In this document: positions 1 through 64,000 of the stretch, piece after piece
How positions within the stretch are numbered: the stretch's first letter is position 1
Layout: every line of letters starts with the position of its first letter
Assembly (NCBI RefSeq): GCF_003337735.1
Contig: NZ_QPJY01000005.1
Coordinates: 18,265 to 82,264, forward strand
DNA: 64,000 nucleotides
Origin: Thioalbus denitrificans
GTDB taxonomy: Bacteria; Pseudomonadota; Gammaproteobacteria; DSM-26407
Reading direction: 5' to 3'
The notes under the pieces: generated by a model
Database searches by the model: none
The model's input: the letters and a program-made list of their open reading frames with translations, nothing else
Told to the model about the DNA's origin: nothing
Translations under genes and position numbers: made by a program

Positions 1-382
1 GAGACGATGGAGCCGTCGCTGTCGGAGGATCCCCTGCCGTCGAAGTCGCACCCAAGCCCCGCGCAGGCGGAGGTGAACGCGGCGGTCGGCGGGGCGTTGG
101 TGTCGCTCCCGCCGCCGGCGGCGACGAAGACCGGTGCGAAGACCGGGTCGCCGATGTCCAGCAGGGGCTCCAGGATGCCGTCGCCGGAGTCGTCGGTCCA
201 GTTGAAGTTGCCCTTCCCGAGCAGCGTGTCGCGGATGGCCTGGTGCGTATCGCCCTGGCTGGCCAGCAGCGCCGCGGCCCCGGCCACGTGGGGTGAGGCC
301 ATGGAGGTGCCGCTGATGGTGCCGTACCCGCCCCGCTCCAGGGGGTAGGTGGAGCGGATGCAGACGCCGGGGGCGGCGATGT
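1..382 (-). pseudogene. Truncated duplicate of the S8 subtilase gene
   Basis: This stretch is nearly identical to about 829-1206 of the complete protease gene beside it and lies in the same orientation. It covers the catalytic-Ser region, the Gly-rich linker and the start of the PKD domain. Differences are few and keep the frame: one Gly codon fewer in the linker and scattered substitutions. Homology stops abruptly at about 382, before the Asp and His parts of the catalytic domain, so the copy has lost its 5' part. Its 3' end lies outside the window. A partial tandem duplication or a recombination remnant is the simplest reading. A protein from it could not be an active protease. Confidence 0.8.
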
Positions 383-396
383 CTGAGTTTAAGGGG

Positions 397-433
397 TCGG
401 TGACAAATGCTAATCGTTAGCATTTGTCACCGA
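397..433. repeat. 17-bp perfect palindrome at the duplication junction
   Basis: Arms 397-413 and 417-433 are exact reverse complements around a 3-nt TCG loop. The element is AT-rich compared with its surroundings. It sits within 20 bp of the point where homology of the truncated protease copy ends and just 3' of the intact protease gene. There is no T-run, so a simple intrinsic terminator is not obvious. It could be a REP-like hairpin or a mobile-element scar. Confidence 0.7.
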
Positions 434-449
434 ATAGCTTTTCCCCGCC

Positions 450-2198
450 TCAGGGCTTGAATACGGTCACCGTCGTTCCGGTACCGCTGGTGAACTCCAC
501 GCTCGACACCTTCTTTCGGATGCCGCCCAGGGTGCATGCGCTGCCCGAGCAGCCTTCGGTTCCCCCACTGTAGGACCAGGTGCCGGTGAGGCCGGAGCCG
601 TCCGCCGTCTCGACCATCGCGGTCCAGGTGGAGCCGTTGTTCTGGCTGCTGGTCAGCAGTTCCCCACCGCCGCCCGACGCCACCGTCACGTCGTGCTGAA
701 CTGTCCCGGAGGCGCCGCCGTCGTCGGTGACGGTGAGGCTGACCGTGTAGGTTCCGTCCGTTGCGTAGGTGTGGGAGGCGGTGGGCCCGGAGGCCGTGGC
801 GCCGTCGCCGAAATCCCACGCGTGGGTGACGATGGAGCCGTCGCTGTCGGAGGATCCCCTGCCGTCGAAGTCGCACCCAAGCCCCGCGCAGGCGGAGGTG
901 AACGCGGCGGTCGGCGGGGCGTTGGTGTCGCTCCCGCCCCCGCCGGCGGTGACGAAGACCGGCGCGAAGACCGGATCGCCGATGTCCAGCAGGGGCTCCA
1001 GGACGCCGTCGCCGGAGTCGTCGGTCCAGTTGAAGTTGCCCTTCCCGAGCAGCGTGTCGCGGATGGCCTGGGGCGTATCGCCCTGGCTGGCCAGCAGCGC
1101 CGCGGCCCCGGCCACGTGGGGCGAGGCCATGGAGGTGCCGCTGATGGTGCCGTACCCGCCCCGCTCCAGGGGGTAGGTGGAGCGGATGCAGACGCCGGGG
1201 GCGGCGATGTCGACGGTGGCCCCCCAGTTGCTGAAGTCCGCCAGCGTGTCGTCCTGGTCCGGGCGGCAGGTGGGGGCGCCATAGCCGCCCGCCGCGCCGT
1301 CGAAGTCGGCGAGCGCAGAGACGGTGATGGCGTCCGGCGAATTGGCGGGGGTGTGGTTGGCGGCGTCGTCGTCTTCGTTGCCGGCCGCCACCACCACGGT
1401 CACCCCGCCGTCGACGGCATTCCGGATCGCGTTGTCCATGGCCGTGCTGCTGCCGGAGCCGCCGAGGCTCATGTTGATCACCTCGATGCCGCCCCGGGCG
1501 GCGACCCAGTCGATGCCGGCGATGATGCCCGCCAGGCTGCCGGAGCCCTGCGCGTCGAGCACCTTGACGGCCCAGAGGCGCGCCCCGGGGGCCACGCCCA
1601 CCACCCCGATGCCGTTGTCGAGCGCGCCGATGGTGCCGGCCACATGGGTGCCGTGATAGTGGTCGTCGTCGCCGTCCCGGGTGTCGTCGCAGAAGTAGCT
1701 GCGTTTCCAGGGCGGACCGCCGCCGGTGCTGTTCAGGCAGTTGGCGCCGCCCACCACGTTGAGGTCCGGGTGCTGCCGGTCGATGCCGGTGTCGAGCACC
1801 GCCACGTCCGCATCGACCCGGTAGTCGTCCAGCCCGTCGATGGCCAGCGCCGCCTGGTCGGCGAACATCCGCCGGACGCCGGTCGGGACCTCCTGCCCGA
1901 AGGCCCTCACCGGAATGTCCTCCTCCACGTAGGCCACCCGCGGGTCGCGGGCCAGGCCGGCCAGCGCCGCGCGGGGCATGGTGATGGAGAAGCCCCGCAG
2001 CGCCGTCCCGTAGACGTAGCCGACCCGGCCGCTGGTGCGCCGGGCCACGTCGGCCGCCACGGCTTCGGGCATGCCCGCGTCCGCGTTCAGCACGACGATG
2101 TAGCGGTCCTGGGGCGGGCCCGCCTGCGCCATTGCGGAGAGGGTGAGGAGGCACACGGCGAGCAGGCCGGAAAGGGAATGCCGGGATTGCGGGTTCAT
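450..2198 (-). CDS. Secreted S8 subtilisin-like serine protease with PKD domain
   Basis: The 582-residue protein starts with a Sec signal peptide (about residues 1-26, ending AMAQA). An I9-type propeptide (about 31-100) and an S8 catalytic domain follow. The triad is visible: Asp136 in VAVLDTGID, His182 in HGTHVAG and Ser356 in SGTSMASPHVAG. A Gly-rich linker leads to a PKD domain (about 428-510, with HAWDFGDG) and a Gly/Ser/Thr-rich C-terminal segment of about 75 residues. It should be exported and self-processed for extracellular proteolysis. A broken copy of its central part lies immediately 3' of it. The ATG has a GGAGG-type ribosome site about 11 bases upstream. Confidence 0.9.
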   Translation of the reverse strand: MNPQSRHSLSGLLAVCLLTLSAMAQAGPPQDRYIVVLNADAGMPEAVAADVARRTSGRVGYVYGTALRGFSITMPRAALAGLARDPRVAYVEEDIPVRAFGQEVPTGVRRMFADQAALAIDGLDDYRVDADVAVLDTGIDRQHPDLNVVGGANCLNSTGGGPPWKRSYFCDDTRDGDDDHYHGTHVAGTIGALDNGIGVVGVAPGARLWAVKVLDAQGSGSLAGIIAGIDWVAARGGIEVINMSLGGSGSSTAMDNAIRNAVDGGVTVVVAAGNEDDDAANHTPANSPDAITVSALADFDGAAGGYGAPTCRPDQDDTLADFSNWGATVDIAAPGVCIRSTYPLERGGYGTISGTSMASPHVAGAAALLASQGDTPQAIRDTLLGKGNFNWTDDSGDGVLEPLLDIGDPVFAPVFVTAGGGGSDTNAPPTAAFTSACAGLGCDFDGRGSSDSDGSIVTHAWDFGDGATASGPTASHTYATDGTYTVSLTVTDDGGASGTVQHDVTVASGGGGELLTSSQNNGSTWTAMVETADGSGLTGTWSYSGGTEGCSGSACTLGGIRKKVSSVEFTSGTGTTVTVFKP

Positions 2199-2402
2199 GA
2201 TCTTATTCGCCTCCGCTGGCGCGACTGGCAGTCATCTTGTCAGTCAATAGTAGCAGCCGGCACGCCGCCCCGATGCATTCCCGCAGGCCGGGTATGGGAA
2301 TGGGGATGCCCCCGGAGCCGGCCGGCCTGTGGAGGAGAATGATGCAGCCGGTGACCGCCTTGGGCCGCCCGCGGCTCCGGGCGCCCCACGCGGGCTCTAC
2401 GC

Positions 2403-3269
2403 CTACTGCCCCCCGCCGTCCCCGGCGCCCGCCTCCGGCGCGCTCTTGACCAGTTCGTCGACCGATGCCTGCATCCGGGCGAGGGGCAGGGCGCCGGCGC
2501 GCACCAGCACCTTGCCGGTTTCGTTGTCGCGCAGGAGGTTGCCGGGGGTGCCGCTGATGCCGAGCGCGATGCCCGTTTCGTAGTCCTTCTTCACCCGGTC
2601 AGCGTGGCGGCCGCTCTCCAGGCAGGCCTCGAAGGCGGTCCGGTCCAGTCCGATCTCTGCGGCCAGGGCGCCGAGGTCGCCGCCGGGCATCCCCTTTCCG
2701 TTGGAGGCGGTGCGTTCGTAGAGGGTGTCGGCGAAGCGCCAGAAGGCGTCGTTGCCGCCCAGCTCGGCGGCGCACTCGGAGGCTTCCGCCTCCCGCTGGG
2801 CCATGGGGTTGTGGAAGGCGAGGGGAAAGTGGCGGTAGACCCAGTTCACCTGGCCGTCCGAAGCGTCCACCAGCGCTTTCGCCGTGGGGTGGAAGCGCTT
2901 GCAGAACGGGCACTCGAAGTCGGAGTACTCGACGAGGGACACGCGGGCTTCCGGGTTGCCGTAGATGTGGTCGCGCGCCGGGTCGGCGGGGGGCATCTTG
3001 TCCGCCCTGCTCCGGGCCGCCTCCGCGCGCTGGCGCGCGGCTGCCGCCTGGGCCTCCCGCTGCTTCGCCACGTAGCGCTCGATGCCGGCGTCGATGGCCT
3101 GGTCCAGCGCGCCGCTCTCCTGCAGCTTCCTGACCACCTCGCCGCTGATGCGCTCCACCAGCGCCGCATCGTCCTCCGGCGCCGCCTGCGCCGGGGCGGC
3201 GGTCAGCAGCAGGAGGGCGGCCAGGATGGGGGCCGCGCGGCGGCGCATTGCGGGGCTGAACGGGATCAT
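2403..3269 (-). CDS. Periplasmic DsbA/Com1-like thiol-disulfide oxidoreductase
   Basis: The 288-residue product has a signal peptide (about 1-28, APAQA), an Ala/Arg/Gln-rich helical stretch (about 35-90) and a DsbA-type thioredoxin domain. That domain has the redox motif CPFC after SDFE and a cis-Pro loop GTPG near the C terminus. Com1/DsbA-like proteins of this layout introduce or repair disulfides in exported proteins. The open frame runs much further upstream, but GAGGAGG lies just before the ATG at 3269 and the signal peptide begins there, so that start is chosen. It stands alone between the protease and an AT-richer region. Whether it acts as an oxidase or an isomerase cannot be read from sequence. 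Confidence 0.85.
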   Translation of the reverse strand: MIPFSPAMRRRAAPILAALLLLTAAPAQAAPEDDAALVERISGEVVRKLQESGALDQAIDAGIERYVAKQREAQAAAARQRAEAARSRADKMPPADPARDHIYGNPEARVSLVEYSDFECPFCKRFHPTAKALVDASDGQVNWVYRHFPLAFHNPMAQREAEASECAAELGGNDAFWRFADTLYERTASNGKGMPGGDLGALAAEIGLDRTAFEACLESGRHADRVKKDYETGIALGISGTPGNLLRDNETGKVLVRAGALPLARMQASVDELVKSAPEAGAGDGGGQ

Positions 3270-3536
3270 GGCGTCCTCCTCGTCGGGTCGGGTGGGCGGC
3301 TTCCGTCCGGATCGCCGGGGCGGGTGTCCGGCCCTGGCGGAACGGCTCCGGTCCCGGAGCGCGGCGCCGATAGAAACCTTGGACAGCGGAAACGGGATCA
3401 GTTCGTTTGGAATCGGTGTGGTCGGGTGTGCGGTGGGGAGGAAAGGGAGGTAGACGGTGGGCGGGTGGTTGGGACGGGGGCTGTGGATTTGTACTCGTCC
3501 CGTATATATGGATTTCGGGCGGCGGGGTGTGAGTGG
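3270..3536. other. Intergenic region upstream of the dsbA-like gene
   Basis: The first part is GC-rich and should carry the promoter of the leftward dsbA-like gene, but I see no convincing -35/-10 or sigma-54 element. Base composition shifts toward AT near 3500, where the lipoprotein/SoxYZ patch begins. I see no small ORF with a ribosome site here. Confidence 0.4.
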
Positions 3537-3561
3537 TTGGGTTCGAGTCCCGATATCCCCC
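3537..3561 (+). other. tRNA 3'-end-like sequence, possible attachment-site remnant
   Basis: Bases 3537-3553 fold as a T-arm: TTGGG, a 7-nt loop TTCGAGT, and CCCGA. Seven bases and a discriminator that would end an acceptor stem follow. No matching 5' acceptor half, D-arm or anticodon arm lies upstream at the right distance, so it is not an intact tRNA gene. Such 3' halves are what integrative elements leave at tRNA sites. It marks the left edge of the AT-richer patch with the lipoprotein and SoxYZ-like genes. No integrase or second copy was found, so this is tentative. Confidence 0.3.
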
Positions 3562-3794
3562 GTCTTTGTCAAAGAACACATTTATCAATAAACACGGACT
3601 CGCTGAAACGTGTTGCCATGGTTCATGGTGATTGACGTGGAGTTTGTCGAAAACCAGTGAAACACTATTGGCTATACTTTCTGTATGGAATTGCTGGCGA
3701 TTTTCAGAAGCCTGCAAGCGGTCTGGCTGCGGTCAACCTGGATACTATATGGTCCGCCTGTGCGTTGTAGCGATAAGCAAAGGAGGAGCCGGTG

Positions 3795-4544
3795 ATGAAG
3801 ACGAAATGCACTCTATGGCTCTTGACAGTGATGATCATGTTAGCGGGAGGCTGTGCCGGTTCTCGGCAGCAGTTCAGCCAGGAACAGTATCCCATCGGCA
3901 TGACGGTGCACAGTCCCTTCGTTTTCTATGGGAAACAGGTGCCCCTGCCCGAGGGTGATTGGCGTATAAGCGCACATCTCGATGAGTCCAGGGCTTTAAG
4001 GACCAGCGATGTTGCAGGAGGTTCCGGCCCGACGGTCGAGAGCGGAGGCTACACCCGCGTGTTCGCCGCGCTTACCGAGAGCAGGGACAATTTACTGACA
4101 AAAGCCGTGATAATCAGTTTGCCGATCAATGTGCCTGGGAGTATCGGGCTTTCGCTAAATGACATTTGCAACGAATATGATCTTCAGTATTGTGTGAGCC
4201 CCGAAAAAGGTGCCCATACCCAGTCCCAGTGGTGGGTTTACAGGGAACCTGTTGGAGCGCTCGTGGTTGATCTATGGCTGGAAAATCTATTGCGAGACAA
4301 CGCGGAATCCAAAGTCAACCCCGTCATGCTTGAGATGCTGAAAGACCTGAACGCCAGAGATGTCTCGTTTGATGTGTACATGCAGTCCGTTTGCTACCAG
4401 ATGGCGCGTGGTCGAGAGATGATGACGGTCTGTTATCTCTGGAATGAGCACACCGAACACGTTACGAGCCTTTCATTGTGGCGTTGGGGCGCGGAATGGT
4501 TGGACAAGGTCAAGGCGGGGTTCGATAACAAGTTGGCACCATGA
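3795..4544 (+). CDS. Putative lipoprotein of unknown function
   Basis: A 249-residue protein with a lipoprotein signal (LAGGC, Cys20) should be anchored to a membrane on the periplasmic side. I do not recognise the mature domain. It contains WRIS, a few Cys and many aromatic residues. An AAGGAGG ribosome site sits 8 bases before the ATG at 3795; a GTG one codon upstream is also possible. Base composition is clearly more AT-rich than in the rest of the window, as in the next gene, which suggests that both arrived together. The SoxYZ-like gene follows about 210 bp later on the same strand. Confidence 0.7.
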   Translation: MKTKCTLWLLTVMIMLAGGCAGSRQQFSQEQYPIGMTVHSPFVFYGKQVPLPEGDWRISAHLDESRALRTSDVAGGSGPTVESGGYTRVFAALTESRDNLLTKAVIISLPINVPGSIGLSLNDICNEYDLQYCVSPEKGAHTQSQWWVYREPVGALVVDLWLENLLRDNAESKVNPVMLEMLKDLNARDVSFDVYMQSVCYQMARGREMMTVCYLWNEHTEHVTSLSLWRWGAEWLDKVKAGFDNKLAP

Positions 4545-4754
4545 GTTGGTGCCGGGAAATCGCAGGGCTTTGATGGTGATGTCTGGATGCTGGCAACAAA
4601 TGAACAATCCGTGGACGGTCACGCAGTTTATATGATTCTGTGTGGAATCCCCCGGCTCTGTAACGAAGAAGTCGGACCGTGTTGACGGGGTGGAAGCCGC
4701 ATGATGTGTTGCATAAATCAATTCATCGGGTATTTTCCATGGAGGTGGAAGTCA

Positions 4755-5483
4755 ATGAGGTCTGTTCATGTATTGTTGGCGACTGTCGCATTGACGGTAT
4801 TTTCAGTTTCATCAGTTATTGCAATGCCGTCCACCAGGCAGATGACTGAGGAGTCATTGAGCTTTGGGCGTGACATAGATTTCGTCGAGAATGTGAAGGT
4901 AGATATTGCTGGTGCGGAAGCAAGTGCAGATATAAGTGTCAGACTCCCTGGGACGATAGTGAATGGAAATGTTGTACCGGTGTTCATTGACTCCTCGCTG
5001 AATGGAGTCAAGGCAATAGATTTGTATTCAAACAGGCATAACGACAGGATTGCATCGTTTACGCTGGGAAAGGTCACGCTTCCTTATGTAAGTACACGAT
5101 TCAGGGTCGGCAAATCGGGTGAGTTGTACGTTGTGATGCGTGCTGGCAATAAAGATTACTATGCGGTGGGCAATCTGAATGTTCTGAAATCCGGGCAGGA
5201 AAATATGCGGGCATGTGATACGGACGCACGGTTTTATACAACGGTTGAGGATGGGGTTGTCACAATAAAGTACATGATCATGCACTGCATGAATGTTGGA
5301 AGATACATCAAGTGGATGAAGTTATCGCATGATGGTGAAACCATCGTGGAATCAGAGCTGTCTCTTGGAGTCAGCAGAAATCCATTTTTCAGCTTCAAGT
5401 TCATGGGTAATGAAAGAGGCAGTTACAAGCTTGAATGGGAAGATACGGCTGGTGATAAAGGCGTGAAAATTTATAGAAAATGA
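4755..5483 (+). CDS. SoxYZ-like fused sulfur-carrier protein
   Basis: The 242-residue exported protein has a signal peptide (about 1-23). Its N-terminal half is SoxY-like (about 40-148), and its C-terminal half is SoxZ-like (about 160-240), with VSRNPFFSFKFMG and LEWEDTAGDKG matching the SoxZ pattern VSKNP...G..W.D..G. SoxYZ normally carries sulfur intermediates on a Cys in a C-terminal GGCGG arm of SoxY. Here that arm is missing: the corresponding stretch is KSGQENMRACDTD with a single Cys154. It resembles the fused SoxYZ-like family linked to quinoprotein dehydrogenases, though no such enzyme is nearby. GGAGGTGG precedes the ATG at 4755; an upstream in-frame ATG lacks a ribosome site. The gene is AT-rich. 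Confidence 0.75.
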   Translation: MRSVHVLLATVALTVFSVSSVIAMPSTRQMTEESLSFGRDIDFVENVKVDIAGAEASADISVRLPGTIVNGNVVPVFIDSSLNGVKAIDLYSNRHNDRIASFTLGKVTLPYVSTRFRVGKSGELYVVMRAGNKDYYAVGNLNVLKSGQENMRACDTDARFYTTVEDGVVTIKYMIMHCMNVGRYIKWMKLSHDGETIVESELSLGVSRNPFFSFKFMGNERGSYKLEWEDTAGDKGVKIYRK

Positions 5484-5625
5484 TTCCATGTCCGGGAATG
5501 GTTTCTGCATGGTGGTGCAGTATCCAGTTGGGGATGCGGGTCGGTAAGCTTGGCGGCATGAAACCTCCCCGGGAACTGACATTGGTGGCCTGCTCCGGGC
5601 AACGCCTAGCCGAGGTCGATTGATT

Positions 5626-5648
5626 TCACCCCGCGGAGCGCGGGGTGA
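5626..5648. terminator. Hairpin between convergent genes
   Basis: A perfect 10-bp stem (5626-5635 with 5639-5648) with a GAG loop lies between the rightward SoxYZ-like gene and the leftward S1 gene. It could end transcription from both sides. It lacks a strong T-tract. Confidence 0.5.
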
Positions 5649-5656
5649 TTCCCCGA

Positions 5657-6865
5657 CTACTTCTTCTTCCCCCGCTTTTCCATCTCCTGGCGCAGCAGCT
5701 CGCCGAAGGTGCCGACGCCGGGCTCGGCGCGGGGCTCCTCCCGGGGCGCGGCCGGCATCTCGGCGGCGTCCGCCACGTCGGCGTCCAGCGACAGGCTGAT
5801 GCGCTGCTTCTCCGTGTCGACGCCGAGCACGGTGACCTCCACGGTGTCGCCCTCGTTGAGCACTTCGCGGGGGTGGGTGATGCGGCGCCCGGCGCCCAGC
5901 TCGCTGATGTGGACGAGCCCCTCCAGCCCCGGCTCGAGCTCCACGAAGGCGCCGAAGGGCTGCAGGCGCGTCACGGTGCCCCGGACGCGGGCGCCGGCGG
6001 CGTAGCGCTCCCCGGCCTGCTGCCAGGGGTTGGCGGCCAGGGCGCGGAGCGACAGGGCGATGCGCTGGGGGTGCCTGGGGTTGTCGCTCTTCTCGATGCG
6101 CAGCACCGCCACCTCCACCGCCTGGCCCACGCTGAGCAGGTCCTGGGGGTGCTTGACGCGGCCGTAGGCCAGCTCGCTGACGTGGATCATCCCCTCCACG
6201 CCGCCGAGGTCCACGAAGGCGCCGAAGTCCTTGAGGCTGGTGACGACGCCCGGCAGCACCGCCCCCGGCTCCAGCCGGGCGCGGATCGCCTCGGCCTGGG
6301 CCGCGCGCTCCTCCTCCAGCACCGCGCGCCGGGAGAGGACCACGTTGGGGCGCCGGCCGCCCTCGATGCGGGTGACGCGGAAGGAGAGGTGCTGGCCCAC
6401 GAAGGGCTCCAGATCCTCCACGAAGCGGATGTCCGCCTGGGAGGCGGGGCAGAAGGCGCGCAGGCCCGCCACCTGCACCTCCAGGCCGCCCTTGGTGACG
6501 GCGCTGACCAGCCCCTCCACCGGCAGGCCGCTGCGGAAGGCCTCCTCCAGCTCGCCGGTGTCGTGGACGTGGCGCTGGGTGCCGGTGCCCAGCAGCAGGG
6601 TCCCGGTGCGCTCGTCGTTGCTGATCACCACCGCCTCGATGCTGTCCCCCTCCGCCACCTTCAGCGTGCCTTCGGCGTCGGTGAGCTCGGCGATGTCGAT
6701 GGAGCCCTCCACCTTGCCGCCGAGGTCCACGAAGGCGCGCTCGGCGTCGATGGAGATGATGGTTCCGCGCACGTGGTCACCCGCCTGCGGCGTGGCCTTG
6801 GCGGGGGTGGGGTGTTCGCGATCGTACTGCCGGAGCAGCGCTTCGAAGTCTTCGGTATCGGCCAT
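5657..6865 (-). CDS. S1-domain RNA-binding protein (ribosomal protein S1-like)
   Basis: The 402-residue protein contains four S1 (OB-fold) repeats, at about 27-95, 108-178, 200-275 and 288-360. The last two are canonical (KDFGAFVDLGG...GMIHVSEL and QPFGAFVELEPGLEGLVHISEL). It ends in an Ala/Pro/Glu-rich tail with terminal KRGKKK. Genuine gammaproteobacterial ribosomal S1 usually has six repeats and about 550 residues, so this is either a second, shorter S1-like protein or a diverged one. It should bind mRNA or ribosomes in the cytoplasm. It stands alone on the strand, with the small lipoprotein gene upstream. Confidence 0.85.
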   Translation of the reverse strand: MADTEDFEALLRQYDREHPTPAKATPQAGDHVRGTIISIDAERAFVDLGGKVEGSIDIAELTDAEGTLKVAEGDSIEAVVISNDERTGTLLLGTGTQRHVHDTGELEEAFRSGLPVEGLVSAVTKGGLEVQVAGLRAFCPASQADIRFVEDLEPFVGQHLSFRVTRIEGGRRPNVVLSRRAVLEEERAAQAEAIRARLEPGAVLPGVVTSLKDFGAFVDLGGVEGMIHVSELAYGRVKHPQDLLSVGQAVEVAVLRIEKSDNPRHPQRIALSLRALAANPWQQAGERYAAGARVRGTVTRLQPFGAFVELEPGLEGLVHISELGAGRRITHPREVLNEGDTVEVTVLGVDTEKQRISLSLDADVADAAEMPAAPREEPRAEPGVGTFGELLRQEMEKRGKKK

Positions 6866-6904
6866 GGGGAGAGTTTAACCCGGATAGTCCGTCGGGAGGC
6901 GCGA

Positions 6905-7264
6905 TTACCGCGCCGGTCGGGTGAAGCGCGCCGCCTGTTCGCCGTCGCGCAGGAGTGTCGCGGTGCCGTCGCCTTCCACCACCAGGCGGTAGTGCTCCTC
7001 GAGGTCGGGGCTGGACGCGGCCTTGCAGGCCAGGGCGATGGCCCGCGCGCTGTCGCCGCTCCAGAAGCAGTGCCGCCCCGCCTGCGCCTCGCCGGCGGCG
7101 AACAGGTCGGCCCGGCCCTCGTAGGTGACCTCCAGGCGCTGGAAGCCGGCGCCGGAGCCGGGCGCGGCGATCCAGGTGCCGGCGGCCGGGTGCGGCGCGC
7201 AGCCGGCCAGGGCCAGCAGCAGCGCGGCGGCCGGGCAGGCGAGGCGGATGGCGGATCGTTTCAT
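6905..7264 (-). CDS. Small predicted lipoprotein
   Basis: A 119-residue protein with a lipoprotein signal (ALAGC) and a mature part of about 95 residues that I do not recognise. It keeps two Cys (in GRHCFWSG and ALACKAA), and its beta-rich pattern suggests a small periplasmic domain. The start at 7264 is chosen because the signal peptide begins there; the ribosome site is weak. It lies between the ClC transporter gene and the S1 gene, all leftward. Confidence 0.6.
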   Translation of the reverse strand: MKRSAIRLACPAAALLLALAGCAPHPAAGTWIAAPGSGAGFQRLEVTYEGRADLFAAGEAQAGRHCFWSGDSARAIALACKAASSPDLEEHYRLVVEGDGTATLLRDGEQAARFTRPAR

Positions 7265-7355
7265 GGCGCGTCCCACGGGGAGGAGAGGGGAAACGTACCC
7301 CGATTCGACGGTGCGGGCAATCCGCCTCCGGACCGGGCCGGCGCCGCGGCGCCGG

Positions 7356-9107
7356 TCAGTAGCGGTAGCCGCGCTCGATCTCGGCGCGGGTGAGCACGCC
7401 GTAGACCCGCGGGATGCCCGGCACCGTGGTGCGGACGACGTAGAGGGCCTCGGCACCGTGGCGGTGCATCTCCTCCTGGGCCTCCTGCAGGCTCGCCTGG
7501 ATATCCACGGGCGTGGCGGTGAGGCGCTCGGCGGGGAGCTCCAGCAGGTCGAACGCCTCCCGCTCCGGCGCCTCGCGCAGCGCCCGCACCAGGTCCACCG
7601 CCGGGAGCAGCTGGGCGGGGGCGTCCTCGGGGCGCACCAGGATCCAGCCGGGGGCGTCCGCCAGCTCCCGTTCCACCCGGGCGCGGTCGGGCCGCGCCGG
7701 CAGCTGGGCGTAGCTGCGGCTCATCACCCCGGCCACCCCCACCTGGCGCAGCGCCCGGGCGATGCGGTCGTTGCGGTAGTCCACCCCCATGGAGCGCAGC
7801 AGCGCCAGGAAGGCCGACTCGCGGCCGTGCAGGGCGCCGCAGGTGAGGGTGGCGGCGATCACCGCCAGCATGCCCGGGAAGAGGATGTTGGGGTTGCCGG
7901 TGAGCTCCAGGATGGCCAGCAGCGCCGCCAGCGGCGCCTGCAGCACCCCGGCCATCATCGCCCCCATGCCGAGCATCACGTGGAAGCCCACCGAGGCCTC
8001 GGGGATGAAGCCGAAGCCCTGCGCCACCACGGCGAACAGGCCGCCGCCCATGGCGCCGATGACCAGCGACGGGCCGATGAGCCCGCCGGGCACCCCGAGC
8101 CCCACCGCCGCGGCGGTGGCCAGCAGCTTCATCACCACCATGGCCGCCAGCAGGCCGAGGGTCACCTCCCCCAGCAGCGCCTGGTTGACGGTGTCGTAGC
8201 CGATGCCCATCACCGCCGGCACCCACAGGGCGATGAGCCCCGTCAGCGTGCCGGCGACCACGGGCCGCAGCCACAGGGGCAGCCGCCGGCCCCAGCCGTT
8301 GAACAGCAGCAGGGCGCGGATGAACAGCGCCGCCGCCCCGCCGAGCGCGATGCCCATGAGCAGGATCAGGGGCATCTCCGCCATGGAGCCGAGATCGAGG
8401 GGCGGGACGGTGAAGGCGAGATCGTCGCCGAAGGCGAGGCGGGTGAGGGTGGTGGCGCTGATGGTGGCGAGGATCACCGGGGCGAAGGCCGCCACGGTGG
8501 ACTCCATCATCAGCACCTCCATGGCGAAGGCCACCCCCGCCAGCGGCGTGTTGAAGGTGGCGGCGATGCCCGCCGCGGCGCCGCAGGCGGCCACCACCCG
8601 CAGGCTGTTGTTGGGCAGCCGCAGCCACTGGGCGGGGATGTTGCTGGCCGCCGCGCCCAGGTGGATGCTCGGCCCCTCGCGGCCCACCGAGTGGCCCGCC
8701 ACCAGCGCCAGGGTGCCGCCCACGAACTGCATCAGGGCGTTGCCCCAGGGCAGCCGCCCCTGATGGTAGTCGAGCCGCACCAGCAGGTGCGGCACCCCCA
8801 CCCGGCGCATCCCCTCGGGCACGGCGCGCCACAGCAGCCCGAGCACCAGTCCGCCCGCCACCGCCAGCAGCAGCCGCCACTCCGGCGCCAGGTGCTCGTA
8901 GTCGTAGAGGTGGCCGTGGAGGAAGGTGCGCTGCAGGATCTCCACGACCCAGCGGAACAGGATGATGACGGCGGCGGCCAGCACCCCGCTGAGGATGCCG
9001 AGCAGCGACAGCTCGGCGATGGCGTCGGCGCGGGAGACCCGCAGGCGGAACGCCTCCAGGCGCCGCGCCGCGCCCGTCCGGAGCCTCTCGCCCACGCTCT
9101 GTTCCAT
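7356..9107 (-). CDS. ClC-family chloride channel/antiporter with CBS domains
   Basis: The 583-residue membrane protein has the ClC core (about 30-430, many hydrophobic helices) and a cytoplasmic C-terminal region with two CBS-like segments (about 450-580). The signature GREGP is present (Glu144 is the gating/proton glutamate), as is a later GVPGGLIGPS loop. The gating Glu fits either a Cl-/H+ exchanger or a gated channel. CBS modules usually bind adenine nucleotides. A GGGAGG ribosome site precedes the ATG at 9107. No partner in the neighbourhood explains its substrate; pH or anion homeostasis is inferred. Confidence 0.88.
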   Translation of the reverse strand: MEQSVGERLRTGAARRLEAFRLRVSRADAIAELSLLGILSGVLAAAVIILFRWVVEILQRTFLHGHLYDYEHLAPEWRLLLAVAGGLVLGLLWRAVPEGMRRVGVPHLLVRLDYHQGRLPWGNALMQFVGGTLALVAGHSVGREGPSIHLGAAASNIPAQWLRLPNNSLRVVAACGAAAGIAATFNTPLAGVAFAMEVLMMESTVAAFAPVILATISATTLTRLAFGDDLAFTVPPLDLGSMAEMPLILLMGIALGGAAALFIRALLLFNGWGRRLPLWLRPVVAGTLTGLIALWVPAVMGIGYDTVNQALLGEVTLGLLAAMVVMKLLATAAAVGLGVPGGLIGPSLVIGAMGGGLFAVVAQGFGFIPEASVGFHVMLGMGAMMAGVLQAPLAALLAILELTGNPNILFPGMLAVIAATLTCGALHGRESAFLALLRSMGVDYRNDRIARALRQVGVAGVMSRSYAQLPARPDRARVERELADAPGWILVRPEDAPAQLLPAVDLVRALREAPEREAFDLLELPAERLTATPVDIQASLQEAQEEMHRHGAEALYVVRTTVPGIPRVYGVLTRAEIERGYRY

Positions 9108-9193
9108 CGCCGCCTCCCCGTCCCCGACCCGACCGAGTATGGGGCGGCGGGGCGGGGCGGGGCAACCGCGCGGCGGCGGGTCCGGGACAGGGA

Positions 9194-9904
9194 TCAGCCC
9201 AGGGCGCCGGCCGGCTCCGCCGGCAGGGCCGGGGCCGGTATCATCCCCCGCAGCCGCTCCAGCGCCGCCGGATCCAGCCGGCCCACGCGGCTCGCCCCGC
9301 CGCACAGCGCCCGCCGGAAGCCCAGGTAGTGGGGCTCCAGCGCCAGCAGCTCCGGCACGTCCGCCTCCCGCAGCGAGCCCGCCAGCCCCGTCACCAGCCC
9401 GAGGTTGCGGCCGAGCGCGAGGAACGCCGTCAGCTTGCGCCGGCTCACCAGGCCGGGCAGGGCGCCGGAGCGCTTGTCGGCGGTGTCGAGCATCACCCCG
9501 GTGAAGCCGGCCGCGCCGATCCGGGCCACCAGGCCGAGGTCGGGGGCGCGGTCGGCGAACAGCACCGCCACCAGGCGCACGCCGGTGGCCAGCCGGCCCA
9601 GCGCCTCGACGCAGGCCTCGGTGCCCGGCTCCCCGGTGAGGCCCACCTTGACGTAGTCCACCCCGGTGACCGACATGCGCCGCACCCGCGCCACCAGGGT
9701 GGCCGGGTCCATGGGCAGGTCACCCACGGTGGCGCTCACCGGCCGTCGCCGGCGCACCTGGTCGACGATGGTCCGCACCTGGGGCTCGGGCAGGGCGCCC
9801 AGCGCGCCCCGGGCCGGGTCCTTCAGGTCGATGATGTCCGCGCCGCCGGCCAGCGCCAGCTCCGTCTCCTCCAGCGTGCACACGCTGGCCAGCATGCGGG
9901 TCAT
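9194..9904 (-). CDS. mfnB: (5-formylfuran-3-yl)methyl phosphate synthase, MfnB
   Basis: The 236-residue DUF556/MfnB-type protein starts MLASVCTLEE and has the lysines expected of this Schiff-base TIM barrel in DLKDP and LDTADKRSG. MfnB condenses two glyceraldehyde-3-phosphates into the furan phosphate that becomes the C1-carrying part of methanofuran or methylofuran. It is the last gene of the left H4MPT operon and overlaps the DUF447 gene by ATGA. Other furan-cofactor genes (mfnD, mfnF, mfnE) are in the right cluster. Confidence 0.88.
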   Translation of the reverse strand: MTRMLASVCTLEETELALAGGADIIDLKDPARGALGALPEPQVRTIVDQVRRRRPVSATVGDLPMDPATLVARVRRMSVTGVDYVKVGLTGEPGTEACVEALGRLATGVRLVAVLFADRAPDLGLVARIGAAGFTGVMLDTADKRSGALPGLVSRRKLTAFLALGRNLGLVTGLAGSLREADVPELLALEPHYLGFRRALCGGASRVGRLDPAALERLRGMIPAPALPAEPAGALG

Positions 9905-10467
9905 GCGCACGCCTCCCGCTGCCGGTGGGCGGCCACCGCGGCCAGCAGCCATTCCCAGGCCTCCCGCTCCCGCGCCCCGGCGGTCTTCTCCACGGCGATG
10001 GCGAGGTAGCCGAGCTCCGCGTCGATCTTCTCCGCCGGCAGGCGGTCGAGGCGGCTGACCAGGATGGCCAGCTCCAGCACCGCCGCCTGGGCCCGGTTGA
10101 AGCCGCGGAAGGGGGCGTGGGTGGCGTGGTGGCGCGCCCGGCAGAGCAGGCGCGGGCGCACCGGGTCCTCCTCCACCCGCTCCACGCTCACCTCGGTGTG
10201 GGCGATGGCGCCCGCCAGGCGCAGCCCCGCCACCCGGTCGGTGGGCACCACCGGCCAGTCCCGGCGCCCGGTGAGGCAGCCGGCGAAGACGCGCACGTCG
10301 TCGGTGCAGTTGATCGCCGCGCAGCCCTCCCGCAGCAGGTTGTCCAGGGTGCGCGAGGGGCGGAACGGGGCGATGAGCACCTCGCCGCCGCTCTCGCGCA
10401 CGCCCATGGGGGCGATGTGGGCGCTGCCGTCGGCGTTGCGGGTGGTGACGATGACTTCCTGGATCAT
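9901..10467 (-). CDS. DUF447 family protein of the H4MPT cluster
   Basis: A 188-residue protein with the DUF447 pattern: TTRNADGSAHIAPMGV near the N terminus and a C-terminal LDRLPAEKIDAEL segment. The fold is expected to be a flavin-reductase-like split barrel. The family occurs in methanogens and in methylotrophs with H4MPT, so a role in making or maintaining the cofactor is likely; its reaction is not known to me. It lies between fhcA and mfnB and overlaps mfnB by ATGA. Confidence 0.8.
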   Translation of the reverse strand: MIQEVIVTTRNADGSAHIAPMGVRESGGEVLIAPFRPSRTLDNLLREGCAAINCTDDVRVFAGCLTGRRDWPVVPTDRVAGLRLAGAIAHTEVSVERVEEDPVRPRLLCRARHHATHAPFRGFNRAQAAVLELAILVSRLDRLPAEKIDAELGYLAIAVEKTAGAREREAWEWLLAAVAAHRQREACA

Positions 10468-10479
10468 CGGTTCCTCCGG

Positions 10480-12114
10480 TCAGTGGATCACCAGCTCGGC
10501 CCCGGCGGTCTCGGCGAGCCGGCCGGGGTCGAGGCGGAAGTTGTCCAGCCGCTGCAGGTGGTAGCGGTCGAACCAGGCCGCCAGGGGCCGCTCGATGGCG
10601 CGGTCGTAGTCCGGGTTCACGGCGTGGGTGCGCCCCCGCACCGGGTTGACGACCCGGCCGTCGCGCACCACCGGCACGCCGTCCTTGAACACCAGCCGGG
10701 CGGCGCGGAACATCTCCCCCCGGTCCTCGAGGTCGGCGTACACGGCGATGTCCGCCACCGCGCCGGGGCCGAGGTGGCCGCGGTCGCCGAGCCCCAGCAG
10801 GCGCGCGGGCGCGGCGCGGGTCATCACCGCGATCTCGTACAGGCTGTACTCCCGCTCCAGGTGGCGCAGCAGGCAGGCGTCGGCGGCCTCGGGGTTGATG
10901 CGCGCCAGCCAGCGGGCGCGGTGGTCGCGGCTCATGAGCAGGTGGAACAGCTCCGGGTAGGCGGTGAAGGGGGCGCCGTTGGGGTGGTCGGTGGTGAAGA
11001 AGACCCGCCACGGGTCGTCCACCAGCAGGAACAGCTCCAGGCCGATGGCCCACTGCAGGGCGTTGACGAAGTTACCGGCCCGGTAGCGGAACGGCACGAT
11101 GCCGCCGCCGCCGTCCTCGCCCTCCCACAGCGCCCACTTGCGCGGCCGGGCGATGCCGCGGGCGGCGTGCTGGCGCATCACGTCGCCGGAGATGGTCACC
11201 GTCTGGCCGAACAGCACCTGGCCCACGTCCACGGTGATGTTGGGGTGGCGGCCCAGCGCCTCGGCCAGGCGCGCGGCGCCGGTGGAGAAGCCGTGGGGGC
11301 CGTCGGCGCCGTAGCCGTAGAACTGCACGTGGGCCAGGTGCATGGGCAGCCCCTCGGCCGCCTCCATGGTGCGCAGCGCCGTGTCCACGTTGCCGGGCAC
11401 GCCCAGGTTGTTGCAGTGGACGTGCAGGGGGTGGCCGATGCCGAGCGCCACCACCGCCCGCTGCAGGGCGTTGAGGATGCGCCGGGAGGTGACGCCGTAG
11501 AAGGGCACCTCGTCGTCGAGCCCGAACTCCCGGGCGTTGAACTTGAAGGCGGTGGCGCCGCCGGCGTTGATCACCTTCACCCCCAGGCACTGGGTGGCGC
11601 ACAGGGTCCAGGCCACGTAGTCGTTGACGGTGGCCTGCCCTGCGCCCTCGCGCAGCAGCCGCAGCAGGAAGTCGTCGTTGCCGAGAATCGCCAGCCCCGC
11701 CTTGTCGAGGATGGGGATGTCGGCCAGCTCGGCGTGGGCGTGGCCGGCGTTGATGGGCAGCACCGCCGGCTCCACCACGGTGGTGAAGCCCATCTCCGCG
11801 TAGCGGTAGCCGGTGTCGAAGGTGGACCAGGGCGAGCCCCCGAAGGGCAGCCCGGGGTAGCGGGCCTGTTGCGCCACGTGCTGCTCGGGCATCAGCACCC
11901 GGGCGTTGTTCACGTTGCCGCCGGCCACGTGGCTGTGGATGTCGATGGCGCCGGCCATCACCACCTGGCCCTGGAGCGGGTAGTGGGCGTCCACCGCCGC
12001 CGGGTCGGCGGGCGGCGCGCAGATGCGCCCGTCGCGCAGGTAGAGATCGCGCACCTCGCCGTCGATGCCGTGGGCCGGGTCGTAGATGCGTCCGCCGCTG
12101 AGCCGGGTCAGCAT
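10480..12114 (-). CDS. fhcA: Formyltransferase/hydrolase complex subunit A, FhcA
   Basis: The 544-residue amidohydrolase-fold protein is homologous to formylmethanofuran dehydrogenase subunit A. Metal-site motifs are visible: HSH (His60/His62), a carboxylated-Lys region ATAFKFN, HPLHVHCNN and a later TTDHPN. In the Fhc complex FhcA hydrolyses formyl-methylofuran to formate, releasing formaldehyde-derived carbon as formate. Length is typical. It lies 1 bp downstream of fhcB; fhcD and fhcC are in a separate operon 30 kb away. The operon has a sigma-54-type promoter. Confidence 0.93.
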   Translation of the reverse strand: MLTRLSGGRIYDPAHGIDGEVRDLYLRDGRICAPPADPAAVDAHYPLQGQVVMAGAIDIHSHVAGGNVNNARVLMPEQHVAQQARYPGLPFGGSPWSTFDTGYRYAEMGFTTVVEPAVLPINAGHAHAELADIPILDKAGLAILGNDDFLLRLLREGAGQATVNDYVAWTLCATQCLGVKVINAGGATAFKFNAREFGLDDEVPFYGVTSRRILNALQRAVVALGIGHPLHVHCNNLGVPGNVDTALRTMEAAEGLPMHLAHVQFYGYGADGPHGFSTGAARLAEALGRHPNITVDVGQVLFGQTVTISGDVMRQHAARGIARPRKWALWEGEDGGGGIVPFRYRAGNFVNALQWAIGLELFLLVDDPWRVFFTTDHPNGAPFTAYPELFHLLMSRDHRARWLARINPEAADACLLRHLEREYSLYEIAVMTRAAPARLLGLGDRGHLGPGAVADIAVYADLEDRGEMFRAARLVFKDGVPVVRDGRVVNPVRGRTHAVNPDYDRAIERPLAAWFDRYHLQRLDNFRLDPGRLAETAGAELVIH

Positions 12115-12115
12115 G

Positions 12116-13417
12116 TCAGTTCTCCTCCCGCGCGGGGATCAGCTCGAGGATGCGGCCGAGCACCGCCGCGGCGGTGGGCCAGGGATTGTCGCGCAGGCGG
12201 CGCAGCCCGAGGGTGGCGAGCCCGTCGCCGCGGTGGATGAGCCCGGCGTGGTCGATGCCGGGCACGCCCACGGGGATGAACACCTCGGGCTCGGCGGCGA
12301 GCCGCAGCCCCGGGTGGCCCACCGCGACGGTGGGCACGGGGGACTCGGGCGGGGCCGGGTCCGGGCGCAGGCAGGAGAGCCACAGCAGGGCGTCGGCCTC
12401 GCCCGCCGCCAGCAGGCGATCGCCGCGGTGCAGGTGGGGATCGTAGGCGGCGCGGCCCCCGGCGAAGGCGGTGCGCAGGCTGAAGCCGCTGTGCCAGGCG
12501 CAGGCCTGGTGGGCGCTGGCGTCGGCGTCGCCCGCGCCGAGGGGCAGCAGCGCGGCGCGGCCGGTCCCGTTCAGCGATCGGACCAGGCCGGCGGCCTGCG
12601 CCAGGGCGAGATCGGCGTGGGGGAAGTCGAACTCCGCCGCGCTCCAGGCGATGACCGGGTAGCGGGCCGCCCGCAGCCGCGCCAGCAGCGCCGCCAGCGC
12701 CGTCCGCCCCGCGCCGCCCGCCCCGTCGGCCATGACCGGCCGCCCGGCGAGCAGCGCCCGCAGCCAGCCGAGCGCCTCGCCGGCCCGCGCCACGGGCACC
12801 GGCAGCAGCTCCGGCTCCAGCGCCCGCACCGCCTCCGGCAGGGTCTCCGGGGCCACCGTGTCGAGGATCACCAGCGCCGGCCCGGCGCCGCCGTCCAGCC
12901 GTTCGGCGGGCCGCAGCACCCGGCCGGCCAGCCGCGGCAGGCGCCGGAACAGGCCGGCGCCCAGCACCACCAGCAGGTCGCAGCGGTTGCGCACCTCGCC
13001 CAGGCTGGCGGTCATCCAGCCGTCGCCCTGGAACACGGCGAGGTTGCGCTGCAGGGCGTCGCCGTGGGCATGATCCACCGTGGCCCCGAGGGCCCGGGCC
13101 AGGTGCAGGGCGGCGCGGATGCCGGCGAGATCGGCGGCCAGCCCGCTCACCAGCGGCGCCCGCGCCCCGCCGAGCAGGCCGGCGGCCGCGGCGCAGGCCG
13201 CCTCGAGGCTCGCCGGCGCGCCGCCCACCCGCGGGACGGCCGGGGACGCCAGGGCCGCGTCGGCCGCCGCAGCGGCGGCGTCCAGGATCGGGCAGTCGTC
13301 GGGGGCGCTGAGGCGCAGCCGCGTCCCGTTCAGGTGCGGAGACAGATCGTCACACCCCAGTGCACAGAAGGGACAGGGGACGGTGGCGGCGGCGGTGGCG
13401 GGGCTGGCGTCGGTCAT
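12116..13417 (-). CDS. fhcB: Formyltransferase/hydrolase complex subunit B, FhcB
   Basis: The 433-residue protein is related to the molybdopterin-type FwdB subunit but lacks an evident active-site Cys or Sec; in methylotrophs FhcB is a structural partner of FhcA. The N terminus keeps CPFCALGC (Cys15, Cys18, Cys22) and Cys42, the layout of a [4Fe-4S] site. Whether a cluster still binds is open. It precedes fhcA directly and follows the DHPS-like gene by 67 bp. Confidence 0.88.
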   Translation of the reverse strand: MTDASPATAAATVPCPFCALGCDDLSPHLNGTRLRLSAPDDCPILDAAAAAADAALASPAVPRVGGAPASLEAACAAAAGLLGGARAPLVSGLAADLAGIRAALHLARALGATVDHAHGDALQRNLAVFQGDGWMTASLGEVRNRCDLLVVLGAGLFRRLPRLAGRVLRPAERLDGGAGPALVILDTVAPETLPEAVRALEPELLPVPVARAGEALGWLRALLAGRPVMADGAGGAGRTALAALLARLRAARYPVIAWSAAEFDFPHADLALAQAAGLVRSLNGTGRAALLPLGAGDADASAHQACAWHSGFSLRTAFAGGRAAYDPHLHRGDRLLAAGEADALLWLSCLRPDPAPPESPVPTVAVGHPGLRLAAEPEVFIPVGVPGIDHAGLIHRGDGLATLGLRRLRDNPWPTAAAVLGRILELIPAREEN

Positions 13418-13484
13418 GGGGTTTGCTGATCTCTCCGGGTGTCCGGCGGGAGATTCAGCAAGAACCGGACCAGCGCCGCGGGGG

Positions 13485-14876
13485 TCAGGCGCGCCGGCGG
13501 CGGGTGGGGCCGGGGGCGGCCTGCCGTTCGAGATCCACGGCCGGCGGCCGCACCACGCTGCCCCAGTCGAGGGGCTGGTCCTGGACGTAGCGCTTACCCA
13601 GCCGGTGGGCGATCTCCGCCCGCGCCAGCTCCACCCCGAGGTAGAAGGCGTGGCCGCCGTCGCCCTCCACCCCGAGGGCGGGGTAGAGCTCGAACGGGTC
13701 GCTGCCGCTGCGCACGCCGTCGCGGTTGTAGACGTGGATGCCCGCCCGGCTCACCTGGATGCGGAAGTTGGGGTCGCGCACCGCGCCGGCCGCGGCGGCG
13801 ATCTCCTCCGGGGTGTAGGGGAAGGGGCGGCGCTCCCGGTGGGCGGCGAGCCCCCCGTGCAGCCGCTTGGGCAGGCGCTGCTCGGCCCGGGCCCGGAACA
13901 TGATGCGCCGGGCGAGATCCGCCTCGCGCACGGCGCTGGCGCAGTGGGGGCTCACCTGGGTGGTGAGCACGTGGCGGATGCCGAGCTCCGAGGCGAAGCC
14001 GAACAGCAGGGCGTTGATGCCGGTGGTGTCGGCCTCGGTGAGCTCGGTGAGGTTGCCCACCCCCAGCATCAGCTCCGCCCCGGGATAGCGCCCGCGCAGG
14101 GTGTGGTAGCGCACCAGGGAGTCGGCGAAGCCGAAGTGGATGGGGTCCAGCACCGGGTCGGCGATGCAGGGGCGGCCCCGCTCCGCCATCCATTCCAGGC
14201 TCGCGCCGAGCGCCTCCAGGCCGCCGTCGGGGCCGGGGATGAGCACCGGCACCGCGGCGGTCTCCTCCGCCACCCACAGGGTCTCGGGCGTGAGGCTGAG
14301 CAGGAACGCCGCCCCGGCCCGGTCGCCGGCGATGAGATCCTCCGGGCGCAGGGAGTCGACGCTGACCCGGTGGCCCGCCCCGCACAGGGCCTCCACCGCC
14401 TCGGCCAGGTGGGGGAAGGGGGTGTCGGGCAGGCAGCCCAGGTCGATGACGTCGGCCCCGTCGGCGGCCAGCGCCGCGGCCCGCTCCAGGATGGCGGCCA
14501 CCGTGAGCCGGGGGGCGTCGGTGATCTCGGCGAAGATGCGCACGTCGTGTTCGCTGAGATCGGGCGGGCCGCCGCCGTCGCGCCCGAGGTACTCGGGCAG
14601 GTCCATCAGCTCCTCGGGGCCGCGCTCCACCGGCACGCCGTAGCGGGCCGCCAGCGCCTCCAGGTCGCCGCGGCAGCGGCCCGGCACGACGATGCGCTCC
14701 GCGCCGCCGGCACCGGGCAGGCGGCGGGCGATCATCTCGGCGGTGAGCAGCGCCGCCACGCTCACCCCCAGCTGCCGTATCTCCCAGCGGAACGGGAGCG
14801 GCGCGAGCCCCTCCAGCACCCGGCGCAGGTTGGCCTCGGCCAGCCGGCCGGTCAGGAACAGGACGTGTCCGGACAT
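13485..14876 (-). CDS. Dihydropteroate synthase-like protein of the H4MPT pathway
   Basis: The 463-residue protein has an N-terminal flavodoxin-like segment (MSGHVLFLTGRLAE..., about 1-130). A DHPS-like TIM barrel follows (about 145-400), with ADVIDLG, SVDSLRPEDL and a later LGVGNLTEL. Proteins of this type occur only with H4MPT and are thought to act in pterin-arylamine coupling, joining the pterin to the beta-RFAP product. The C terminus (about 400-463) is an extra domain. The start at 14876 lies inside the afpA 3' end (25-bp overlap). Confidence 0.85.
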   Translation of the reverse strand: MSGHVLFLTGRLAEANLRRVLEGLAPLPFRWEIRQLGVSVAALLTAEMIARRLPGAGGAERIVVPGRCRGDLEALAARYGVPVERGPEELMDLPEYLGRDGGGPPDLSEHDVRIFAEITDAPRLTVAAILERAAALAADGADVIDLGCLPDTPFPHLAEAVEALCGAGHRVSVDSLRPEDLIAGDRAGAAFLLSLTPETLWVAEETAAVPVLIPGPDGGLEALGASLEWMAERGRPCIADPVLDPIHFGFADSLVRYHTLRGRYPGAELMLGVGNLTELTEADTTGINALLFGFASELGIRHVLTTQVSPHCASAVREADLARRIMFRARAEQRLPKRLHGGLAAHRERRPFPYTPEEIAAAAGAVRDPNFRIQVSRAGIHVYNRDGVRSGSDPFELYPALGVEGDGGHAFYLGVELARAEIAHRLGKRYVQDQPLDWGSVVRPPAVDLERQAAPGPTRRRRA

Positions 14877-15412
14877 GCCGTCTCCCCCAGCAGGACCCCG
14901 GCCAGCTCCTCGAAGCGGGTGACCACGCGGGTGTGCTCGAACCCGGCCAGGCGCCCGGTGTTCTCCAGGTCGATGCGCCGCGGGTAGACCGGGACGGTGC
15001 CGCCCGGCGCCTCGGTCTCCATCGCCGGCTCGCTGTCGCAGGCGAACACGACGCTCGGCACGCGGCACTTGCCCGCCTGGGCGTAGATGTTGGTGACCAG
15101 GGTGTCGGAGATGCCCTGCACCATCTTGGCCACGGTGTTGGAGGTGGCCGGGGCGATGACCAGCCGGTCGTAGACGCCCTTGTAGAACAGCCCCACCGGC
15201 GCGGCGCTGGCGGTGGTGTCGCGGAATACCCGCAGCCGCGACTGCAGCGACTTCACCGGGATGCCGTACATGTGCAGCACCTCCGCGGCGGCGCGGGTGA
15301 GGAAGAGATCCACCGCCGGCAGCCGCTCCGCCAGCTCCAGGCACTCGCGCAGGTAGTGGCCGGAGCCGGTCAGGCCCCAGGCGATGCGCGGCGTGCGGGG
15401 CGGTGCGGTCAC
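14852..15412 (-). CDS. AfpA/DmrB-type flavoprotein (dihydromethanopterin reductase candidate)
   Basis: The 186-residue Rossmann-like flavoprotein belongs to the archaeoflavoprotein AfpA family: WGLTGSGHYL near the N terminus, PATSNTVAKM in the FMN-site region, and a Cys-containing middle (AGKCRVPSVVFACDSE). Relatives reduce dihydromethanopterin to H4MPT or act as small electron carriers. No DmrA is visible in the window, so this may be the reductase that completes cofactor synthesis. The start is GTG at 15412, overlapping the PTPS stop. Confidence 0.82.
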   Translation of the reverse strand: MTAPPRTPRIAWGLTGSGHYLRECLELAERLPAVDLFLTRAAAEVLHMYGIPVKSLQSRLRVFRDTTASAAPVGLFYKGVYDRLVIAPATSNTVAKMVQGISDTLVTNIYAQAGKCRVPSVVFACDSEPAMETEAPGGTVPVYPRRIDLENTGRLAGFEHTRVVTRFEELAGVLLGETACPDTSCS

Positions 15413-15912
15413 GGCGCCACCTCGCGCCGGCACACGCCCCACTGCCGGTCGGCCTCCTCCACGGCCACCTCCAGGGTCTCCAGCCCCCGGTTGCTGCCCG
15501 CCTCGCGCAGGGCCCGGATCAGCTCGCCGCCGATGTGCCAGGCCAGCATCTCGGCGGTGGCGTTGCTCACCGGCAGCACCCGGCAGCTGTCGGCGGGCAG
15601 CACGAAGCGGCGGCCGTGGCTCTCCACCCGCAGGGCGTCCCCCTCGGGGGTGATCGCCACCTCGCGGCTCTCGCCGGGCAGCAGCACCCGGTCGTGGAGG
15701 GTGCGGCAGATGGCCGCCGCCAGGCGGGTGAGCTCCACGAAGTCGAGGACGAAGGCGTCCCCGGTGTTGCGGCCCACGGCCTCCACGCGGACGTGGAAGT
15801 TGTGGCCGTGCAGGTTCTCGCAGGTGCCGCCGAAGGTGATGAAGTGGGCGGCGTTGAAGTGCAGCTCGCCGGGATCGACGCGCACGGCGAAACGTTCGGG
15901 GTTCGGGCTCAA
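15409..15912 (-). CDS. 6-pyruvoyltetrahydropterin synthase (PTPS/QueD) family protein
   Basis: The 167-residue PTPS-fold protein keeps the zinc ligands in AAHF and LHGHNF and a Cys in GGTCENLHGH. It should act on dihydroneopterin triphosphate or a derivative early in pterin synthesis. First gene of the left operon. I choose TTG at 15912 because GGAGGA lies 7 bases upstream. The longer frame from the TTG at 15957 is excluded because that triplet is part of the sigma-54 -12 element. Confidence 0.82.
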   Translation of the reverse strand: MSPNPERFAVRVDPGELHFNAAHFITFGGTCENLHGHNFHVRVEAVGRNTGDAFVLDFVELTRLAAAICRTLHDRVLLPGESREVAITPEGDALRVESHGRRFVLPADSCRVLPVSNATAEMLAWHIGGELIRALREAGSNRGLETLEVAVEEADRQWGVCRREVAP

Positions 15913-15952
15913 CGGTCTCCTCCGCTGCCGGGATGATCTCTCCGGGGAGGAG

Positions 15953-15968
15953 AGCAAAAGACGTGCCG
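15953..15968 (-). promoter_or_regulatory. Sigma-54 promoter of the left H4MPT operon
   Basis: On the minus strand the sequence reads CGGCACG-TCTT-TTGCT, which matches YTGGCACG-N4-TTGCW at all but the first T and has exact GG-N10-GC spacing. The expected start site near 15942 gives a leader of about 30 nt ending in GGAGGA before the TTG start of the PTPS gene. Confidence 0.75.
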
Positions 15969-16009
15969 CCCCGCAAGGGCGCCGTGCGCCCCCGCGGGAG
16001 GCCGGTAAC

Positions 16010-17962
16010 CTAGCGCGGCGGCCGGATGCCGTAGCGCTTCATCTTGCGGTAGAGGGTGTTGCGGCTGAGGTTGAGCCGCGCCGCGACGCGGGTGACGTTC
16101 CAGTGCAGGGCCTCCATCTCGCGCAGGATGGCGTCGCGCTCGGCGGCGGCCAGGGCGTTCTCCGGCTGCTGCCCGGACCCGTCCCCGGCGGCGGCCAGCG
16201 GCAGCTCCAGCAGCTCGTCGGGCAGATCGTGCACGGTGATGTTGTCGCTCTCCGCCAGCCCCACCACCGTGCGCATGACGTTGCGCAGCTGGCGGATGTT
16301 GCCGGGCCAGGCGTAGGCGTCGAGCCGGGCCAGCGCCTCGGTGTCGAAGTGCAGCTCCCGCCCCCCGGACTCGGCCCGGGCGAGGGCCTCGATGAGGGCG
16401 CGGCGGTCGCCGCGCTCCCGCAGCGGCGGCAGGGTGAGGGTGATGCCGTGCAGGCGGTAGTAGAGATCCTGGCGGAAGCGTCCCTCGGCCACCTGCTGCT
16501 TCAGGTCCCGGTGGGTGGCGCTGATGAGGCGGATGTCCACCGCCACGGCGGTCTCGCCGCCCAGCGGGAACACCTCCCGCTCCTCCAGCACCCGCAGCAG
16601 GCGCGCCTGCAGGTGCAGGGGCATGTCGCCGATCTCGTCCAGGAACAGGGTGCCGCCGTCGGCCTGCAGGATCTTGCCGCGGCTGCCCTCGCGGCTGGCG
16701 CCGGTGAAGGCGCCGGGGCGGTAGCCGAACAGCTCGCTCTCGATGAGCGTCTCCGGCAGCGAGGCGCAGTTGACCGCCACGAACGGCTTGTGGCCGCGGC
16801 GCCCGGCCTGGTGCACGGCCTTGGCGAACATGTCCTTGCCGGTGCCCGTCTCGCCCATCAACAGCAGCGGGATGTCCCGGTCGCTGAGGCGGCGCGCGCG
16901 CTCGATGTTGCGGCGCATGCGCGCGTCCCCGAACTCCAGCGCGGCCAGGGGGTCGCCCGGCTCGTCGGTCACCGCCGCCACCGCCGGGGCCGCGCGGCGG
17001 CCGCGGGCGGCCGCCGCGAAGGGGGCCGGGGCCTGGTTCTCGGGCGGCTGGAACACGGCGAAGTAGCGCCGCCCGCCGCGGGCCTCGCGGATGGGCAGGG
17101 GCTGGAAGGTGTGGTGCTCGGCCCGCTGCAGCGCCTGGGGCAGGGAGAGGTTGAACACCTCCTGCAGGGGGCGGCCGACGATGTCCGCCTGGGAGACCAG
17201 GTCGAGCTGGAACAGGGCGCTGCGGTTGGCGGCGAGGATGCGCCCGTCGGGCTCGAAGGCGATGGCGCCCTCGCCCAGGGTGCTGACGAACTCGGGGCGG
17301 CTGTGGAAGCGGGCGATGTAGCTGGACTTCATGGCGCACAGGAAGACCCGGTTCTCGATCATCTGCGCCGACATGTTCACCAGCACCATGGTGTGCTGCT
17401 GGGCCAGGCTCGATTCGCTGGAAGCGTCGAGCACCGCCAGCATCTCGCCGTGGGGATCGAAGATGGGGGCGGCGGAGCAGGTCAGCCCGGTGTGGTGGGC
17501 GAGGAAGTGCTCGCGGTGGTGGATCACCAGCGGGCGCTGCTCCACCAGGCAGGTGCCCATGCCGTTGGTGCCCTGGGCCGCCTCGCTCCAGACCGCGCCC
17601 GCGTGCATGCCGCTGCGGGCCGCCGCCTCGGTGAACAGCGGGTCGCCGACGAAGTTGAGCACCACGCCGTCGCGGTCGGTGAGCAGGATGGCGTAGCCGG
17701 AGCCCGCCACCTGCTGGTAGAGGCTGGTCATCTCCGTGCGGGCGATGTCGAGCAGCCGGTCGCAGCGCTCCTGGCGCTGCAGCAGCTCGCCCCGCTCCAG
17801 CACCACCGGCTCGCGGCGGTCCGCCGGGTGCAGGCCGTGATCCTCCACGCAGCGCCGCCAGGACTGGGTGATATGGTTCTCGGGGACTTCCAGGCCCCGG
17901 GTGTTGCCGCGGACCACGGCCTGCACCAGGCGGGCGTGGTTGGCGATATCCGGATAGTGCAT
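16010..17962 (-). CDS. Sigma-54-dependent AcoR-type transcriptional activator
   Basis: The 650-residue enhancer-binding protein has a GAF sensor domain (about 50-205), a PAS-like domain (about 218-300), an AAA+ domain (about 335-565) and a C-terminal Fis-type helix-turn-helix (about 605-645). The AAA+ domain has Walker A GETGTGKD, the sigma-54 contact loop GAFTGA and Walker B GGTLFLDEIGD; the last domain contains NVTRVAARLNLSRNTLYRKM. The architecture is that of AcoR and related activators of alcohol and aldehyde catabolism, where the GAF domain binds a small molecule. It lies between the left H4MPT operon and the formate dehydrogenase genes. Every sigma-54-like promoter nearby is a plausible target. 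Confidence 0.92.
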   Translation of the reverse strand: MHYPDIANHARLVQAVVRGNTRGLEVPENHITQSWRRCVEDHGLHPADRREPVVLERGELLQRQERCDRLLDIARTEMTSLYQQVAGSGYAILLTDRDGVVLNFVGDPLFTEAAARSGMHAGAVWSEAAQGTNGMGTCLVEQRPLVIHHREHFLAHHTGLTCSAAPIFDPHGEMLAVLDASSESSLAQQHTMVLVNMSAQMIENRVFLCAMKSSYIARFHSRPEFVSTLGEGAIAFEPDGRILAANRSALFQLDLVSQADIVGRPLQEVFNLSLPQALQRAEHHTFQPLPIREARGGRRYFAVFQPPENQAPAPFAAAARGRRAAPAVAAVTDEPGDPLAALEFGDARMRRNIERARRLSDRDIPLLLMGETGTGKDMFAKAVHQAGRRGHKPFVAVNCASLPETLIESELFGYRPGAFTGASREGSRGKILQADGGTLFLDEIGDMPLHLQARLLRVLEEREVFPLGGETAVAVDIRLISATHRDLKQQVAEGRFRQDLYYRLHGITLTLPPLRERGDRRALIEALARAESGGRELHFDTEALARLDAYAWPGNIRQLRNVMRTVVGLAESDNITVHDLPDELLELPLAAAGDGSGQQPENALAAAERDAILREMEALHWNVTRVAARLNLSRNTLYRKMKRYGIRPPR

Positions 17963-17996
17963 GTCATCCTCCTGGCAGCGCGTTCCGCGGACTGGC

Positions 17997-18011
17997 GCAA
18001 GAAGCGTGCCT
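17997..18011 (-). promoter_or_regulatory. Sigma-54 promoter of the activator gene
   Basis: The minus strand reads AGGCACG-CTTC-TTGC with exact GG-N10-GC spacing, one base from the -24 consensus. The start site would fall about 25 nt before the ATG at 17962, leaving room for the AGGAGG site. This implies autoactivation. Confidence 0.6.
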
Positions 18012-18153
18012 TGTGGTGCTGCAATCCCCTGGCCGCGCCGTTCTCCGGGACCGTGGAGACGGCGCTGTTCGTATTGTGGTCATGCTGCAGTAATACCCGA
18101 GTCTAGTCCCGGGGAAATCCTCCGGGCAACCCCGGGCCGCTGTCAGCGCGGGA

Positions 18154-18177
18154 CACTGTCACGGAAACGTGACAGTG
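18154..18177. promoter_or_regulatory. Perfect palindrome, candidate activator-binding site
   Basis: CACTGTCACG (18154-18163) and CGTGACAGTG (18168-18177) are exact inverted arms around GAAA. It lies about 165 bp upstream of the activator gene's -12 element and 2 bp beyond the formate dehydrogenase alpha stop. The 12-mer ACACTGTCACGG found here recurs exactly (inverted) at 42608-42619 between the divergent fhcD and beta-RFAP synthase promoters. The core TGTCACG occurs twice between the mtoX and SCO promoters. It could also be a transcription-end hairpin of the fdh operon, but there is no T-run. Confidence 0.6.
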
Positions 18178-18179
18178 CG

Positions 18180-20942
18180 TCACCCGTCCGGGTGAGCGTT
18201 CGGGCCCGGCGCGGGCTCCACCCGCACGGCGCAGAACTTGAATTCCGGGATCTTCGCCACCGGGTCGAGAAAGTCGTGGGTGAGCAGGTTGGCGGCCGCC
18301 TCGTGGTAGCAGAAGGGCAGGAACACCTGGCCCGGCGACAGGCCGCGGTCGGCGCGGGCGAAGGCGGTCACCGCGCCGCGCCGGGAGCGCAGGGTCACGG
18401 CCTCACCCGGGCGCAGGCCGAGCCGCTCCAGCTCCTCCGGGTGCAGGCTCGCCACCGGGAAGGGCTCGATGGCGTCGAGCACCGTGGCGCGGCGGGTCAT
18501 GGCGCCCGTGTGCCAGTGCTCCAGCTGGCGGCCGGTGATGAGCACCCAGGGGTAGTCGCCGTCGGGCAGCTCGGCGGCGTTGCGCAGGGGCGCGGGCACC
18601 AGCCTGGCGCGGCCGCCGGGGCGGGGGAACTCCTCCGTGAAGATGACCGGCTGGCCCGGATCGGCCTCGCTGGGGCAGGGGTAGGTGACGGCGTCCTCCC
18701 GCTCCAGGCGCTCCCAGGAGATGCCGGCGATGCTCGGCATGGCCCGGCGCAGCTCGGCGAAGACGCTGGCCGGCCCGTCGTAGTTCCAGTCCAGCCCCAG
18801 GCGCCGCGCCATCTCCTGGACGATCCAGAGGTCCTGGCGCGCCGCGCCCGGCGGGTCGAGGGCGGCCCGTCCCAGCTGCACCCGGCGGTCGGTGTTGGTG
18901 AAGGTGCCGCTCTTCTCCGGGAAGGCGGAGGCGGGCAGGATGACGTCGGCGTACCAGGCCGTCTCGGTCATGAAGATCTCCTGCACCACCAGGTGCTCCA
19001 GCCCGGCGAGCGCGGCGCGGGCGTGGGCCAGGTCCGGGTCGGACATGGCCGGGTTCTCGCCCATGACGTACATGCCGCGAATCTCGCCGGCCTTGGCCGC
19101 GTGCATGATCTCCACCACGGTGAGCCCCGGCTCGGGATCGAGGGCGGTGCCCCACAGGGCCTCGAAGCGCGCCCGCGCCTCCGGGTTGTCCACCCGCTGG
19201 TAGTCGGGGAAGACCATGGGGATGAGCCCCACGTCGGAGGCGCCCTGCACGTTGTTCTGGCCGCGCAGGGGATGCAGGCCCGTGCCCGGCCGGCCGATCT
19301 GGCCGCTGATGAGGGCGAGCGAGATGAGGGCGCGGGAGTTGTCGGTGCCGTGCACGTGCTGGGACACCCCCATGCCCCAGAAGATGATGGCGTTGGGGGC
19401 CGAGGCGTAGACCCGCGCCACCTCGCGGATGGTGTCGGCGTCGATGCCGCACACCGGGGCCATGGCCTCCGGCGTGAACGCGGCAAGGTGTGCCTTGAGC
19501 GCCGCGTACTCCTCGGTGCGCTCGCGCACGAACGCCTCGTCCACCAGTCCCTGTTCGATGACGGCCTGCATCAGGGCGTTGAGCAGGGCCACGTCGCTGT
19601 CGGGCCGGAACTGCAGGAAATGGCGGGCATGGCGGGCGATGGCCGTGCGCCGCGGGTCCATGACGATGAGGGTCTTGCCCGCCCGGGCCGCGTTCTTGAT
19701 GAAGGTGGCCGCCACCGGGTGGTTGTCGGTGGTGTTGGAGCCGATGATGACGATGACGTCCGCCTCGGCCACGTCCGCCACCGGGTTGGAGACGGCGCCG
19801 GAGCCGATCATCTCCAGCAGCGCCGCCACCGAGGAGGCGTGGCACAGGCGCGTGCAGTGGTCCACGTTGTTGCTGCCGAAGCCCGTGCGCACCAGCTTCT
19901 GGAACAGGTAGGCCTCCTCGTTGGAGCCCTTGGCGGAGCCGAAGCCGGCCAGGGCCTTGGGGCCGTGCCGGTCGCGGATGGCCTTGAGGCCGCCGGCGGC
20001 GAACGCCAGCGCCTCCTCCCAGCCCGCCTCGCGGAAGTCGCGGAACGGGTCGTCGTGATCGAGCCCGAGCTCCGGCGTCCTGGGCGCGTCGGCGCGGCGA
20101 ATCAGCGGCTTCGTCAGGCGGTGGCGGTGGTGGACGTAGTCGAAGCCGTAGCGCCCCTTCACGCACAGCCGCCCGTGGTTGGCGGGGCCGTCGCGGCCGG
20201 TGACCTGGAGGATGCGGTTGTCCTTCACGTGGTAGGTGAGCTGGCAGCCCACGCCGCAGTAGGGGCAGACCGAGTCCACGGAGCGGTCGGGCGCCTCCAG
20301 GGCCACGCCGCCGGCGGGCGCCAGGGCGCCGGTGGGACAGGCCTGGACGCACTCGCCGCAGCCCACGCAACTGCTCGTACCCATGGGATCGCCCAGGTCG
20401 AAGACGATGTGGGCCTGGCTGCCGCGGGCGGCGTAGCCGATGACGTCGTTGGCCTGGGTCTCGCGGCAGGCGCGCAGGCAGCGGGTGCACTGGATGCAGG
20501 CGTCCAGGCGCACGGCGATGGCCGGGTGGGAGGCGTCCGCCGCCACGTCGGGGCGGGCCGGGAAGCGCGGCGGGCCCAGCTCCAGCTTCCGGCGCCACTG
20601 GTCCAGCTCGTTGTGCAGGGTGTAGGGCGCTTCGGGCATGTCGGAGGCCAGCAGCTCCAGCACCAGGCGCTGGGCGCGGCGGGCGCGCCCGGTGGCGCTG
20701 TGGACCACCATGCCCTCGGTGGGGGCGCGGCAGCAGGAGGGGGCCAGCACCCGCTCGCCCTCGATCTCCACCACGCAGGCGCGGCAGTTGCCGTCGGCGC
20801 GCAGGCCGTCCTGGTGGCAGAGGTGGGGAATCTCCACCCCGTGGCGGCGGGCCGCCTGCAGCAGGGTCTCGCCCGGCAGCGCCTCCAGGGTTCGGCCGTC
20901 GAGGGTGAAGCTCACGGGGGCGGTCGCGGGGAGCGCGGACAT
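18180..20942 (-). CDS. fdh1A: NAD-type formate dehydrogenase alpha subunit (Mo/W)
   Basis: The 920-residue subunit oxidises formate to CO2 at a molybdo- or tungsto-pterin site. In order it has an N-terminal NuoG-like [2Fe-2S] domain (Cys in HLCHQDGLRADGNCRAC), a His/Cys [4Fe-4S] region, and two ferredoxin-like clusters (CIQCTRCLRAC and CVGCGECVQACPTGA). A pterin domain follows, starting CPYCGVGC, with catalytic Cys in CTRLCHASS, and a C-terminal MopB_CT domain. It is a Cys, not Sec, enzyme. Its two-subunit partner arrangement resembles FDH1 of Methylobacterium. It overlaps the beta gene as TGATG. It completes the C1 route to CO2 and yields NADH. Confidence 0.93.
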   Translation of the reverse strand: MSALPATAPVSFTLDGRTLEALPGETLLQAARRHGVEIPHLCHQDGLRADGNCRACVVEIEGERVLAPSCCRAPTEGMVVHSATGRARRAQRLVLELLASDMPEAPYTLHNELDQWRRKLELGPPRFPARPDVAADASHPAIAVRLDACIQCTRCLRACRETQANDVIGYAARGSQAHIVFDLGDPMGTSSCVGCGECVQACPTGALAPAGGVALEAPDRSVDSVCPYCGVGCQLTYHVKDNRILQVTGRDGPANHGRLCVKGRYGFDYVHHRHRLTKPLIRRADAPRTPELGLDHDDPFRDFREAGWEEALAFAAGGLKAIRDRHGPKALAGFGSAKGSNEEAYLFQKLVRTGFGSNNVDHCTRLCHASSVAALLEMIGSGAVSNPVADVAEADVIVIIGSNTTDNHPVAATFIKNAARAGKTLIVMDPRRTAIARHARHFLQFRPDSDVALLNALMQAVIEQGLVDEAFVRERTEEYAALKAHLAAFTPEAMAPVCGIDADTIREVARVYASAPNAIIFWGMGVSQHVHGTDNSRALISLALISGQIGRPGTGLHPLRGQNNVQGASDVGLIPMVFPDYQRVDNPEARARFEALWGTALDPEPGLTVVEIMHAAKAGEIRGMYVMGENPAMSDPDLAHARAALAGLEHLVVQEIFMTETAWYADVILPASAFPEKSGTFTNTDRRVQLGRAALDPPGAARQDLWIVQEMARRLGLDWNYDGPASVFAELRRAMPSIAGISWERLEREDAVTYPCPSEADPGQPVIFTEEFPRPGGRARLVPAPLRNAAELPDGDYPWVLITGRQLEHWHTGAMTRRATVLDAIEPFPVASLHPEELERLGLRPGEAVTLRSRRGAVTAFARADRGLSPGQVFLPFCYHEAAANLLTHDFLDPVAKIPEFKFCAVRVEPAPGPNAHPDG

Positions 20943-22618
20943 CACTCGATCTCCTCGGGGAAGTGTCGCAGCACGCTGCGCAGCGGGTTGGGGGCGGCCT
21001 GGCCCAGGCCGCAGATGGAGGCGTCGCTCATCACCGCGGCGAGCTCCTCCAGCAGGGCGCGGTCCCACACCGGCGCCTCCATGAGGGCGGCGGCCTTGGC
21101 GGTGCCCACCCGGCACGGCGTGCACTTGCCGCAGGACTCGTGGGCGAAGAAGCGCATGGCGTTGAGGGCCGCGGCGCGGGCGCCGTCGTGCTGGGAGAGC
21201 ACGATGATCGCGGCCGAGCCGATGAAGCAGCCGTGCTCCTCCAGGGTGCCGAAATCGAGGGGCAGGTCGGCCATGGCGGCGGGCAGGATGCCGCCCGAGG
21301 CGCCGCCCGGGAACCAGGCGTGGAGCGCGTGGCCCTCCGCCATGCCGCCGCAGTGCTCGTCGATGAGCTCGCGCAGGGTGATGCCGGCCGGCGCCAGGTG
21401 CACGCCGGGGTTGCGCACCCGGCCGCTCACCGAGAAGCTGCGCAGCCCGCTGCGGCCGTGGCGCCCCTGGCCCGCGAACCACTCCGCGCCGCGCTCGAGG
21501 ATGTCACGCACCCAGTACAGTGTCTCCAGGTTGTGCTCCAGGGTGGGGCGCCCGAACAGGCCTGTTTCCGCGATGTAGGGCGGGCGCAGGCGGGGCATGC
21601 CGCGGCGACCCTCGATGGACTCGATCATGGCCGACTCCTCGCCGCAGATGTAGGCGCCGGCGCCGCGGCGCAGGTGCAGCTCGGGGAGGGGGCAGGGCGG
21701 GTCGGCCCGCAGCCGCTCCAGCTCCCGGGCGAGCAGGGCGCGGCAGCCGGCGTATTCGTCGCGCAGGTAGATGTAGACCGCCTCCGCCTCCACCGCCCGC
21801 GCGGCCACCAGCAGCCCCTCCAGGAAGCGGTGGGGGTCGCGCTCCAGGTAGTGGCGGTCCTTGAAGGTGCCGGGCTCGCCCTCGTCGATGTTCACCGCCA
21901 TCAGCCGCGGGCCCGGGTAGCCGCGCACGATGCGCCACTTGCGCCCGGCGGGGAAGCCGGCGCCGCCGAGGCCCCGCAGGCGGGCGTCCTCCAGGGTGGC
22001 GATGACCGCTTCCACCGCGAGCCCGCCGCTCTCCAGCTGCGCCGGCAGCCGGTAGCCGCCGCCGGCGCGGTAGGCGTCGTAGTCGATGGCCGCGGGCAGC
22101 GGCGCCCGGGTGGCGCCGTTCGCCACCGCCTGCGCCACCGTCCCGGGCGTGGCGCGGGGCACCGGGTTGTGTCCCACCACCGCCACGGGCGCCTCCGCGC
22201 AGCGGCCCACGCAGGGCACCGCCTGCACCCGCACGCCCGCGCCGAGGGCCGACTTCAGCGCTGCCAGCAGCTCGCCGGCGCCGGCCAGCTCGCAGCTCAC
22301 CGAGTCGCACACCCGCACCGTCAGCGGCGGCGGGGGCGTTTCGCCGTCCCGCACCAGGTCGAAGTGGTGGTAGAAGCTCGCCACCTCGTAGACCTCGGCG
22401 GCGGCGAGGCTCAGCTCCTCGGCCAGCGCGGTGAGGTGGGCCGTGGAGAGATGGCCGTGGGCGTCCTGGATGCGGTGCAGGTGCTCGATGAGCAGGTCGC
22501 GGCGGCGGGGGGCGTCGCCCAGCAGGGCGCGCACCTCGCGCAGGGCCCGGGGCTCTGCGGTGCGGCCGCGCGGACGTCCGCGGGCCCGGCGGGGCCGGTC
22601 CGGTGTGGCGCTGGTCAA
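20942..22618 (-). CDS. fdh1B: Formate dehydrogenase beta subunit (NuoE-NuoF fusion)
   Basis: The 558-residue protein fuses a NuoE-like [2Fe-2S] thioredoxin-fold domain (about 25-165; Cys in CDSVSCELAG and CVGRCAEAP) to a NuoF-like domain (about 200-555). The latter has the FMN/NADH loop GLGGAGFPAGRKW, EGEPGTFKDR and the [4Fe-4S] motif ESCGKCTPCR. It passes electrons from the alpha subunit to NAD+. A basic N-terminal tail (about 1-20) precedes the domains. The start is TTG at 22618, 8 bases after GAGGAGAG. The gene lies between SCO and fdh1A, probably in one transcript. Confidence 0.92.
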   Translation of the reverse strand: MTSATPDRPRRARGRPRGRTAEPRALREVRALLGDAPRRRDLLIEHLHRIQDAHGHLSTAHLTALAEELSLAAAEVYEVASFYHHFDLVRDGETPPPPLTVRVCDSVSCELAGAGELLAALKSALGAGVRVQAVPCVGRCAEAPVAVVGHNPVPRATPGTVAQAVANGATRAPLPAAIDYDAYRAGGGYRLPAQLESGGLAVEAVIATLEDARLRGLGGAGFPAGRKWRIVRGYPGPRLMAVNIDEGEPGTFKDRHYLERDPHRFLEGLLVAARAVEAEAVYIYLRDEYAGCRALLARELERLRADPPCPLPELHLRRGAGAYICGEESAMIESIEGRRGMPRLRPPYIAETGLFGRPTLEHNLETLYWVRDILERGAEWFAGQGRHGRSGLRSFSVSGRVRNPGVHLAPAGITLRELIDEHCGGMAEGHALHAWFPGGASGGILPAAMADLPLDFGTLEEHGCFIGSAAIIVLSQHDGARAAALNAMRFFAHESCGKCTPCRVGTAKAAALMEAPVWDRALLEELAAVMSDASICGLGQAAPNPLRSVLRHFPEEIE

Positions 22619-22688
22619 GTCGTCTCTCCTCGTTTCTGCGTTCGGTTTCTGTCCGGAACCAGTATATGCCGCCGCGGGGCGCGGGCTT

Positions 22689-23267
22689 TCAGCGGTGGGC
22701 GGCGGCCGGGGCGTCGGCGCGCCGCAGGAGGGTGCGCACCGTCTCGGCGATGGTCTCCGGCGGGATGCCGTAGGGCAGCTTGCGCACCAGCCGGCCGTCG
22801 GTGTCGATCACGTAGAGATCGGCGCTGTGGTCCACCGGGTAGAAGCCGCTGGCCTCGCGGGGACCGAAGCTGTAGCGCACGCGGTACTGGTCGGCGACGG
22901 CGCGGATCGCGTCCGGGCTGCCGGTGAGCGCGGTGATGCGGGGGTCGAACCAGCCCACGTAGTTGCGCAGCACCGCCGGGGTGTCCCGCTCCGGGTCGAC
23001 GCTCACGAACAGGGGCTGCACCCGGTCGGCCAGTTCCCCGAGGCGGTGCAGGGCGGCGGTCACCTCGCCCAGGGTGGTCAGGCAGATGTCCGGGCAGTGG
23101 GTGTAGCCGAAGAACAGCAGCACCACCTGGCCGCGCGCCTGCTCCAGGCTGAAGGGGGCGCCGTCGTGGTCGGTGAGGGTGAAGTCACCGCCGAGGCGCG
23201 CCTGGGCGGGTGTGCCGAGGGCGAACAGCAGCGCGAACAGCGCCGGCCAGGGGCTGAGGTGTCTCAT
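22689..23267 (-). CDS. SCO1/SenC family copper chaperone or thiol reductase
   Basis: The 192-residue secreted protein has a signal peptide (about 1-23) and a Sco thioredoxin fold with copper site CPDIC in FFGYTHCPDIC and a distal His in VDHSADLYVID. It is first in the SCO-fdh1B-fdh1A transcript and divergent from mtoX. In mtoX clusters a SCO protein is thought to help copper loading of the oxidase. A second SCO domain lies in the fusion downstream of mtoX and a third in the oxidase operon. Confidence 0.88.
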   Translation of the reverse strand: MRHLSPWPALFALLFALGTPAQARLGGDFTLTDHDGAPFSLEQARGQVVLLFFGYTHCPDICLTTLGEVTAALHRLGELADRVQPLFVSVDPERDTPAVLRNYVGWFDPRITALTGSPDAIRAVADQYRVRYSFGPREASGFYPVDHSADLYVIDTDGRLVRKLPYGIPPETIAETVRTLLRRADAPAAAHR

Positions 23268-23343
23268 TCTGCGTCTCCCTGCGGGTCATCCTGTCTCATT
23301 CCGGCCCGCTTGCGCTGTGGGCCGGGGGTCCGGGGGCGGGCGA

Positions 23344-23359
23344 TGCAGGATGCATACCA
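23344..23359 (-). promoter_or_regulatory. Sigma-54-like promoter of the SCO-fdh operon
   Basis: The minus strand reads TGGTATG-CATC-CTGCA. The invariant GG-N10-GC is kept, with two mismatches in the -24 block and one in the -12 block. The leader to the SCO start is about 65 nt. It mirrors the mtoX promoter around the shared half-sites, which supports it. Confidence 0.5.
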
Positions 23360-23410
23360 GCCGCCCGCGCCCGGATTCTTCCCGCCGCGCCCGGCGCAGG
23401 AGCCCGCGGG

Positions 23411-23463
23411 GTGTCACGCTTTCCGGGCACTCGCGCGGCCAGTCTGTTGCCGTGGTGTCACGC
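23411..23463. promoter_or_regulatory. Two direct GTGTCACGC sites between divergent promoters
   Basis: GTGTCACGC occurs at 23411-23419 and again at 23455-23463, 44 bp apart. The outer edges are each about 52 bp from the -24 element of the promoter on that side, so the arrangement is symmetric. Their core TGTCACG equals one arm of the palindrome upstream of the sigma-54 activator gene. They fit upstream activating sequences shared by mtoX and SCO-fdh. The rest of 23268-23656 shows no other gene. Confidence 0.55.
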
Positions 23464-23514
23464 CGGGCACCGCCCGGCGGGCGGTGGCCATTGTCCTATG
23501 AGGTTGCAGGGGTA

Positions 23515-23530
23515 TTGGCACCGAAATTGC
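23515..23530 (+). promoter_or_regulatory. Sigma-54 promoter of mtoX
   Basis: TTGGCAC-CGAAA-TTGC has the full -24 hexamer, the -12 TTGC and exact GG-N10-GC spacing. The start site would be near 23541, giving a leader of about 115 nt to the mtoX ATG. Confidence 0.75.
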
Positions 23531-23656
23531 CTTTTGTCATATCAGGGCTGCCCGCGCGGCCGGGTGCCGGAGTCCGGAACCGGCGGCGCGAAGGTGCATA
23601 AATCAACGGCAGCCCCCCAAAGGAATCTCTTTCTGAGCGAGGTGGAGACAACCATC

Positions 23657-25039
23657 ATGAACAAGCACAAGATGACAGTGACGCAGAAGTTCCGACGCAC
23701 CGCGGCCACCGCCGCGCTGGGCATGGCCGCGCTGGCCGTGGGCATGGTGCCGGTGACGGGCCAGGCCGACGAGACCTGCATGTCGCCCTACATGGCCAAG
23801 ATCGTGGGCCAGGAGGACTACGTCTACGTCTGGACCCTGGGCGTGGAAGGTGTCGGCGACGGCCAGGACAAGCTGGTGACCGTGGACGTGAACCCCAACT
23901 CCAAGACCTACGGCCAGGTGGTGAACACCCTGTCGGTGGGCGGGCGCAACGAGGCCCACCACTCCGGCTTCACCGATGACCGCATGTACCTCTGGGCCGG
24001 TGGCCTGGACACCAACAAGGTGTTCATCTTCGACGTCCACTCCGATCCCCGCCAGCCGAAGCTCTCCAAGGTGATCACCGACTTCGTCTCCAAGAGCGGC
24101 GGCGTGGTCGGCCCCCACACCACCTACGCCCTGCCGGGCCGCATGATGATCACCGGCCTGTCCAACAACAAGGACCACGGCGGGCGCACCGCGCTGGTGG
24201 AGTACACCAACGAGGGCGAGTACGTCGCCACCTACTGGATGCCCACCGACGACAGCCTGCAGGGCGCGAAGAAGACCGGCAACTACGCCGACGGCTACGG
24301 CTACGACGTGCGCGTGCTGCCGCGGCGCAACTCCATGTTCACCTCCGCCTTCACCGGCTGGTCCAACTACATGATGGACTTCGGCAAGATGCTGAACGAC
24401 CCGGAGGCGATGAAGCGCTTCGGCAACACCGTGGTGCGCTGGGACCTGCACCAGCGCAAGCCCAAGGAGGTGTTCGACGTGCCCGGCGCGCCGCTGGAGA
24501 TCCGCTGCGCCTGGCAGCCGAACCACAACTACTGCTTCACCACCACGGCCCTGACCTCCAAGATCTGGCTCATCCACGAGGATGACCAGGGCCAGTGGCG
24601 CGCGGACGAAGTGGCCGACGTGGGCGATCCCTCCAAGGTGCCCCTGCCGGTGGACATCTCCATCAGCAGCGACGACAGCATGCTGTGGGTCAACACCTTC
24701 ATGGACGGCAAGACCCGCGGCTTCGACATCACCGACCCCTTCCACCCGAAGCAGGTGCACGAGGAGAAGATCGGCGCCCAGGTGAACATGGTCTCCTCCA
24801 GCTGGGACGGCAAGCGCCTCTACTACACCAGCTCGCTGCTGGCCAACTGGGACAAGAAGGGCGCGGACAACGAGCAGTACCTCAAGCTCTACGAGTGGGA
24901 CGGCAAGAACCTCGCCAAGAAGTTCGAGATCGACTTCATGAAGGAGAATCTCGGCCGCGCCCACCAGATGCGCTTCGGCGCCTACAGCCTGTACGCCAGG
25001 AAGCCCGGGGAGGGCAGCCGGGTCGCCCAGGGCGACTGA
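23657..25039 (+). CDS. mtoX: Methanethiol oxidase (SBP56 family)
   Basis: The 460-residue SBP56/selenium-binding-protein family member has an N-terminal export signal (about 1-37, containing FRRTAATAALG), as in bacterial periplasmic MtoX. It shows family motifs ETCMSPYMAK, EAHHSGFTDD, GPHTTYALPGR and the C-terminal GRAHQMRFG. The His residues are candidate copper ligands. MtoX oxidises methanethiol with O2 to formaldehyde, H2S and H2O2. Downstream is a SCO-MauG fusion and TlpA, upstream divergent is SCO-fdh; this SCO/MauG company is the known hallmark of true MtoX loci. Start at 23657 follows GAGGTGGAG. A strong hairpin follows the stop. Confidence 0.93.
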   Translation: MNKHKMTVTQKFRRTAATAALGMAALAVGMVPVTGQADETCMSPYMAKIVGQEDYVYVWTLGVEGVGDGQDKLVTVDVNPNSKTYGQVVNTLSVGGRNEAHHSGFTDDRMYLWAGGLDTNKVFIFDVHSDPRQPKLSKVITDFVSKSGGVVGPHTTYALPGRMMITGLSNNKDHGGRTALVEYTNEGEYVATYWMPTDDSLQGAKKTGNYADGYGYDVRVLPRRNSMFTSAFTGWSNYMMDFGKMLNDPEAMKRFGNTVVRWDLHQRKPKEVFDVPGAPLEIRCAWQPNHNYCFTTTALTSKIWLIHEDDQGQWRADEVADVGDPSKVPLPVDISISSDDSMLWVNTFMDGKTRGFDITDPFHPKQVHEEKIGAQVNMVSSSWDGKRLYYTSSLLANWDKKGADNEQYLKLYEWDGKNLAKKFEIDFMKENLGRAHQMRFGAYSLYARKPGEGSRVAQGD

Positions 25040-25084
25040 GCCCGCGCCCCGGCCGGATCCCCGCGGATCCGGCACTGGACCCGC

Positions 25085-25116
25085 GGAGCCGCTCCCCCGG
25101 ACGGGGGAGCGGCTCC
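25085..25116 (+). terminator. Strong hairpin after mtoX
   Basis: A 14-bp GC-rich stem (25085-25098 with 25103-25116) with a GGAC loop lies 45 bp after the mtoX stop and 80 bp before the next gene. The following bases CTTC are a poor T-tract. It may act as a leaky terminator or an mRNA-protecting hairpin, keeping mtoX mRNA above its accessory genes. Confidence 0.55.
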
Positions 25117-25194
25117 CTTCACGGCGATGGACCCGGCACCCGCACCGAAGAGGCGGCGCGGCGGCGGGCCACGTGACACGAGGATGCGACAGGC

Positions 25195-27168
<1,974 letters not shown>

Positions 27169-27724
27169 AGCCGGGCGCGGCCTGCTGCTGGGCCTGCTGC
27201 TGGCCGCCGCCGGCACGCTGCCGGCGGCGGCCGGGGAGGGGCTGCAGCCGGTGGCCGGCACGCCGCCCGCCGCCCCCCTGGAGCTGCCGGACCTGGCGGG
27301 CCATACCGTGCGCCTGGCGGACCTGCGGGGGCGCTGGGTGCTGGTGAACTTCTGGGCCGCCTGGTGCGCCCCCTGCCGCAAGGAGATGCCCTCCATGGAG
27401 CGGGCCTGGCGCACCCTCCGGCCCGAGGGGCTGGAACTGCTGGCGGTGCACGCCGGCCCCAGCGCCGCCGCGGCGCAGAAGTTTCTCGAGCAGGTGCCGG
27501 TGGGCTTCACCGTGGTGATGGACGAGGCGCTGGCGGTCTCCGGCTGGGACATCCCGGGGCTGCCGGTCACCTACCTGGTGGACCCGCAGGGCCGCCAGGT
27601 GGCGGTGGCCGTGGGCGACCGCGAGTGGGACAGCCCGGCGATGATCGCGCGCCTGCGCGAGCTGATGGGGACGGAGGGCGGCTGAGGCCCTCCGCCCGTC
27701 CCCCGCCGGCGATCCGATCCGGAC

Positions 27725-28432
27725 TCAGCGCGCCTGCGCGTTCCCGGCCGCGGCGCGCGCGATCGCCTGGATGTCCGTGGCCATGAGCCGCGGGTCGTGG
27801 GGCGCGCCGAACACGGCCGCGTACTCCCCGCGGGGGTTGATGAGCAGGATCGCCGCGGAGTGATCCACGAGGTAGCCCATGGCGCTGTCGGGCGCCTCCA
27901 CCTTCTCGTAGCGGATGCCGAGCTGCCGGGCGAGCCCGGCCAGCTCCGCGGGGGTGCCCGTGGCGCCGATGAAGCTGGGGTGGAAATAGGGCACGTAGCC
28001 GGCGAGCCGCGCCGTGGTGTCGCGCTCCGGGTCCACCGAGACGAACACCGTCCGGTAGGGGGTGTCCGCATCCTCGGCCGTGAGCAGGTGCCGCACCCGG
28101 GCCAGGTTGGCGAGCGCGGTCGGGCAGATGTCCGGGCAGGAGGTGTAGCCGAAGGCGAGCAGGCTCCAGCGGCCCCGGAGCGAGGCCTCGGTGAAGGGCG
28201 CGCCGTTGTGCGCGGTCAGGGTGAAGGGTTCGACCCGCCGCGGGCCGGGCAGCAGCGTGGCCTGGGCGAGCGCCGGCTGCAGGTGCGGGGTTGCCGGCGC
28301 CTCGCGGCCGCCCCGCAGGCCGTCCAGGGCGAGGGTGAGCCCGAAGGCCAGCACCGGCAGCAGCGTGGCCAGGAGCCACAGGTGAATGCGGGGCCGGACC
28401 GGTCCCGCGGTGTCCGTTTGCATCTTCCTCAT
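27725..28432 (-). CDS. SCO1/SenC family copper chaperone of the oxidase operon
   Basis: The 235-residue protein has an N-terminal membrane anchor (about 16-37) and a Sco domain with CPDIC in FGYTSCPDIC and a distal His in YLVDHSAAILLI. It should deliver copper to the CuA site of the subunit II in the same operon. It is the distal gene, after the Cu-ATPase. An operon of oxidase subunits plus SenC is the arrangement reported for norSY-senC in ammonia oxidisers. Confidence 0.87.
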   Translation of the reverse strand: MRKMQTDTAGPVRPRIHLWLLATLLPVLAFGLTLALDGLRGGREAPATPHLQPALAQATLLPGPRRVEPFTLTAHNGAPFTEASLRGRWSLLAFGYTSCPDICPTALANLARVRHLLTAEDADTPYRTVFVSVDPERDTTARLAGYVPYFHPSFIGATGTPAELAGLARQLGIRYEKVEAPDSAMGYLVDHSAAILLINPRGEYAAVFGAPHDPRLMATDIQAIARAAAGNAQAR

Positions 28433-28489
28433 ACTCGACTCTCTCCTCTGCTGTGCCGGGGTGCGTGGTCCCCGTGCCGTCCCGATAAG

Positions 28490-30943
28490 CTAGGGCTGTC
28501 CGGCCCAGCCCCGGGCGGACGGGGCGGGTGCCTGCCCCGCGTCCGGCGGCGCCGCCGTCGCATCCGCCGGAAGGTCGGCGACGCCGATGAGCGGGCGCGA
28601 TGAGTTCCAGACCACCAGCAGGCTGCTGGTGGCCATGGCCAGGGCGGCGAACAGGGGATTGAGCACGCCGGTCACCGCCAGCGGAATCGCCACGGCGTTG
28701 TAGAGCAGGGCCCAGCCGATGTTCTGCCGGACCCGGCGCCGGGTGGTGCGGATCAGCTCGAAGGCGGTGAAGACCCGCTCCAGGCGGTCGCCGGGAATGA
28801 CGATGTCCGCCGCCTCCGCCGCGAGCGGGGTGGGGGTGCCGAAGGCGATGCCGAGGTCGGCGGCGGCCAGCGCCGGCGCGTCGTTGCTGCCGTCGCCGAC
28901 CATGACCACCCGGCCTTCCGCGCGGAGCTGCCGGATGACGGCCGCCTTCGCCTCCGGCGGGATGCCGGCGTGGAAGGCGTCCGCCCGCTCCTCGTACCCG
29001 CTCGGATGCTCCGCGCCCGTGAGCAGGATCACGCGTCCGTTCTCCCGCAGCCGGTCGATGACGGCCTCCCACTCCGGGCGCTGGCGGTCCCGGGTGACGA
29101 TGGCGCCCCGGGCGCGGCCCTCCCAGCCCACGTAGGAGATCACCCCCTCGCCCGGCAGGCGGGCGGCGGCCGCGGCGGCGAGGCGGGCGGGAATCTCCCA
29201 GCCGAGGGTGGCGTACAGCGCCCGGCCGCCCACCACCACCCGCCGCCCCTCCACCGAGGCCTCGGCACCCTTGCCGGGGTGGAGCCGGAGGTCGGTGGCG
29301 GCCAGGCTGGCGTCCAGCCCGGCGATGGCCGCCGCGATGGGGTGGCTGGAAAGGCGTTCCACGGCGGCGGCGCGGGCGGCCACCACCGGTGGTCCCAGGA
29401 CCTCCACCACGGACATCCTGCCGGTGGAGAGGGTGCCGGTCTTGTCCAGGGCGAAGATGTCGAACCGCGGCGGCTTGGCGAAGGTGTCGGCGCTGGTCAC
29501 GAGGATGCCGTGGCGCAGGGCCGCGCCGACGGCGGTGGCGGTGGTGAGGGGCACCGCCAGGCCGAAGGTGCAGGGACAGGAGACAATCAGCGTCGCCAGG
29601 CCGGCCAGCAGCGCCGCGCCCGGCTGCGCCCCCTCCAGCAGCAGCCAGCCGGAGACCAGCGCGGCCAGTGCGAGCACCGCCGGTACGAAGACCCGCGCGA
29701 TGCGATCGGCGAACCCCCGCACCCCCGCGGTCGAGCCCTGGACGCTCCAGAGCACCCGGGCCAGGTTCTCGACCTGGCTGGAGACCGCCGCGCCCACCTC
29801 GATCTCCAGTCCGCCCTCCACCAGCCGCGTTCCGCCGAGGACGGCCTCGCCCGGCCCCCGGGCCGCGGGAAACGGCTCGCCGGTCATCAGGGACTCGTCC
29901 ACCGCGCCCTGTCCCAGCACGACGCGGCCGTCCACCGGCACCGGCTCCCCGGCGCGGATGAGGACCCGGTCGCCGGGGCGCAGTTCGCCGAGGGGGAGGC
30001 TCCGGAGCCCGCCGTCCCGCCGGGTGCGGGCGGCCGGCGCCCAGGCCTCGGTGAGCCGGGCCAGCTCGCGGGTGGCGTCCGCCTTCGCGCCCTGCTCGAA
30101 GTAGCGGCCGGTGGTCACCACCGCCACGATCACGGCGGCCACGTCGAAATAGAGATCCAGCGAGCCGGTGAAGAGCCGGGCGGCGCTGTAGCCATAGGCG
30201 GCCAGGATGGCGATCGCCAGCAGGTTGTCCATGTTGAGCACCCGCGCCCGGAACCCGATCCAGGCGCCGCGCAGGATCGGCGCCCCCACCAGGAAGACCA
30301 GCAGCGTGGTGAGCACCAGCATGGCCCGCGGCGCGGCGGTGAAGGCGAGCCAGCCCACCGGCTCCAGGTCCCCCGGCGCCACGAGGCCGAGGTGGGTGGG
30401 GTAGAAGAACGCGAGGTAGAGCATCATCACCGTGGCCGCCAGCGCCGCCCCGGTGATGACCCGCAGCAGGGAGCGCGAGTCGTCGCTCTCCGCGGCGGGC
30501 CCCCCGGTGCGCAGGCTGGCCCGGTAGCCGGCGCGGCCGATCGCCCGGGGCAGGTCCGCCTCCCGGATGCGCCCGGGATCGTAGACGACCCGGGCGGTGG
30601 AGGTGGCGTAGCTCGAGCTGACCGAGTGGATGCCCTCGATGCCCGCCGCGCAGCGCTCGATCAGGATTTCGCAGGAGGAGCAGTGCATTCCCTCGATGCG
30701 GAGGAACGCCTCGGCGCCCTGGGGCGGCGGCGATGCGGCGTTGGCCGCGGGCCGCGCCGCCGCCGCGAGAATTGCGCTGCCGAAGGTGCGGAACACCGTG
30801 CTGCAGCCGTGGCAGCAGAAGCCGCGGCCGCCGTCCATGACGGGTGGCGCGGGAGTGGGCGCGCCGCACAGCGCGCAGCCCGCGGCGTCCGGCGCGCGGC
30901 CGTCCCGCGCCGGCGTGGCCGGGTCAGAGGGGGATGCAGACAT
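28490..30943 (-). CDS. Copper-type P1B ATPase (CcoI/FixI-like)
   Basis: The 817-residue ATPase has an N-terminal metal-binding segment (CALCGAP and CCHGC), a heavy-metal domain with MHCSSC, about eight membrane segments, the CPC motif (SCPCTFGLA), DKTGT phosphorylation site, HP segment and GDGSNDAP. The CCHGC head is typical of FixI/CcoI pumps that supply copper for heme-copper oxidase assembly rather than detoxification. It overlaps the end of ctaB by 20 bp and precedes SCO, so all act in maturation of the enzyme encoded upstream. N-terminal ATG at 30943. Confidence 0.9.
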   Translation of the reverse strand: MSASPSDPATPARDGRAPDAAGCALCGAPTPAPPVMDGGRGFCCHGCSTVFRTFGSAILAAAARPAANAASPPPQGAEAFLRIEGMHCSSCEILIERCAAGIEGIHSVSSSYATSTARVVYDPGRIREADLPRAIGRAGYRASLRTGGPAAESDDSRSLLRVITGAALAATVMMLYLAFFYPTHLGLVAPGDLEPVGWLAFTAAPRAMLVLTTLLVFLVGAPILRGAWIGFRARVLNMDNLLAIAILAAYGYSAARLFTGSLDLYFDVAAVIVAVVTTGRYFEQGAKADATRELARLTEAWAPAARTRRDGGLRSLPLGELRPGDRVLIRAGEPVPVDGRVVLGQGAVDESLMTGEPFPAARGPGEAVLGGTRLVEGGLEIEVGAAVSSQVENLARVLWSVQGSTAGVRGFADRIARVFVPAVLALAALVSGWLLLEGAQPGAALLAGLATLIVSCPCTFGLAVPLTTATAVGAALRHGILVTSADTFAKPPRFDIFALDKTGTLSTGRMSVVEVLGPPVVAARAAAVERLSSHPIAAAIAGLDASLAATDLRLHPGKGAEASVEGRRVVVGGRALYATLGWEIPARLAAAAAARLPGEGVISYVGWEGRARGAIVTRDRQRPEWEAVIDRLRENGRVILLTGAEHPSGYEERADAFHAGIPPEAKAAVIRQLRAEGRVVMVGDGSNDAPALAAADLGIAFGTPTPLAAEAADIVIPGDRLERVFTAFELIRTTRRRVRQNIGWALLYNAVAIPLAVTGVLNPLFAALAMATSSLLVVWNSSRPLIGVADLPADATAAPPDAGQAPAPSARGWAGQP

Positions 30944-31781
30944 CGAGCACCGTTCCGGCCAGCAGCAGGCTGAGCTGGGCGAGGGAGGCGAAGAAGCTCC
31001 TCATCGCGCACTTCGGCGAGGTGTCGCGCAGCAGCAGCAGGTTGCGGTGGATGAAATAGCCCCCGCCCGCCACGGCGCCGGCCAGGTAGATCCAGCCGAG
31101 CCCGTAGAAGAACGGCAGGATGGAGACGGCGACGAGGATCACCGTGTTGGCGAGGACCGCCCGGGCGGCGGTCCGGTTGCCGGCCACCACGGGCAGCATC
31201 GGAATGCCGGCCGCCGCGTAGTCCTGCCGCTGGGCGATGGCGAGGCTCCAGAAATGGGACGGGGTCCAGAAGAACAGGACCAGCGCCAGCTGCAGGGGCA
31301 CCGGCCCGATGGCGGGGTCGACGGCCGCGGCGCCGGCCAGCACGGCGAAGCTGCCGGAGGCGCCGCCGATGACGATGTTCAGCCAGGTGCGCCGCTTCAG
31401 CCACACCGTGTAGACCACGGCGTAGAAAAAGGCGCCGAGGAAGATGTGGAGGGCCGCCTGGGCGTTGAGCACGACGACCGCCACCGCCACGCTCGCCGCC
31501 AGCATGCCGGTGATCACCAGCAGCCAGGCGGCGCTCTTGTGGAAGGCGCCGGTCACGAAGGGCCGGTTGCGCGTGCGCTTCATGCGCGCATCCAGGTCGG
31601 TTTCGTAGTACTGGTTGAATGCGCCCGCGCTGGCGGCGGCCACCAGGACCGTGAGGGCCAGGATGGCGGTCTCCCACGCCGTCATCTGCCGGCCGGGGGT
31701 CGCCAGCATGGCGACCACCGCGGTCAGGGTCATGATGATGCCGATGCGCAGCTTGAACAGGTTGCCGAGTTGTCTGACCAT
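30924..31781 (-). CDS. ctaB: Protoheme IX farnesyltransferase, CtaB
   Basis: The 285-residue UbiA-family membrane enzyme carries the prenyl-diphosphate site NQYYETDLDARMKRTRNRP. It adds a farnesyl group to heme b, giving heme O for heme-copper oxidases. I take ATG 31781, which begins MVRQLGNLFKLRIG like other CtaB proteins. A longer form from 31904 adds about 40 residues that look unlike the family. It lies between oxidase subunit I and the Cu-ATPase. Confidence 0.88.
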   Translation of the reverse strand: MVRQLGNLFKLRIGIIMTLTAVVAMLATPGRQMTAWETAILALTVLVAAASAGAFNQYYETDLDARMKRTRNRPFVTGAFHKSAAWLLVITGMLAASVAVAVVVLNAQAALHIFLGAFFYAVVYTVWLKRRTWLNIVIGGASGSFAVLAGAAAVDPAIGPVPLQLALVLFFWTPSHFWSLAIAQRQDYAAAGIPMLPVVAGNRTAARAVLANTVILVAVSILPFFYGLGWIYLAGAVAGGGYFIHRNLLLLRDTSPKCAMRSFFASLAQLSLLLAGTVLDVCIPL

Positions 31782-31919
31782 GCCGCCTGGAACCTCCGCC
31801 TGGACCGATACCGCACTGCACCGGGTGGTGCGTACCCACTGCCTCCGGTCGCGGAGCGGGGCGGCCGGCACGGCCGCCCCGCTCGTTGCCCGGTTGAAGA
31901 GCATCAGCTGCCCGGTCCC

Positions 31920-33455
31920 TCAGGTCGCCGTTTCCGCGGCGAGATCCCCGAGGGGCGAGATCTCCCGGGCCCGCTGCAGGTTGACGAGGTAGACCACGAA
32001 GGCCGTGCTGAGGATGAGGCCGAAGATCAGGATCGCCACCCCGTAGCCCATCCAGCCGCCCTGGGCCCAGTCGGCGAAGCGACGCGGCATCCCCGCCGCG
32101 CCCCCGGCCTGGAAGGTGTAGAGCAGCCCCATGGCGCCGATGCTGTAGAGGGCGACGAAGCGGTTGCCCAGGGTGCGGTCGAGGCGGCGACCGGTGATTA
32201 CCGGGTAGTGGTGGTAGAAGACGCCCATCCACATCAGCGCCATGGCCGTCAGCACCGACATGGTGTGGCCGCTGACGGACATGGTCGCGTGCAGCTGGGC
32301 GTTCACCGCCACGTTGGCGATGACCATCGCGGTGACGCCGTCGAAGATGTAGATGACGAAGCCCATCAGGATCGCCATCAGCCCGGGCTCGGCCCGGATG
32401 CCGTGTTTCCAGATGGTGGCGAGGATGGTGAAGATGGAGAACGCCGCGCCGATGCCGGTGCCCCAGCTCATGATGTTGCCGTGGTAGGCCAGCGCCGAGG
32501 GCAGGGCGGGAAACATGTTGTAGAAGTGGTGGAAGAAGGAGGTGACGGAGGTGACCAGCAGGATCCACAGCGCCACGTTGGCCAGCTTGTCGCTGTAGAG
32601 CTTGCGGGTGCCGTCGGCGAGGTAGAGCGGGAGGGTGGCGTACACGGCGCTGATGACCATGATCGCCATCGCCTCCATGAGGTTGTGGGCGAAGATGTAG
32701 AAGGCGAACTGGAACACCACCGGCTCCGCGGCCCAGGCGATGGCCGACATGGGCAGGATCCCGTACAGGCCGAGCAGGATGGTGCCGGCGATGATCATCA
32801 GCGGCGTGCCGGTGATCAGCAGCACCAGGGCCGCCATGATCATGCCCACCATCCCCGGGTCCTTGATGGTGCGCCGGGAGAGCACCAGCTCCTCGTGCTC
32901 CCTGGAGAAGAAGGTCATGCGCAGGAGCTGCAGCGGGTAGAGGAAGATCACCGAGGTCAGGACCAGGGCGATGCCGGTGAAGCCGAGCACCACCAGCCCC
33001 ATGCTCCACTGTCCCGTCTGCACGCCGACGATGGGCAGGGGATACATCACCGCGTAGCTGATCTTGAGCCCGGAGAAGACGGCGGCGGTGAGCAGCAGCC
33101 CGCCGATGTTCATGCAGTAGTAGATCAGCGCCGGAAGTTTTCCCGAGGCCTTCTTTCCGAGGCAGCCGCCGGCCCGGTGCAGGCTCACGCCCACCATGAG
33201 CTGGAAGGTGAAGGGAAACGCCAGGGCCGCGCCGTGGGCGGTGATGGCGGTGTAGAAGACATTGGTGTTCAGCCCGAGCAGTTGGGCCACGGGCATCAGG
33301 ATCCCCAGCAGCGCGGCGGCGATCAGCCACACGAAGGAGGTCATGACCATCAGGCTCGGCCAGGCGTTGATGTCCTCGAGCCCGGTGCTCCTGTCGACGT
33401 TGAACATCCTGCCGAACAGCGGGGTGTTCTGGACGATTGCGGTTGCGTTCAACAT
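31920..33455 (-). CDS. Heme-copper oxidase subunit I, sNOR-like (NO reductase candidate)
   Basis: The 511-residue protein has about 12 membrane helices and heme-copper ligands: His74 (TAITAHG), His257, His309/His310 (FFHH), His389 and His397 (SVSGHTM). The helix VI motif is HNLME, so His257 is followed at +4 by Glu261. Oxidases have Tyr there (HPEVY), cross-linked to the copper-B His. NO reductases have Glu (HLWVE in NorB), which helps bind the non-heme iron. This fits the sNOR type, in which a CuA-bearing subunit II accompanies a NOR-like subunit I. An atypical terminal oxidase remains possible. Confidence 0.72.
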   Translation of the reverse strand: MLNATAIVQNTPLFGRMFNVDRSTGLEDINAWPSLMVMTSFVWLIAAALLGILMPVAQLLGLNTNVFYTAITAHGAALAFPFTFQLMVGVSLHRAGGCLGKKASGKLPALIYYCMNIGGLLLTAAVFSGLKISYAVMYPLPIVGVQTGQWSMGLVVLGFTGIALVLTSVIFLYPLQLLRMTFFSREHEELVLSRRTIKDPGMVGMIMAALVLLITGTPLMIIAGTILLGLYGILPMSAIAWAAEPVVFQFAFYIFAHNLMEAMAIMVISAVYATLPLYLADGTRKLYSDKLANVALWILLVTSVTSFFHHFYNMFPALPSALAYHGNIMSWGTGIGAAFSIFTILATIWKHGIRAEPGLMAILMGFVIYIFDGVTAMVIANVAVNAQLHATMSVSGHTMSVLTAMALMWMGVFYHHYPVITGRRLDRTLGNRFVALYSIGAMGLLYTFQAGGAAGMPRRFADWAQGGWMGYGVAILIFGLILSTAFVVYLVNLQRAREISPLGDLAAETAT

Positions 33456-33485
33456 TTTCTCTATCCTCGCTTTTCGGAAGCCCTG

Positions 33486-34055
33486 TCAGCCCCTGGCGTC
33501 GACGACGACCAGTTCATCCCGCATGCCGTGGTGCACGATGCCGCAGTACTCCAGGCAGCGGACCGTGTAGCGTCCCGGCTCGGTGAAGGTGTAAATCGTC
33601 GAGGCGGCCTGTTTCAGCCCGGGGAGCAGCTGCATGGTGAACAGGACTCTCCCGTCCGGGTGGTAGACCGAGAAGCTGTGCATGGTGTCCGCGCTCTTGG
33701 CGGAGAAGCGCACCGGCACTCCCGCCTCGATGGTCCGCTCCGATATGTCGTAGCTCCAGGAGCGCGCCGTGACGTCCACCTCCTGGATCGCCTGCCCGGA
33801 TTTGGCGGCGTGGGCGGTGGAGACCATCGGCATGTAGCTGATGCTCAGGATGTTGACCAGCAGGAAAACCGCGCCGGCGAACGCCAGCCAGGTCACCTCC
33901 ACCCGCGAGAACTTTTTCGGATGGGTGGCGCTGGGGGCGGAATCGACAAATGCCTTCTTGTAGACGATGGAGAGAAAGACAATCACGAAGGGGATCTGCA
34001 GCAGGAGCATTATCGTGAATGCCCCCCAGCCGGACTGGTACAGGAAATCAAGCAT
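33486..34055 (-). CDS. CuA-containing subunit II of the heme-copper enzyme
   Basis: The 189-residue protein has two membrane helices (about 12-32 and 54-75) and a periplasmic cupredoxin domain. The complete CuA set is present: His126, Cys167, Cys171, His175 and Met178 (CLEYCGIVHHGM). It would accept electrons from cytochrome c for subunit I. It is the first gene of an operon with subunit I, ctaB, Cu-ATPase and SCO. Upstream are a sigma-54-like element and a perfect FNR/ANR box. Confidence 0.87.
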   Translation of the reverse strand: MLDFLYQSGWGAFTIMLLLQIPFVIVFLSIVYKKAFVDSAPSATHPKKFSRVEVTWLAFAGAVFLLVNILSISYMPMVSTAHAAKSGQAIQEVDVTARSWSYDISERTIEAGVPVRFSAKSADTMHSFSVYHPDGRVLFTMQLLPGLKQAASTIYTFTEPGRYTVRCLEYCGIVHHGMRDELVVVDARG

Positions 34056-34233
34056 GGTCGGTCACCTTCTGGTTGGTGGACGGCTGCATCGTCATCGGTC
34101 TGGCCACTCATGGCTGCAACCCTTCAGCCAATGCCCGCCGGTTGCCTGTCAGCGTGTGCGACGAGATCGGGGTGCCGGACACCTGTCGCGGTGGAATATC
34201 CACGCGGGCCCGCTCGTCGTCATGTACAAAGAA

Positions 34234-34248
34234 GCATACTGTATGCCA
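34234..34248 (-). promoter_or_regulatory. Sigma-54-like promoter of the oxidase operon
   Basis: The minus strand reads TGGCATA-CAGT-ATGC, with exact GG-N10-GC; -12 has one mismatch. The element also contains a perfect 13-bp palindrome (GCATACTGTATGC), so it could instead be an operator. Leader to subunit II is about 165 nt. Confidence 0.45.
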
Positions 34249-34326
34249 CTTTATTGGCGGCGATAATATCGTTGTAATGAAAATCGCCGGAAAACCGCCC
34301 GGGTTTTGAATGGGTCAATCCGGTAT

Positions 34327-34340
34327 TTGATATACATCAA
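34327..34340. promoter_or_regulatory. FNR/ANR-type box
   Basis: TTGAT-ATAC-ATCAA matches the FNR/ANR consensus TTGAT-N4-ATCAA exactly. It lies in AT-rich DNA about 80 bp upstream of the sigma-54-like element of the oxidase/NO reductase operon. Oxygen- or NO-linked control of that operon would fit. No rightward gene lies close enough to be the target. Confidence 0.65.
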
Positions 34341-34779
34341 TTAAGCATCGGTTAATAAAATAAATAAATTATCAATCCGGGCGCTGTCGGATATTGATTA
34401 ATCGGGGCGATGAAAATGCGCCGAAACCAGGTGGGGCGCCGGTTCCGGCCGTAGCCGCGCCCGTCGGGGGTGGCGTGAAAATGGCGCGGGCGGGTTTTTC
34501 GGATATTCGGGCGCTGGGGTACGGAAGCGAGTGAAAATGCCCCTGATTATCAACACCGGTGGGGCGGGTCCGGTTCCGGCCGGGCGGTGGAACCGGACCC
34601 GGATGGCCGCGCCGTATCGACCTGCGCCAGAAATGGAACAGTCGGGACAACAGTCTGTTTTGCCCCTGCATCAGTGTGGAAATAGGGCTTCTCCATGGCT
34701 TGTGCCGCACCGGTCCCGGAGCGCGGGTTGGGAATTCAGTTGCGGCGCGGGCGCCCAGGACCCGCGGCCGGTGTTCGCG
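34341..34779. other. Intergenic region with long hairpin
   Basis: AT-rich DNA to about 34380 is followed by GC-rich DNA without a supported gene. GTGAAAATG-like strings recur near 34409, 34476 and 34531 with no matching ORF. A perfect 12-bp inverted repeat (34566-34577 with 34589-34600, 11-nt loop) lies 180 bp past the lipoyl-carrier stop and lacks a T-run. It may end that leftward transcript. Confidence 0.4.
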
Positions 34780-35157
34780 TCATACCGTCAGCGCCGCGTA
34801 GGCCGACGCGTCCAGCAGGTCGGCCAGGGCGTCCGGGTCGGCGGGTTCCAGCTCGATCAGCCAGCCCTCGTGATAGGGGGCGGCGTTGACCGTTCCGGGC
34901 GTCTCGGCGAGAGCGCCGTTGCTGGCCACCACGACGCCCGCCAGCGGCGCGATGAGGTCCGAGATAGCCTTGCTGGACTCCAGGGCGCCGAACGGCTCTC
35001 CGGCCGCCAGCCGTGCGCCTGCTTCCGGAAGATCCACGAACTCCAGCTCGCCCAGGGTTTCCTGGGCATGGTGGGTGACGCCGATCCGGCAGCGCTCCCC
35101 GATGCTCTCCACCCACAGATGCGCGGTGCTGTAGCGGCGGTCAGGGGGCGGGGACAT
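34780..35157 (-). CDS. GcvH/LbpA-like lipoyl carrier protein
   Basis: The 125-residue GcvH-fold protein has Lys63 in ALESSKAISDL as the predicted lipoylation site. It resembles glycine-cleavage H protein and the lipoate-binding proteins of sulfur metabolism. No glycine cleavage genes and no sHdr genes are nearby. Instead it closes an operon with OsmC, FadL and dihydrolipoamide dehydrogenase, overlapping the latter by 17 bp. Its dihydrolipoyl arm could therefore carry electrons from Lpd to OsmC. The start at 35157 is chosen on homology. Confidence 0.82.
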   Translation of the reverse strand: MSPPPDRRYSTAHLWVESIGERCRIGVTHHAQETLGELEFVDLPEAGARLAAGEPFGALESSKAISDLIAPLAGVVVASNGALAETPGTVNAAPYHEGWLIELEPADPDALADLLDASAYAALTV

Positions 35158-36586
35158 GATCCACCTCCAGGTCGTGGCGCAGGGGCGTGTGGTCGGCCTG
35201 GCCGAACAGGTCCTCGGCGGCCTCCTGGATGCCTTCGGACAGGGTCGGGTGGGCATGCACGGTCCCGGCCAGCTCCTCGACGCTGCCGCCGCGGCGGAGC
35301 ACCACCGCCGCCTCGTGCACCAGCTCGCTGGCGCAGGGGCCGACGATGTGGGCGCCGAGCAGGGTGCGGGTCCGGCGGTCGGCCACCAGCTTCACGAAGC
35401 CGCTGGTCTCGCCCATGGCCTGGGCGCGACCGAGGGTGCGCAGCTCGAAGCGGCTGCAGGCCACCGCCCCTCCCCGGGCTCGGGCTTCCGGCTCGGTCAG
35501 TCCCACGCAGCCCACCTCGGGCTGGGTGAAGACGGCCAGCGGCACGTGGTCCGCGGTGTAGGTGCGGCCCCCGCCCCGCAGCATGTGCTCCACGGCCACC
35601 CGGGCCTGGGCCGAGGCGGCATGGGCCAGCATGGCGCCGCCGGTGACGTCGCCCGCCGCATAGATGCCGGGCACCGCGGTGCGCATCCAGGAGTCCACGG
35701 CAATCTCCCCGCGTGGCCCCGGTTCGAGTCCCAGCCCGGGGAGCAGGTCGCCGGTGTTGGGGACGCGGCCCGTGCAGACCAGGATGCGCTCCGCCCGCCC
35801 CAGCTCCGTTTCGCCGTGGCAGGCCCGCAGGGTGCCGCCTTCCTCTTCCACCCGGTCGATGCCGCGGCCACCGAGGAAGCGGATGCGACGCCGCTTCAGC
35901 TCCCGGGCGATGAGCCGCGACACGTCGGGGTCGAGTCCGGGCAGGGGCGTCCCGGCACGTCCGGCCAGGGTCACCTCCACGCCCAGGGCGGCGAAAATGA
36001 AGGCGAACTCGCAGGCGATCACGCCGCCGCCGACGATGAGCAGGGAGGCGGGCAGGTCACGCCAGCCCAGTACCTCGTCGCTGGTGCAGACGCGGTCGCC
36101 GTCGAGGGGGATGCCGCCCGGGACATGGGGCCGGGATCCGGTGCACAGGAGCAGGTGGTCGACCCGGATACGGCGGCCGTCGTCGAAGCGCAGGGCGGGA
36201 CCGCGCTCGCGCTCCGGCCGGGCCCGGGCCGGGATGAGCTCGATACCGCGGTCGCCGAACAGGCCGTGGATGCCCTTGGCGAGGCCACCGGTGAGGCGGG
36301 AGATGCCCGCCGCCATCTCCGGCCAGCGGGGCGTGGCCGCACCCTCCAGCGCGATGCCGTAGCGGGCCGCGTCGCGCAGCCGGTCGAGCAGGTGGCCGGT
36401 GGTGGCGAGGCGCTTGGTGGGGATGCAGCCGCGGTGCAGGCAGGTGCCGCCGAGCCCCGCGGCCTCGGCGAGGGTGACCCGGGCGCCGAGGGCGGCAGCC
36501 CGGAGAGCCGCCACGTAGCCCGCCGGACCGCCGCCGATGATGCCGATGTGGGGGCGCTGCCCCCGGTGATCCTGGAACGATGTCAT
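35141..36586 (-). CDS. lpdA: Dihydrolipoyl dehydrogenase
   Basis: The 481-residue FAD disulfide reductase has GIIGGGPAGYVAA (FAD), the redox pair in GGTCLHRGCIP, an NAD site GGGVIACEFA, a second FAD motif GIYAAGDV and the C-terminal His-Glu in HAHPTLSE. It re-oxidises or reduces protein-bound lipoyl groups with NAD(H). Sequence is complete. It sits between FadL and the lipoyl carrier rather than beside a 2-oxoacid dehydrogenase, so a dedicated partner is likely. Start ATG 36586 has GGAGG 9 bases upstream. Confidence 0.9.
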   Translation of the reverse strand: MTSFQDHRGQRPHIGIIGGGPAGYVAALRAAALGARVTLAEAAGLGGTCLHRGCIPTKRLATTGHLLDRLRDAARYGIALEGAATPRWPEMAAGISRLTGGLAKGIHGLFGDRGIELIPARARPERERGPALRFDDGRRIRVDHLLLCTGSRPHVPGGIPLDGDRVCTSDEVLGWRDLPASLLIVGGGVIACEFAFIFAALGVEVTLAGRAGTPLPGLDPDVSRLIARELKRRRIRFLGGRGIDRVEEEGGTLRACHGETELGRAERILVCTGRVPNTGDLLPGLGLEPGPRGEIAVDSWMRTAVPGIYAAGDVTGGAMLAHAASAQARVAVEHMLRGGGRTYTADHVPLAVFTQPEVGCVGLTEPEARARGGAVACSRFELRTLGRAQAMGETSGFVKLVADRRTRTLLGAHIVGPCASELVHEAAVVLRRGGSVEELAGTVHAHPTLSEGIQEAAEDLFGQADHTPLRHDLEVDHVPAP

Positions 36587-36605
36587 CAATGCTTGCCTCC
36601 TTGGT

Positions 36606-37817
36606 TCAGAAGCGCCAGGTGAGAGCCGCGCCGAGCTGCCAGGCGCCCGCCTCCACCTCGGTGGCGCCGATGGCCTCTTCGTTCTTCAGCGCCACGCCGG
36701 CATGGGCGTCGAGGGTCAGTCCGGCGTTGATGTCCCAGCCCAGCCCAAGGGTCACCTGGTCCTCCCAGATCACCTCGGCGTTGGTGGCCTGGACGTACTG
36801 GACCAGGGCCGGGTTGAGCGGCACCGTGCCGCCACCGAGCCACAGGGAGTCGATGTCGCCGACCGCGGAGCCCACGTCGTCGCGGATGGGACTGTCGGCA
36901 TGGCTGTAGCCGATGCGCCAGCGCAGGGGACCGCGGCCGAGCTGGGCCCCGATCGCGGCGATGAGCTGGTTCTTGTAGAGGTCGCTGTAGGCCTCGGCGC
37001 TCTCCCAGTCCTTCCAGACCAGGTCCGCGCCCAGCAGCAGGCGCCCGCCCAGCAGGCTGTCCATCGCGATGCCGAGCCCCACTTCCCGGGGCTGCTCGAA
37101 GGTGGGGCTGTGGTAGCTCGATGCCCCGTACTGGACCATGTTCTCGTACTCGATGGACAGCGGAGTGCGGTAGTAGCCGCCCAGGGTCAGTCCGCCGGCG
37201 GTGTAGGTGGCGCCGAGTGTGCCGCGGATGCCGAAGTTGCTGGTGGAGGCAGTATTGCCGTTGAGGCCGGCCTGTCCCAGCCCCATGGCCACCGTGGCGG
37301 CGGCTCCGAGGCTGAGGCGGTCGGTGATGCGCCGGCTCAGGGCCGCGTTGGCGCCGAACACCAGAATTTCCGCCAGGGGATCCAGGCTGCCCGCGATGCC
37401 GCGGAAGTCGGAGCCGACCCCGGCGATGACGCTCAGGCCGAGCCCCAGGGTGGTGTCCGGCCCCAGCGGTTGGCTGATGGCCACGTTGGGCACCAGATAG
37501 GGACCGGCCCCGGAGTCGCCCGACCAGGCGCTGCCGGTGGTGCTGCCGTCGTGGCGGGCCTCCACGCGGGGGGTGTAGAAGGTGGCGCCGAACATGAACC
37601 GGGTACCGTCCAGTTGCCCCAGGGTGGCGGGGTTGCCGAACACGGCCGAACCCACATCCTGGGGCCGGGCGACGCCCACGCCGCCCATGCCGCCGGCGGC
37701 GGGCATCATGGTGAGGTTGAGGTCGGTGCCGTAGTTGGCGGCGCCGACCCAGGCCGGAAGGGTGAGCCCGGCCGCCGCGAGAGCGGCGGCCAGGGGGGTT
37801 GCACGAAATATCCGCAT
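36606..37817 (-). CDS. FadL/OmpP1/TodX-family outer membrane protein
   Basis: The 403-residue precursor has a signal peptide (about 1-27, WVGAA), an N-terminal hatch region rich in Met/Gly (about 28-55), alternating beta strands and a C-terminal aromatic residue (LTWRF), as in outer-membrane barrels. FadL-type porins import long-chain fatty acids and other hydrophobic molecules. It lies between osmC and lpdA, suggesting that an imported lipid, perhaps peroxidised, is the substrate of the operon. Start 37817 follows GGAG. Confidence 0.85.
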   Translation of the reverse strand: MRIFRATPLAAALAAAGLTLPAWVGAANYGTDLNLTMMPAAGGMGGVGVARPQDVGSAVFGNPATLGQLDGTRFMFGATFYTPRVEARHDGSTTGSAWSGDSGAGPYLVPNVAISQPLGPDTTLGLGLSVIAGVGSDFRGIAGSLDPLAEILVFGANAALSRRITDRLSLGAAATVAMGLGQAGLNGNTASTSNFGIRGTLGATYTAGGLTLGGYYRTPLSIEYENMVQYGASSYHSPTFEQPREVGLGIAMDSLLGGRLLLGADLVWKDWESAEAYSDLYKNQLIAAIGAQLGRGPLRWRIGYSHADSPIRDDVGSAVGDIDSLWLGGGTVPLNPALVQYVQATNAEVIWEDQVTLGLGWDINAGLTLDAHAGVALKNEEAIGATEVEAGAWQLGAALTWRF

Positions 37818-37833
37818 CGGGGTGTCTCCGGGC

Positions 37834-38379
37834 TCAGGCGGCGCTGGTCTGCAGGCTGCGCAGCTGCCGGCCGTTGACACTTGCCGTCCCGCTGACGGGG
37901 ATGGCGCGGCTGAGGATGTCCAGCACCGGGCAGTGGCTCTCCACCGTTTCGATGAGCCGGGCCAGGGTCTCCTCGTCGGCCTGGCTCTCGATGCGGGTGT
38001 CGAAGGTGATGCGCTTGTAGCCGGGGGGCACCTCGGCGTCGAGGCCGAAAAGACCCTTGAGGTCGAGGTAGCCGCGCGCGCTCACCTCCACCGAGGTCAG
38101 CTCGACACCCATCACCGAGGCGTAGGCCGAGTACATGATCTCCTGGCAGGTGCCGAGGGCGGCGAGCACCAGCTCCACCGGGTTGGGGGCCGAGTCCTGG
38201 CCGCCCAGCTCCGGCGGCTCGTCGATGGTGAAGGAGGGGAATTCGCGTATCTGGACGCGGCAGCGGACATCCTCCTCGAGCACGCTGCTGGCGCGGAAAA
38301 CCACGTTCGACTGGCTGGGGTTGTTCTGGATGTTCCCGATGGTCTTGAGCAGCGCGGCCCGGACATTTTCCTGGGACAT
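37834..38379 (-). CDS. osmC: OsmC/Ohr-family peroxidase
   Basis: The 181-residue protein keeps both catalytic cysteines of the OsmC/Ohr family, Cys78 in ALGTCQE and Cys150 in ESHCPVLD. Family members reduce organic hydroperoxides (OsmC also H2O2) and are re-reduced by lipoylated protein plus Lpd. Exactly these partners are encoded downstream. GAGGAGG precedes the ATG at 38379. It is first in the four-gene operon. Confidence 0.88.
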   Translation of the reverse strand: MSQENVRAALLKTIGNIQNNPSQSNVVFRASSVLEEDVRCRVQIREFPSFTIDEPPELGGQDSAPNPVELVLAALGTCQEIMYSAYASVMGVELTSVEVSARGYLDLKGLFGLDAEVPPGYKRITFDTRIESQADEETLARLIETVESHCPVLDILSRAIPVSGTASVNGRQLRSLQTSAA

Positions 38380-38438
38380 GGGTATTTCCTCCTCGCAGGA
38401 TTCTGTATAGGTCCGCCGCGGTGCAGTGCCGCGACGGT

Positions 38439-38458
38439 GCGGGCGCGTCAGCGCCCGC
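38439..38458. terminator. GC-rich hairpin after the response regulator gene
   Basis: An 8-bp perfect stem (38439-38446 with 38451-38458) with a GTCA loop lies 45 bp past the response-regulator stop and upstream of osmC. It has no T-run, so termination is only a suggestion. Confidence 0.35.
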
Positions 38459-38502
38459 AGTTCAATGCTGGGAGGAAAGTCGGCGGGGGGAAATTCGCGC
38501 GA

Positions 38503-39171
38503 CTACGGTGGGGACTCCGTAGAACTACAGGGTTCCGGGGCCGGCGCGGCTGCCGCGCCGGCCCCGGCGGCGAGGAGCAGGGTGGCCAGCCCGGCCACCG
38601 AGCGCACCTCGAGCTTGCGCAGGATACTGGCCCGGTGGGCCTCCACGGTGCGCGGGCTGAGCGCGAAGGCGCGCGCCACCTGCTTGTTGGACTCGCCCCG
38701 GGCGAGGTGGTGCGCCACCTCCGTCTCCCGCGGGGTGAGCCGGGCCAGGCGCAGCGCCGCCCCGGCCTCGGCCCGCTGCCGTCTCCAGCGCTCCGCGTCC
38801 CGCTCCAGGGCCTCGCGGATGCGCGCGAGCAGGACGTGGTTGCGGAACGGCTTCTCGATGAAGTCCAGCGCGCCCCGGCGCATCATCTCCACCGCCATGG
38901 CGATGTCGCCGTGGCCGGAGACGACGATGACGGGCAGGCCGGGATCCCGTTCGGCCAGGGCCTGCTGCAGTTCCAGGCCGTCCATGCCGGGCAGGCAGAC
39001 GTCGGTGACCAGGCAGGCGGGGCCGGCGGGTGTGTAGGCTTCAAGGAAGGCGAGGGCGGAGTCGAACTCCCGCGCCGGCAGGTGGACCGAGCGCGCCAGC
39101 ACGGCGATGGCCTCGCGGATGGCGGGATCGTCGTCCACCACGTACACGGTCCCGGCGGGGGCGGAGGTCAT
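38503..39171 (-). CDS. FixJ/NarL-type response regulator
   Basis: The 222-residue regulator has a receiver domain (about 8-125; acidic DDD, phospho-Asp in VTDVCLPGMDG, Lys in EKPF) and a LuxR-type helix-turn-helix (about 145-205; LTPRETEVAHHLARGESNK). An Ala-rich tail follows. It overlaps the histidine kinase gene by ATGA and is the last gene of the fhcD-fhcC-kinase-regulator run. The response is likely tied to C1 or redox state. TodS/TodT- and FixL/FixJ-like pairs are its relatives. Confidence 0.9.
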   Translation of the reverse strand: MTSAPAGTVYVVDDDPAIREAIAVLARSVHLPAREFDSALAFLEAYTPAGPACLVTDVCLPGMDGLELQQALAERDPGLPVIVVSGHGDIAMAVEMMRRGALDFIEKPFRNHVLLARIREALERDAERWRRQRAEAGAALRLARLTPRETEVAHHLARGESNKQVARAFALSPRTVEAHRASILRKLEVRSVAGLATLLLAAGAGAAAAPAPEPCSSTESPP

Positions 39172-40733
39172 GGGCCGGCCACCGGCAGGGTGAAGCGGAA
39201 GCGGGTCTCCCCGTCCTCCACGGTGCAGGCGATGCGCCCGCCGTGGTCCTCCACGATGGTGCGGCTGATGGACAGCCCCAGGCCGAGACCGCCGCTGCGG
39301 GTGGTGAAGAAGGGGGTGAACAGCCGGGTGCAGTGCTGCGGGCTGATGCCGCAGCCATTGTCACAGACCTGGAAGGCGATGGTCGCCCCGTCCTCGAGCG
39401 CCGCCTCCAGGTTGATGCGGCGCTCGCCGGCGGGGACCCGGGCCAGGGCCTGGATGGCGTTGGTGATGAGGTTGATCAGCACCTGCTCGATCTGCACCCG
39501 GTCGGCGCGTACCGGCGGTAGGTCGGGCGTGACGGAGCTGTGCAGGATCACGCCGTGGTGGCGCAGCTCCGCGGCGGTGAAATGCAGCACGTTGTCGACG
39601 ATGACCTGCGGCGGGGTGGCCGCCGGCCGCGGGGCGCGCTTGCGCACGAAGTCGCGCAGCCGGCCGATGATGGTCGCGGCGCGGCCCGACTGTTCCACCA
39701 CGCGCTCCAGCAGGTTCCGCACCTCGCCGTCGGCGCCGGGCAGCGCGGCGGCCGATTCCGCGTAGCTGGAGATGGCGCACAGGGGCTGGCTCAGTTCGTG
39801 GGCCAGCCCCGAGGCCAGTTCGCTCAGGGTGCTCAGCCGGCAGACGTGCGCCAGCTCGGCCTGCTGCTGGCGCAGCTTGGCCTCGGCACGCTTGCGCTGG
39901 TCGATGTCCCGGGTGATGGCCAGCAGGGCGTCGATATGCCCCTCGCCGTCGCGCAGCGGCGTGGCGTGGGTCTCGAGCCAGCGGCGCCGGCCGCCGAGGC
40001 CCGTCACCTCGAAGGCCAGGGTGGCGCGCTCGCCGGCGAAGACCCGCCGGGTGAGGGCCCGGTAGGCCGCGTGATAATCGGGGACCAGGAAATCGTAGAC
40101 GGTGCGGCCCACCACCTGCCCGGAGGAGACGGCGTCGAGCAGGGCGCGGCCGGCCGGGTTGATCTCCAGGATGACGCCCTGCCGGTCGTGCAGCTTCACG
40201 CACTCGGGCTCGGACTCGATGATGGTCCGCAGGCGGTTGCGCTGCTCCTCCAGCTGCCGCGTCATCCACTTGCGCTCGGTGATGTCGCGGGTGATGGCCA
40301 GCAGTCCCGTCACGGCACCGCCGGGGGCGGCGCGCAGGGGCACGGCGTGGGTCTCCAGCCAGCGCCGCCGGCCGCGGAAGGTGAGCAGCTCGAACTCCAT
40401 GGTGCCGGGCTCGCCCCTGAACACCGCCTCGGTGAGGGCCCGGTAGGCGGCGTGGTGTTCGGGGGCGATGACGCCGTAGACGGAGCGGCCGACGATGCGT
40501 CCCGGACGGCTGGCCTCCAGCAGCGCCAGCCCGGCGGCGTTCATCCGCTCGACGATGCCCTCCCGCGATTGCAGCTTGACGCACTCCGGGGCGGCCTCGA
40601 ACAGGGTCCGGAACAACAGGTCGTCGCCCCGGGCGCCACGCCGCCGCGCCTGCCGCCGCAGGCCCAGCCAGGCGGCGCCGCCGCCCGCGGCGAGCCCGGC
40701 GGCGAGTGCGCTGATGAGAGCGGCGTGGGTCAT
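39168..40733 (-). CDS. PAS-PAS sensor histidine kinase
   Basis: The 521-residue kinase has one N-terminal membrane segment (about 5-24), two near-duplicate PAS/PAC modules (about 45-160 and 165-280; both with a FEL/FEV-type F-alpha pattern and RRRWLETHA), HisKA with the phospho-His in GLAHELSQPL, and an HATPase domain (CDNGCGIS, GLGLGLSIS). It is FixL/TodS-like without a visible heme-binding signature. It starts 6 bp after fhcC, so it is co-transcribed with fhcDC. Confidence 0.9.
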   Translation of the reverse strand: MTHAALISALAAGLAAGGGAAWLGLRRQARRRGARGDDLLFRTLFEAAPECVKLQSREGIVERMNAAGLALLEASRPGRIVGRSVYGVIAPEHHAAYRALTEAVFRGEPGTMEFELLTFRGRRRWLETHAVPLRAAPGGAVTGLLAITRDITERKWMTRQLEEQRNRLRTIIESEPECVKLHDRQGVILEINPAGRALLDAVSSGQVVGRTVYDFLVPDYHAAYRALTRRVFAGERATLAFEVTGLGGRRRWLETHATPLRDGEGHIDALLAITRDIDQRKRAEAKLRQQQAELAHVCRLSTLSELASGLAHELSQPLCAISSYAESAAALPGADGEVRNLLERVVEQSGRAATIIGRLRDFVRKRAPRPAATPPQVIVDNVLHFTAAELRHHGVILHSSVTPDLPPVRADRVQIEQVLINLITNAIQALARVPAGERRINLEAALEDGATIAFQVCDNGCGISPQHCTRLFTPFFTTRSGGLGLGLSISRTIVEDHGGRIACTVEDGETRFRFTLPVAGP

Positions 40734-40739
40734 CGGTGC

Positions 40740-41552
40740 TCAGTCCGGCGCGAAGAGCTCTCCCCTGCCGTCCGTGGCCAGGTCGCCCACCCAGCGCTGC
40801 AGCGGGTCTCCCCGCAGCCGTTCCGCCCAGGCCGGCTGGTGGCGGGCCAGCACCGGGATGAGCAGCTCGAGAAAGCCCGGACGCCAGGCGCCGGTGGCGT
40901 TGAAGGTGGGCGGCAGCCCTTGCGCCGGTGTGCCCAGCAGCAGCGTTCCCCGGCGCATGCCGGTGCCGGCCAGCGCGCCGGCCCGGCCCAGCACCGCCAC
41001 GGTCCCGGCGATGATCCGCGCCGCGCAGCACTCCCCGGCGTCGCCGTCCACCAGCAGCAGGCCGCGGCGCATCCGCTCCCCGGCGCGGGCGCCGGCGTTG
41101 CCGGCCACGTGCAGCACCCCGCCGGTCATGCCGCGCCGCTCCCCGGCGCGGGGGGCGCCGGGACGCTCGCCGGCATCGCCGTGGACGCGGATCTCCCCGC
41201 CGGCCATGGCGCTGCCGGTGAAGGGCCCGCTGCTGCCGCGGATCTCCAGCACCCCGCCGCGCAGCCCCTCGCCGGCGTACCAGCCCACGTCCCCCTCCAC
41301 CAGCACCCGGCCGCCGTCGAGTCCCGCCGCCACGCCGTCGAGGCGGGGATCGCCGCCGAGGATGCGCAGCTCGGCCGGGTCGCCGGGGCGCACGCGGAAC
41401 AGCTCGCCGAGGGCCACCGGCGTCCGGCCGCAGGGCAGCGCCAGCCGTTCGATGGCCCCCGCGCCGAGCCCGGCGAGCCGGTCCGGGCGGAGGCCGGAGA
41501 GATCCACCCGGCCGGGGAGTGGCTGCCTCAGCTCCAGGGTCAGGGCGCTCAT
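40740..41552 (-). CDS. fhcC: Formyltransferase/hydrolase complex subunit C, FhcC
   Basis: The 270-residue protein is a right-handed beta-helix of the FwdC/GltB C-terminal type, with repeating Gly-rich turns such as GDAGERPGAPRAGERRGMTGG. FhcC is a structural subunit that binds FhcD and FhcA in the Fhc complex. It overlaps fhcD by ATGA and is followed by the kinase gene. Length is typical of methylotroph FhcC. Confidence 0.92.
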   Translation of the reverse strand: MSALTLELRQPLPGRVDLSGLRPDRLAGLGAGAIERLALPCGRTPVALGELFRVRPGDPAELRILGGDPRLDGVAAGLDGGRVLVEGDVGWYAGEGLRGGVLEIRGSSGPFTGSAMAGGEIRVHGDAGERPGAPRAGERRGMTGGVLHVAGNAGARAGERMRRGLLLVDGDAGECCAARIIAGTVAVLGRAGALAGTGMRRGTLLLGTPAQGLPPTFNATGAWRPGFLELLIPVLARHQPAWAERLRGDPLQRWVGDLATDGRGELFAPD

Positions 41553-42457
41553 GCCAGCACCTCCCGCAGGGGGTAGTGGAACTGGCCGAGCCGGCCGCCG
41601 TAATTGCCCGCCGAGATGCGGCGCACCCCGCTCTCCGGGCCGCCGGCGCAGGCCGCCCCGATGCCGGCGCGCAGGGCGCCGCGCACGTCGGCGTCGGTCA
41701 GGCCGTTGACCACGATCTCCAGCACCGCCCGGATCTCCGGCGCCAGGCGCGATTCCACCAGTCCCCGCAGGGTGGGGCAGTAGGCGTCGTTGGTGGAGGC
41801 GGGCAGGGCCTTGTACTTGGAGCCCACCTTGGAGCCGGAGCGCACCACGCCGCCCGGGAAGGGGAGTACCACGTTGGGCAGCCGGCGCATGGCCGTCACG
41901 GCCGCCTCGCAGGCCGCGAGCGCCGCCTCCACCCCGGTGGCCAGCACCAGGAAGTTGCCGCCCCCCACCGCCTTCACCCGGGCGCTCAGCTCCGCGCACA
42001 GGAACTCCCCGTCCATCACCGGGATGCGCCAGTAGCGCCGCCCGTCGATGAGCTTGCTGGCCTGGTGGCCGTCGCCGAAGAAGCGCAGCCGCTGGCCGAG
42101 GGGGACCGGCTTGCCGCCCTCCGGCCCGGCTTCCATCCCGGCGAAGAGGGCGGTGGTGGGGCAGGTGAGCACGCACTGGCCGGCGCGCCGCTCGAGGTGC
42201 TTGGCCAGGTCGTCGCCCGACATGGCGAACAGCAGCACGCTCACGCCCGGGCGGCCGTCGGGTGTCTGCGCCGGCGCCAGCTCCGCCTCGATGCCCGCCT
42301 CCACGCCGCAGCCGATCACCGAGGTGGCGAACCCGGTCATGGTCTCGGCGGCGGTCCGGGCCCAGCGGGCGCTGATGGCGGTGATGATCACCCGCGTGGC
42401 CTGCATGCCGAAGGCCTCGGCGAAGGTGTCCTCGATCTCGACTCCGTTCAGGTGCAC
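41549..42457 (-). CDS. fhcD: Formylmethanofuran:H4MPT formyltransferase, FhcD
   Basis: The 302-residue Ftr homologue starts with HLNGVEIEDTFAEAF, the usual start of the family. It transfers the formyl group from formyl-H4MPT to methylofuran, the step before hydrolysis by FhcA. Motifs VIITAIS and CPTTALFAGM are present. The start codon is GTG at 42457 with GAGGAGCG just upstream. First gene of the fhcD-fhcC-kinase-regulator operon, divergent from the beta-RFAP synthase operon. Confidence 0.93.
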   Translation of the reverse strand: MHLNGVEIEDTFAEAFGMQATRVIITAISARWARTAAETMTGFATSVIGCGVEAGIEAELAPAQTPDGRPGVSVLLFAMSGDDLAKHLERRAGQCVLTCPTTALFAGMEAGPEGGKPVPLGQRLRFFGDGHQASKLIDGRRYWRIPVMDGEFLCAELSARVKAVGGGNFLVLATGVEAALAACEAAVTAMRRLPNVVLPFPGGVVRSGSKVGSKYKALPASTNDAYCPTLRGLVESRLAPEIRAVLEIVVNGLTDADVRGALRAGIGAACAGGPESGVRRISAGNYGGRLGQFHYPLREVLA

Positions 42458-42517
42458 GGCGCTCCTCTTCGGCTCCGGGGCGGCCGGCGGTATGCCGGCG
42501 CGGTGTCTTCTCCCGAT

Positions 42518-42533
42518 AGCAGGGTCCGTGCCA
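42518..42533 (-). promoter_or_regulatory. Sigma-54 promoter of the fhcDC operon
   Basis: The minus strand reads TGGCACG-GACC-CTGCT: complete -24, one mismatch in -12 and exact GG-N10-GC. Predicted start near 42507, leader about 50 nt. Confidence 0.7.
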
Positions 42534-42587
42534 GCGCCGCCGGGGCCATGGAACCGGGCGGATGGGGGCCGGACCGGGACGGTGGCG

Positions 42588-42619
42588 GTGTCCCGTGTGC
42601 GCAGGGACCGTGACAGTGT
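42588..42619. promoter_or_regulatory. Candidate activator site between divergent C1 promoters
   Basis: GTGTCCCG (42588-42595) and CGTGACAGTGT (to 42619) form an imperfect inverted pair. The 12-mer at 42608-42619 is the exact reverse complement of one near 18153 in the activator-gene palindrome. It lies about 105 bp from the predicted start sites of both divergent promoters. The rest of 42458-42742 shows no gene. Confidence 0.55.
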
Positions 42620-42689
42620 GCCCCAGCCCGGTGGCAGCGGTGCGCCGCACGGGGCCGGGGCGGCGTGGTGAATCCCGGGCTTGCGGCGG

Positions 42690-42705
42690 TTGGCATGGTC
42701 GTTGC
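42690..42705 (+). promoter_or_regulatory. Sigma-54 promoter of the right H4MPT operon
   Basis: TTGGCAT-GGTCG-TTGC has exact GG-N10-GC spacing and one mismatch in the -24 block. A start near 42717 makes the ATG at 42743 the preferred start of the beta-RFAP synthase gene. Confidence 0.65.
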
Positions 42706-42742
42706 GATGGTGGGCGGCATGGACAGCGGAGCGCATACAGAG

Positions 42743-43726
42743 ATGGCCGGCGGCGTCCGGGTGGAGACCCCCACCCGGCTGCACCTCGGCTTCGTGGACC
42801 TCAACGGCGGGCTGGGGCGCCGCTTCGGCAGCCTCGGCCTGACCATCGACGGCTACGCCACCCGGGTCCGGGTGGCGCCGGCGGCGCGGGACGGCGCCGA
42901 GGGGCCAGAGGCCGGGCGCGCCCTGGCCTATGCCCGGCGGGTGCTGGAGGCCGCCGGCCATGCCGGCGCGGTGCGGGTGCGGGTGGAGTCCACCGTGCCC
43001 GCCCACCAGGGGCTCGGGTCGGGCACCCAGCTCGGCCTGGCGGTGGGATGCGCGGTGGACCGGCTGTTCGGGCTCGGCCTCGGCACCCGTGGCGTGGCCC
43101 GGATCGCCGAGCGCGGCGCCCGCTCCGGCATCGGCATCGGCGCCTTCGACCAGGGCGGCTTCCTGGTGGACGGCGGGCGCGGCGCCGGTGACGGGCTGCC
43201 GCCGGTCATCGCCCGCCACCCGTTCCCGGAGGCATGGCGGGTGGTGCTGCTGCTGGACGCGCGCGGCGGCGGTCTGCACGGGCCGGCCGAGGCGGCGGCG
43301 TTCCGCGCGCTGCCCGAGTTCCCGGCGGAGCGGGCCGCCCATCTCGGCCGCCTGGTGCTGCTGGGAATCCTGCCGGCGCTGGCGGAAGCCGATTTCGAGC
43401 CCTTCGCCCGCGGGGTGGGCGAGCTGCAGCGCACGGTGGGCGATCACTTCGCCCCGGCCCAGGGCGGGCGCTTCACCAGCCCGGCGGTGGCCGCGGCGCT
43501 GGCCTGGTGCGAGGCCCGGGGGCTGTACGGCGTGGGCCAGAGCTCGTGGGGACCCACCGGCTTCGTGCTGGTGCCCGACGCCGATACCGGTTCGCGGCTG
43601 GTGGCGGGGCTGCGCCGGCGCTTCGGCGAGCTCGGCCCGCTGCGCTGCCGGCTGGTGGCGGCCCGCAACCACGGCGGCCGCATCGATGTGGGGGCGCGGC
43701 CGGAGCGGCTGCGCCGCGTGACCTGA
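42743..43726 (+). CDS. Beta-ribofuranosylaminobenzene 5'-phosphate synthase
   Basis: The 327-residue GHMP-kinase-fold protein (PTRLHLGFVDLNGG; LGSGTQLGLAVG) is beta-RFAP synthase (MptG-type). It condenses p-aminobenzoate with PRPP, the first committed step of the H4MPT arylamine chain; pabB, the PABA source, is downstream. Motif SSWGPTGF near the C terminus is typical. The frame is open from 42665, but the sigma-54 promoter lies inside that extension. First gene of the right operon. Confidence 0.9.
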   Translation: MAGGVRVETPTRLHLGFVDLNGGLGRRFGSLGLTIDGYATRVRVAPAARDGAEGPEAGRALAYARRVLEAAGHAGAVRVRVESTVPAHQGLGSGTQLGLAVGCAVDRLFGLGLGTRGVARIAERGARSGIGIGAFDQGGFLVDGGRGAGDGLPPVIARHPFPEAWRVVLLLDARGGGLHGPAEAAAFRALPEFPAERAAHLGRLVLLGILPALAEADFEPFARGVGELQRTVGDHFAPAQGGRFTSPAVAAALAWCEARGLYGVGQSSWGPTGFVLVPDADTGSRLVAGLRRRFGELGPLRCRLVAARNHGGRIDVGARPERLRRVT

Positions 43727-43743
43727 GAGGAGCTGCCACCCCG

Positions 43744-44640
43744 ATGGAGAAGCCGTACCTGCTGCACCTGCTGACCCCGGCGAAGAACCCGAGCCCGTTC
43801 GACGTGAACATGGCCCTCGACGCCGGCTGGAATCACTGCATTCCCTATACCGGGGTCGCCCTGGAGGAGGTGCCCGGGCTGGTGCAGGACGCCATCTTCT
43901 CCCGCGGCCCCAAGGGGGTGGCGCGCACGGGCCTGTTCCTGGGCGGCCGGGACGTGCACCTGGCCATGGAGATGCTGGAGCGGGCCCGGGCCGCCATGGT
44001 GCCGCCGTTCACTGTGGCCGTGCTGGCCGATCCCAGCGGCGCCTTCACCACCGCCGCGGCCATGGTGGCCTGCGCCGAGCGGGCGCTGCGGCAGCGCGGC
44101 CTGGACGGCCTGGCGGGACGGGAGGTGCGGGTGTTCGGCGGCACCGGCCCGGTGGGCACCAGCGTCGGGATCCTGGCGGCCGGGGCGGGGGCGCACGTGC
44201 GCCTGGTGAGCCACGAGGGCGCGGGTCCGGCGCAGGCCGCGGCGGCACGCTGCGAGCGCTACGGGGTGCGGCTGCAGGGCGGCGACGGGAGCGGCGCGGA
44301 CGCCATCGCGGCGCTGCTGGCGGATGCCGAGGTGGTCTTCAGCGCCGCCCGCGCGGGCGTGCAGGTGCTCGACTCCGGGCTGCTCGCCGGCGCCGGACGG
44401 CTGGAGGTGGCCTGTGACGTGAACGCGGTGCCGCCGGCGGGCATCGCCGGGGTGGCGGCCGGCGCCGACGGCGAGCCGCTGGCGGGCACCCCGCGCGGGG
44501 CCGCCGGCCTCGGCGCCCTGGCGGTGGGCAACATCAAGTACCGCACCCAGCAGGCGCTGCTGCAGCGCCTGCGTGGCGGGGAGGCGGTGGACCTCCACTT
44601 CGGGCAGGCGCTGGAGGTGGCCCGTGGGCTGTGCGACTGA
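43744..44640 (+). CDS. mtdB: Methylene-H4MPT dehydrogenase, MtdB
   Basis: The 298-residue enzyme oxidises methylene-H4MPT to methenyl-H4MPT with NAD(P)+. It starts with the family signature LLHLLTPAKNPSPFDVNMA, and has the dinucleotide site VFGGTGPVGTSVG and the late GALAVGNIKYRTQ. Length is typical. GAGGAG lies 10 bases before the ATG. It sits between beta-RFAP synthase and an ATP-grasp gene, which starts inside its last codons. Confidence 0.94.
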   Translation: MEKPYLLHLLTPAKNPSPFDVNMALDAGWNHCIPYTGVALEEVPGLVQDAIFSRGPKGVARTGLFLGGRDVHLAMEMLERARAAMVPPFTVAVLADPSGAFTTAAAMVACAERALRQRGLDGLAGREVRVFGGTGPVGTSVGILAAGAGAHVRLVSHEGAGPAQAAAARCERYGVRLQGGDGSGADAIAALLADAEVVFSAARAGVQVLDSGLLAGAGRLEVACDVNAVPPAGIAGVAAGADGEPLAGTPRGAAGLGALAVGNIKYRTQQALLQRLRGGEAVDLHFGQALEVARGLCD

Positions 44641-45754
44641 CAACGCGCCGCTGCTGCTGGCGGCCACCAGCGCCCGCGCCCTGGCCCAGTCCGCCCGTCG
44701 CGGCGGCTTCGCGGTGCGGGTGCTGGATCGTTTCGGCGACCTGGACACCCGCGCCGCCGCGGACGGCTTCGCCCTGTGGCCGGAGACGGCCGGGGCCGTG
44801 GCGCTGGCCCGCCTCGGCCGGGCGCTGGACCCGGCCGCGGCGCTGGTCTACGGCGCCGGCTTCGAGGGGGCGGCGGAGTCGCTGCGGGCGCTGGCCGCGG
44901 GGCGGCGGCTGTACGGCAACGCGCCGGAGGTGCTGGAGCGGTTGGGCGAGCCCCGGGCGCTGTTCGAACTCTTCGCGCTGCTGCGCATCCCCCACCCGGA
45001 GGTGCGCTTCCGGCCGCCGCGGCGCCTCGACGGCTGGCTGTGCAAGGACGCGGGCGGCTGCGGCGGGATGGGCGTGGGCCCGGCCCGGGTGCAGGCCGGC
45101 TGTCCCGCGGGGCGCTACTGGCAGCGCCGGCTCAACGGTCCGGTCCACTCCCTGCTGTTCCTGGCCGACGGCGAGCGGCTGCAGGTGGTGGGCTGGAACC
45201 GGCTCGACGCCTGCCGCATCGACCACGGCCATCCCTATGCCTACGCCGGCGCCTGCGGGCGCGCCGCCCCGCCGGCCCACCTGCGCGGGGCGGCCCTGCG
45301 CCACGCCCGGCGCCTGGTCCGGGCGCTGGGCCTGGTGGGGCTGAACGGCATCGATTTCATCGTCGCCGGCGCCCGGGTGCGGCTGCTGGAGCTCAACCCG
45401 CGCCCGGGTGCCAGCTTCGCCCTCTACGACGCCGACTGGCCGGGCGGGCTGCTGCGGGCGCACGTGGGCGCCTGCGGCGGTCGGCTGCCGGTGGCGGGGC
45501 GTACGCCGCCGGGCCCGGCGCGGGCGCAGCGGGTGCTCTACGCCGCCGTGGAGACGCGGATCCCCCCGGATTTCCACTGGCCGGAATGGTGCGCGGACCT
45601 GCCGCGGCCGGGGAGCGCCGTCGCCGCCGGCGAGCCGGTGTGCAGCGTGCTGGCCGAGGCGCCCACCGCGGGCGCCGCGCGGCACCAGGGCGCCCGGCGG
45701 GTCGCGCGGCTGCGGCGCCTGCTGGGGCACGCCGGGTGCAGGAGGGCGGCATGA
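44624..45754 (+). CDS. ATP-grasp protein of the H4MPT/methylofuran cluster
   Basis: The 376-residue ATP-grasp-fold protein has a substrate-side N-terminal domain (about 10-120) and ATP-grasp core residues such as LNGIDFIV and [11 protein letters not shown]. Clusters with H4MPT often carry such an uncharacterised ligase; adding glutamate to the growing methylofuran or pterin side chain is the obvious guess. The start is GTG at 44624 with GGAGG upstream; it overlaps mtdB by 17 bp and mch by ATGA. Confidence 0.82.
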
Positions 45755-46743
45755 GCGTTCAGCCCCTGCAGTCGCAGCCGGCGCCCAGCGTCAACGCCCT
45801 GAGCGCGCCGCTGGTGGAGTCCCTGGTGGCGGACGCCGCGGCCCTGCGCCTGGGCGTGCGCCGCCTGGCGGACGGCGCCACCCTGGTGGACGCGGGCATC
45901 CGCGTGCCGGGCGGACTCGAGGCGGGCCGCCGCATCGCCGAGATCTGCCTTGGCGGGCTCGGCCGGGTCAGCCTGCTGTCCGACGGCGCCGGCGACTGGC
46001 CCCTGGGCGTGCACGTGCATACCGCCCAGCCGGTGCTTGCCTGCCTGGCGAGCCAGTATGCCGGCTGGAGCCTGGCCCATGGCGAGGGCCGCGGCGCCTT
46101 CCACGCCCTCGGCTCCGGCCCCGGGCGGGCGCTGGCCCGCAAGGAGCCCCTGTTCGCCGAGCTCGGCTACGCGGATGCCGCGGAGCGCACCTGCCTGGTG
46201 CTGGAGACCGACCGCGAGCCGCCGCCGGAGCTGGTGGCGCGCATCGCCCGCGACTGCGGCGTCGCCCCCGGGGGGCTCACCCTGATCCTCACCCCCACCC
46301 GCAGCCTGGCCGGCACCGTGCAGGTGGTGGCGCGGGTGCTGGAAGTGGCCCTGCACAAGGCCCATGAACTCGGTTTCCCGCTCCCCGCGGTCGTTGACGG
46401 GGCGGGGGCGGCCCCGCTTCCGCCGCCCGCCCCGGATTTTTTGACCGCCATGGGCCGCACCAACGACGCCATCCTGTTCGGCGGCCGGGTGCAGCTCTAC
46501 GTGGACGGCGACGAGGAGGCCGCGGGCGAGCTGGCCGAACGCCTGCCGAGCAGCGCCTCGCGGGACTACGGCCGCCCCTTCGCCGAGGTGTTCCGCGACT
46601 ACGACCACGACTTCTTCCGCATCGATCCGCTGCTGTTCAGCCCCGCGCAGGTGCTGGTGAGCGTGCTCGCCAGCGGCCGCACCCACCGCGGCGGCGCCCT
46701 GGCGCCGGAGCTGCTGGCGGCGAGCTTCGGGGGCGGGGCATGA
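45751..46743 (+). CDS. mch: Methenyl-H4MPT cyclohydrolase, Mch
   Basis: The 330-residue enzyme hydrolyses methenyl-H4MPT to formyl-H4MPT. Family landmarks include [11 protein letters not shown] near the start, [23 protein letters not shown] and [11 protein letters not shown]. Length matches methylotroph Mch. A GGAGGG site precedes the ATG. It overlaps genes on both sides by ATGA, within the right operon. Confidence 0.94.
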
Positions 46744-47654
46744 GCCTGCGCATCGCCATCGTCACCGACGACCCGGGCTGGCACGGGGCCCGGCTGCGGG
46801 CGGCGTTCGCCGCCCGCGGCTGCGCGGTGCGCCTGGTCTCCCTGCGCGAGTGCCGCCTGGAGACCGGGCCGGGCGCGCCCGGGGTGTGGCTGCCGGGCTT
46901 CGGCGGGCGGCTGCCCGACGGGGTGTTCGTGCGCGGGGTGCCGGGCGGCAGCCTGGAGGAGGTGGTGTTTTATCTCGATATCCTGCACGGCCTGCGCGAG
47001 CTCGGCGTGCCGGTGGTGAACGACGCCCGCGCCATCGAGCGCACGGTGGACAAGGGCATGACCAGCCTGCTGCTGCACCGGGCCGGGATCGCGACCCCCC
47101 CGGCGGCGGTGGTGACCGGGGCCGGGGAGGCGCGCCGGCGGGTGCTGGAGGCGCGGGCGCGGGGCGGCGAACTGGTGTGCAAGCCCCTGTTCGGCTCCCA
47201 GGGCGAGGGCGTGGTGCGGGTGACGGAGCCGGATCAGCTGCCCCCGGCCGCGGCGTGCCGGGGCGTCTGGTACCTGCAGCGGTTCGTCCCCGTCGCCGGG
47301 CGCTGCCACGACTGGCGGGTGTTCGTCATCGGCGGCCGCGCGGTGGCCGCCATGCGCCGCGAGGGCGAGGGCTGGGTGAGCAACGTGGCCCGCGGCGGGC
47401 GCTGCGAGGCGGCGCTGCTGGACGACACCCTGCGCTCCCTGGCCGAGGGGGCGGTGGCCGCGCTGGAGATGGACTACGCCGGGGTGGACATCATCCGCGA
47501 CGCCGACGGCCGGGCCTGGGTGCTGGAGGTGAACAGCGTGCCGGCCTGGAAAGGGCTGCAGTCGGTCTGCAGCCTGGATATCGCAGCGGCGCTGGCGGAC
47601 CACTGCCTGCGCCGCTGCGCCGGCGCGCCGGCGGCGCTGGAGGCGCTGCCGTGA
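46740..47654 (+). CDS. RimK-type ATP-grasp ligase of the H4MPT cluster
   Basis: The 304-residue RimK/MptN-like protein starts [16 protein letters not shown] and has an ATP-grasp core with [20 protein letters not shown] and the Mg-binding [12 protein letters not shown]. RimK-family ligases add glutamate to a carboxylate, and MptN does so in tetrahydrosarcinapterin formation. This gene (Orf5 type in methylotroph loci) could build glutamyl tails on methylofuran or H4MPT. The reaction is not established here. Confidence 0.85.
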
Positions 47655-48586
47655 GCGCCCGGCGCCTGCGGGCGGCCTACCTCGAGGCGTGCCGGCTGGA
47701 CCTGGCCGCCCTGAAGCCGGGCAACGTGGGCTGGCACGCCCCCGGCCACGGCATGGCGCCGCGGGACTTTCTGCTCAGCGCGCGGGTGAGCGCCGCGGCG
47801 CTCACCCGCGCCGGCGCCGGGCTCGGGGGGCGCATCGAGGCGGCGGTGGCGGCCACCCGCGCGGCGGTGGGGTGCAACACCAACCTCGGCATCCTCCTGC
47901 TCTGCGCGCCGCTGCTGGAGGCGGGGCCGGCGGAGGGGCCGGAGCAGCTGCGCCGGCGCCTGCAGGCGGCGCTGGCGCGCTGCGGGGTGGCCGAGTGCGA
48001 GGCGGTCTACCGCGCCATCCGCCAGGCGGCGCCGGGCGGCCTCGGCCGCAGCCCGCGCCATGACGTGCACGGGCCGGCGCGCACCGGGCTGGTGACGGCC
48101 ATGGCCGCCGCCGCCGCCCGCGACCGCATCGCCCGCCAGTACGCCACCGGCTTCGCCGACCTGTTCGGCTACGCCCTGCCGCGCCTGCGCCGCCACCTGG
48201 CGCGCTGGGGCGACCGGGCCTGGGCGGCCAGCGCCCTCTACCTGGACCTGCTCGGCCGCTACCCCGACAGCCACGTGGCGCGCCGTCATGGCGCGGCGGC
48301 GGCCGAGCGGCTGCGCCGGCGGATGGCCCCCCACGCCCGGGCGCTGGCGGCGAGCACCCGGCCCGCGGCGCGGCGCGCCCGCCTGCTGGCGCTGGATCGA
48401 ACCCTGAAGAAACGCGGGATCAACCCGGGCACCACGGCCGATCTGACCGTGGCGACCCTGCTGGCGGAGCGGCTCACGTCGGGCCGCCGGCAACCGATCC
48501 CGATCCCTGGCCGGGAACCCGGGGAGGTCCCGGCACCGGCAGTACCACGACCCCTGAACGAAAGAGGAGCAAGACAATGGCAGTGA
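47651..48586 (+). CDS. CitG-like protein of the H4MPT cluster (Orf7 type)
   Basis: The 311-residue protein resembles triphosphoribosyl-dephospho-CoA synthase (CitG/MdcB): [27 protein letters not shown] and SPRHDVHG. In H4MPT loci this family occurs without citrate lyase, so a nucleotide/PRPP-type transfer in cofactor synthesis is inferred. The start is GTG at 47651, and the C terminus overlaps fae by 10 bp. The final 45 residues are Pro/Arg rich. Confidence 0.85.
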
Positions 48587-49089
48587 TCAACCGCACGATG
48601 GTGGGCGAGGCCCTGGTGGGCGACGGCAACGAGGTGGCCCACATCGACCTCATCATCGGCCCGCGCGGCTCGGCCGCCGAGACGGCCTTCTGCAACGGTC
48701 TGGTCAACAACAAGGACGGCTTCACCAGCCTGCTGGCGGTGGTGGCGCCGAACCTGCCCTGCAAGCCCAACACCATGATGTTCAACAAGGTCACCATGAA
48801 GGGCGCCAAGCAGGCGGTGCAGATGTTCGGCCCGGCCCAGCGCGGCGTGGCCATGGCCGTGGCCGACTGCGTCGAGGACGGCACCATCCCCATGGACGAG
48901 GCCGACGACCTGTTCATCAGCGTGGGCGTGTTCATCCACTGGCTGGCCGAGGACGACAACAAGATCCAGGACTACAACTACGAGGCCACCAAGCTCTCCA
49001 TCCAGCGCGCCGTCGCCGGGGAGCCGAAGGCGGCCGACGTGGTGGCCCGCAAGAGCGTCGAGCAGCACCCCTTCGCGGCCCACGGCTGA
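48577..49089 (+). CDS. fae: Formaldehyde-activating enzyme, Fae
   Basis: The 170-residue protein condenses formaldehyde with H4MPT to methylene-H4MPT. It carries the family motif [11 protein letters not shown] (His22 is the presumed catalytic base), [13 protein letters not shown] and [15 protein letters not shown] precedes the ATG. A very stable hairpin follows it, which fits a highly abundant protein. It handles the toxic formaldehyde formed by MtoX. Confidence 0.96.
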
Positions 49090-49103
49090 GGGTCCGGGTA
49101 AAC

Positions 49104-49129
49104 CCCGGGGCGGCGTCCGCCGCCCCGGG
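49104..49129 (+). terminator. Stable hairpin after fae
   Basis: An 11-bp perfect GC stem (49104-49114 with 49119-49129) and GTCC loop sit 15 bp after the fae stop. No T-run follows, so partial termination or mRNA protection is as likely as full termination. Confidence 0.5.
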
Positions 49130-49147
49130 CCCGGCGGGAGACGTCAC

Positions 49148-50380
49148 ATGCAATGCCTTGAATGCCATGCCCGGCTGGAGCGGCTCGACAGCGAACACCT
49201 GCTCGGCTGCTGCGGGCTGACCCTGCAGGAGTACGCCCTGCGCCACCACCGGCCGCTGGAGCTGCTGCTGGCCCCGGACCAGGTGGGGGCGGAGGACGAT
49301 CCGGCGGCCTGGACCGGCCCCGTGGCCCCGCCCCGGGAGCATGCCCGGGCGGTGCTGCAGGGCCTGCGCTGGGCCGGCCTGTTACGCACCGAGGGCGCCT
49401 TCGCCGTGATTCCGGGCGAGGTGCGGCGCCTCGACCTGCTGTTCTGGGATCTCGCCTGGCTGCGGGATTTCGGCTTCCGTTTCCGCCAGGAGTACCACTA
49501 CGAGGGGCACCGGGTGATGGCCCGCAACCGGCTCAAGGCCCCGGCCGCGAACCTGCGCCGGCCCCGGGCCGTGCAACTCTCGCCGGTGCCGCCGCCGGGT
49601 TTCCGCGACAGCCTGGCGGTCTACCTGGCCCATGCCGCCGAGCCGCAGGCGGGCTACCTGTTCCTGCCCTTCCCCGACGCCCGCGACGGCGAGTCGGTGG
49701 CCGAGACCCTGCAGCGCGCCCACGGCGTGGCGCTGGTGCGGCTGGATGCCGCCGATCACCCCGGGGGCGTGCTGCTGCGCACCCGCGCCCGCGCCGACGG
49801 CGAGCGCCTGCTGGGGCTGCTGGAGTCGCGCCTGCGGGAGATGCCCGGCGCCTGGGAGCGGTTCACCGACGCCACCCCGGAGCTCGCCGTGGCCAAGGAG
49901 CTGGTGTTCGACGCCGCCCACTTCATCACCGATCACCCGGCCAAGTGCTCCAACCTGCACGGCGGCCGCTACCGCCTGCACGTGGAGATCCACGGCCGCG
50001 TGGACCCGGTCACCGGCTGCGTGGTGGACTACGGCTACCTGAAGCGGGTGGTGACGCGGCAGGTGGTGGAGCGGTTCGATCACCACACCCTGAACTACGC
50101 CGACGGGGCGCTGGCCTGGCGCTCCAGCACCGAGCTGCTCTGCATCCACATCTGGGAGCGGCTCATCGACTACCTGCCCGGGCTGCGGGCCCTCACCCTC
50201 TACGAGACGCCCCAGTCCTGGTGCACCTACCGGGGGCCGGACCTGGCCCGGTTCCAGGCCGAGGGCGAGGCGGCGCTGCTCGGCCACTTCCGCGATCCGG
50301 CCCTGGGCCGCTCGCCGCTGCGGGCGCTGGCGGCGGAGCCGGGCGCGCGGCTGCGGGTGGTGGGGGAGGCGCTCAGCTGA
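49148..50380 (+). CDS. Zinc-ribbon-like/PTPS fusion protein of the C1 cluster
   Basis: The 410-residue protein has an N-terminal Cys/His segment (CLECHARLERLDSEHLLGCC, about 3-22, followed by GLTLQEY) reminiscent of a MucR/Ros zinc-finger pattern. An unassigned middle (about 60-240) and a C-terminal PTPS-fold domain (about 246-400) follow. In the PTPS domain the usual zinc triad is altered: His258 and His271 remain, but the third ligand of HGH is Gly (LHGGRY). The first PTPS gene of the window (15409-15912) keeps all three. The altered site suggests a binding, regulatory or changed catalytic role. Follows fae by 58 bp. Confidence 0.72.
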   Translation: MQCLECHARLERLDSEHLLGCCGLTLQEYALRHHRPLELLLAPDQVGAEDDPAAWTGPVAPPREHARAVLQGLRWAGLLRTEGAFAVIPGEVRRLDLLFWDLAWLRDFGFRFRQEYHYEGHRVMARNRLKAPAANLRRPRAVQLSPVPPPGFRDSLAVYLAHAAEPQAGYLFLPFPDARDGESVAETLQRAHGVALVRLDAADHPGGVLLRTRARADGERLLGLLESRLREMPGAWERFTDATPELAVAKELVFDAAHFITDHPAKCSNLHGGRYRLHVEIHGRVDPVTGCVVDYGYLKRVVTRQVVERFDHHTLNYADGALAWRSSTELLCIHIWERLIDYLPGLRALTLYETPQSWCTYRGPDLARFQAEGEAALLGHFRDPALGRSPLRALAAEPGARLRVVGEALS

Positions 50381-51098
50381 GGGGCGCGCACGCGAAGCGG
50401 CGCAGGGTCGCGGGGCCGATGCGCCCGTCGTGCAGCGCGCTGGCCACCAGCGCCCCGGCCGCGCCCGCGGCCGCCAGGCGCCGCAGGTCGGCGGGGCCGC
50501 GCACGCCGCCGGCGGCGTAGAAGCGGGTGGCGGGCGAGAGGCGCCGGTAGCGGCGCAGGCGATCAAGGTCCGGTCCGCGCCCGGCGCCCACCCGGCCCAG
50601 GGTCATGAGAATCACCTCCGGCGGCCACAGGGCCGGCGCGCGGTCGAGGGGCCGGGGGCCGAGGAAGCCGCCGCCGCGCCAGTCCAGGGAGAGGATCGCG
50701 GCCCCGGTCGCGGCGGGCGGGAAGGGCAGGGCCAGGGTCTCGGAGCCGAGCACCGCCCGGCCCGGGCCGCGGTCACGGAAGCGCGCCAGCTGGGCCCGGG
50801 TGCGGAAGCCCGCGTCCACCCACAGCGCCAGCGCCGGGAAGCGGCGCCGCAGGGAGCGGAGGACGCCGTGCTGGGCCGCGCCGCCGGTGATGGCGTCGAG
50901 GTCGGCCACGTAGAGGGCCGGAAAGGGATGGAGCCGGAGCAGCGCCTCCACCACGGCCAGCGGATCGCTGCTGCCGGGGCACAGGGGGCTCTCCAGGGGC
51001 CGGTAGGCGGCCCGTTCGCCGCGGCGGGCGTGGACCACCACGCCGTGCATGAGGTCGATGACTGGGACGATTATCAAGGGACGGCTGGCCGTGCGCAT
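50373..51098 (-). CDS. HisA-related TIM-barrel protein of the methylofuran cluster
   Basis: The 241-residue HisA/HisF-like (beta/alpha)8 protein starts with IVPVIDLMHGVVVHARRG and ends with AAGGVRGPADLRRL, two phosphate-binding signatures. HisA-like genes of this kind are common in H4MPT clusters, but their reaction is not known to me. Its 3' end overlaps the converging PTPS-fusion gene by 8 bp. Its chosen ATG (51098) overlaps the divergent mfnD start by 8 bp, so the start is uncertain; TTG 51077 is an alternative. Confidence 0.75.
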   Translation of the reverse strand: MRTASRPLIIVPVIDLMHGVVVHARRGERAAYRPLESPLCPGSSDPLAVVEALLRLHPFPALYVADLDAITGGAAQHGVLRSLRRRFPALALWVDAGFRTRAQLARFRDRGPGRAVLGSETLALPFPPAATGAAILSLDWRGGGFLGPRPLDRAPALWPPEVILMTLGRVGAGRGPDLDRLRRYRRLSPATRFYAAGGVRGPADLRRLAAAGAAGALVASALHDGRIGPATLRRFACAPLS

Positions 51099-52107
51099 TT
51101 TCGTGTTCGAGTATGTTACCGGTGGCGGGATGCTGGCTGAATACCCGCCGCCCTCCCTGGTGGACGAGGGCGACCTGATGCTGCGCGCCCTGGTGGAGGA
51201 CCTGGCGGCGGTTCCGGGCGTGGAGCTGGTGGTGACCCGCGACGCCCGCCTGGAGCGTCCCCCGCCCCTGCCGGCGGAGGTGGTGTCCCTGGACGGGCCC
51301 GGCGATTTCCCCGCGGCCTGGGCCCGCTGCGTGGGGGAGGCCGACGCGGTGTGGCCGGTGGCCCCCGAGTCCGGTGGTGTCCTGGAGCGCATCGGCCGGG
51401 CGGTGCAGGCCGCCGGCCGGCTGCTGCTCGGCTGCCGCCCCGAGGCGGTCGGCGTGGCGGCCAGCAAGCTGGCCACGGTGCGCAGCCTCGCGGCCCGCGG
51501 GGTGCCGGTGGTGCCCACCCATTCGCTGGAAGGGCCATTGCCCGCCCACGACGGCTGCTGGGTGGTGAAGCCCGATGACGGCGCCGGCTGCCTGGGAACC
51601 CGCATCGTGGGCGGCGCCGCGGCGCTGGAGGCCTGGCTGGCGACGCTCACCGGGAGCGAACGGGCGCGGCTGGTGGCGCAGCCGTTCGTGCCCGGCACGC
51701 CCGCCAGCCTCTGCGTGCTCGCCCGCGACGGCGCCGCCCGGCTGTTGAGCGTCAACCTGCAGCGGGTGGCGCTGGTGAACGAGGGCTTCGCCCTGCTCGG
51801 CTGCGTGGTCAACGGCCTGGAGGAGGGCGGCGACCCGGTCTACGCCGCCCTGGCCGAGGCCGTGGCGGCGGCGCTGCCGGGCCTGTGGGGCTGCTTCGGG
51901 GTGGACCTGGTGGTGACCCCCCACGGCCCCCGGGTGCTGGAGGTGAACCCGCGCCTGACCACCTCCTACGCCGGGCTGCACCGGGCGCTGGGGGAGAACC
52001 CGGCGGCGCTGGTGCTGGACCTGCTGGATCCCGGCCGGGCCCTGCCCCGGTCCGCCCGCGGCGGCACGCGGGTGGACGTGGACCTGGAGTATCCCTGTGT
52101 CGCCTGA
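51091..52107 (+). CDS. mfnD: ATP-grasp tyramine/tyrosine-glutamate ligase, MfnD-like
   Basis: The 338-residue ATP-grasp protein starts RIFVFEYVTGGGM, the signature of the MfnD family, and has the ATP-grasp motifs VVKPDDGAGCLGT and VLEVNPRLTTSY. MfnD joins glutamate to tyramine in methanofuran synthesis. Methylofuran of Methylobacterium carries tyrosine instead, so tyrosine may be the substrate here, and no MfnA decarboxylase gene is seen. GTG 51091 is chosen because it gives the conserved N terminus. Overlaps mfnF by 11 bp. Confidence 0.85.
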   Translation: MRIFVFEYVTGGGMLAEYPPPSLVDEGDLMLRALVEDLAAVPGVELVVTRDARLERPPPLPAEVVSLDGPGDFPAAWARCVGEADAVWPVAPESGGVLERIGRAVQAAGRLLLGCRPEAVGVAASKLATVRSLAARGVPVVPTHSLEGPLPAHDGCWVVKPDDGAGCLGTRIVGGAAALEAWLATLTGSERARLVAQPFVPGTPASLCVLARDGAARLLSVNLQRVALVNEGFALLGCVVNGLEEGGDPVYAALAEAVAAALPGLWGCFGVDLVVTPHGPRVLEVNPRLTTSYAGLHRALGENPAALVLDLLDPGRALPRSARGGTRVDVDLEYPCVA

Positions 52108-53143
52108 GGCCGCGGTGCTGGGCTGGGACCTGGGCGGGGCGCACCTGAAGGTGGTGCGCTGGAGCAACGCCCGCGGCGTGGAGGGCGCCCTGCAGCTGCC
52201 CTGTCCCCTGTGGCGGGGGGAGCCGCACCTGGAGGCGGCGGTCGCCGAGGCGCTGGAGCGCCTGGGGGCGGGGGTGGCGCTGCATGCCCTGACCATGACC
52301 GGCGAGCTGGTGGACCTCTACCCCGGGCGGGCCGAGGGGGTGCGCCGGCTGGTGGCGCTGATGGCCGGGCGCCTGCCGACGGAGTCGCTGCGGGTCTATG
52401 CCGGCCCGGAGGGCTTCCTCGCCCCCGCCGCCGCCGTGGTGCGCACCCGCCTGGTGGCCTCGGCCAACTGGCACGCCAGCGCCGCGCTGGCGGCCCGGCG
52501 GCTGCCGGCCGGGCTGCTCGTCGACGTGGGCAGCACCACCTCGGACCTGCTGCCCTTCGCCGGGGGAGCGGTCCTGGCCCGCGGCTACACCGACCATGAG
52601 CGGCAGGCCCGCGGCGAGCTGATCTACGCCGGGGTGGCGCGCACCCCGGTGATGGCCCTGTGCCGGGAGGCGCCGGTGGGCGGGGAGTGGACGGGGCTGG
52701 CGGCCGAGCACTTCGCCACCACCGCCGATGTCTACCGCCTCACCGGCGAGCTGCCCGAGGGCGCCGACCAGCATCCGGCCGCCGACGGCGGCGACAAGAG
52801 CCGCGCCGGCAGCCGCCGGCGGCTGGCGCGGATGGTGGGGCTGGACGGGGAGGATGCCGGTGCGGAGGCCTGGGACGGGCTCGCCGCCTACCTGCGCGGC
52901 CGCCAGCTGGACCGGCTGGAGCAGGCCTGCGGACGGCTGCTCTCCCGCGGCGAACTGGCGCCCGACGCGCCCCTGGTGGGCGCCGGCACGGGGCGCTTCC
53001 TGGTGCGGCGCCTGGCCGGGCGGCTGGAGCGGCCGTGGGTGGATTTCGAGACCCTGCTGCCGCTGGGCGGCGCGGGCGCGGCGGCCTCCGACTGCGCCCC
53101 GGCCGCGGCGGTGGCGGTGCTGGCGACCCTGGAGGCGGCATGA
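52097..53143 (+). CDS. mfnF: Methylofuran-core synthase, MfnF-like
   Basis: The 348-residue ASKHA-fold protein (GWDLGGAHLKVV; DVGSTTSDLLPF) belongs to the H4MPT-linked C1-pathway/MfnF family. MfnF couples the aminomethylfuran diphosphate with the glutamyl-tyramine (or glutamyl-tyrosine) unit. Both partners are supplied by neighbours, MfnE and MfnD. The start is GTG at 52097; it overlaps mfnD by 11 bp and pabB by ATGA. Confidence 0.85.
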   Translation: MSPEAAVLGWDLGGAHLKVVRWSNARGVEGALQLPCPLWRGEPHLEAAVAEALERLGAGVALHALTMTGELVDLYPGRAEGVRRLVALMAGRLPTESLRVYAGPEGFLAPAAAVVRTRLVASANWHASAALAARRLPAGLLVDVGSTTSDLLPFAGGAVLARGYTDHERQARGELIYAGVARTPVMALCREAPVGGEWTGLAAEHFATTADVYRLTGELPEGADQHPAADGGDKSRAGSRRRLARMVGLDGEDAGAEAWDGLAAYLRGRQLDRLEQACGRLLSRGELAPDAPLVGAGTGRFLVRRLAGRLERPWVDFETLLPLGGAGAAASDCAPAAAVAVLATLEAA

Positions 53144-54537
53144 GCGAACAGTGCGGCAGGGTCCAGGAGCTGGACTACCACCCGGACAGCGGCGCGCTGT
53201 TCGAGGCCCTGGCCGATCGTCCCTGGTCGGTGTTCCTGGACAGCGGCCGTCCCGGCTGCGAGGGGGGCCGCTACGACATCCTGGCCGCCGATCCCATGGC
53301 CACCCTGGTGACCCGGGGCGGGGTCACCGAGGTGCGCGGCCCCGACGGCGTGGCGCTGCTGCCCGACGATCCCTTCGACCTGCTGCGCCGGCTGCTCGGC
53401 CCGCGCGGCGGGACGCCCGCCGGGCTGCCCTTCGCCGGCGGCGCCATCGGCTGGTTCGGCTACGACCTGGCGCGGCGCCTGGAACGCTTGCCGGTCCGGA
53501 CCCTGGACGACGAGGGGCTGCCGGAGATGGCCGTGGGCCTCTACGACTGGGCCCTGGTGGTGGACCACGCCGAGCGGCGCAGCTGGCTGGCGGGGCAGGG
53601 GCGCGACCCGGCCACCGCCCGGCGCTGGCCGGAACTGGCGGCGCTCCTGGGCCGCCCGCGCCCGGGGCCGTCCCGCGCGCCCTTCCGGGTGCGGGCGCCG
53701 GTGGCCTCGAACCTGGAACCGGCGGACTACCGCGCCGCCTTCGAGCGCATCCAGCGCTACATCCGCGCCGGCGACTGCTACCAGGTGAACTTCGCCCAGC
53801 GCTTCTCCGCCCCGGTGGCGGGGGACCCCTGGAGCGCCTACCGGCGCCTGCGGCGCATCAACCCGGCCCCCTTCGCCGCCTACCTGAACACCCCCCACGC
53901 CCGGGTGCTCAGCGCCTCCCCCGAGCGCTTTCTGGAGGTGCGCGACGGCGCGGTGGAGACCCGGCCCATCAAGGGGACCCGCCCGCGCGGGGCGGACGCA
54001 GCCGGGGACGCGGCGCTGGCCGCGGAGTTGGCGGCGAGCCCCAAGGACCGGGCGGAGAACCTGATGATCGTGGACCTCCTGCGCAACGACCTGGGCCGGA
54101 ACTGCGCGCTCGGCAGCGTCCGGGTCCCGGCGCTGTTCGAGGTGGAGCGCTACGCCACCGTGCACCACCTGGTGAGCACCGTCACCGGCCGCCTGGCCCC
54201 GGGCCGGGACGCGCTGGCGCTGCTGCGGGGCTGCTTTCCCGGCGGCTCCATCACCGGCGCCCCCAAGCTGCGCGCCATGGAGATCATCGAGGAGCTGGAG
54301 ACCCACCGGCGCGGCATCTACTGCGGCGCCATCGGCTACCTCGGCTTCGACGGCGCCATGGACACCAATATCGTCATCCGCACCCTGGTGCAGGCGCGCG
54401 GCCGGGTCAGCTTCTGGGCCGGGGGCGGCATCGTCGCCGACTCGGAGGCCGAGGCCGAGTACCGGGAGACCTTCCACAAGGCCGCGGCCCTGCTGCGGCT
54501 GCTGGAGGGCGCGGAGCTGCGCGATGTGGGTCGTTAA
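53140..54537 (+). CDS. pabB: Aminodeoxychorismate synthase component I, PabB
   Basis: The 465-residue chorismate-utilising enzyme has the PabB/TrpE pattern: YQVNFAQRF, IKGTRPRG, SPKDRAENLMIVDLLRNDLGR, GSITGAPKLRAM and AGGGIVADSE. IKGT with a Lys, rather than Ala, at that place marks PabB over TrpE. With PabA it makes aminodeoxychorismate for PABA. Inside this operon the PABA most likely feeds beta-RFAP synthase and so H4MPT, rather than folate only. No pabA or pabC is adjacent. Confidence 0.92.
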   Translation: MSEQCGRVQELDYHPDSGALFEALADRPWSVFLDSGRPGCEGGRYDILAADPMATLVTRGGVTEVRGPDGVALLPDDPFDLLRRLLGPRGGTPAGLPFAGGAIGWFGYDLARRLERLPVRTLDDEGLPEMAVGLYDWALVVDHAERRSWLAGQGRDPATARRWPELAALLGRPRPGPSRAPFRVRAPVASNLEPADYRAAFERIQRYIRAGDCYQVNFAQRFSAPVAGDPWSAYRRLRRINPAPFAAYLNTPHARVLSASPERFLEVRDGAVETRPIKGTRPRGADAAGDAALAAELAASPKDRAENLMIVDLLRNDLGRNCALGSVRVPALFEVERYATVHHLVSTVTGRLAPGRDALALLRGCFPGGSITGAPKLRAMEIIEELETHRRGIYCGAIGYLGFDGAMDTNIVIRTLVQARGRVSFWAGGGIVADSEAEAEYRETFHKAAALLRLLEGAELRDVGR

Positions 54538-55138
54538 GCTGGGCGGCAGCCTGGCGGCTGGCGGGGCGCTGCCGGCCTGGCTGGAGGCGATCACCGCCGC
54601 CGCCGCGCCGTTGGTGGTGGTGCCCGGCGGCGGCCCCTTCGCCGACGCCGTGCGCGCCGCCCAGGCCCGCTGGGGGTTCGGCGACGCCGACGCCCACCAC
54701 CTGGCGCTGCTGGCCATGGAGCAGTACGGGCGCATGCTCTGCGCCCTGGCCCCGGAATTGGTGCCGGCCGACACCCCGGAAACCCTGCACGCCGCCCGCG
54801 CCGCGGGGCGCAGGGCCGTGTGGCTGCCGGCGGCCATGGCCCTCGCCGACCCGGACATTCCCCGGGACTGGTCGGTGACCTCCGACGCCCTGGCCGCCTG
54901 GCTCGCCGGCAGGCTGGGCGCCCGGGGGCTGGCGCTGGTGAAGTCGGCGCCCCTGCCGGAGAGCGGCAGCCGCCCCCTGGCCGGGCTCTGTGCCGAGGGC
55001 CTGGTGGACCCCCGCCTGGAGGGCTACGCCCGCGCCGCCGGCGTGCCGGTGCGGCTCCTGGGCCCGGACGCCCGCGCGGCGCTGCCGCGGGTGCTGGCGG
55101 GCGATGCGGGCGCGGGGCTGGAGGGCACCTGGAGCTGA
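54524..55138 (+). CDS. mfnE: [5-(aminomethyl)furan-3-yl]methyl phosphate kinase, MfnE-like
   Basis: The 204-residue amino-acid-kinase-fold protein (WVVKLGGSLA; VVVPGGGPFAD; SVTSDALAAWLAGRLGA) is of the MfnE type, phosphorylating the furanmethylamine phosphate to its diphosphate in methylofuran synthesis. Length is typical of the family and much shorter than aspartate kinase. Overlaps pabB by 14 bp and ends the mfnD-mfnF-pabB-mfnE run. Confidence 0.85.
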   Translation: MWVVKLGGSLAAGGALPAWLEAITAAAAPLVVVPGGGPFADAVRAAQARWGFGDADAHHLALLAMEQYGRMLCALAPELVPADTPETLHAARAAGRRAVWLPAAMALADPDIPRDWSVTSDALAAWLAGRLGARGLALVKSAPLPESGSRPLAGLCAEGLVDPRLEGYARAAGVPVRLLGPDARAALPRVLAGDAGAGLEGTWS

Positions 55139-55456
55139 CGGAGGCGCAGCCTTTACAGCCACGACGGAAGGGGTTTATGTTCGGCGACAGGGCCAGGGAG
55201 AGGACCCGTCGTGGCAATACCGGCATACCCACCTGATATTCCGACAGCCTCCATCCGGCGGGCTGTGGTCACATCCTATGCCGCGGCGCAAGCCGTGCTC
55301 CCTGCTCGTCCGTGCTTGAAGGCACATTGGCGGGTCAGTCCCAGCCGGAGACCGATCCGGCGGGTATGGCCATCGGTGACTTTTCGCTGCGACGCTGTCA
55401 TGCGGGATGTTTCCCGTGGGTCAACCTGGCGTTGCGCCTGGAACGCAGCAGTAAAT
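55139..55456. other. Intergenic region before the Rieske-like gene
   Basis: No gene supported. The frame of the following gene stays open from 55211, but that extension has no ribosome site and would place the signal peptide internally. No hairpin with a T-run and no sigma-54 element were found. Confidence 0.4.
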
Positions 55457-56065
55457 ATGAGGCTGATTGTTTTTTCTTTGATCGCACTGGTGTGCGTGAT
55501 GCCGGTGTGGGCCGGGGAGCGCGCGGACCGGAGCGGCACCCCCGACCCCGCCGGGTTGCCGGTGGTCGTCCGCGCGGTCGAGGTCGGGAACCTGCCGCCT
55601 CACGGGTCCCTGGAGTTCCAGTGGCGAGGCTATCCGTTCCGTGTCGTCAGACGGACCGGCCAGGATCTGGAGCGGCTGAGGAGGAGCCCCGCAACCGAGG
55701 CGGGCTCCGAGGGCGGGGCGCCGCATGCAATCATGACTTCCCTCGGGTGCCATGAATGCATCAAGCCGGACGGCTATGCGCAGAGCCTCCACCGCTCACC
55801 GGATCCGGAATACTTCGTCATGCTCAGCGTGGGACCGCACTACGGCTGCTACATAAGCTACTTCCCCCCGGGCGATGACAACCGTTGGCCGAACGGAGAG
55901 CGGGTGGAACTCGGTCAGGGCTGGACGGGAGGTTTCTACGATCCCTGCCACGACATCCGCTACGATCTCGCCGGCAGGCCCTTCCCGAATTCCCTCTCCG
56001 GGCGTAATCTTTTCGTGCCCCGCTACCGGATTACCGGGGCAGGCCTGTTGATCATGGGGGAGTGA
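55457..56065 (+). CDS. Rieske-fold protein lacking iron-sulfur ligand cysteines
   Basis: The 202-residue exported or anchored protein has a signal-like hydrophobic start (about 1-19). The rest aligns by eye with the cytochrome bc1 Rieske subunit: WRGYPFRVVRRT, then GPHYGC where CTHLGC is usual, GGFYDPCHDIRYDLAGR where FCPCHGSRYDLAGR is usual, then NLFVPRYR. The two Cys ligands of the [2Fe-2S] cluster are replaced by Gly126 and Asp162. The two His ligands (His128, His165) and the disulfide pair (Cys131, Cys164) remain. A normal Rieske cluster is therefore unlikely; a metal or structural role is possible. No cytochrome b or c1 gene is adjacent. Confidence 0.7.
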   Translation: MRLIVFSLIALVCVMPVWAGERADRSGTPDPAGLPVVVRAVEVGNLPPHGSLEFQWRGYPFRVVRRTGQDLERLRRSPATEAGSEGGAPHAIMTSLGCHECIKPDGYAQSLHRSPDPEYFVMLSVGPHYGCYISYFPPGDDNRWPNGERVELGQGWTGGFYDPCHDIRYDLAGRPFPNSLSGRNLFVPRYRITGAGLLIMGE

Positions 56066-56163
56066 AAACGCGGCCCGGCCTTCCGGGAAGGCGGATGCGC
56101 GGGATAGACGGGCAATCGCGGTTCGAGGGCCGGAGCCGGGCGATGGACAGGGAGGTCGAGGTA

Positions 56164-56628
56164 ATGAAGGAAGCACCGGAGCACACCCCCTACTCCTGGA
56201 TTGTCGGGGGCTACCTGATGGTGAACGGGCTCTACGGACTGGCGCTGGCGGTGTGGCTGGTTGTCCAGCAACCGGAGATTCCCAACCGGATTGCGTTCGG
56301 CCTCGTCAACGTCGTCATCCCCTGCGTCGCGGCGATCATCGGGCACTTCGTTCTCATCCAGGTGCCGGGAGCCCTGCGCTGGAGTGGGTACTATTTCATG
56401 GCGGCCCTGCCCATCGCCGGTGTCGGCACCTGGCAGTACGCCTTCACCCATGGGCTGAGTCTCGGTTTGAAGCTGGAGCTGTCAGGGGTGTTGCTGGGGG
56501 TGAACCTGCTGCCGCTGCTCGGTCTCTGGCTGCTCCTGGAACACGGGAAGGCGGTGGTGGGGACCGGCCGCACGCTGGCGGGGCCGGAACTGCAAATGCC
56601 GGGGAGTGGCGCCGAGTCGGAACGGTAG
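56164..56628 (+). CDS. Four-helix membrane protein of unknown function
   Basis: The 154-residue protein has four hydrophobic segments (about 10-32, 40-62, 70-95 and 103-122) and a hydrophilic C-terminal tail of about 30 residues. I do not recognise a family. ATG 56164 is preferred because GGAGGT lies 7 bases upstream; longer starts at 56143 or 56062 are possible. It follows the Rieske-like gene by 98 bp on the same strand and may work with it. Confidence 0.6.
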   Translation: MKEAPEHTPYSWIVGGYLMVNGLYGLALAVWLVVQQPEIPNRIAFGLVNVVIPCVAAIIGHFVLIQVPGALRWSGYYFMAALPIAGVGTWQYAFTHGLSLGLKLELSGVLLGVNLLPLLGLWLLLEHGKAVVGTGRTLAGPELQMPGSGAESER

Positions 56629-56683
56629 GTTGCCCGCGCTCCGCCCCGCGTCATGGCCCCGGGGGCGAACGGGGCGCCCCGGC

Positions 56684-56917
56684 TCAGCCGGTGCGGCAGC
56701 TCCGGTAGAGGGCCATCACCGATTTCAGCTCACTGATCACCGCGCGGCGCTCGGCGGCGCTGAGGGTGGCGGTGCAGCCGTAGGCCTCGCCCCGTTCCAG
56801 CCGCTCGATGATGCCGTGCACCGCCCGGCAGCCCTCGTGGGCCAGCTGCTCCACGCAGCGGTCGACCCGGGACGGGTCCACCGTGGGGGCGAAGGGGTGG
56901 CGGGCGGGTGTCGCCAT
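56684..56917 (-). CDS. Small Cys-containing protein downstream of iorAB
   Basis: A 77-residue soluble helical protein with four Cys (RCVEQ, GCRAV, YGCTA, RSCRTG). I do not recognise it. It begins 8 bp after the iorB stop, so it is likely co-translated with the oxidoreductase. It might help cluster assembly or be an unrelated small protein. Confidence 0.5.
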   Translation of the reverse strand: MATPARHPFAPTVDPSRVDRCVEQLAHEGCRAVHGIIERLERGEAYGCTATLSAAERRAVISELKSVMALYRSCRTG

Positions 56918-56925
56918 GTCCGGGT

Positions 56926-57564
56926 TCAGGCCGTGGCGGCCTCGGCCCGCCCGGCGGCGCGGGCGGCGGCCCGGCCGCGGGCGAAGGCCTGCTCGTTGGC
57001 GGTGACCAGCTTCGGCTTGCGGGCGCGGAAGCGGGCCACGATCTGCTCCTCCAGCACCTCGGCGGGGAAGGGCAGGTGGTCGGCGATGGCGCCCAGCATG
57101 ACGGTGTTCACCAGGCGCAGATCGCCGAGCTCCAGGGCGATGGCGCCGGCGTCGAAGGCGTAGACGTTCACCCCGGCCTCGCGCATGGCGCCGATGGGGT
57201 CCTCGGGATAGTCGTAGAGGCCCAGCGACACTACCGGCGGCTCCAGGCGCAGGGTGTTGACCATGGCCACGCCCTCGGGGCGCAGGTGGTCGGACCAGCG
57301 CATGGCCTCGGCGGCCTCGAAGCCCACCAGGATGTCGGCGGTGCCGGTCACGATCTTGGGCGAGAGCACCTTCGGCCCGAAGCGCACGTGGGAGCTCACC
57401 ACGCCGCCGCGCTGGGCCATGCCGGCCACCTCGGTCTTCTTCACGTCGAAGCCCTGGACGATGGCGGTCTGGGCGAGGATCTCGGCGGCGGTCATGACAC
57501 CCTGGCCGCCGATGCCCACCACCAGGATGTTGGTCACGTCTTTGTCGGTCACGGCTCGGCTCAC
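56926..57564 (-). CDS. iorB: Indolepyruvate:ferredoxin oxidoreductase beta subunit, IorB
   Basis: The 212-residue gamma-type domain of 2-oxoacid:ferredoxin oxidoreductases has VVGIGGQGVMTAAE, EVAGMAQRGGVVSSHVR and GFEAAEAMRW. With IorA it converts aryl pyruvates to arylacetyl-CoA and CO2 while reducing ferredoxin. The start is GTG 57564, overlapping the iorA stop; GTG 57552 is an alternative. Confidence 0.9.
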   Translation of the reverse strand: MSRAVTDKDVTNILVVGIGGQGVMTAAEILAQTAIVQGFDVKKTEVAGMAQRGGVVSSHVRFGPKVLSPKIVTGTADILVGFEAAEAMRWSDHLRPEGVAMVNTLRLEPPVVSLGLYDYPEDPIGAMREAGVNVYAFDAGAIALELGDLRLVNTVMLGAIADHLPFPAEVLEEQIVARFRARKPKLVTANEQAFARGRAAARAAGRAEAATA

Positions 57565-59417
57565 TGGAACTTCACGGAATGGGTCGGGGCGGCGTGGACG
57601 ATGGCGTCGGGCGCGCAGGTCTCCACGCACAGGTTGCAGCCGGTGCAGGCGGCGGTTTCGATGCGCACGAAGGCGAGGTCCACCTCCTTGCCGCTCGGCT
57701 TCACCGCCTTGTCGCGGCGGGTGACGAAGATGGCCGGGCAGCCCACGTCGAGGCAGTTGCCGCAGCCGGTGCAGGCCTCGTCCACCACCTTGTAGGGCTG
57801 GTGCTTCTCGTAGTCGTCGATGAGCACGCAGGGCTGGTTGGTGATGATCACCGAGGGCTCTTCGATTTTGGTCTCCTGGCGTAGCACCTTGAACAGGGTG
57901 GGCAGCTCGTAGGGGTCCACCACGTGGGTGCGCTCGGGCTTGACGCCCAGGGCCTGCACCAGCTTCACGAAGTCCACCCGCGGGGCCTCCTCGCCGTGGA
58001 TGTCGCGCCCGGTGCCGGCGTGGTCCTGGCCGCCGGTCATGCCCACGGCGCGGTTGTCCAGCAGCAGCACGGTGACGTTGCCGCGGTTGTAGGTGATGTC
58101 CAGCAGCCCCTGCATGCCCATGTGCAGGAAGGTGGAGTCGCCGATGACGGCCACCACCGCCTTCTTTCCGTCGGTGGCGCCGCGGCCCTTGTCCATGCCC
58201 AGCGCCACGCCCATGGAGGCGCCCATGGAGATGGTGGTGTCGAGCGCGTTCCAGGGATGGCCGGCGCCGAGGGTGTAGCAGCCGATGTCGCCGGAGATGA
58301 TGACGTTGCGCAGCCGCGAGAGGGTGAAGTAGGGGCCGAGATGGGGGCAGGCCACGCACATGGTGGGCGGGCGCGGGAACAGGCTCTGCCGCCGGTGGCC
58401 GACCGGTGCCTCCCAGGGCTCGCCGAGCAGGGGCTTCACCGCCGGCAGGAGCACGTCGGGACCCATCTCGCCCATCCGCGGCAGGATGTCCTTGCCGTGG
58501 CAGTCGATGCCGGCGGCCTTGAGCTCCTGCTCCAGCAGCGGCTCGCCCTCCTCCACCACCACCAGCCGCTCCACGGTGCCGGCGAAGGCCCGGATGCGCC
58601 CGATGGGGGCGGGGCAGCTGAAGCCCAGCTTGAACAGCGGGGCGTCGGGGAAGGCCTCCTGCACGTGCATGGCGGCCGGGCCGGAGGTCAGGAAGCCCAC
58701 CCGCCGGTCGCCGCCTTCCACGATCCGGTTCAGCGCGCTGGCCTCGGCGAATTCGCGTAGTTTGCCGTCGCGCTCGAACATCCACGGGATGCGCGCCCGC
58801 GCCGCGGCCGGGGTGAGCACCCAGCGGGCGGGATCCTTCTCGAAGCCCGCGGGCTCGTGGGTCTCGCGCTCGCCCACGGTCACCATCGCCTTGACGTGGC
58901 AGACCCGGGTGGTCATGCGCACGATGACCGGGCTGTTCAGCTCCTCGGAGAGGGCGAAGGCGCCCTTGACCATCTCGTAGGCCTCCTGGGAGTCGGCCGG
59001 CTCCAGGATCGGCATGTGGCCGAAGCGGCCCCAGTAGCGGGAGTCCTGCTCGTTCTGGGAGGAGGAGAGGCCCACGTCGTCGGTGACCACGATGACCAGG
59101 CCGCCCACCACGCCGGCCAGCGTCTGGGTCATGAAGGCGTCGGAGGCGACGTTCATGCCCACGTGCTTCATGGCGCAGAAGGCGCGCGCGCCCATGATGG
59201 AGGCGCCGATGGCCACCTCGATGGAGACCTTCTCGTTCACCGCCCATTCGGAGTAGACGTCCGGGTAGAGGGCGATGTTCTCGAGGATCTCGGTGGAGGG
59301 GGTGCCGGGATAGGCGGCGGCGACCTTGACGCCGGCCTCCCACACCGCGCGGGCGACGGCCTCGTTGCCGGAGAGCAGGTGACGGGTCTCGGCGACCGCC
59401 TGGACGACAGCGTTCAT
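57561..59417 (-). CDS. iorA: Indolepyruvate:ferredoxin oxidoreductase alpha subunit, IorA
   Basis: The 618-residue subunit has an N-terminal PFOR pyrimidine domain (about 10-190; YPGTPSTEI), a middle domain, a TPP-binding domain (about 390-540; GDIGCYTLG and GDSTFLHMG) and two C-terminal [4Fe-4S] motifs (CTGCGNCLDVGC and CTGCNLCVETC). It decarboxylates aryl 2-oxoacids from aromatic amino acids. The second ATG (59417) is favoured by the AGAGG spacing. The neighbours PaaN, PaaY-like and enoyl-CoA hydratase fit aromatic catabolism. Confidence 0.92.
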   Translation of the reverse strand: MNAVVQAVAETRHLLSGNEAVARAVWEAGVKVAAAYPGTPSTEILENIALYPDVYSEWAVNEKVSIEVAIGASIMGARAFCAMKHVGMNVASDAFMTQTLAGVVGGLVIVVTDDVGLSSSQNEQDSRYWGRFGHMPILEPADSQEAYEMVKGAFALSEELNSPVIVRMTTRVCHVKAMVTVGERETHEPAGFEKDPARWVLTPAAARARIPWMFERDGKLREFAEASALNRIVEGGDRRVGFLTSGPAAMHVQEAFPDAPLFKLGFSCPAPIGRIRAFAGTVERLVVVEEGEPLLEQELKAAGIDCHGKDILPRMGEMGPDVLLPAVKPLLGEPWEAPVGHRRQSLFPRPPTMCVACPHLGPYFTLSRLRNVIISGDIGCYTLGAGHPWNALDTTISMGASMGVALGMDKGRGATDGKKAVVAVIGDSTFLHMGMQGLLDITYNRGNVTVLLLDNRAVGMTGGQDHAGTGRDIHGEEAPRVDFVKLVQALGVKPERTHVVDPYELPTLFKVLRQETKIEEPSVIITNQPCVLIDDYEKHQPYKVVDEACTGCGNCLDVGCPAIFVTRRDKAVKPSGKEVDLAFVRIETAACTGCNLCVETCAPDAIVHAAPTHSVKFQ

Positions 59418-59542
59418 GGTCATACCTCTGTTAACCGGCCAGGCGGCGGCACACGACCCCGCGCCCGTCCGTGGGAGGGTGACCGCGCTCCTGTGTCCGA
59501 GTCTGAATTTCGAACGAAAAATAATACCCCAGAAGTTGAGGA

Positions 59543-59557
59543 AAAGGCGAAGCCTTT
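59543..59557 (-). terminator. Intrinsic terminator after the enoyl-CoA hydratase gene
   Basis: On the minus strand AAAGGC-TTC-GCCTTT continues into TTCC, 30 bp past the hydratase stop. The T-tract is short. Confidence 0.55.
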
Positions 59558-59586
59558 GTGCGTTGCGGCAGGGCGGCGCGCCGCCG

Positions 59587-60372
59587 TCAGCGGTTGCGGA
59601 ACGCCGGCTTGCGCTTCCCGGCGAAGGCGGCCATGCCCTCGGCGCAGTCGGCGGTGGCGAAGGCCGCCTCGAACAGCCGGCGCTCGAAGCGCAGCCCCTC
59701 CTGCAGGGTGGTCTCATCGGCCACCTTCACCGCCTCCTTCGCCATGAAGACCGCCGGGCGGGAGAGTTCGGCGATGCGCCCGGCCACCGCCAGCGCCTCA
59801 TCCAGCAGCCGTTCCACCGGCAGCACGCGGCTCACCAGCCCGACCCGCTCGGCCTCGGCGGCGTCCATCAGCCGCCCGGTGAGGCACATCTCCATGGCCT
59901 TCGACTTGCCCACCAGGCGGGTCAGGCGCTGGGTGCCGCCGGCGCCCGGCAGGGCGCCGATCTTCACCTCCGGCTGGCCGAACTTCGCCGTCTCCGCGGC
60001 GAGGATGAAGTCGCAGGCCATGGCCAGTTCGCAGCCGCCGCCCAGCGCGTAGCCCGCCACCGCGGCGATGACCGGCTTGCGGCACTGCTCCAGCGTGACC
60101 CACACCTCCTGGTGGCTGTTGGGGAAGTCGCCCAGGAACAGGTCAACGAACGGCCGGCCCTGCATCTCCTTGATGTCCGCCCCGGCGGCGAACACTTCAT
60201 CGCCGCCGGTGAGCACCACCGCCCCCACCCCGTCGTCGGCCGCGAACGCCCGCACGGCCGCGCTCACCTCCCGCAGCAGCCCGTCGCAGAGCGCGTTCAT
60301 CGCCTCCGGCCGGTCCAGGGTCACCAGCCCCACCGCCCCGCGGGTCTCCACCCGGATATGCTCGTAGCTCAT
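59587..60372 (-). CDS. Enoyl-CoA hydratase/isomerase family protein
   Basis: The 261-residue crotonase-fold protein has the oxyanion loop AAGADIKEM and both catalytic glutamates in ALGGGCELAM and GALPGAGGTQRL (usual crotonase Glu pair). It probably hydrates an enoyl-CoA such as one formed in arylacetyl-CoA or fatty-acid breakdown (PaaF type). Its start (60372) is 25 bp from a mosaic repeat element. It precedes iorAB on the strand, with a terminator between. Confidence 0.88.
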   Translation of the reverse strand: MSYEHIRVETRGAVGLVTLDRPEAMNALCDGLLREVSAAVRAFAADDGVGAVVLTGGDEVFAAGADIKEMQGRPFVDLFLGDFPNSHQEVWVTLEQCRKPVIAAVAGYALGGGCELAMACDFILAAETAKFGQPEVKIGALPGAGGTQRLTRLVGKSKAMEMCLTGRLMDAAEAERVGLVSRVLPVERLLDEALAVAGRIAELSRPAVFMAKEAVKVADETTLQEGLRFERRLFEAAFATADCAEGMAAFAGKRKPAFRNR

Positions 60373-60396
60373 GGTTCTCTGTCCTTTGTTGTTGAA

Positions 60397-60612
60397 TAGA
60401 CAGGATTTACAGGATGGACAGGATTTATATTGTCCGCAGATTACGCCGATTACGCAGATAGTGTGGTTACATGGAGGCTGGCCGAAGCCGGCGCGATTGC
60501 ATGCGCCAGTACCCGGCGGGCAGGACGCCGGCCCGGCAAGTAAAAAATCTGCGTAATCTGCGTAATCTGCGTAATCTGCGGATAAACAGTCCTTTCGTCC
60601 CAATCCTGTCTA
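60397..60612. repeat. Mosaic inverted-repeat element, copy A
   Basis: About 216 bp with exact 11-bp inverted ends TAGACAGGATT/AATCCTGTCTA. Inside are GACAGGAT-type repeats, then CAGATTACGC-type repeats in inverted orientation on the two sides of a GC-rich core with a short palindrome. The right end supplies the TAG stop of the gamma-carbonic-anhydrase-like gene. It contains no ORF and looks MITE- or BIME-like. Copy B at 61258-61506 is its reverse complement over most of its length. Confidence 0.8.
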
Positions 60613-61230
60613 TTGATCCTTCCCCTGCTGCTCCCGCAGCCGGTAGAGGGGTTCGACGTCCTCGGCGGTTATGCGGGGGCGATCGGGCTCGGGTTCGGTC
60701 AGGGCCTCGGTCTCGCGCATGGTCCCGAGACTGCGCACGGAGAGGCGCTGGTAGCAGGCGGTGCCCTCGCGCTTCCAGGCGATCTCCTCGTCGGTCAGCT
60801 CGCGCAGGATGCGCCCCGGCACGCCGGCCACCAGGCTGCGGGGCGGGATCTCCAGGTTGGCCTTCACGAAGGCCATGGCGGCGATGATGCTCGACTCGCC
60901 GATGGTCACGTTGTCCATGATCACCGCGTTCATGCCCACCATGGCGTTGGCGCCCACCCGGCAGCCGTGCAGCACCGCGCCGTGGCCGATGTGGCCGTCG
61001 GGCTCCACCACCGTGTCGGTACCGGGAAAACCGTGCATGACGCAGGTGTCCTGCAGGTTGGCCCCCGCCTCCAGGATGATGCGCCCGAAGTCCCCGCGCA
61101 GCGACGCGCACGGCCCGATGTAACACCCGGCCCCCACGATCACGTCCCCGATCAGCACCGCGCTCGGGTGCACGAAGGCCTCCGGGTGCACCACCGGCAC
61201 GATACCGTCAATGGCGTAGACCTTGGGCAT
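60610..61230 (-). CDS. Gamma-carbonic-anhydrase-like/PaaY-type hexapeptide protein
   Basis: The 206-residue left-handed beta-helix protein has hexapeptide repeats and metal-binding His in CVMHGFPG and [12 protein letters not shown]. Neighbouring PaaN suggests the PaaY type, a thioesterase that relieves blocked CoA pools in phenylacetate catabolism; a plain carbonic anhydrase is the alternative. ATG 61230 has AAAGGAG at ideal spacing. The gene is flanked on both sides by inverted copies of one repeat. Confidence 0.85.
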
Positions 61231-61257
61231 TCGGATAGCTCCTTTCAAAGACGGAAT

Positions 61258-61506
61258 GGACAGGATTTACAGGATGGACAGGATTGGGACAAAAAGACTG
61301 TTTATCCGCAGATTACGCAGATTACGCAGATTTTGTTTCCCGGGTCGGCGTCCTGCACGGCGGGTACTGGCGAATGCGATCGCGCCGGCTTCGGCCAGCC
61401 TCCATGTAACCACACTATCTGCGTAATCGGCGTAATCTGCGGATAATATAAATCCTGTCCATCCTGTCCATCCTGTCCATCCTGTCCATCCTGTCCATCC
61501 TGTCCA
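61258..61506. repeat. Mosaic inverted-repeat element, copy B, with 9-bp tandem array
   Basis: About 250 bp, largely the reverse complement of copy A, with the same GC core and AGATTACGC blocks. At its right end ATCCTGTCC is repeated six times in tandem (61452-61505), an expansion of the terminal repeat not present in copy A. The array ends 10 bp before the paaN stop. Copies A and B could pair with each other around the PaaY-like gene. Confidence 0.8.
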
Positions 61507-61515
61507 TTACCGTCT

Positions 61516-63183
61516 TCAGACATGCCGCCGGGACTGCACCACACGGAAGCGCTTCGCGACGAAGGCGCTGTCGGTGAGGCAGGCGTTGGCGGCGGGGTTG
61601 GCGCCGGTGGCGTGGTAGTCGCTGAAGGCGGCGGACTGGTTGACGAAGACGCCGTCGGTGAGGTTCACCGACAGGGCCACGCCCACCTCCATGGCCAGCG
61701 CCTCGGCGGCGGCGAGCACGGCGTCGTCGGTGCTGTAGACCGCCAGGGTGATGGCGCCGTGCTCGCGCACCGTGGCGCGCACCCGCTCGATGCTCTCGGC
61801 GGTGGAGTCGGTGGCCACCAGGAAGGCGATGGGGCCGAACAGCTCCCGGCCGTAGGTGGGCGCCTCGCGGGCGTCCACCCGCAGGATGGCCGGCGAGCGC
61901 ATGCGCGCCGCGGGGAAGCGGGGATGCTCGCGCACCTCGGGCGCCAGCACCACCTCGCCCAGCTCCGCGGCCCGGTCCGTCCGCTCGGCGGTGGCCTCGC
62001 ACTGGATGGCGCCCAGCACCTCCGCCGCCCGCTCCGGATCGGAGAGGAATTTCCGCACCCCCCCGGCGATGGCGCCGGCCACCTCGTCGAAGGTCAGCCG
62101 CCCCTCCCCGGCGGGGATGCCGTCGCGGGGGATGAAGATGTTCTGGGCGGTGGTGCACATCTGGCCCGAGTAGAGGGAGAGGGTGAAGGCGAGGTTGCGG
62201 GCGACCGCCTTCATGTCCGCGACGCTGTCGATGACGATGCAGTTCACCCCCGCTTTCTCGGTGTAGACATCCGCCTGCCTGGCGTTCTCCTCCAGCCAGT
62301 CGCCGAACCGGCTGGAGCCGGTGAAGTCGATGATTTTCACCTCCGGGCGCAGGGCCAGCTCCGCCGCCGCGCGCTGCTCGCCGACGGTCTCCGCGGCCAG
62401 GGCGACCAGGTTGGGCTCGAAGCCGGCCTCGGCGAGCACCTCGCGGGCCACCTCCACGGTGATGGCCGCGGGCAGGATGGCGCCCGAGTGGGGCTTCATG
62501 ACCACGGCGTTGCCGGTCACCAGGCTGGCGAACAGCCCGGGGTAGCTGTTCCAGGTGGGAAAGGTGGAACAGCCGATGACCAGGCCGACGCCGCGGGGCA
62601 CCAGGTGGTAGGTCTTGGCCATGGCGATGGGTTCGGCCTTGCCCTGGGGCTTGGTCCACAGCGCCGTCTCCGGCACCCGCTTCATCTCCTCGTAGGCGTA
62701 GGCCAGCGCCTCCAGGCCCCGATCCTGGGCGTGGGGGCCGCCGGCCTGGAAGGCCATCACGAAGCCCTGGCCGGTGGTGTGCATCACGGCATGGGCGAGC
62801 TCGAAGCTGCGCCGGTTGAGCCGGTGGAGGATCTCCAGGCACACCCCCGCGCGGACGTCCGGCCCGGCCTCGCGCCAGGCGGGCATGGCCGCCTGCATGG
62901 CCGGCAGGAGCGCCGCCGGGTCCACCTGCGGGTAGGTGATGCCGAGCGCCATGCCGTAGGGGGAGGTCTCGGCGCCCGCCTGGCCCACGGTGCCGGGCTG
63001 GTCGATGGGGAAGGGGCGGTTGAGCCGCGCCTCGAAGGCCGCCTGGCCATCGGCGTTGGCGGTCTCGCCGTAGATGCGGCCGCTCGGCGCCTCGGGATAG
63101 GCGCTCCAGTACTCCCGGGTGCGGATGGCCCGCAGCGCCTGTTCCAGGGTCTCGCGGTGACGGGCGAATAAATCGGTGCTCAT
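61516..63183 (-). CDS. paaN: PaaN-type aldehyde dehydrogenase
   Basis: The 555-residue protein matches phenylacetate-degradation PaaN: an unusual N-terminal extension (about 1-110), then an aldehyde dehydrogenase fold with CSTFPTWNS, FTGSSRFGDW, catalytic Cys in SGQMCTTAQNIF and late HATGANPAANAC. PaaN oxidises a ring-opened semialdehyde intermediate or its CoA ester. A GGAGGAG site precedes the ATG at 63183. No ring epoxidase set is seen in the window, though the cut gene at the end may belong to it. Confidence 0.88.
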   Translation of the reverse strand: MSTDLFARHRETLEQALRAIRTREYWSAYPEAPSGRIYGETANADGQAAFEARLNRPFPIDQPGTVGQAGAETSPYGMALGITYPQVDPAALLPAMQAAMPAWREAGPDVRAGVCLEILHRLNRRSFELAHAVMHTTGQGFVMAFQAGGPHAQDRGLEALAYAYEEMKRVPETALWTKPQGKAEPIAMAKTYHLVPRGVGLVIGCSTFPTWNSYPGLFASLVTGNAVVMKPHSGAILPAAITVEVAREVLAEAGFEPNLVALAAETVGEQRAAAELALRPEVKIIDFTGSSRFGDWLEENARQADVYTEKAGVNCIVIDSVADMKAVARNLAFTLSLYSGQMCTTAQNIFIPRDGIPAGEGRLTFDEVAGAIAGGVRKFLSDPERAAEVLGAIQCEATAERTDRAAELGEVVLAPEVREHPRFPAARMRSPAILRVDAREAPTYGRELFGPIAFLVATDSTAESIERVRATVREHGAITLAVYSTDDAVLAAAEALAMEVGVALSVNLTDGVFVNQSAAFSDYHATGANPAANACLTDSAFVAKRFRVVQSRRHV

Positions 63184-63200
63184 GTGCTCCTCCGGTTGTC

Positions 63201-63650
63201 CTATAACTGTTCGAGCCACTCCGCGGCCCAGGCCAGCGCCTCCTCGTCGGGCAGGGGCTGGGTACAGGCGTCGATCTCGAGCCGCTCGCCCACCTTGCCG
63301 GCGCCGAGCTCGCCGAACAGCCGGTCCATCAGCTTGCCGGCGTTGCAGAAGGTATCGGTGTAGGTCTGGTCGCCGAGGGCGATGACGCCGTAGCGGATGT
63401 GGGAGAGATCCGGCCGGCTCTCCTGCAGTCCCTCGTAGAGGGGGATGATGTTGTCCGGCAGCTCGCCCGAGCCGTGGGTGGAGGTGCAGATGAGCACGAT
63501 CTCCCGGGACTCCAGCGCCGCGCTGTCCGGATCGGGGTCGGCGATCACCTCGACCGTGTGCCCCTGGCGGCCCAGCTCGTCCTCGAGGCACTCGGCCACC
63601 ATCTGGGCGTTGCCGGACTCGGTGCCTACCAGTATCGCGATAGTCGTCAT
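63201..63650 (-). CDS. Flavodoxin (MioC-like)
   Basis: The 149-residue flavodoxin has the FMN phosphate loop GTESGNAQMV, STHGSGELPDN and ALGDQTYTDTFC. It is a short-chain one-electron carrier. Immediately upstream of paaN (17 bp), it may pass electrons to or from ferredoxin-linked enzymes such as IorAB. Confidence 0.88.
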   Translation of the reverse strand: MTTIAILVGTESGNAQMVAECLEDELGRQGHTVEVIADPDPDSAALESREIVLICTSTHGSGELPDNIIPLYEGLQESRPDLSHIRYGVIALGDQTYTDTFCNAGKLMDRLFGELGAGKVGERLEIDACTQPLPDEEALAWAAEWLEQL

Positions 63651-63903
63651 AGCCTGTCGGACCGATTCTCGTGTTGGAACCTGGCGGGCATGGGCCTTCG
63701 CGGCCGTTTCACGGACTCCGGAGCGGGCCGTGGGCAGCCGCTTTGTGATACCGGACTCCTAGTCATCCGCCGAATTTTGTGTTAGTAAAGATACAACAAC
63801 TTTTCTGATACTGGAAGGTGGAAGGCGCAAATCAATCTGTATCCCTTTGGGAAGGATTGGGACGGCCTCCGAAACAGCAGGCAACCGTTCACGGGAGTGT
63901 CAG

Positions 63904-64000
63904 ATGGACGACAAGGCATTGATCGCCCACGTGGGGGCGGGTGGCAAGGTGGGCGCCGAAGAGACGCTGCCGCCGGGGTACCGGGGCGAGCTGATGCGGC
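63904..64000 (+). CDS. Partial gene cut by the window end
   Basis: ATG 63904 with GGGAG upstream opens a frame that runs to the window end (32 codons: MDDKALIAHVGAG...LPPGYRGELMR). It is divergent from the flavodoxin gene. The LPPGYRGELMR stretch is reminiscent of ferritin-like phenylacetate/ring-oxygenase proteins, but the fragment is too short for a call. AT-rich DNA before it may hold the promoter. Confidence 0.5.
   Translation, partial: MDDKALIAHVGAGGKVGAEETLPPGYRGELMR

Follow-up and report, generated by a model that had tools for sequence, protein, structure and literature searches.

Activators of the AcoR/DhaR type (GAF-AAA+-HTH_8) act on acetoin or dihydroxyacetone targets. BmoR, an alcohol-responsive sigma-54 protein that activates an alkane/alcohol oxidation enzyme, works from an inverted-repeat upstream site (PMC8899819). 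Methanethiol oxidase genes (mtoX) cluster with SCO1 and MauG genes in Hyphomicrobium and Ruegeria pomeroyi; in Ruegeria, an IclR-family regulator gene precedes mtoX, whose transcription methanethiol enhances (PMC5739008). The formaldehyde regulators FlhRS, FrmR, and AdhR, of two-component, CsoR/RcnR, and MerR type, respectively, control formaldehyde-producing and -consuming enzymes (PMC8879981). Our literature search found nothing linking sigma-54 to methanethiol oxidase and, mostly from titles and abstracts, no sigma-54 control of the H4MPT pathway; papers naming sigma-54 together with H4MPT or Fae are few, and one of them, PMC12403871, puts RpoN at nitrogen genes.

We analyzed a 64,000-nucleotide stretch of Thioalbus denitrificans DNA (the window; Table 1), in which SCO1, a NuoEF-like fdhB, fdhA, and an activator gene follow one another on the minus strand, divergent from mtoX. 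The activator shares domain order, GAFTGA motif, and Fis-type HTH with AcoR/DhaR proteins but stands among genes for methanethiol, H4MPT-linked, and formate oxidation. Whereas BmoR serves one monooxygenase promoter from a distant UAS (193 bp) (PMC8899819), here a shared predicted UAS would serve divergent promoters and several operons. Predicted sigma-54 promoters and an AcoR-like activator stand here in contrast to the IclR-family gene of Ruegeria, and none of the formaldehyde regulators above is of the sigma-54 kind. The enhancer mechanism itself is well known and of an ordinary kind, but the regulon, a methanethiol/H4MPT/formate set under sigma-54, is apparently previously undescribed. If true, it would supply a circuit by which this group controls transcription for methanethiol oxidation, with a named activator and operator, and a candidate for how sulfur-gas-oxidizing bacteria avert formaldehyde build-up, with entry and removal enzymes co-induced.

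Table 1. Genes, predicted sigma-54 boxes (matches to TGGCACG-N4-TTGC), and candidate operator elements of the window
Feature	Position	Strand	Evidence or remark
PTPS, dihydromethanopterin-reductase-like, DHPS-like, fhcB, fhcA	10480-15957	-	NCBIfam
Box facing PTPS...fhcB-fhcA	15954-15968	-	10/11; after activator stop
AcoR-like sigma-54 activator gene	16010-17962	-	Pfam GAF-PAS-AAA+-HTH_8
Box before activator gene	17997-18011	-	10/11
Perfect candidate operator CACTGTCACG-GAAA-CGTGACAGTG	18154-18177		upstream of activator gene
fdhA, NAD-type formate dehydrogenase alpha	18180-20942	-	TIGR01591 above cut-off
fdhB-like fusion (NuoE/NuoF-like)	20942-22618	-	Pfam
SCO1/SenC copper chaperone	22689-23267	-	Pfam
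SCO1-fdhB-fdhA -24/-12 box CTGGTATGCATCCTGC	23345-23360	-	8/11
GTGTCACGC copy 1	23411-23419	+	inside candidate dyad 23412-23429
Candidate activator operator, imperfect TGTCAC-N6-GTGACA-type dyad TGTCACGCTTTCCGGGCA	23412-23429	+	contains copy 1
GTGTCACGC copy 2	23455-23463	+	no dyad partner
mtoX -24/-12 box TTGGCACCGAAATTGC	23515-23530	+	10/11
mtoX methanethiol oxidase	23657-25039	+	NF052453 equivalog, 780.6 bits (cut-off 650)
SCO-MauG fusion, thioredoxin-like gene	25195-27685	+	Pfam
fhcC, fhcD (-); RFAP synthase, mtdB-like, ATP-grasp, mch, ATP-grasp, citG-like, fae (+)	40740-49089	- and +	NCBIfam, Pfam
Box for fhcD-fhcC	42519-42533	-	10/11; counterparts L162, L144
Half-site CACTGTCACG (CGTGACAGTG on +)	42609-42618	-	between fhcD and RFAP-synthase boxes
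Box for RFAP synthase-mtdB-mch-fae operon	42691-42705	+	10/11; counterparts L144, L145, L147, L162

The sequence-only reading had proposed divergent sigma-54 promoters with a common half-site between mtoX and SCO-fdh. Both GG-N10-GC boxes, in the TGGCACG/TTGC context (the SCO1 box reaching 9/11 in the sister species), and both GTGTCACGC copies are in place, and rpoN occurs once in the genome (one Sigma54_AID match, 9.4e-17). Alignment of the region in relatives, run as a refutation test, found the boxes and one TGTCACG copy conserved and left the proposal unrefuted. The sequences and their conservation are directly observed; that the promoters are active, we infer. On these grounds the intergenic DNA is a real, evolutionarily conserved candidate sigma-54 promoter pair with predicted activator half-sites between.

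The gaps from the GTGTCACGC copies to the -24 boxes measure 50 and 51 bp, so that the earlier figure of about 52 bp to each box was correct. The symmetry and the paired copies hold in the window and are lost in the sister species (L004), whose MtoX is 92% identical. There, both boxes are kept, as TTGGCATTGAAATTGC before mtoX and as CTGGTACGCATCCTGC, nearer consensus (TGGTACG), before SCO1, and copy 1 with ~27 bases 3' of it is unchanged and again lies 104 bp from the mtoX box. Copy 2 reads GTGCCACGC, and 40 nt are inserted between operator and SCO1 box; therefore the symmetry is not conserved, and one operator is. The predicted functional element between mtoX and SCO1 is thus the dyad around copy 1, not two symmetric copies, and copy 2 is probably an auxiliary half-site at most.

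The mtoX dyad of the window deviates at 3 of 12 positions. Further TGTCAC dyads precede mtoX in five other loci: L060, and L015, L064, L196, and L203, with the imperfect TGTCAC-N6-GTGACA forms TGTCACTCGGACGATACA, TGTCACTGTATTGGAACA, TGTCACTGCCGCGGCACA, and TGTCTCTTAATCGTGACA, respectively. Among 11 independent orthologous regulatory regions, none used in defining the motif, TGTCAC/GTGACA was the most widespread hexamer (9 regions; mean 1.2 and maximum 4 in shuffles), and the best hexamer of any kind in shuffles reached at most 8 regions. A dyad-symmetric candidate UAS lies upstream of the box both at mtoX, where it is imperfect, and at the activator gene, where it is perfect: an inverted repeat with 10-bp arms between the fdhA stop and the activator gene, ~140 bp upstream of the activator box, whose core TGTCACG-N4-CGTGACA occurs exactly only once in the 4.14-Mb genome. 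In the sister species its arms are unchanged and the spacer bases differ, and the activator box is kept. Searching for this core with up to 3 mismatches was uninformative (69 matches vs 125 in the reversed control). TGTCAC-N6-GTGACA with 3 mismatches showed no enrichment over other spacings in whole loci, so we limited the operator analysis to sites beside boxes. A literature search for the TyrR-box string, intended for comparing geometry, returned nothing.

Kept arms around a changed loop, and the position of the perfect copy just after the fdhA stop codon, would also suit an RNA hairpin or transcription end in place of an operator. No T-run follows the perfect copy, however, and although the copies at mtoX and fhcD amount only to half-sites or weak dyads, similar offsets from the box recur in several genomes (~81-129 bp before mtoX), which makes hairpins very improbable.

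A second predicted divergent sigma-54 pair, between fhcD and RFAP synthase, has a half-site in common with the first: a 10-mer identical to the arms of the activator operator, kept in the sister species (L139) along with identical fhcD and RFAP-synthase boxes. GTGACA also lies between the two in the loci of this type L144, L145, L147, and L162; the fhcD box itself occurs in only 6 of 16 cases in activator-bearing genomes. At the PTPS operon, 12 of 24 orthologous loci, the window's included, have an equivalent box no more than ~220 bp from the activator stop. TGTCAC in the activator 3' end of some relatives was considered as the operator here; it may be Val-Thr codons of the conserved HTH, and so no PTPS-promoter operator is claimed.

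Boxes of this kind are common, with ~19 sites of at least 9/11 expected per shuffled window, and could be chance matches in a G+C-rich genome where sigma-70 promoters do the work. At the stricter level of at least 10/11, the window has five against 1.6 expected from dinucleotide shuffles (one shuffle also gave five). All five precede C1 genes in the right orientation, facing the PTPS operon, the activator, mtoX, fhcD, and RFAP synthase-mtdB-mch-fae, and this is a stronger argument than their number. Placement and orientation are moreover conserved in the sister species and across divergent genera, and 47 of the 48 regions upstream of mtoX in activator-lacking genomes have no box; a chance origin is therefore, in our estimate, slighter still in probability than hairpins. 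Across the 4.14-Mb genome, the composite TGTCAC-N74..104-box matched only at mtoX and fhcD, and GTGACA-N50..80-box only at SCO1, RFAP synthase, and a single further site (reversed patterns: 1 and 0 matches), with gap ranges picked after the sites had been seen. The remaining match, on C14 (L211), falls among overlapping ORFs, and its context is not clear.

We collected 80 mtoX loci for comparison and later added two (L196 and L203) from the class sample. SCO1 is divergent from mtoX in seven of the 80 (L004, L015, L018, L035, L060, L062, and L064), and each of these but L035 has a box of at least 9/11 before mtoX. Boxes of 9-10/11 precede mtoX in seven gammaproteobacterial loci besides the window and its sister (L015, L018, L060, L062, L064, L196, and L203), most with divergent SCO1; L196 and L203 combine 10/11 boxes with TGTCAC. 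The SCO1-facing boxes score 9-10/11 in L015, L060, L064, and L196 and 8/11 in L018 and L062. A distance of 181-182 bp separates the two boxes of L015, L060, and L064, where the TGTCAC dyad starts 83 bp before the mtoX box. In the L203 genome SCO1 is not divergent, yet mtoX has a box and GTGACA-TA-TGTCAC. What is conserved opposite mtoX is SCO1: fdhBA lies 3' of it in the window, the sister species, L018, L226, and L064 (partial contig) and is not adjacent to it in L015, L060, L062, and L035. G281, from another family of the class, repeats the arrangements fdhA-fdhB-SCO1 | mtoX, fhcC-fhcD | RFAP synthase-mtdB-mch-fae, and activator-PTPS; boxes stand at every one of these positions, and the proteins are 54-86% identical. 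Three mtoX homologues (L188 in G350, L189 in G251, and L200 in G202) have one stop codon within the match.

The activator carries an AAA+ sigma-54 interaction domain (PF00158, 1.3e-66; GAFTGA at 417) and a Fis-type HTH (PF02954, 4.2e-11). Its nearest curated models, DhaR and PrdR, are both far under their cut-offs; at 311.8 bits against the 551 needed for the DhaR equivalog, it is AcoR/DhaR-like only. Orthologues with 52-98% identity occur in all eight genomes with divergent SCO1/mtoX. Activator co-occurrence is directly observed, and the identity of the binding protein we infer. With the promoters still sigma-54 dependent, some other enhancer-binding protein or regulator might bind TGTCAC, leaving the neighbouring activator to serve no operon but its own or that of PTPS: there are many sigma-54-activator-like candidates per genome (32 at first look in G000), other sigma-54 activators occur in the window's genome, and TGTCAC was not found in L018 and L062, although boxes and activator are present. 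But the genome's best operator stands before this activator gene, the activator is in every divergent-locus genome with its recognition helix SRNT-YR invariant among orthologues, and no second G000 protein matches it at E<=1e-100, so that another binder is unlikely and the earlier suggestion of this protein as the probable binder gains support.

A mtoX box of at least 9/11 was present in 9 of 18 loci from activator-bearing genomes vs 1 of 48 from activator-lacking ones (Fisher p 1.1e-5, relatedness ignored). Four activator-bearing genomes (G023, G024, G025, and G027) had no such box at the mtoX examined; mtoX is therefore not a target everywhere. The activator occurs in 13 of 369 sampled genomes of the class. 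Twelve of these 13 have fhcD, against 49 of 369 overall (hypergeometric p 1e-10), and seven have mtoX, against 32 of 369 (p 2e-5; relatedness ignored in both); thus the firm partner of the activator is the H4MPT pathway. Among the six activator genomes without mtoX, a PQQ methanol/alcohol dehydrogenase is above cut-off in four (G120, G156, G243, and G367) and fragmentary in G346, and G392 has neither this enzyme nor fhcD. Conversely, none is above cut-off in the window's genome or in several divergent-mtoX genomes. Inspected as a follow-up prediction, the PQQ-dehydrogenase genes of activator genomes are preceded by same-strand boxes of at least 9/11 in 9 of 14 cases (L212-L215, L217, and L222-L225), with a TGTCAC dyad ~190-520 bp further upstream in L212-L215 and L217; several xoxF genes bear the same signals. 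Such a pattern suggests that methanethiol and methanol oxidation share a signal, formaldehyde for example. We tentatively suggest, at somewhat less than even confidence, that the activator is a dedicated sigma-54 sensor of formaldehyde (or an H4MPT-bound C1 unit) controlling H4MPT-linked oxidation in some Gammaproteobacteria, among which the entry enzyme would be exchangeable: mtoX in the absence of methanol dehydrogenase, otherwise xoxF/PQQ-dehydrogenase.

The region between SCO1 and mtoX thus appears to be one of several control points for a single AcoR-type activator of the methanethiol-to-CO2 chain. The sequence-only reading had coupled the first and last oxidation steps; the boxes do face mtoX and SCO1-fdh, and because the same signals precede fhcD and RFAP synthase-mtdB-mch-fae, the predicted coupling spans the whole C1 pathway. 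We consider it probable, from the sequence evidence, that a shared enhancer, two divergent sigma-54 promoters, and one AcoR-like activator drive the whole C1 route. The activator would be expressed from a sigma-54 promoter of its own, next to the best operator in the genome; it would sense a C1 signal through its GAF/PAS part and assemble into the AAA+ form; its dimer would bind the TGTCAC-N6-GTGACA-type dyad before mtoX, and the assembled form would open sigma-54 RNA polymerase at the two divergent promoters, those of mtoX and of SCO1-fdhBA. This protein would also drive fhcD-fhcC and RFAP synthase-mtdB-mch-fae, and probably PTPS...fhcBA. One activator at all these promoters would thus make a single switch for the route from methanethiol through formaldehyde, H4MPT-bound C1, and formate to CO2.

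A paralogous AcoR-like activator (~45% identity; L093, L109, L110, and L111) occurs in G004, G023, G024, and G027, within several kb of a second PQQ alcohol dehydrogenase gene, which is preceded by sigma-54 boxes in G023 and G027, the two checked. In G027, two TGTCAC-N6-GTGACA dyads with 1 mismatch each lie 31 bp apart (L115, 6584-6632), ~1.9 kb upstream of a second activator copy. In the window, SCO2 and P-type ATPase-like and heme-copper oxidase-like ORFs (27725-34055; family search covering SCO2 alone) follow the mtoX operon on the opposite strand. A PAS-PAS-histidine kinase gene (39168-40733) adjoins fhcC and may encode another sensor belonging to this cluster.

Follow-up and report, generated by a model that had tools for sequence, protein, structure and literature searches.

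An OsmC, lipoyl carrier and dihydrolipoyl dehydrogenase set that recurs near methanethiol oxidase genes, and its possible role in methylated-sulfur catabolism

Introduction

Ohr/OsmC proteins include lipoyl-dependent peroxidases (Cussiol 2010; PMC5962072), and in Xylella Ohr the R19A and E51A mutants keep only residual dihydrolipoamide peroxidase activity (PMC5962072). A peroxidase relay of OsmC, H-protein and L-protein was shown in Trichomonas vaginalis hydrogenosomes (Nyvltova 2016, as cited in PMC7946386 and PMC10332631); in the account of the citing papers, these proteins detoxify peroxides (PMC7946386) in a eukaryotic organelle with an incomplete glycine decarboxylase. Among methylated-sulfur degraders, the GcvH-like lipoyl carrier LbpA of the sHdr pathway is essential for growth of Hyphomicrobium on DMS, where Lpd is proposed to make NADH (PMC6067878). 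The methanethiol oxidase gene mtoX has been described in mtoX-SCO1-mauG clusters (PMC5739008, PMC6548844); the main texts of both papers list neither OsmC nor the carrier or Lpd among the cluster members, OsmC being unnamed in both and lipoyl terms absent from that of PMC5739008.

Here we describe a locus of Thioalbus denitrificans that holds the three protein types of the Trichomonas relay, as that relay is described in the citing papers: an OsmC fold, a GcvH-type lipoyl carrier and Lpd. The bacterial unit differs in its operon-like layout, its own carrier clade, its ties to methanethiol oxidation and rhodanese, and an altered OsmC active site. No account of it turned up when open-access literature was searched for OsmC together with methanethiol or mtoX.

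Results

Organization of the locus

The window is the whole 64,000-nucleotide stretch analysed. As the earlier note had it, osmC, fadL, lpd and a gene for a GcvH-like carrier (Lys63) are consecutive; all four are real open reading frames on the minus strand. The relevant features are:

23660..25039, plus strand: methanethiol oxidase MtoX with TCMSPYM motif and signal peptide, the presumed metabolic partner (NF052453, 780.7 bits, cut-off 650; genome co-occurrence)
25195..27168, plus strand: SCO1-MauG fusion, MtoX maturation (PF02630 and PF03150)
27128..27685, plus strand: TlpA-like thioredoxin of the mtoX cluster (open reading frame; a TlpA-like gene adjoins SCO-MauG in several relatives and in Methylophaga mto clusters, PMC6548844)
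34780..35157, minus strand: GcvH-like lipoyl carrier, predicted lipoyl-Lys63 (PF01597, 112.7 bits; apart from glycine cleavage GcvH in the tree)
35141..36586, minus strand: dihydrolipoyl dehydrogenase, Lpd (TIGR01350, 413.3 bits, cut-off 408.8)
36606..37817, minus strand: OMPP1/FadL/TodX outer-membrane channel with signal-like N terminus (PF03349, 41.9 bits; relatives adjoin mtoX in L041 and L042)
37834..38379, minus strand: OsmC-fold redox protein of the OsmC_like_Se subfamily (PF02566, NF041052, conservation and AF2 model; C40/C78/C150, V68)
38503..39171, minus strand: FixJ-like response regulator, probably controlling the unit (NF006900, 203.9 bits, under the cut-off of 255; a kinase-regulator pair lies beside osmC in several loci)
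39168..40733, minus strand: FixL-like PAS sensor histidine kinase (PAS, HisKA and HATPase_c domains)

Spacing is operon-like, with 16 bp between osmC and fadL (ATG start at 37817), 19 bp between fadL and lpd, and a 17-bp overlap of lpd with the carrier gene. OsmC has 181 residues and the carrier 125; the 158-aa open reading frame at this place is the carrier frame in an extended reading. The FixL/FixJ-type pair, which the earlier note missed, lies 123 bp upstream of osmC, also on the minus strand, and recurs with osmC in other loci. A promoter scan of the unit gave no match, and a terminator scan gave one stem-like match downstream (34449-34420), no higher than the shuffled expectation. The window also carries a CuA heme-copper enzyme at 31920-34055 and H4MPT genes, the latter present in L046 as well.

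An OsmC protein with an altered active site

In profile searches the window OsmC scores 72.9 bits with PF02566, in line with an OsmC fold. The only subfamily model whose cut-off it clears is OsmC_like_Se, NF041052 (99.1 bits, cut-off 95), for which a Filomicrobium relative falls slightly short (93.3 bits). With the SACOL1771 and OsmC peroxiredoxin models, whose cut-offs are 166 and 86, the window OsmC reaches 27.9 and 21.3 bits. Its AF2 model (pLDDT 94.7) has PDB entry 2opl as best match (Z 16), with Ohr/OsmC structures at Z about 11-13.

Like the Ohr/OsmC peroxidases, this protein has two conserved cysteines, C78 and C150, each in 58 of 59 aligned rows, and dihydrolipoyl and Lpd would be its expected reductants. 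Unlike them, it carries an extra, invariant cysteine, Cys40, and stays under the peroxiredoxin-model cut-offs. The catalytic Glu site (E. coli E49, ten residues before the peroxidatic Cys) is Val68, with Val in 53 of the 59 aligned relatives, and the alignment places no Arg of the window OsmC against E. coli OsmC Arg39; the conserved R45 and R158 might fill the catalytic-Arg site in space. Judged by its profile scores, the window OsmC does not qualify as a model peroxiredoxin of the Ohr/OsmC type.

A lipoyl carrier apart from glycine cleavage and sHdr

The carrier has the GcvH fold and lipoyl-Lys motif (TIGR00527, 120.9 bits against a cut-off of 115.85), with the predicted lipoyl Lys63 in ESSKAISD. 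Lpd has the CxxxxC active site (GGTCLHRGC) and is at best ≤38% identical to its paralogues in the same genome. OsmC-linked carriers, which retain the lipoyl Lys save in one extra copy, are separated in the tree from the glycine cleavage GcvH proteins of their own genomes (88/84; 86% of bootstraps).

We rejected a role in glycine cleavage, given this separation and a complete gcvT-H-PA-PB set on contig C16. A role as sHdr-LbpA was rejected too: no sHdr genes were found in the window or the OsmC neighbourhoods, and the HdrB-type loci inspected in the same genome, all outside C2, were of Qmo, Lut and hydrogenase type. The relatives' neighbourhoods likewise link the carrier to neither system, an outcome that favours the earlier note. 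The window unit differs from LbpA (PMC6067878) in having its own Lpd and OsmC and a separate carrier branch, with no sHdr genes or dedicated lipoate ligase seen.

Recurrence of the unit

We surveyed gene neighbourhoods at 57 loci encoding this OsmC subfamily and found a lipoyl carrier near osmC in 20 of them, as a separate GcvH-like protein (11 loci) or as an Lpd with a fused E2-type lipoyl domain (9). Either form can fill the same place in one architecture, as in HK-RR-osmC-fadL-carrier of Sedimenticola (L046) and HK-RR-osmC-fadL-lipoylLpd of L040, and on the starred branches of the OsmC tree at least four changes are needed for each form. This recurrence with interchangeable carriers strongly supports OsmC, lipoyl carrier and Lpd as a recurring functional set. 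The lipoyl-Lpd fusion was not invented for OsmC: the Methylophaga form shares 53% identity with a paralogue whose neighbours include a pyruvate-dehydrogenase-E1-like gene.

The four-gene unit of the earlier note holds as regards adjacency and is too narrow as a definition. The wider unit consists of a two-component system, osmC, lpd and the carrier, near mtoX, with fadL, rhodanese and lipA as optional members. In Methylophilus the unit includes the lipoyl synthase gene lipA (434.8 bits, cut-off 310). A rhodanese gene is part of the unit in Methylophilus, in Filomicrobium and at six Thiobacillus loci; only nine units have one overall, and the window unit has none. In L066 osmC is followed by sfnG, the DMSO2 monooxygenase gene (621.8 bits), and Sox or fcc/SQR genes lie near some units.

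Association with methanethiol oxidase

Among gammaproteobacterial genomes, mtoX occurs in 13 of the 14 with this OsmC versus 21 of 355 others (Fisher 4e-14, uncorrected for phylogeny). It lies within 10 kb of osmC in 15 of the 57 loci, and in many genomes the unit adjoins an mtoX cluster of the described type. Six Rhodocyclaceae-type loci keep osmC-lipoylLpd with no mtoX found in the genome, five of them adjoining a CuA heme-copper enzyme, and in Nitrospirota this OsmC occurs with no MtoX and no lipoyl partner in the vicinity. MtoX is periplasmic whereas OsmC, carrier and Lpd look cytoplasmic; the link between MtoX and the unit would therefore be indirect.

That MtoX releases H2O2, as the earlier note stated and earlier work reported (PMC5739008), is disputed: three MtoX enzymes, one of them with the motif TCQSPYM, gave sulfane sulfur and no H2O2 in 2024 (PMC10936201). 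Import of lipid hydroperoxides by FadL is likewise not supported. In L041 and L042 a FadL-type gene immediately precedes mtoX, so a channel for organosulfur compounds that are small and hydrophobic is the better reading.

In Methylophaga thiooxydans the Lpd MDMS009_809 is up on DMS (PMC6548844). We set this aside because the induced Lpd, one of three Lpd-type genes in the genome, may be PDH-linked, E2 being induced about equally.

Discussion

The analysis shows the gene order, the recurrence, the carrier swap, the mtoX link and the conserved residues. Because of the rhodanese and sfnG neighbours and the co-occurrence with mtoX, we propose, at roughly even chances, that the unit is a dedicated NADH-Lpd-lipoyl-OsmC dithiol relay that reduces sulfane sulfur or methyl disulfides in methanethiol or methylated-sulfur catabolism. 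For its lipoylation, direction of electron flow, substrate and regulation we infer the following. The FixL/FixJ-like pair would turn the unit on; Lpd would use NADH to reduce the lipoyl arm on Lys63 of the carrier, and the dihydrolipoyl arm would reduce the OsmC cysteines. OsmC would accept either sulfane sulfur, as persulfide or polysulfide, or a methyl disulfide, for example dimethyl disulfide, from methanethiol oxidation, yielding H2S or methanethiol. Where present, rhodanese could supply sulfane sulfur, LipA could make the lipoyl group, and FadL could pass hydrophobic organosulfur compounds across the outer membrane.

Dihydrolipoate is a sulfane acceptor for rhodanese, the Thiobacillus A2 enzyme included (as cited in PMC6067878), and in Rhodococcus MI2 an OsmC-like protein, whose gene is clustered with those for SQR and rhodanese, is up 7-fold on organic disulfide (PMC5157978). 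The sulfur relay is weakened by the presence of osmC without mtoX in the six Rhodocyclaceae-type loci and in Nitrospirota, by the small number of units with rhodanese, and by the indirect link to the periplasmic MtoX. To our knowledge the Trichomonas relay is the only OsmC/H/L relay to have been tested, and it reduces peroxides, which counts against a sulfur substrate.

It is unlikely, in our estimate, that the relay is instead a lipoyl-dependent peroxidase for H2O2 or organic hydroperoxides from methanethiol and C1 oxidation. Such an enzyme would suit the OsmC fold with both family cysteines invariant, the Trichomonas precedent as cited, and the H2O2 of earlier MtoX work; it sits poorly with a Val for the catalytic Glu and no aligned Arg when Ohr mutated at such residues is only residually active, with rhodanese and sfnG neighbours that indicate sulfur, and with the lack of H2O2 from an MtoX of near-identical motif. 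Of the lipoyl-dependent peroxidase operon of the earlier note, the carrier, Lpd and OsmC acting as a set is supported, and the peroxidase part is not. The unit more likely handles methanethiol sulfur than detoxifies lipid peroxides.

A still less probable alternative runs the relay in the oxidative direction. An LbpA-like carrier would take sulfane sulfur or its electrons and Lpd would run toward NADH, and the relay would feed sulfur oxidation in the manner suggested for sHdr-LbpA. The Hyphomicrobium precedent, rhodanese in the unit and the Sox or fcc/SQR genes near some units agree with this, but no sHdr genes were seen near the units or among the HdrB-type loci inspected, and the tree does not place the carrier near the LbpA-like C7 carrier.

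We think it very improbable that the unit handles reactive nitrogen, reducing S-nitrosothiols or peroxynitrite in parallel with a NOR-like heme-copper enzyme: osmC-lipoylLpd and a two-component pair do stand beside norYS-like genes in five Rhodocyclaceae-type loci, and a similar CuA enzyme is in the window, but norYS-like neighbours were not seen within 10 kb in the mtoX-linked loci, and rhodanese and MtoX would be left unexplained. The least probable reading has the dihydrolipoyl carrier bind formaldehyde as an S-hydroxymethyl adduct, after the C1 carrier role of GcvH; C1 neighbours are common (H4MPT genes in the window and L046, fae in Thiobacillus L194, formaldehyde and formate dehydrogenases in Sulfuritalea L071, fdh genes in L038 and L040), but they would be expected beside mtoX regardless, and the unit lacks a conserved dehydrogenase for such an adduct.

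For the sulfur relay, a more specific assignment can be put forward tentatively: the unit may encode dimethyl disulfide reductase (EC 1.8.1.21), or a broader lipoyl-dependent organic disulfide/sulfane-sulfur reductase of methylated-sulfur degraders, its OsmC-fold enzyme having switched from peroxide to sulfur substrates. Dimethyl disulfide reductase is NADH-dependent. It is an activity without an identified gene (PMC13039779), and the likeness, that methylated-sulfur degraders such as Thiobacillus reduce a disulfide, is a functional analogy only, there being no sequence for comparison.

Major links between the carbon cycle and the sulfur cycle run through methanethiol, DMS and dimethyl disulfide, and several of the steps that follow MtoX are without genes. 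A conserved unit that accompanies mtoX in Gamma-, Beta- and Alphaproteobacteria offers named targets for these steps. It also points to an OsmC subfamily whose peroxidase annotation is doubtful and to a GcvH-type lipoyl carrier that would serve neither glycine cleavage nor sHdr.

Gene content of the window

All four genes proposed in the earlier note (osmC, fadL, lpd and a GcvH-like carrier with Lys63) were found as described on the minus strand. As their spacing consists of a 16-bp gap, a 19-bp gap and a 17-bp overlap, they are likely to form one operon.

39168-40733, minus strand: FixL-like kinase, upstream of osmC
38503-39171, minus strand: FixJ-like regulator, upstream of osmC
37834-38379, minus strand: osmC, OsmC protein
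36606-37817, minus strand: OMPP1/FadL-type porin
35141-36586, minus strand: lpd
34780-35157, minus strand: GcvH-like carrier, 125 residues, Lys63 within the lipoyl motif ESSKAISD
33486-34055, minus strand: heme-copper enzyme subunit II
31920-33455, minus strand: heme-copper enzyme subunit I
30924-31904, minus strand: CyoE
28490-30943, minus strand: Cu-ATPase
27725-28432, minus strand: SCO

The last five genes (27725-34055, minus strand) form a CuA-type heme-copper oxidase or NO-reductase-like set, in what we take to be a norSY/sNOR-like layout. The genes for methanethiol oxidase (MtoX), a fusion of SCO1 and MauG, and a TlpA-like protein cluster about 10 kb from the unit; this MtoX scored 780.7 bits and carries the motif TCMSPYM. 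Positions 41000-49100 hold C1 genes tied to H4MPT, named by eye (formylmethanofuran dehydrogenase subunits, beta-RFAP synthase-like, MtdB-like and Fae), so the source organism is probably a methylotrophic gammaproteobacterium.

osmC recurs with a lipoyl partner

A single scan across 84,980 species genomes yielded 57 loci with relatives of the window OsmC, hosted by sulfur oxidisers, methylotrophs, Nitrospirota and Nitrospinota. In 20 of the 57, osmC has a lipoyl partner close by, either as a GcvH-like carrier (11 loci: L035, L036, L039, L044, L046, L054, L055, L056, L064, L065, L067) or as an E2-type lipoyl domain on the Lpd N terminus (9 loci: L040, L060, L071, L073, L076, L078, L080, L083, L088; domain confirmed by Pfam in L060 and L073); at L054 and L088 it does not adjoin osmC but lies 3-7 kb from it. 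By a rough estimate, ~0.5% of loci would have a GcvH-like gene four or fewer genes from osmC by chance. The genes of Sedimenticola L046 are arranged kinase-regulator-osmC-fadL-carrier, and L040 repeats this arrangement with lipoyl-Lpd replacing the carrier. Well-supported branches of the OsmC tree force at least four changes per partner type. In Methylophilus (L064, L065), the lipoyl synthase LipA sits between carrier and Lpd (434.8 bits against a cut-off of 310 in L064, the one scored). In a tree of 27 carriers, a moderately supported split (88/84; in 86% of bootstrap trees) sets OsmC-linked carriers apart from the GcvH proteins that serve glycine cleavage in the same genomes. Recurrence, partner swap, tree split and LipA together support the central idea of the earlier note, that OsmC, carrier and reductase work jointly.

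L054 also encodes a second OsmC-linked carrier (12232-12648), which reads ELDGSLDAL where the lipoyl lysine has been lost and may be a paralogue that is not lipoylated.

The unit keeps company with methylated-sulfur genes

Of the 57 loci, 15 encode MtoX within 10 kb of osmC; of 41 further loci tested, 13 come from genomes that encode it at another site. Among 369 gammaproteobacterial genomes (OsmC threshold E <= 1e-34), OsmC was present in 14; MtoX occurred in 13 of these versus 21 of the 355 without OsmC (Fisher p 4e-14, not corrected for shared ancestry). Window-type OsmC was found in 7 of 56 Thiobacillus genomes. At eight loci from these, the carrier adjoins osmC in all, Lpd is present in seven, rhodanese directly follows the carrier in six, kinase-regulator genes precede osmC in most, and mtoX falls inside the fetched stretch in five. 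Locus L194 runs regulator pair, second carrier, osmC, lpd, carrier, rhodanese, FccB-like flavoprotein, fae-like gene, mauG, mtoX (FccB-like and fae-like assigned by eye), and Filomicrobium L055 runs mtoX, SCO, mauG, kinase, regulator, osmC, lpd, carrier, rhodanese. The gene after osmC in L066 encodes the dimethylsulfone monooxygenase SfnG (621.8 bits); in L041 and L042, a FadL-type gene lies just upstream of mtoX.

Not all loci fit the methanethiol link. We did not find mtoX in the genomes of six Rhodocyclaceae-type loci with osmC-lipoylLpd, and in five of the six a norYS-like oxidase adjoins. The Rhodocyclaceae-type loci L071, L073, L076, L078 and L080 combine a norYS-like heme-copper enzyme, CyoE, osmC-lipoylLpd and a FixLJ-like pair, with mtoX absent from their genomes as searched. 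At the Nitrospirota loci (L047-L053, L075), OsmC stands without partners, neither MtoX nor lipoyl genes being present, so the role of the OsmC subfamily is broader than the unit. A common gene of ~500 residues, by eye a GAF/NifA-type regulator, lies upstream of OsmC there.

OsmC is probably not a peroxidase

The window OsmC keeps the family cysteines C78 and C150, and its subfamily has two further invariant residues, Cys40 and Arg45. Ten positions before the first catalytic Cys it has Val68 (Val in 53 of 59 aligned rows), where E. coli OsmC has Glu49 and Xylella Ohr Glu51, and no Arg aligns with E. coli OsmC Arg39; Arg45 or Arg158 could fill the catalytic Arg site spatially. The Xylella Ohr variants R19A and E51A retained only residual dihydrolipoamide peroxidase activity (PMC5962072). 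Because the catalytic Glu is replaced and no Arg aligns at Arg39, the window OsmC is probably not the peroxidase that the earlier note proposed. A peroxidase function of the bacterial unit is possible, since the Trichomonas OsmC/H/L relay reduces peroxides (PMC7946386), but these same two differences from Ohr/OsmC stand against it. The suggestion that MtoX supplies H2O2 as the stress fared unevenly: earlier work reported H2O2 from MtoX (PMC5739008), but three Rhodobacteraceae MtoX enzymes, one type with its catalytic Cys in TCQSPYM, produced sulfane sulfur and no H2O2 (PMC10936201), which weakens the peroxide-stress argument.

The structure model of the window OsmC (pLDDT 94.7) best matched 2opl (Z 16), an uncharacterised OsmC-like protein of Geobacter, followed by Ohr/OsmC (Z 11-13). 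Distant OsmC relatives carry an in-frame TGA in six genomes (G213, G056, G011, G184, G222, G268); in keeping with the family name, OsmC_like_Se, it possibly encodes selenocysteine.

The carrier probably belongs to neither glycine cleavage nor sHdr

A glycine cleavage role was rejected given the carrier-tree split and the complete, separate gcvT-gcvH-gcvPA-gcvPB locus on contig C16 of the same genome (4.14 Mb, 21 contigs), and an sHdr role because no sHdr cluster was seen among the HdrB-type matches inspected, all outside contig C2 (the genome has 12 matches; those inspected were Qmo, Lut, hydrogenase-associated and rubrerythrin-associated). Neither system showed linkage to the carrier in the neighbourhoods examined; the earlier note had held that conserved linkage of this kind in relatives would count against its proposal. 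The genome's third GcvH-type carrier, on contig C7 (L017 9056-9493), is GcvH/LbpA-like and adjoins PHA synthase genes, then FadL-like genes, with no sHdr genes near it.

A candidate disulfide-reducing relay

In the mechanism we propose, electrons would pass from NADH through Lpd and the lipoyl carrier to OsmC and on to a sulfur substrate, with lipoylation, electron direction and substrate all predicted; MtoX is exported, whereas the relay looks cytoplasmic. Rhodanese inside the unit fits because dihydrolipoate is a sulfane acceptor for rhodanese, a Thiobacillus enzyme included (Silver and Kelly 1976, as cited in PMC6067878). In Rhodococcus MI2 grown on an organic disulfide, an OsmC-like protein, not necessarily of the window OsmC's subfamily, rose 7-fold; its gene clusters with those for SQR and rhodanese (PMC5157978). 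Dimethyl disulfide reductase (EC 1.8.1.21) is an activity described in Thiobacillus and Hyphomicrobium without a gene (PMC13039779), and we hypothesize that the unit comprises the parts this enzyme would need.

The three-protein OsmC/H/L principle is already known from the Trichomonas relay, and a lipoyl carrier in sulfur metabolism, as proposed for the unit, from LbpA. We found no open-access paper that describes a bacterial osmC-lpd-carrier unit or its association with mtoX. The unit also offers a possible connection, open to experiment, with dimethyl disulfide reductase, an enzyme lacking a gene.

Follow-up and report, generated by a model that had tools for sequence, protein, structure and literature searches.

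Gene content and organisation of the locus

The stretch of Thioalbus denitrificans DNA analysed here (64,000 nucleotides of contig NZ_QPJY01000005.1, hereafter the window) carries genes for H4MPT-dependent formaldehyde oxidation, namely fae, mtdB, mch, fhcABCD and the beta-RFAP synthase gene; the fhcB assignment scores 185.8 bits, which is under its NCBIfam cut-off of 327.8. The fhcD and beta-RFAP synthase genes diverge from an interval of 285 bp (Table 1). A preliminary description of this DNA had placed both halves of the pathway under promoters in this interval. This stands for fhcD and fhcC, which share the left operon with a two-component pair, but not for fhcA and fhcB, which lie elsewhere (10480-13417) with a sigma-54-like site of their own. 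The genes of the two-component pair, a PAS histidine kinase and a FixJ-like response regulator (38503-40733), are found directly 3' of fhcC, and the same organisation is seen in the relative G246.

Table 1. Genes and predicted regulatory sites in the window
Feature	Coordinates	Strand	Remarks
fhcD, formylmethanofuran:H4MPT formyltransferase	41549..42457	-	Pfam FTR, FTR_C; GTG start at 42457
fhcC	40740..41440	-	GXGXG domain; 5' end approximate
PAS histidine kinase	39168..40733	-	downstream of fhcC
FixJ-like response regulator	38503..39171	-	in left operon
beta-RFAP synthase, GHMP kinase fold	42743..43726	+	probable ATG start, 3' of predicted transcription start
mtdB, methylene-H4MPT dehydrogenase	43795..44640	+	Mpt_N; 5' end approximate
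ATP-grasp protein, H4MPT cluster	44573..45754	+	
mch, methenyl-H4MPT cyclohydrolase	45787..46743	+	5' end approximate
MptN/RimK-type glutamate ligase	46740..47654	+	
fae, formaldehyde-activating enzyme	48577..49089	+	TIGR03126
Sigma-54 -24/-12 promoter (predicted) CTGGCACGGACCCTGCT	42518..42534	-	toward fhcD-fhcC-histidine kinase-response regulator
Sigma-54 -24/-12 promoter (predicted) TTGGCATGGTCGTTGCG	42690..42706	+	toward beta-RFAP synthase-mtdB-ATP-grasp-mch-...-fae
Core enhancer element (predicted) GTGACAgtgTGCCCC	42610..42624	+	degenerate GTGACA-N3-TGTCAC copy, overlaps 12-mer 42608-42619
Weaker inverted half-site TGTCCC	42589..42594	+	15 bp from core; TGTCAC in most relatives
Proposed activator, AcoR-type sigma-54 enhancer-binding protein (EBP)	16010..17962	-	GAF-PAS-AAA-HTH_8
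Enhancer of EBP gene (predicted)	18157..18183	+	TGTCAC-N6-GTGACA overlapping GTGACAgtgCGTCAC (18169-18183)
Sigma-54-like site AAGGCACGCTTCTTGCG	17996..18012	-	50 bp 5' of EBP gene
Sigma-54-like site GCGGCACGTCTTTTGCT	15953..15969	-	5' of PTPS-family gene that follows EBP gene
Sigma-54-like site CTGGTCCGGTTCTTGCT	13457..13473	-	5' of fhcB-fhcA
Sigma-54 site TTGGCACCGAAATTGCC	23515..23531	+	5' of mtoX; TGTCAC half-sites ~60 and ~100 bp upstream

A predicted divergent pair of sigma-54 promoters

The interval contains two outward-facing -24/-12 sites, one toward fhcD and one toward the beta-RFAP synthase gene, as had been claimed. Both have GG at -24 and GC at -12 in the TGGCAC-N5-TTGCW context. 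Only 7 sequences of the 4.14-Mb genome match YTGGCACGRNNNYTGCW perfectly, the leftward site being one of them; when up to one mismatch is allowed, 53 matches are found genome-wide, as compared to 23 for the reversed control pattern. Constitutive sigma-70 transcription, the observation that would have spoken against such a pair, finds no support, as the genome encodes rpoN (Sigma54_DBD, 236.6 bits) and no sigma-70-like promoter was detected in the interval by a consensus scan.

Taken alone, the window makes a weak case, because sigma-54-like matches across it are no commoner than in shuffled sequences (raw counts were not taken as evidence) and because many GC-rich 12-mers recur by chance. The evidence for the pair is thus comparative. 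In the sister species (G001, 91% identity in RFAP synthase), both promoters are identical at 17 of 17 positions and a 12-mer located between them at 12 of 12, versus 92 of 137 (67%) for the other bases between the sites. An outward pair with a score of at least 0.83 was never obtained in 300 dinucleotide shuffles of each of 13 regions, 11 of which reach this score in reality, the remaining two (L150 and L182) being just below. The divergent pair of sigma-54 sites between fhcD and the RFAP synthase gene is thereby confirmed as real.

The central element

Between the two promoters lies an imperfect inverted repeat, TGTCCC-N15-GTGACA (42589-42615). Measured from its centre, the -24 GG pairs of the two promoters are 70.5 and 90.5 bp away and the predicted transcription starts about 95 and 115 bp, which fits the approximately 105 bp previously given for both. 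The right half of the repeat falls within the exact 12-mer CCGTGACAGTGT (42608-42619), correctly reported as common to this site and to the palindrome of the activator gene, where it is found as its reverse complement (18153-18164). The motif itself had to be revised: TGTCAC-N-GTGACA is absent from the window even with two mismatches, the activator palindrome being TGTCAC-N6-GTGACA, a form that the central site lacks. The part of the central site that is conserved in relatives is GTGACA-N3-TGYnnn (42610-42624). The GTGACA-N3-TGTCAC form is matched with two mismatches at this place and with one at 18169-18183, the best copy in the window. With these two palindrome mismatches and its TGTCCC left half, the enhancer of the window is among the weakest of the set.

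When all inverted 6-mers between the two promoters were scanned without bias, TGTCAC came first; 10 of 15 non-redundant regions have it, with spacers confined to 15-20 bp, while the maximum for any half-site in shuffled sequences was 4. When outer half-sites were tested at gaps of 1-5 bp, a gap of 3 on the RFAP synthase side alone stood out. The corresponding RTKACA-N3-TG, facing the RFAP synthase gene, occurs in 12 of 14 pair-bearing regions versus 0 of 20 controls, the shuffle mean of 0.15 being descriptive since this extension was spotted post hoc. As a genome-wide query, TGTCAC-N6..20-GTGACA was not specific and was rejected, its match counts equalling the control frequency in several genomes. 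Two perfect repeats, TGTCAC-N10-GTGACA and TGTCAC-N18-GTGACA, are found 85 bp apart elsewhere in the present genome (G000, contig C2, 64529-64643; L251/L259) beside a recombinase-like gene; these copies (C2:64529 and C2:64614) were set aside because of this neighbour, which points to an apparent mobile element.

The spacing of the half-sites is variable (15-20 bp at the fhc/RFAP synthase interval, 6 at the EBP gene), which is unusual for a single dimer site. If each palindrome were one dimer site, the paired sites would be about two (EBP gene) or about three (fhc/RFAP synthase) helical turns apart. At the level of sequence, the locus has a conserved palindromic enhancer upstream of the target promoters, as expected for a bEBP.

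Clearer copies are found in relatives. Thiobacillus thioparus DSM 505, whose predicted sigma-54 promoter sequences are ATGGCATGGATCCTGCT and CTGGCATAGCAATTGCT, has a perfect 15-bp GTGACA-N3-TGTCAC palindrome at the fhc/RFAP synthase interval. Its genome contains only two copies with at most one mismatch, this one and one 5' of mtoX, both accompanied by outward sigma-54 sites. G240 carries a perfect copy about 210 bp 5' of the EBP gene and another, with one mismatch, at the fhc/RFAP synthase interval. For G372, a sigma-54 pair with a repeat was predicted before the genome was looked at. The pair was found (TTGGCATGGTCTGTGCT leftward, TTGGCATGCGGGTTGCT rightward) with GTGACAgagTGTCCC between the promoters, the TGTCAC-N18-GTGACA form having 2 mismatches; the prediction holds for the promoters and in part for the enhancer.

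The candidate activator and its gene

The proposed activator, one of about 20 EBP-type proteins of the genome, has an intact GAFTGA loop in its sigma-54 AAA domain and a C-terminal Fis-type HTH (HTH_8, 42.8 bits), both of which are also intact in its orthologs. Its best NCBIfam model is DhaR (NF008485), at 311.8 bits, which is far below the equivalog cut-off of 551. The domain order GAF-PAS-AAA-HTH_8 is common to this protein and to AcoR/DhaR-type bEBPs, but the latter are linked to acetoin or dihydroxyacetone genes, whereas the present EBP is linked to H4MPT/methofuran genes and its proposed site, GTGACA-N3-TGTCAC, differs. In relatives, the gene adjoins PTPS, DUF6513 and DUF447 genes and often has mfnE or mfnD, from the cofactor clusters, in its vicinity. 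Directly upstream of it in the window (18180-21482) is a gene for a formate dehydrogenase alpha subunit of 1100 aa with a NuoG-like N-terminal part.

The palindrome 5' of the EBP gene reads CACTGTCACG-GAAA-CGTGACAGTG (18154-18177), that is, TGTCAC-N6-GTGACA. With the sigma-54-like site found there, it makes autoregulation likely in this genome. The palindrome is restricted to the window, the sister species G001 and G240; autoregulation is not general, since most relatives have neither a sigma-54 site nor the palindrome 5' of the EBP gene.

Distribution of the promoter pair and of the activator

An RFAP synthase alignment, used to scan the genome collection, gave 80 loci. The outward sigma-54 pair between fhc and the RFAP synthase gene was found in 18 gamma- and betaproteobacterial genomes, among them four lucinid-clam symbionts including Ca. 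Thiodiazotropha endolucinida, Thiohalocapsa, T. thioparus DSM 505 and gamma/beta MAGs; G246, G240, G085 and G056, from other families of Gammaproteobacteria, have it in the same interval. It was absent from all 23 other genomes with divergent fhc and RFAP synthase genes, which include Azospirillum, Methylobacillus, Methyloversatilis, Labrys, Ancylobacter and Methylococcus.

Co-occurrence was analysed for one of the roughly 20 EBP-type proteins, the one encoded at 16010-17962, orthologs being defined by at least 51% identity over the N-terminal sensor region (322 aa). Of the 12 genomes of the RFAP synthase scan that have both sites, 11 have an ortholog, the exception being a MAG (G283) that carries the pair and the repeat; both genomes that have the RFAP synthase-side site alone have one too. 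None of the 23 pair-less divergent genomes has one (best match 43%). With the genomes compared outside the scan added, the EBP is found in 16 of 17 pair-bearing genomes versus 3 of the 26 that do not have the pair (Fisher p = 5.6e-8), and in an even sample of 369 gammaproteobacteria, fhcD is found in 12 of 13 EBP genomes versus 37 of 356 others (p ~1e-10). Both p-values overstate independence, as these are related genomes whose clusters may be passed on as units, and the genes for RFAP synthase and the EBP could have been inherited jointly. Three EBP genomes (G121, G288 and G289) have a single sigma-54 site at the fhc/RFAP synthase interval.

Some further loci deserve mention. EBP homologs (53% and 47% full-length) occur in two gammaproteobacteria without detected fhcD, G396 (L324) and G026 (L064); in G396, a formate dehydrogenase gene is nearby and a sigma-54-like site lies close to the activator gene. 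In G371 (contig C104, L323), the activator gene is clustered with fae and fhcD, and a sigma-54 site there is oriented toward fae.

Interpretation of the shared element

We consider that the AcoR-type EBP probably activates both promoters from one shared enhancer, which would place H4MPT-dependent formaldehyde oxidation under divergent sigma-54 control; we would give this reading a probability of roughly 0.8. The sequences directly show the two promoters and the enhancer element, that these are conserved and that they co-occur with the activator; from this we infer binding by the EBP, the direction of regulation, the inducer and autoregulation. What the preliminary description had proposed, a divergent pair that has an activator site in common with the activator's own promoter, is supported by lineage-wide conservation, by the co-occurrence of activator orthologs, by an independent motif at both places and by the promoters of G372. 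That the activator controls both operons, as was also stated, is likewise something we infer.

The most serious alternative is that the sigma-54 promoters are real and that the central repeat is bound by another EBP or by the FixJ-like regulator, the linked EBP controlling other genes. The genome has about 20 EBP-type matches to choose from, both the window and G246 have the two-component genes directly 3' of fhcC, and the variable spacing of the half-sites would also be compatible with another protein. We nevertheless find this unlikely: FixJ-type regulators do not have the sigma-54 AAA domain, and no such kinase and regulator genes were found beside fhc in T. thioparus, G240 or Ca. Thiodiazotropha, despite the presence there of the pair and of a form of the repeat, while it is the linked EBP that co-occurs with the pair and that has the same palindrome at its own promoter in the window, G001 and G240.

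It seems even less probable that only one of the promoters is enhancer-driven in this organism, the other being a relic. Relatives with a single site do exist, two retaining the one on the RFAP synthase side and G121 the other, and the best-conserved half-site faces the RFAP synthase gene; against this stands the complete identity of both sites with those of the sister species, in an interval of which the other bases have diverged by a third. Finally, a repressor or shared operator site flanked by incidental GC-rich -24/-12 matches, with transcription driven by sigma-70, is highly improbable: it could draw on Methylosinus sporium 5, where the RpoD motif predominates on methane and central carbon genes (PMC12403871), on the shuffle-like frequency of sigma-54-like matches in the window and on H4MPT genes of other methylotrophs that do not have the sites, but the outward pairs keep their position and orientation across families, are not reproduced by shuffling in any of the 13 regions, occur almost only where the EBP does, and lie in an interval without a sigma-70-like promoter.

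Under control by the shared EBP, sigma-54 RNA polymerase would wait as a closed complex at 42518-42534 (leftward) and 42690-42706 (rightward). Presumably triggered by a C1-related signal through its GAF/PAS part, the EBP would bind the GTGACA-N3-TGTCAC-type element at 42610-42624 together with the inverted half-site 15 bp away and would use ATP to open one or both promoters, so that the fhcD-fhcC-histidine kinase-response regulator side and the RFAP synthase-mtdB-mch-fae side would be turned on together. It probably also activates its own gene (18157-18183) and mtoX.

A possible wider regulon including mtoX

The window also contains mtoX, encoding methanethiol oxidase (23268-25039; NF052453, 780 bits), which is divergent from a SCO1/SenC gene and is followed by a SCO1-MauG-type gene. 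A sigma-54 site with TGTCAC half-sites precedes mtoX in the window, G246, G056, G279 and T. thioparus; in G372, a sigma-54 site and TGTCTC-N6-GTGACA are found at this place. Such a site with half-sites was found in none of 6 EBP-less genomes, nor in the lucinid symbionts, G284 and G287. As the presence of mtoX does not strictly track the EBP, we rejected the idea that the EBP is a regulator of methanethiol oxidation only. It is more likely than not that one AcoR-type activator recognising GTGACA-N3-TGTCAC runs a dedicated sigma-54 regulon in sulfur-oxidising gamma- and betaproteobacteria, made of the whole H4MPT pathway and, in several lineages, mtoX.

Relation to known systems and biological meaning

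The mechanism itself, in which an AAA+ activator bound at an enhancer opens sigma-54 promoters, is well known, and divergent sigma-54 promoters with a shared enhancer are known for other bEBPs. The layout here is the same, with one enhancer about 60-200 bp from each outward -24/-12 site; the difference is in the target, which here is H4MPT-dependent formaldehyde oxidation. In open papers we found no account of the H4MPT pathway being controlled by sigma-54, nor a description of shared-enhancer sigma-54 control used for it. FlhRS, HxlR, TtmR, AdhR and other formaldehyde regulators control formaldehyde-producing or -consuming genes and, in the passages considered from a 2022 review (PMC8879981), none of them is a sigma-54 activator of the H4MPT pathway, unlike the EBP proposed here. 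For the symbionts of Ctena orbiculata and Ca. Thiodiazotropha endolucinida, a conserved C1 oxidation cluster has been described from its genes and their expression, with MoxX named as a regulator; the cluster has the same H4MPT genes, and the passages considered do not note sigma-54 control (PMC6712303). Both the sigma-54 pair and the EBP occur in genomes of this group. Methylosinus sporium 5 is an H4MPT methylotroph that also has rpoN; its transcription-unit map places sigma-54 sites on nitrogen genes, and the RpoD motif predominates on methane and central carbon genes (PMC12403871).

The sources searched say little on how the H4MPT pathway is switched on outside the classical methylotrophs. 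The present analysis provides a concrete candidate activator, site and promoters for methanethiol/C1 degraders, including the lucinid clam symbionts; T. thioparus DSM 505, which is in culture, makes them accessible to experiment. A further suggestion is that the cleavage of methanethiol, with its release of formaldehyde and sulfide, is co-induced with formaldehyde disposal. If true, this regulon would switch one-carbon oxidation on and off in organisms outside the classical methylotrophs.
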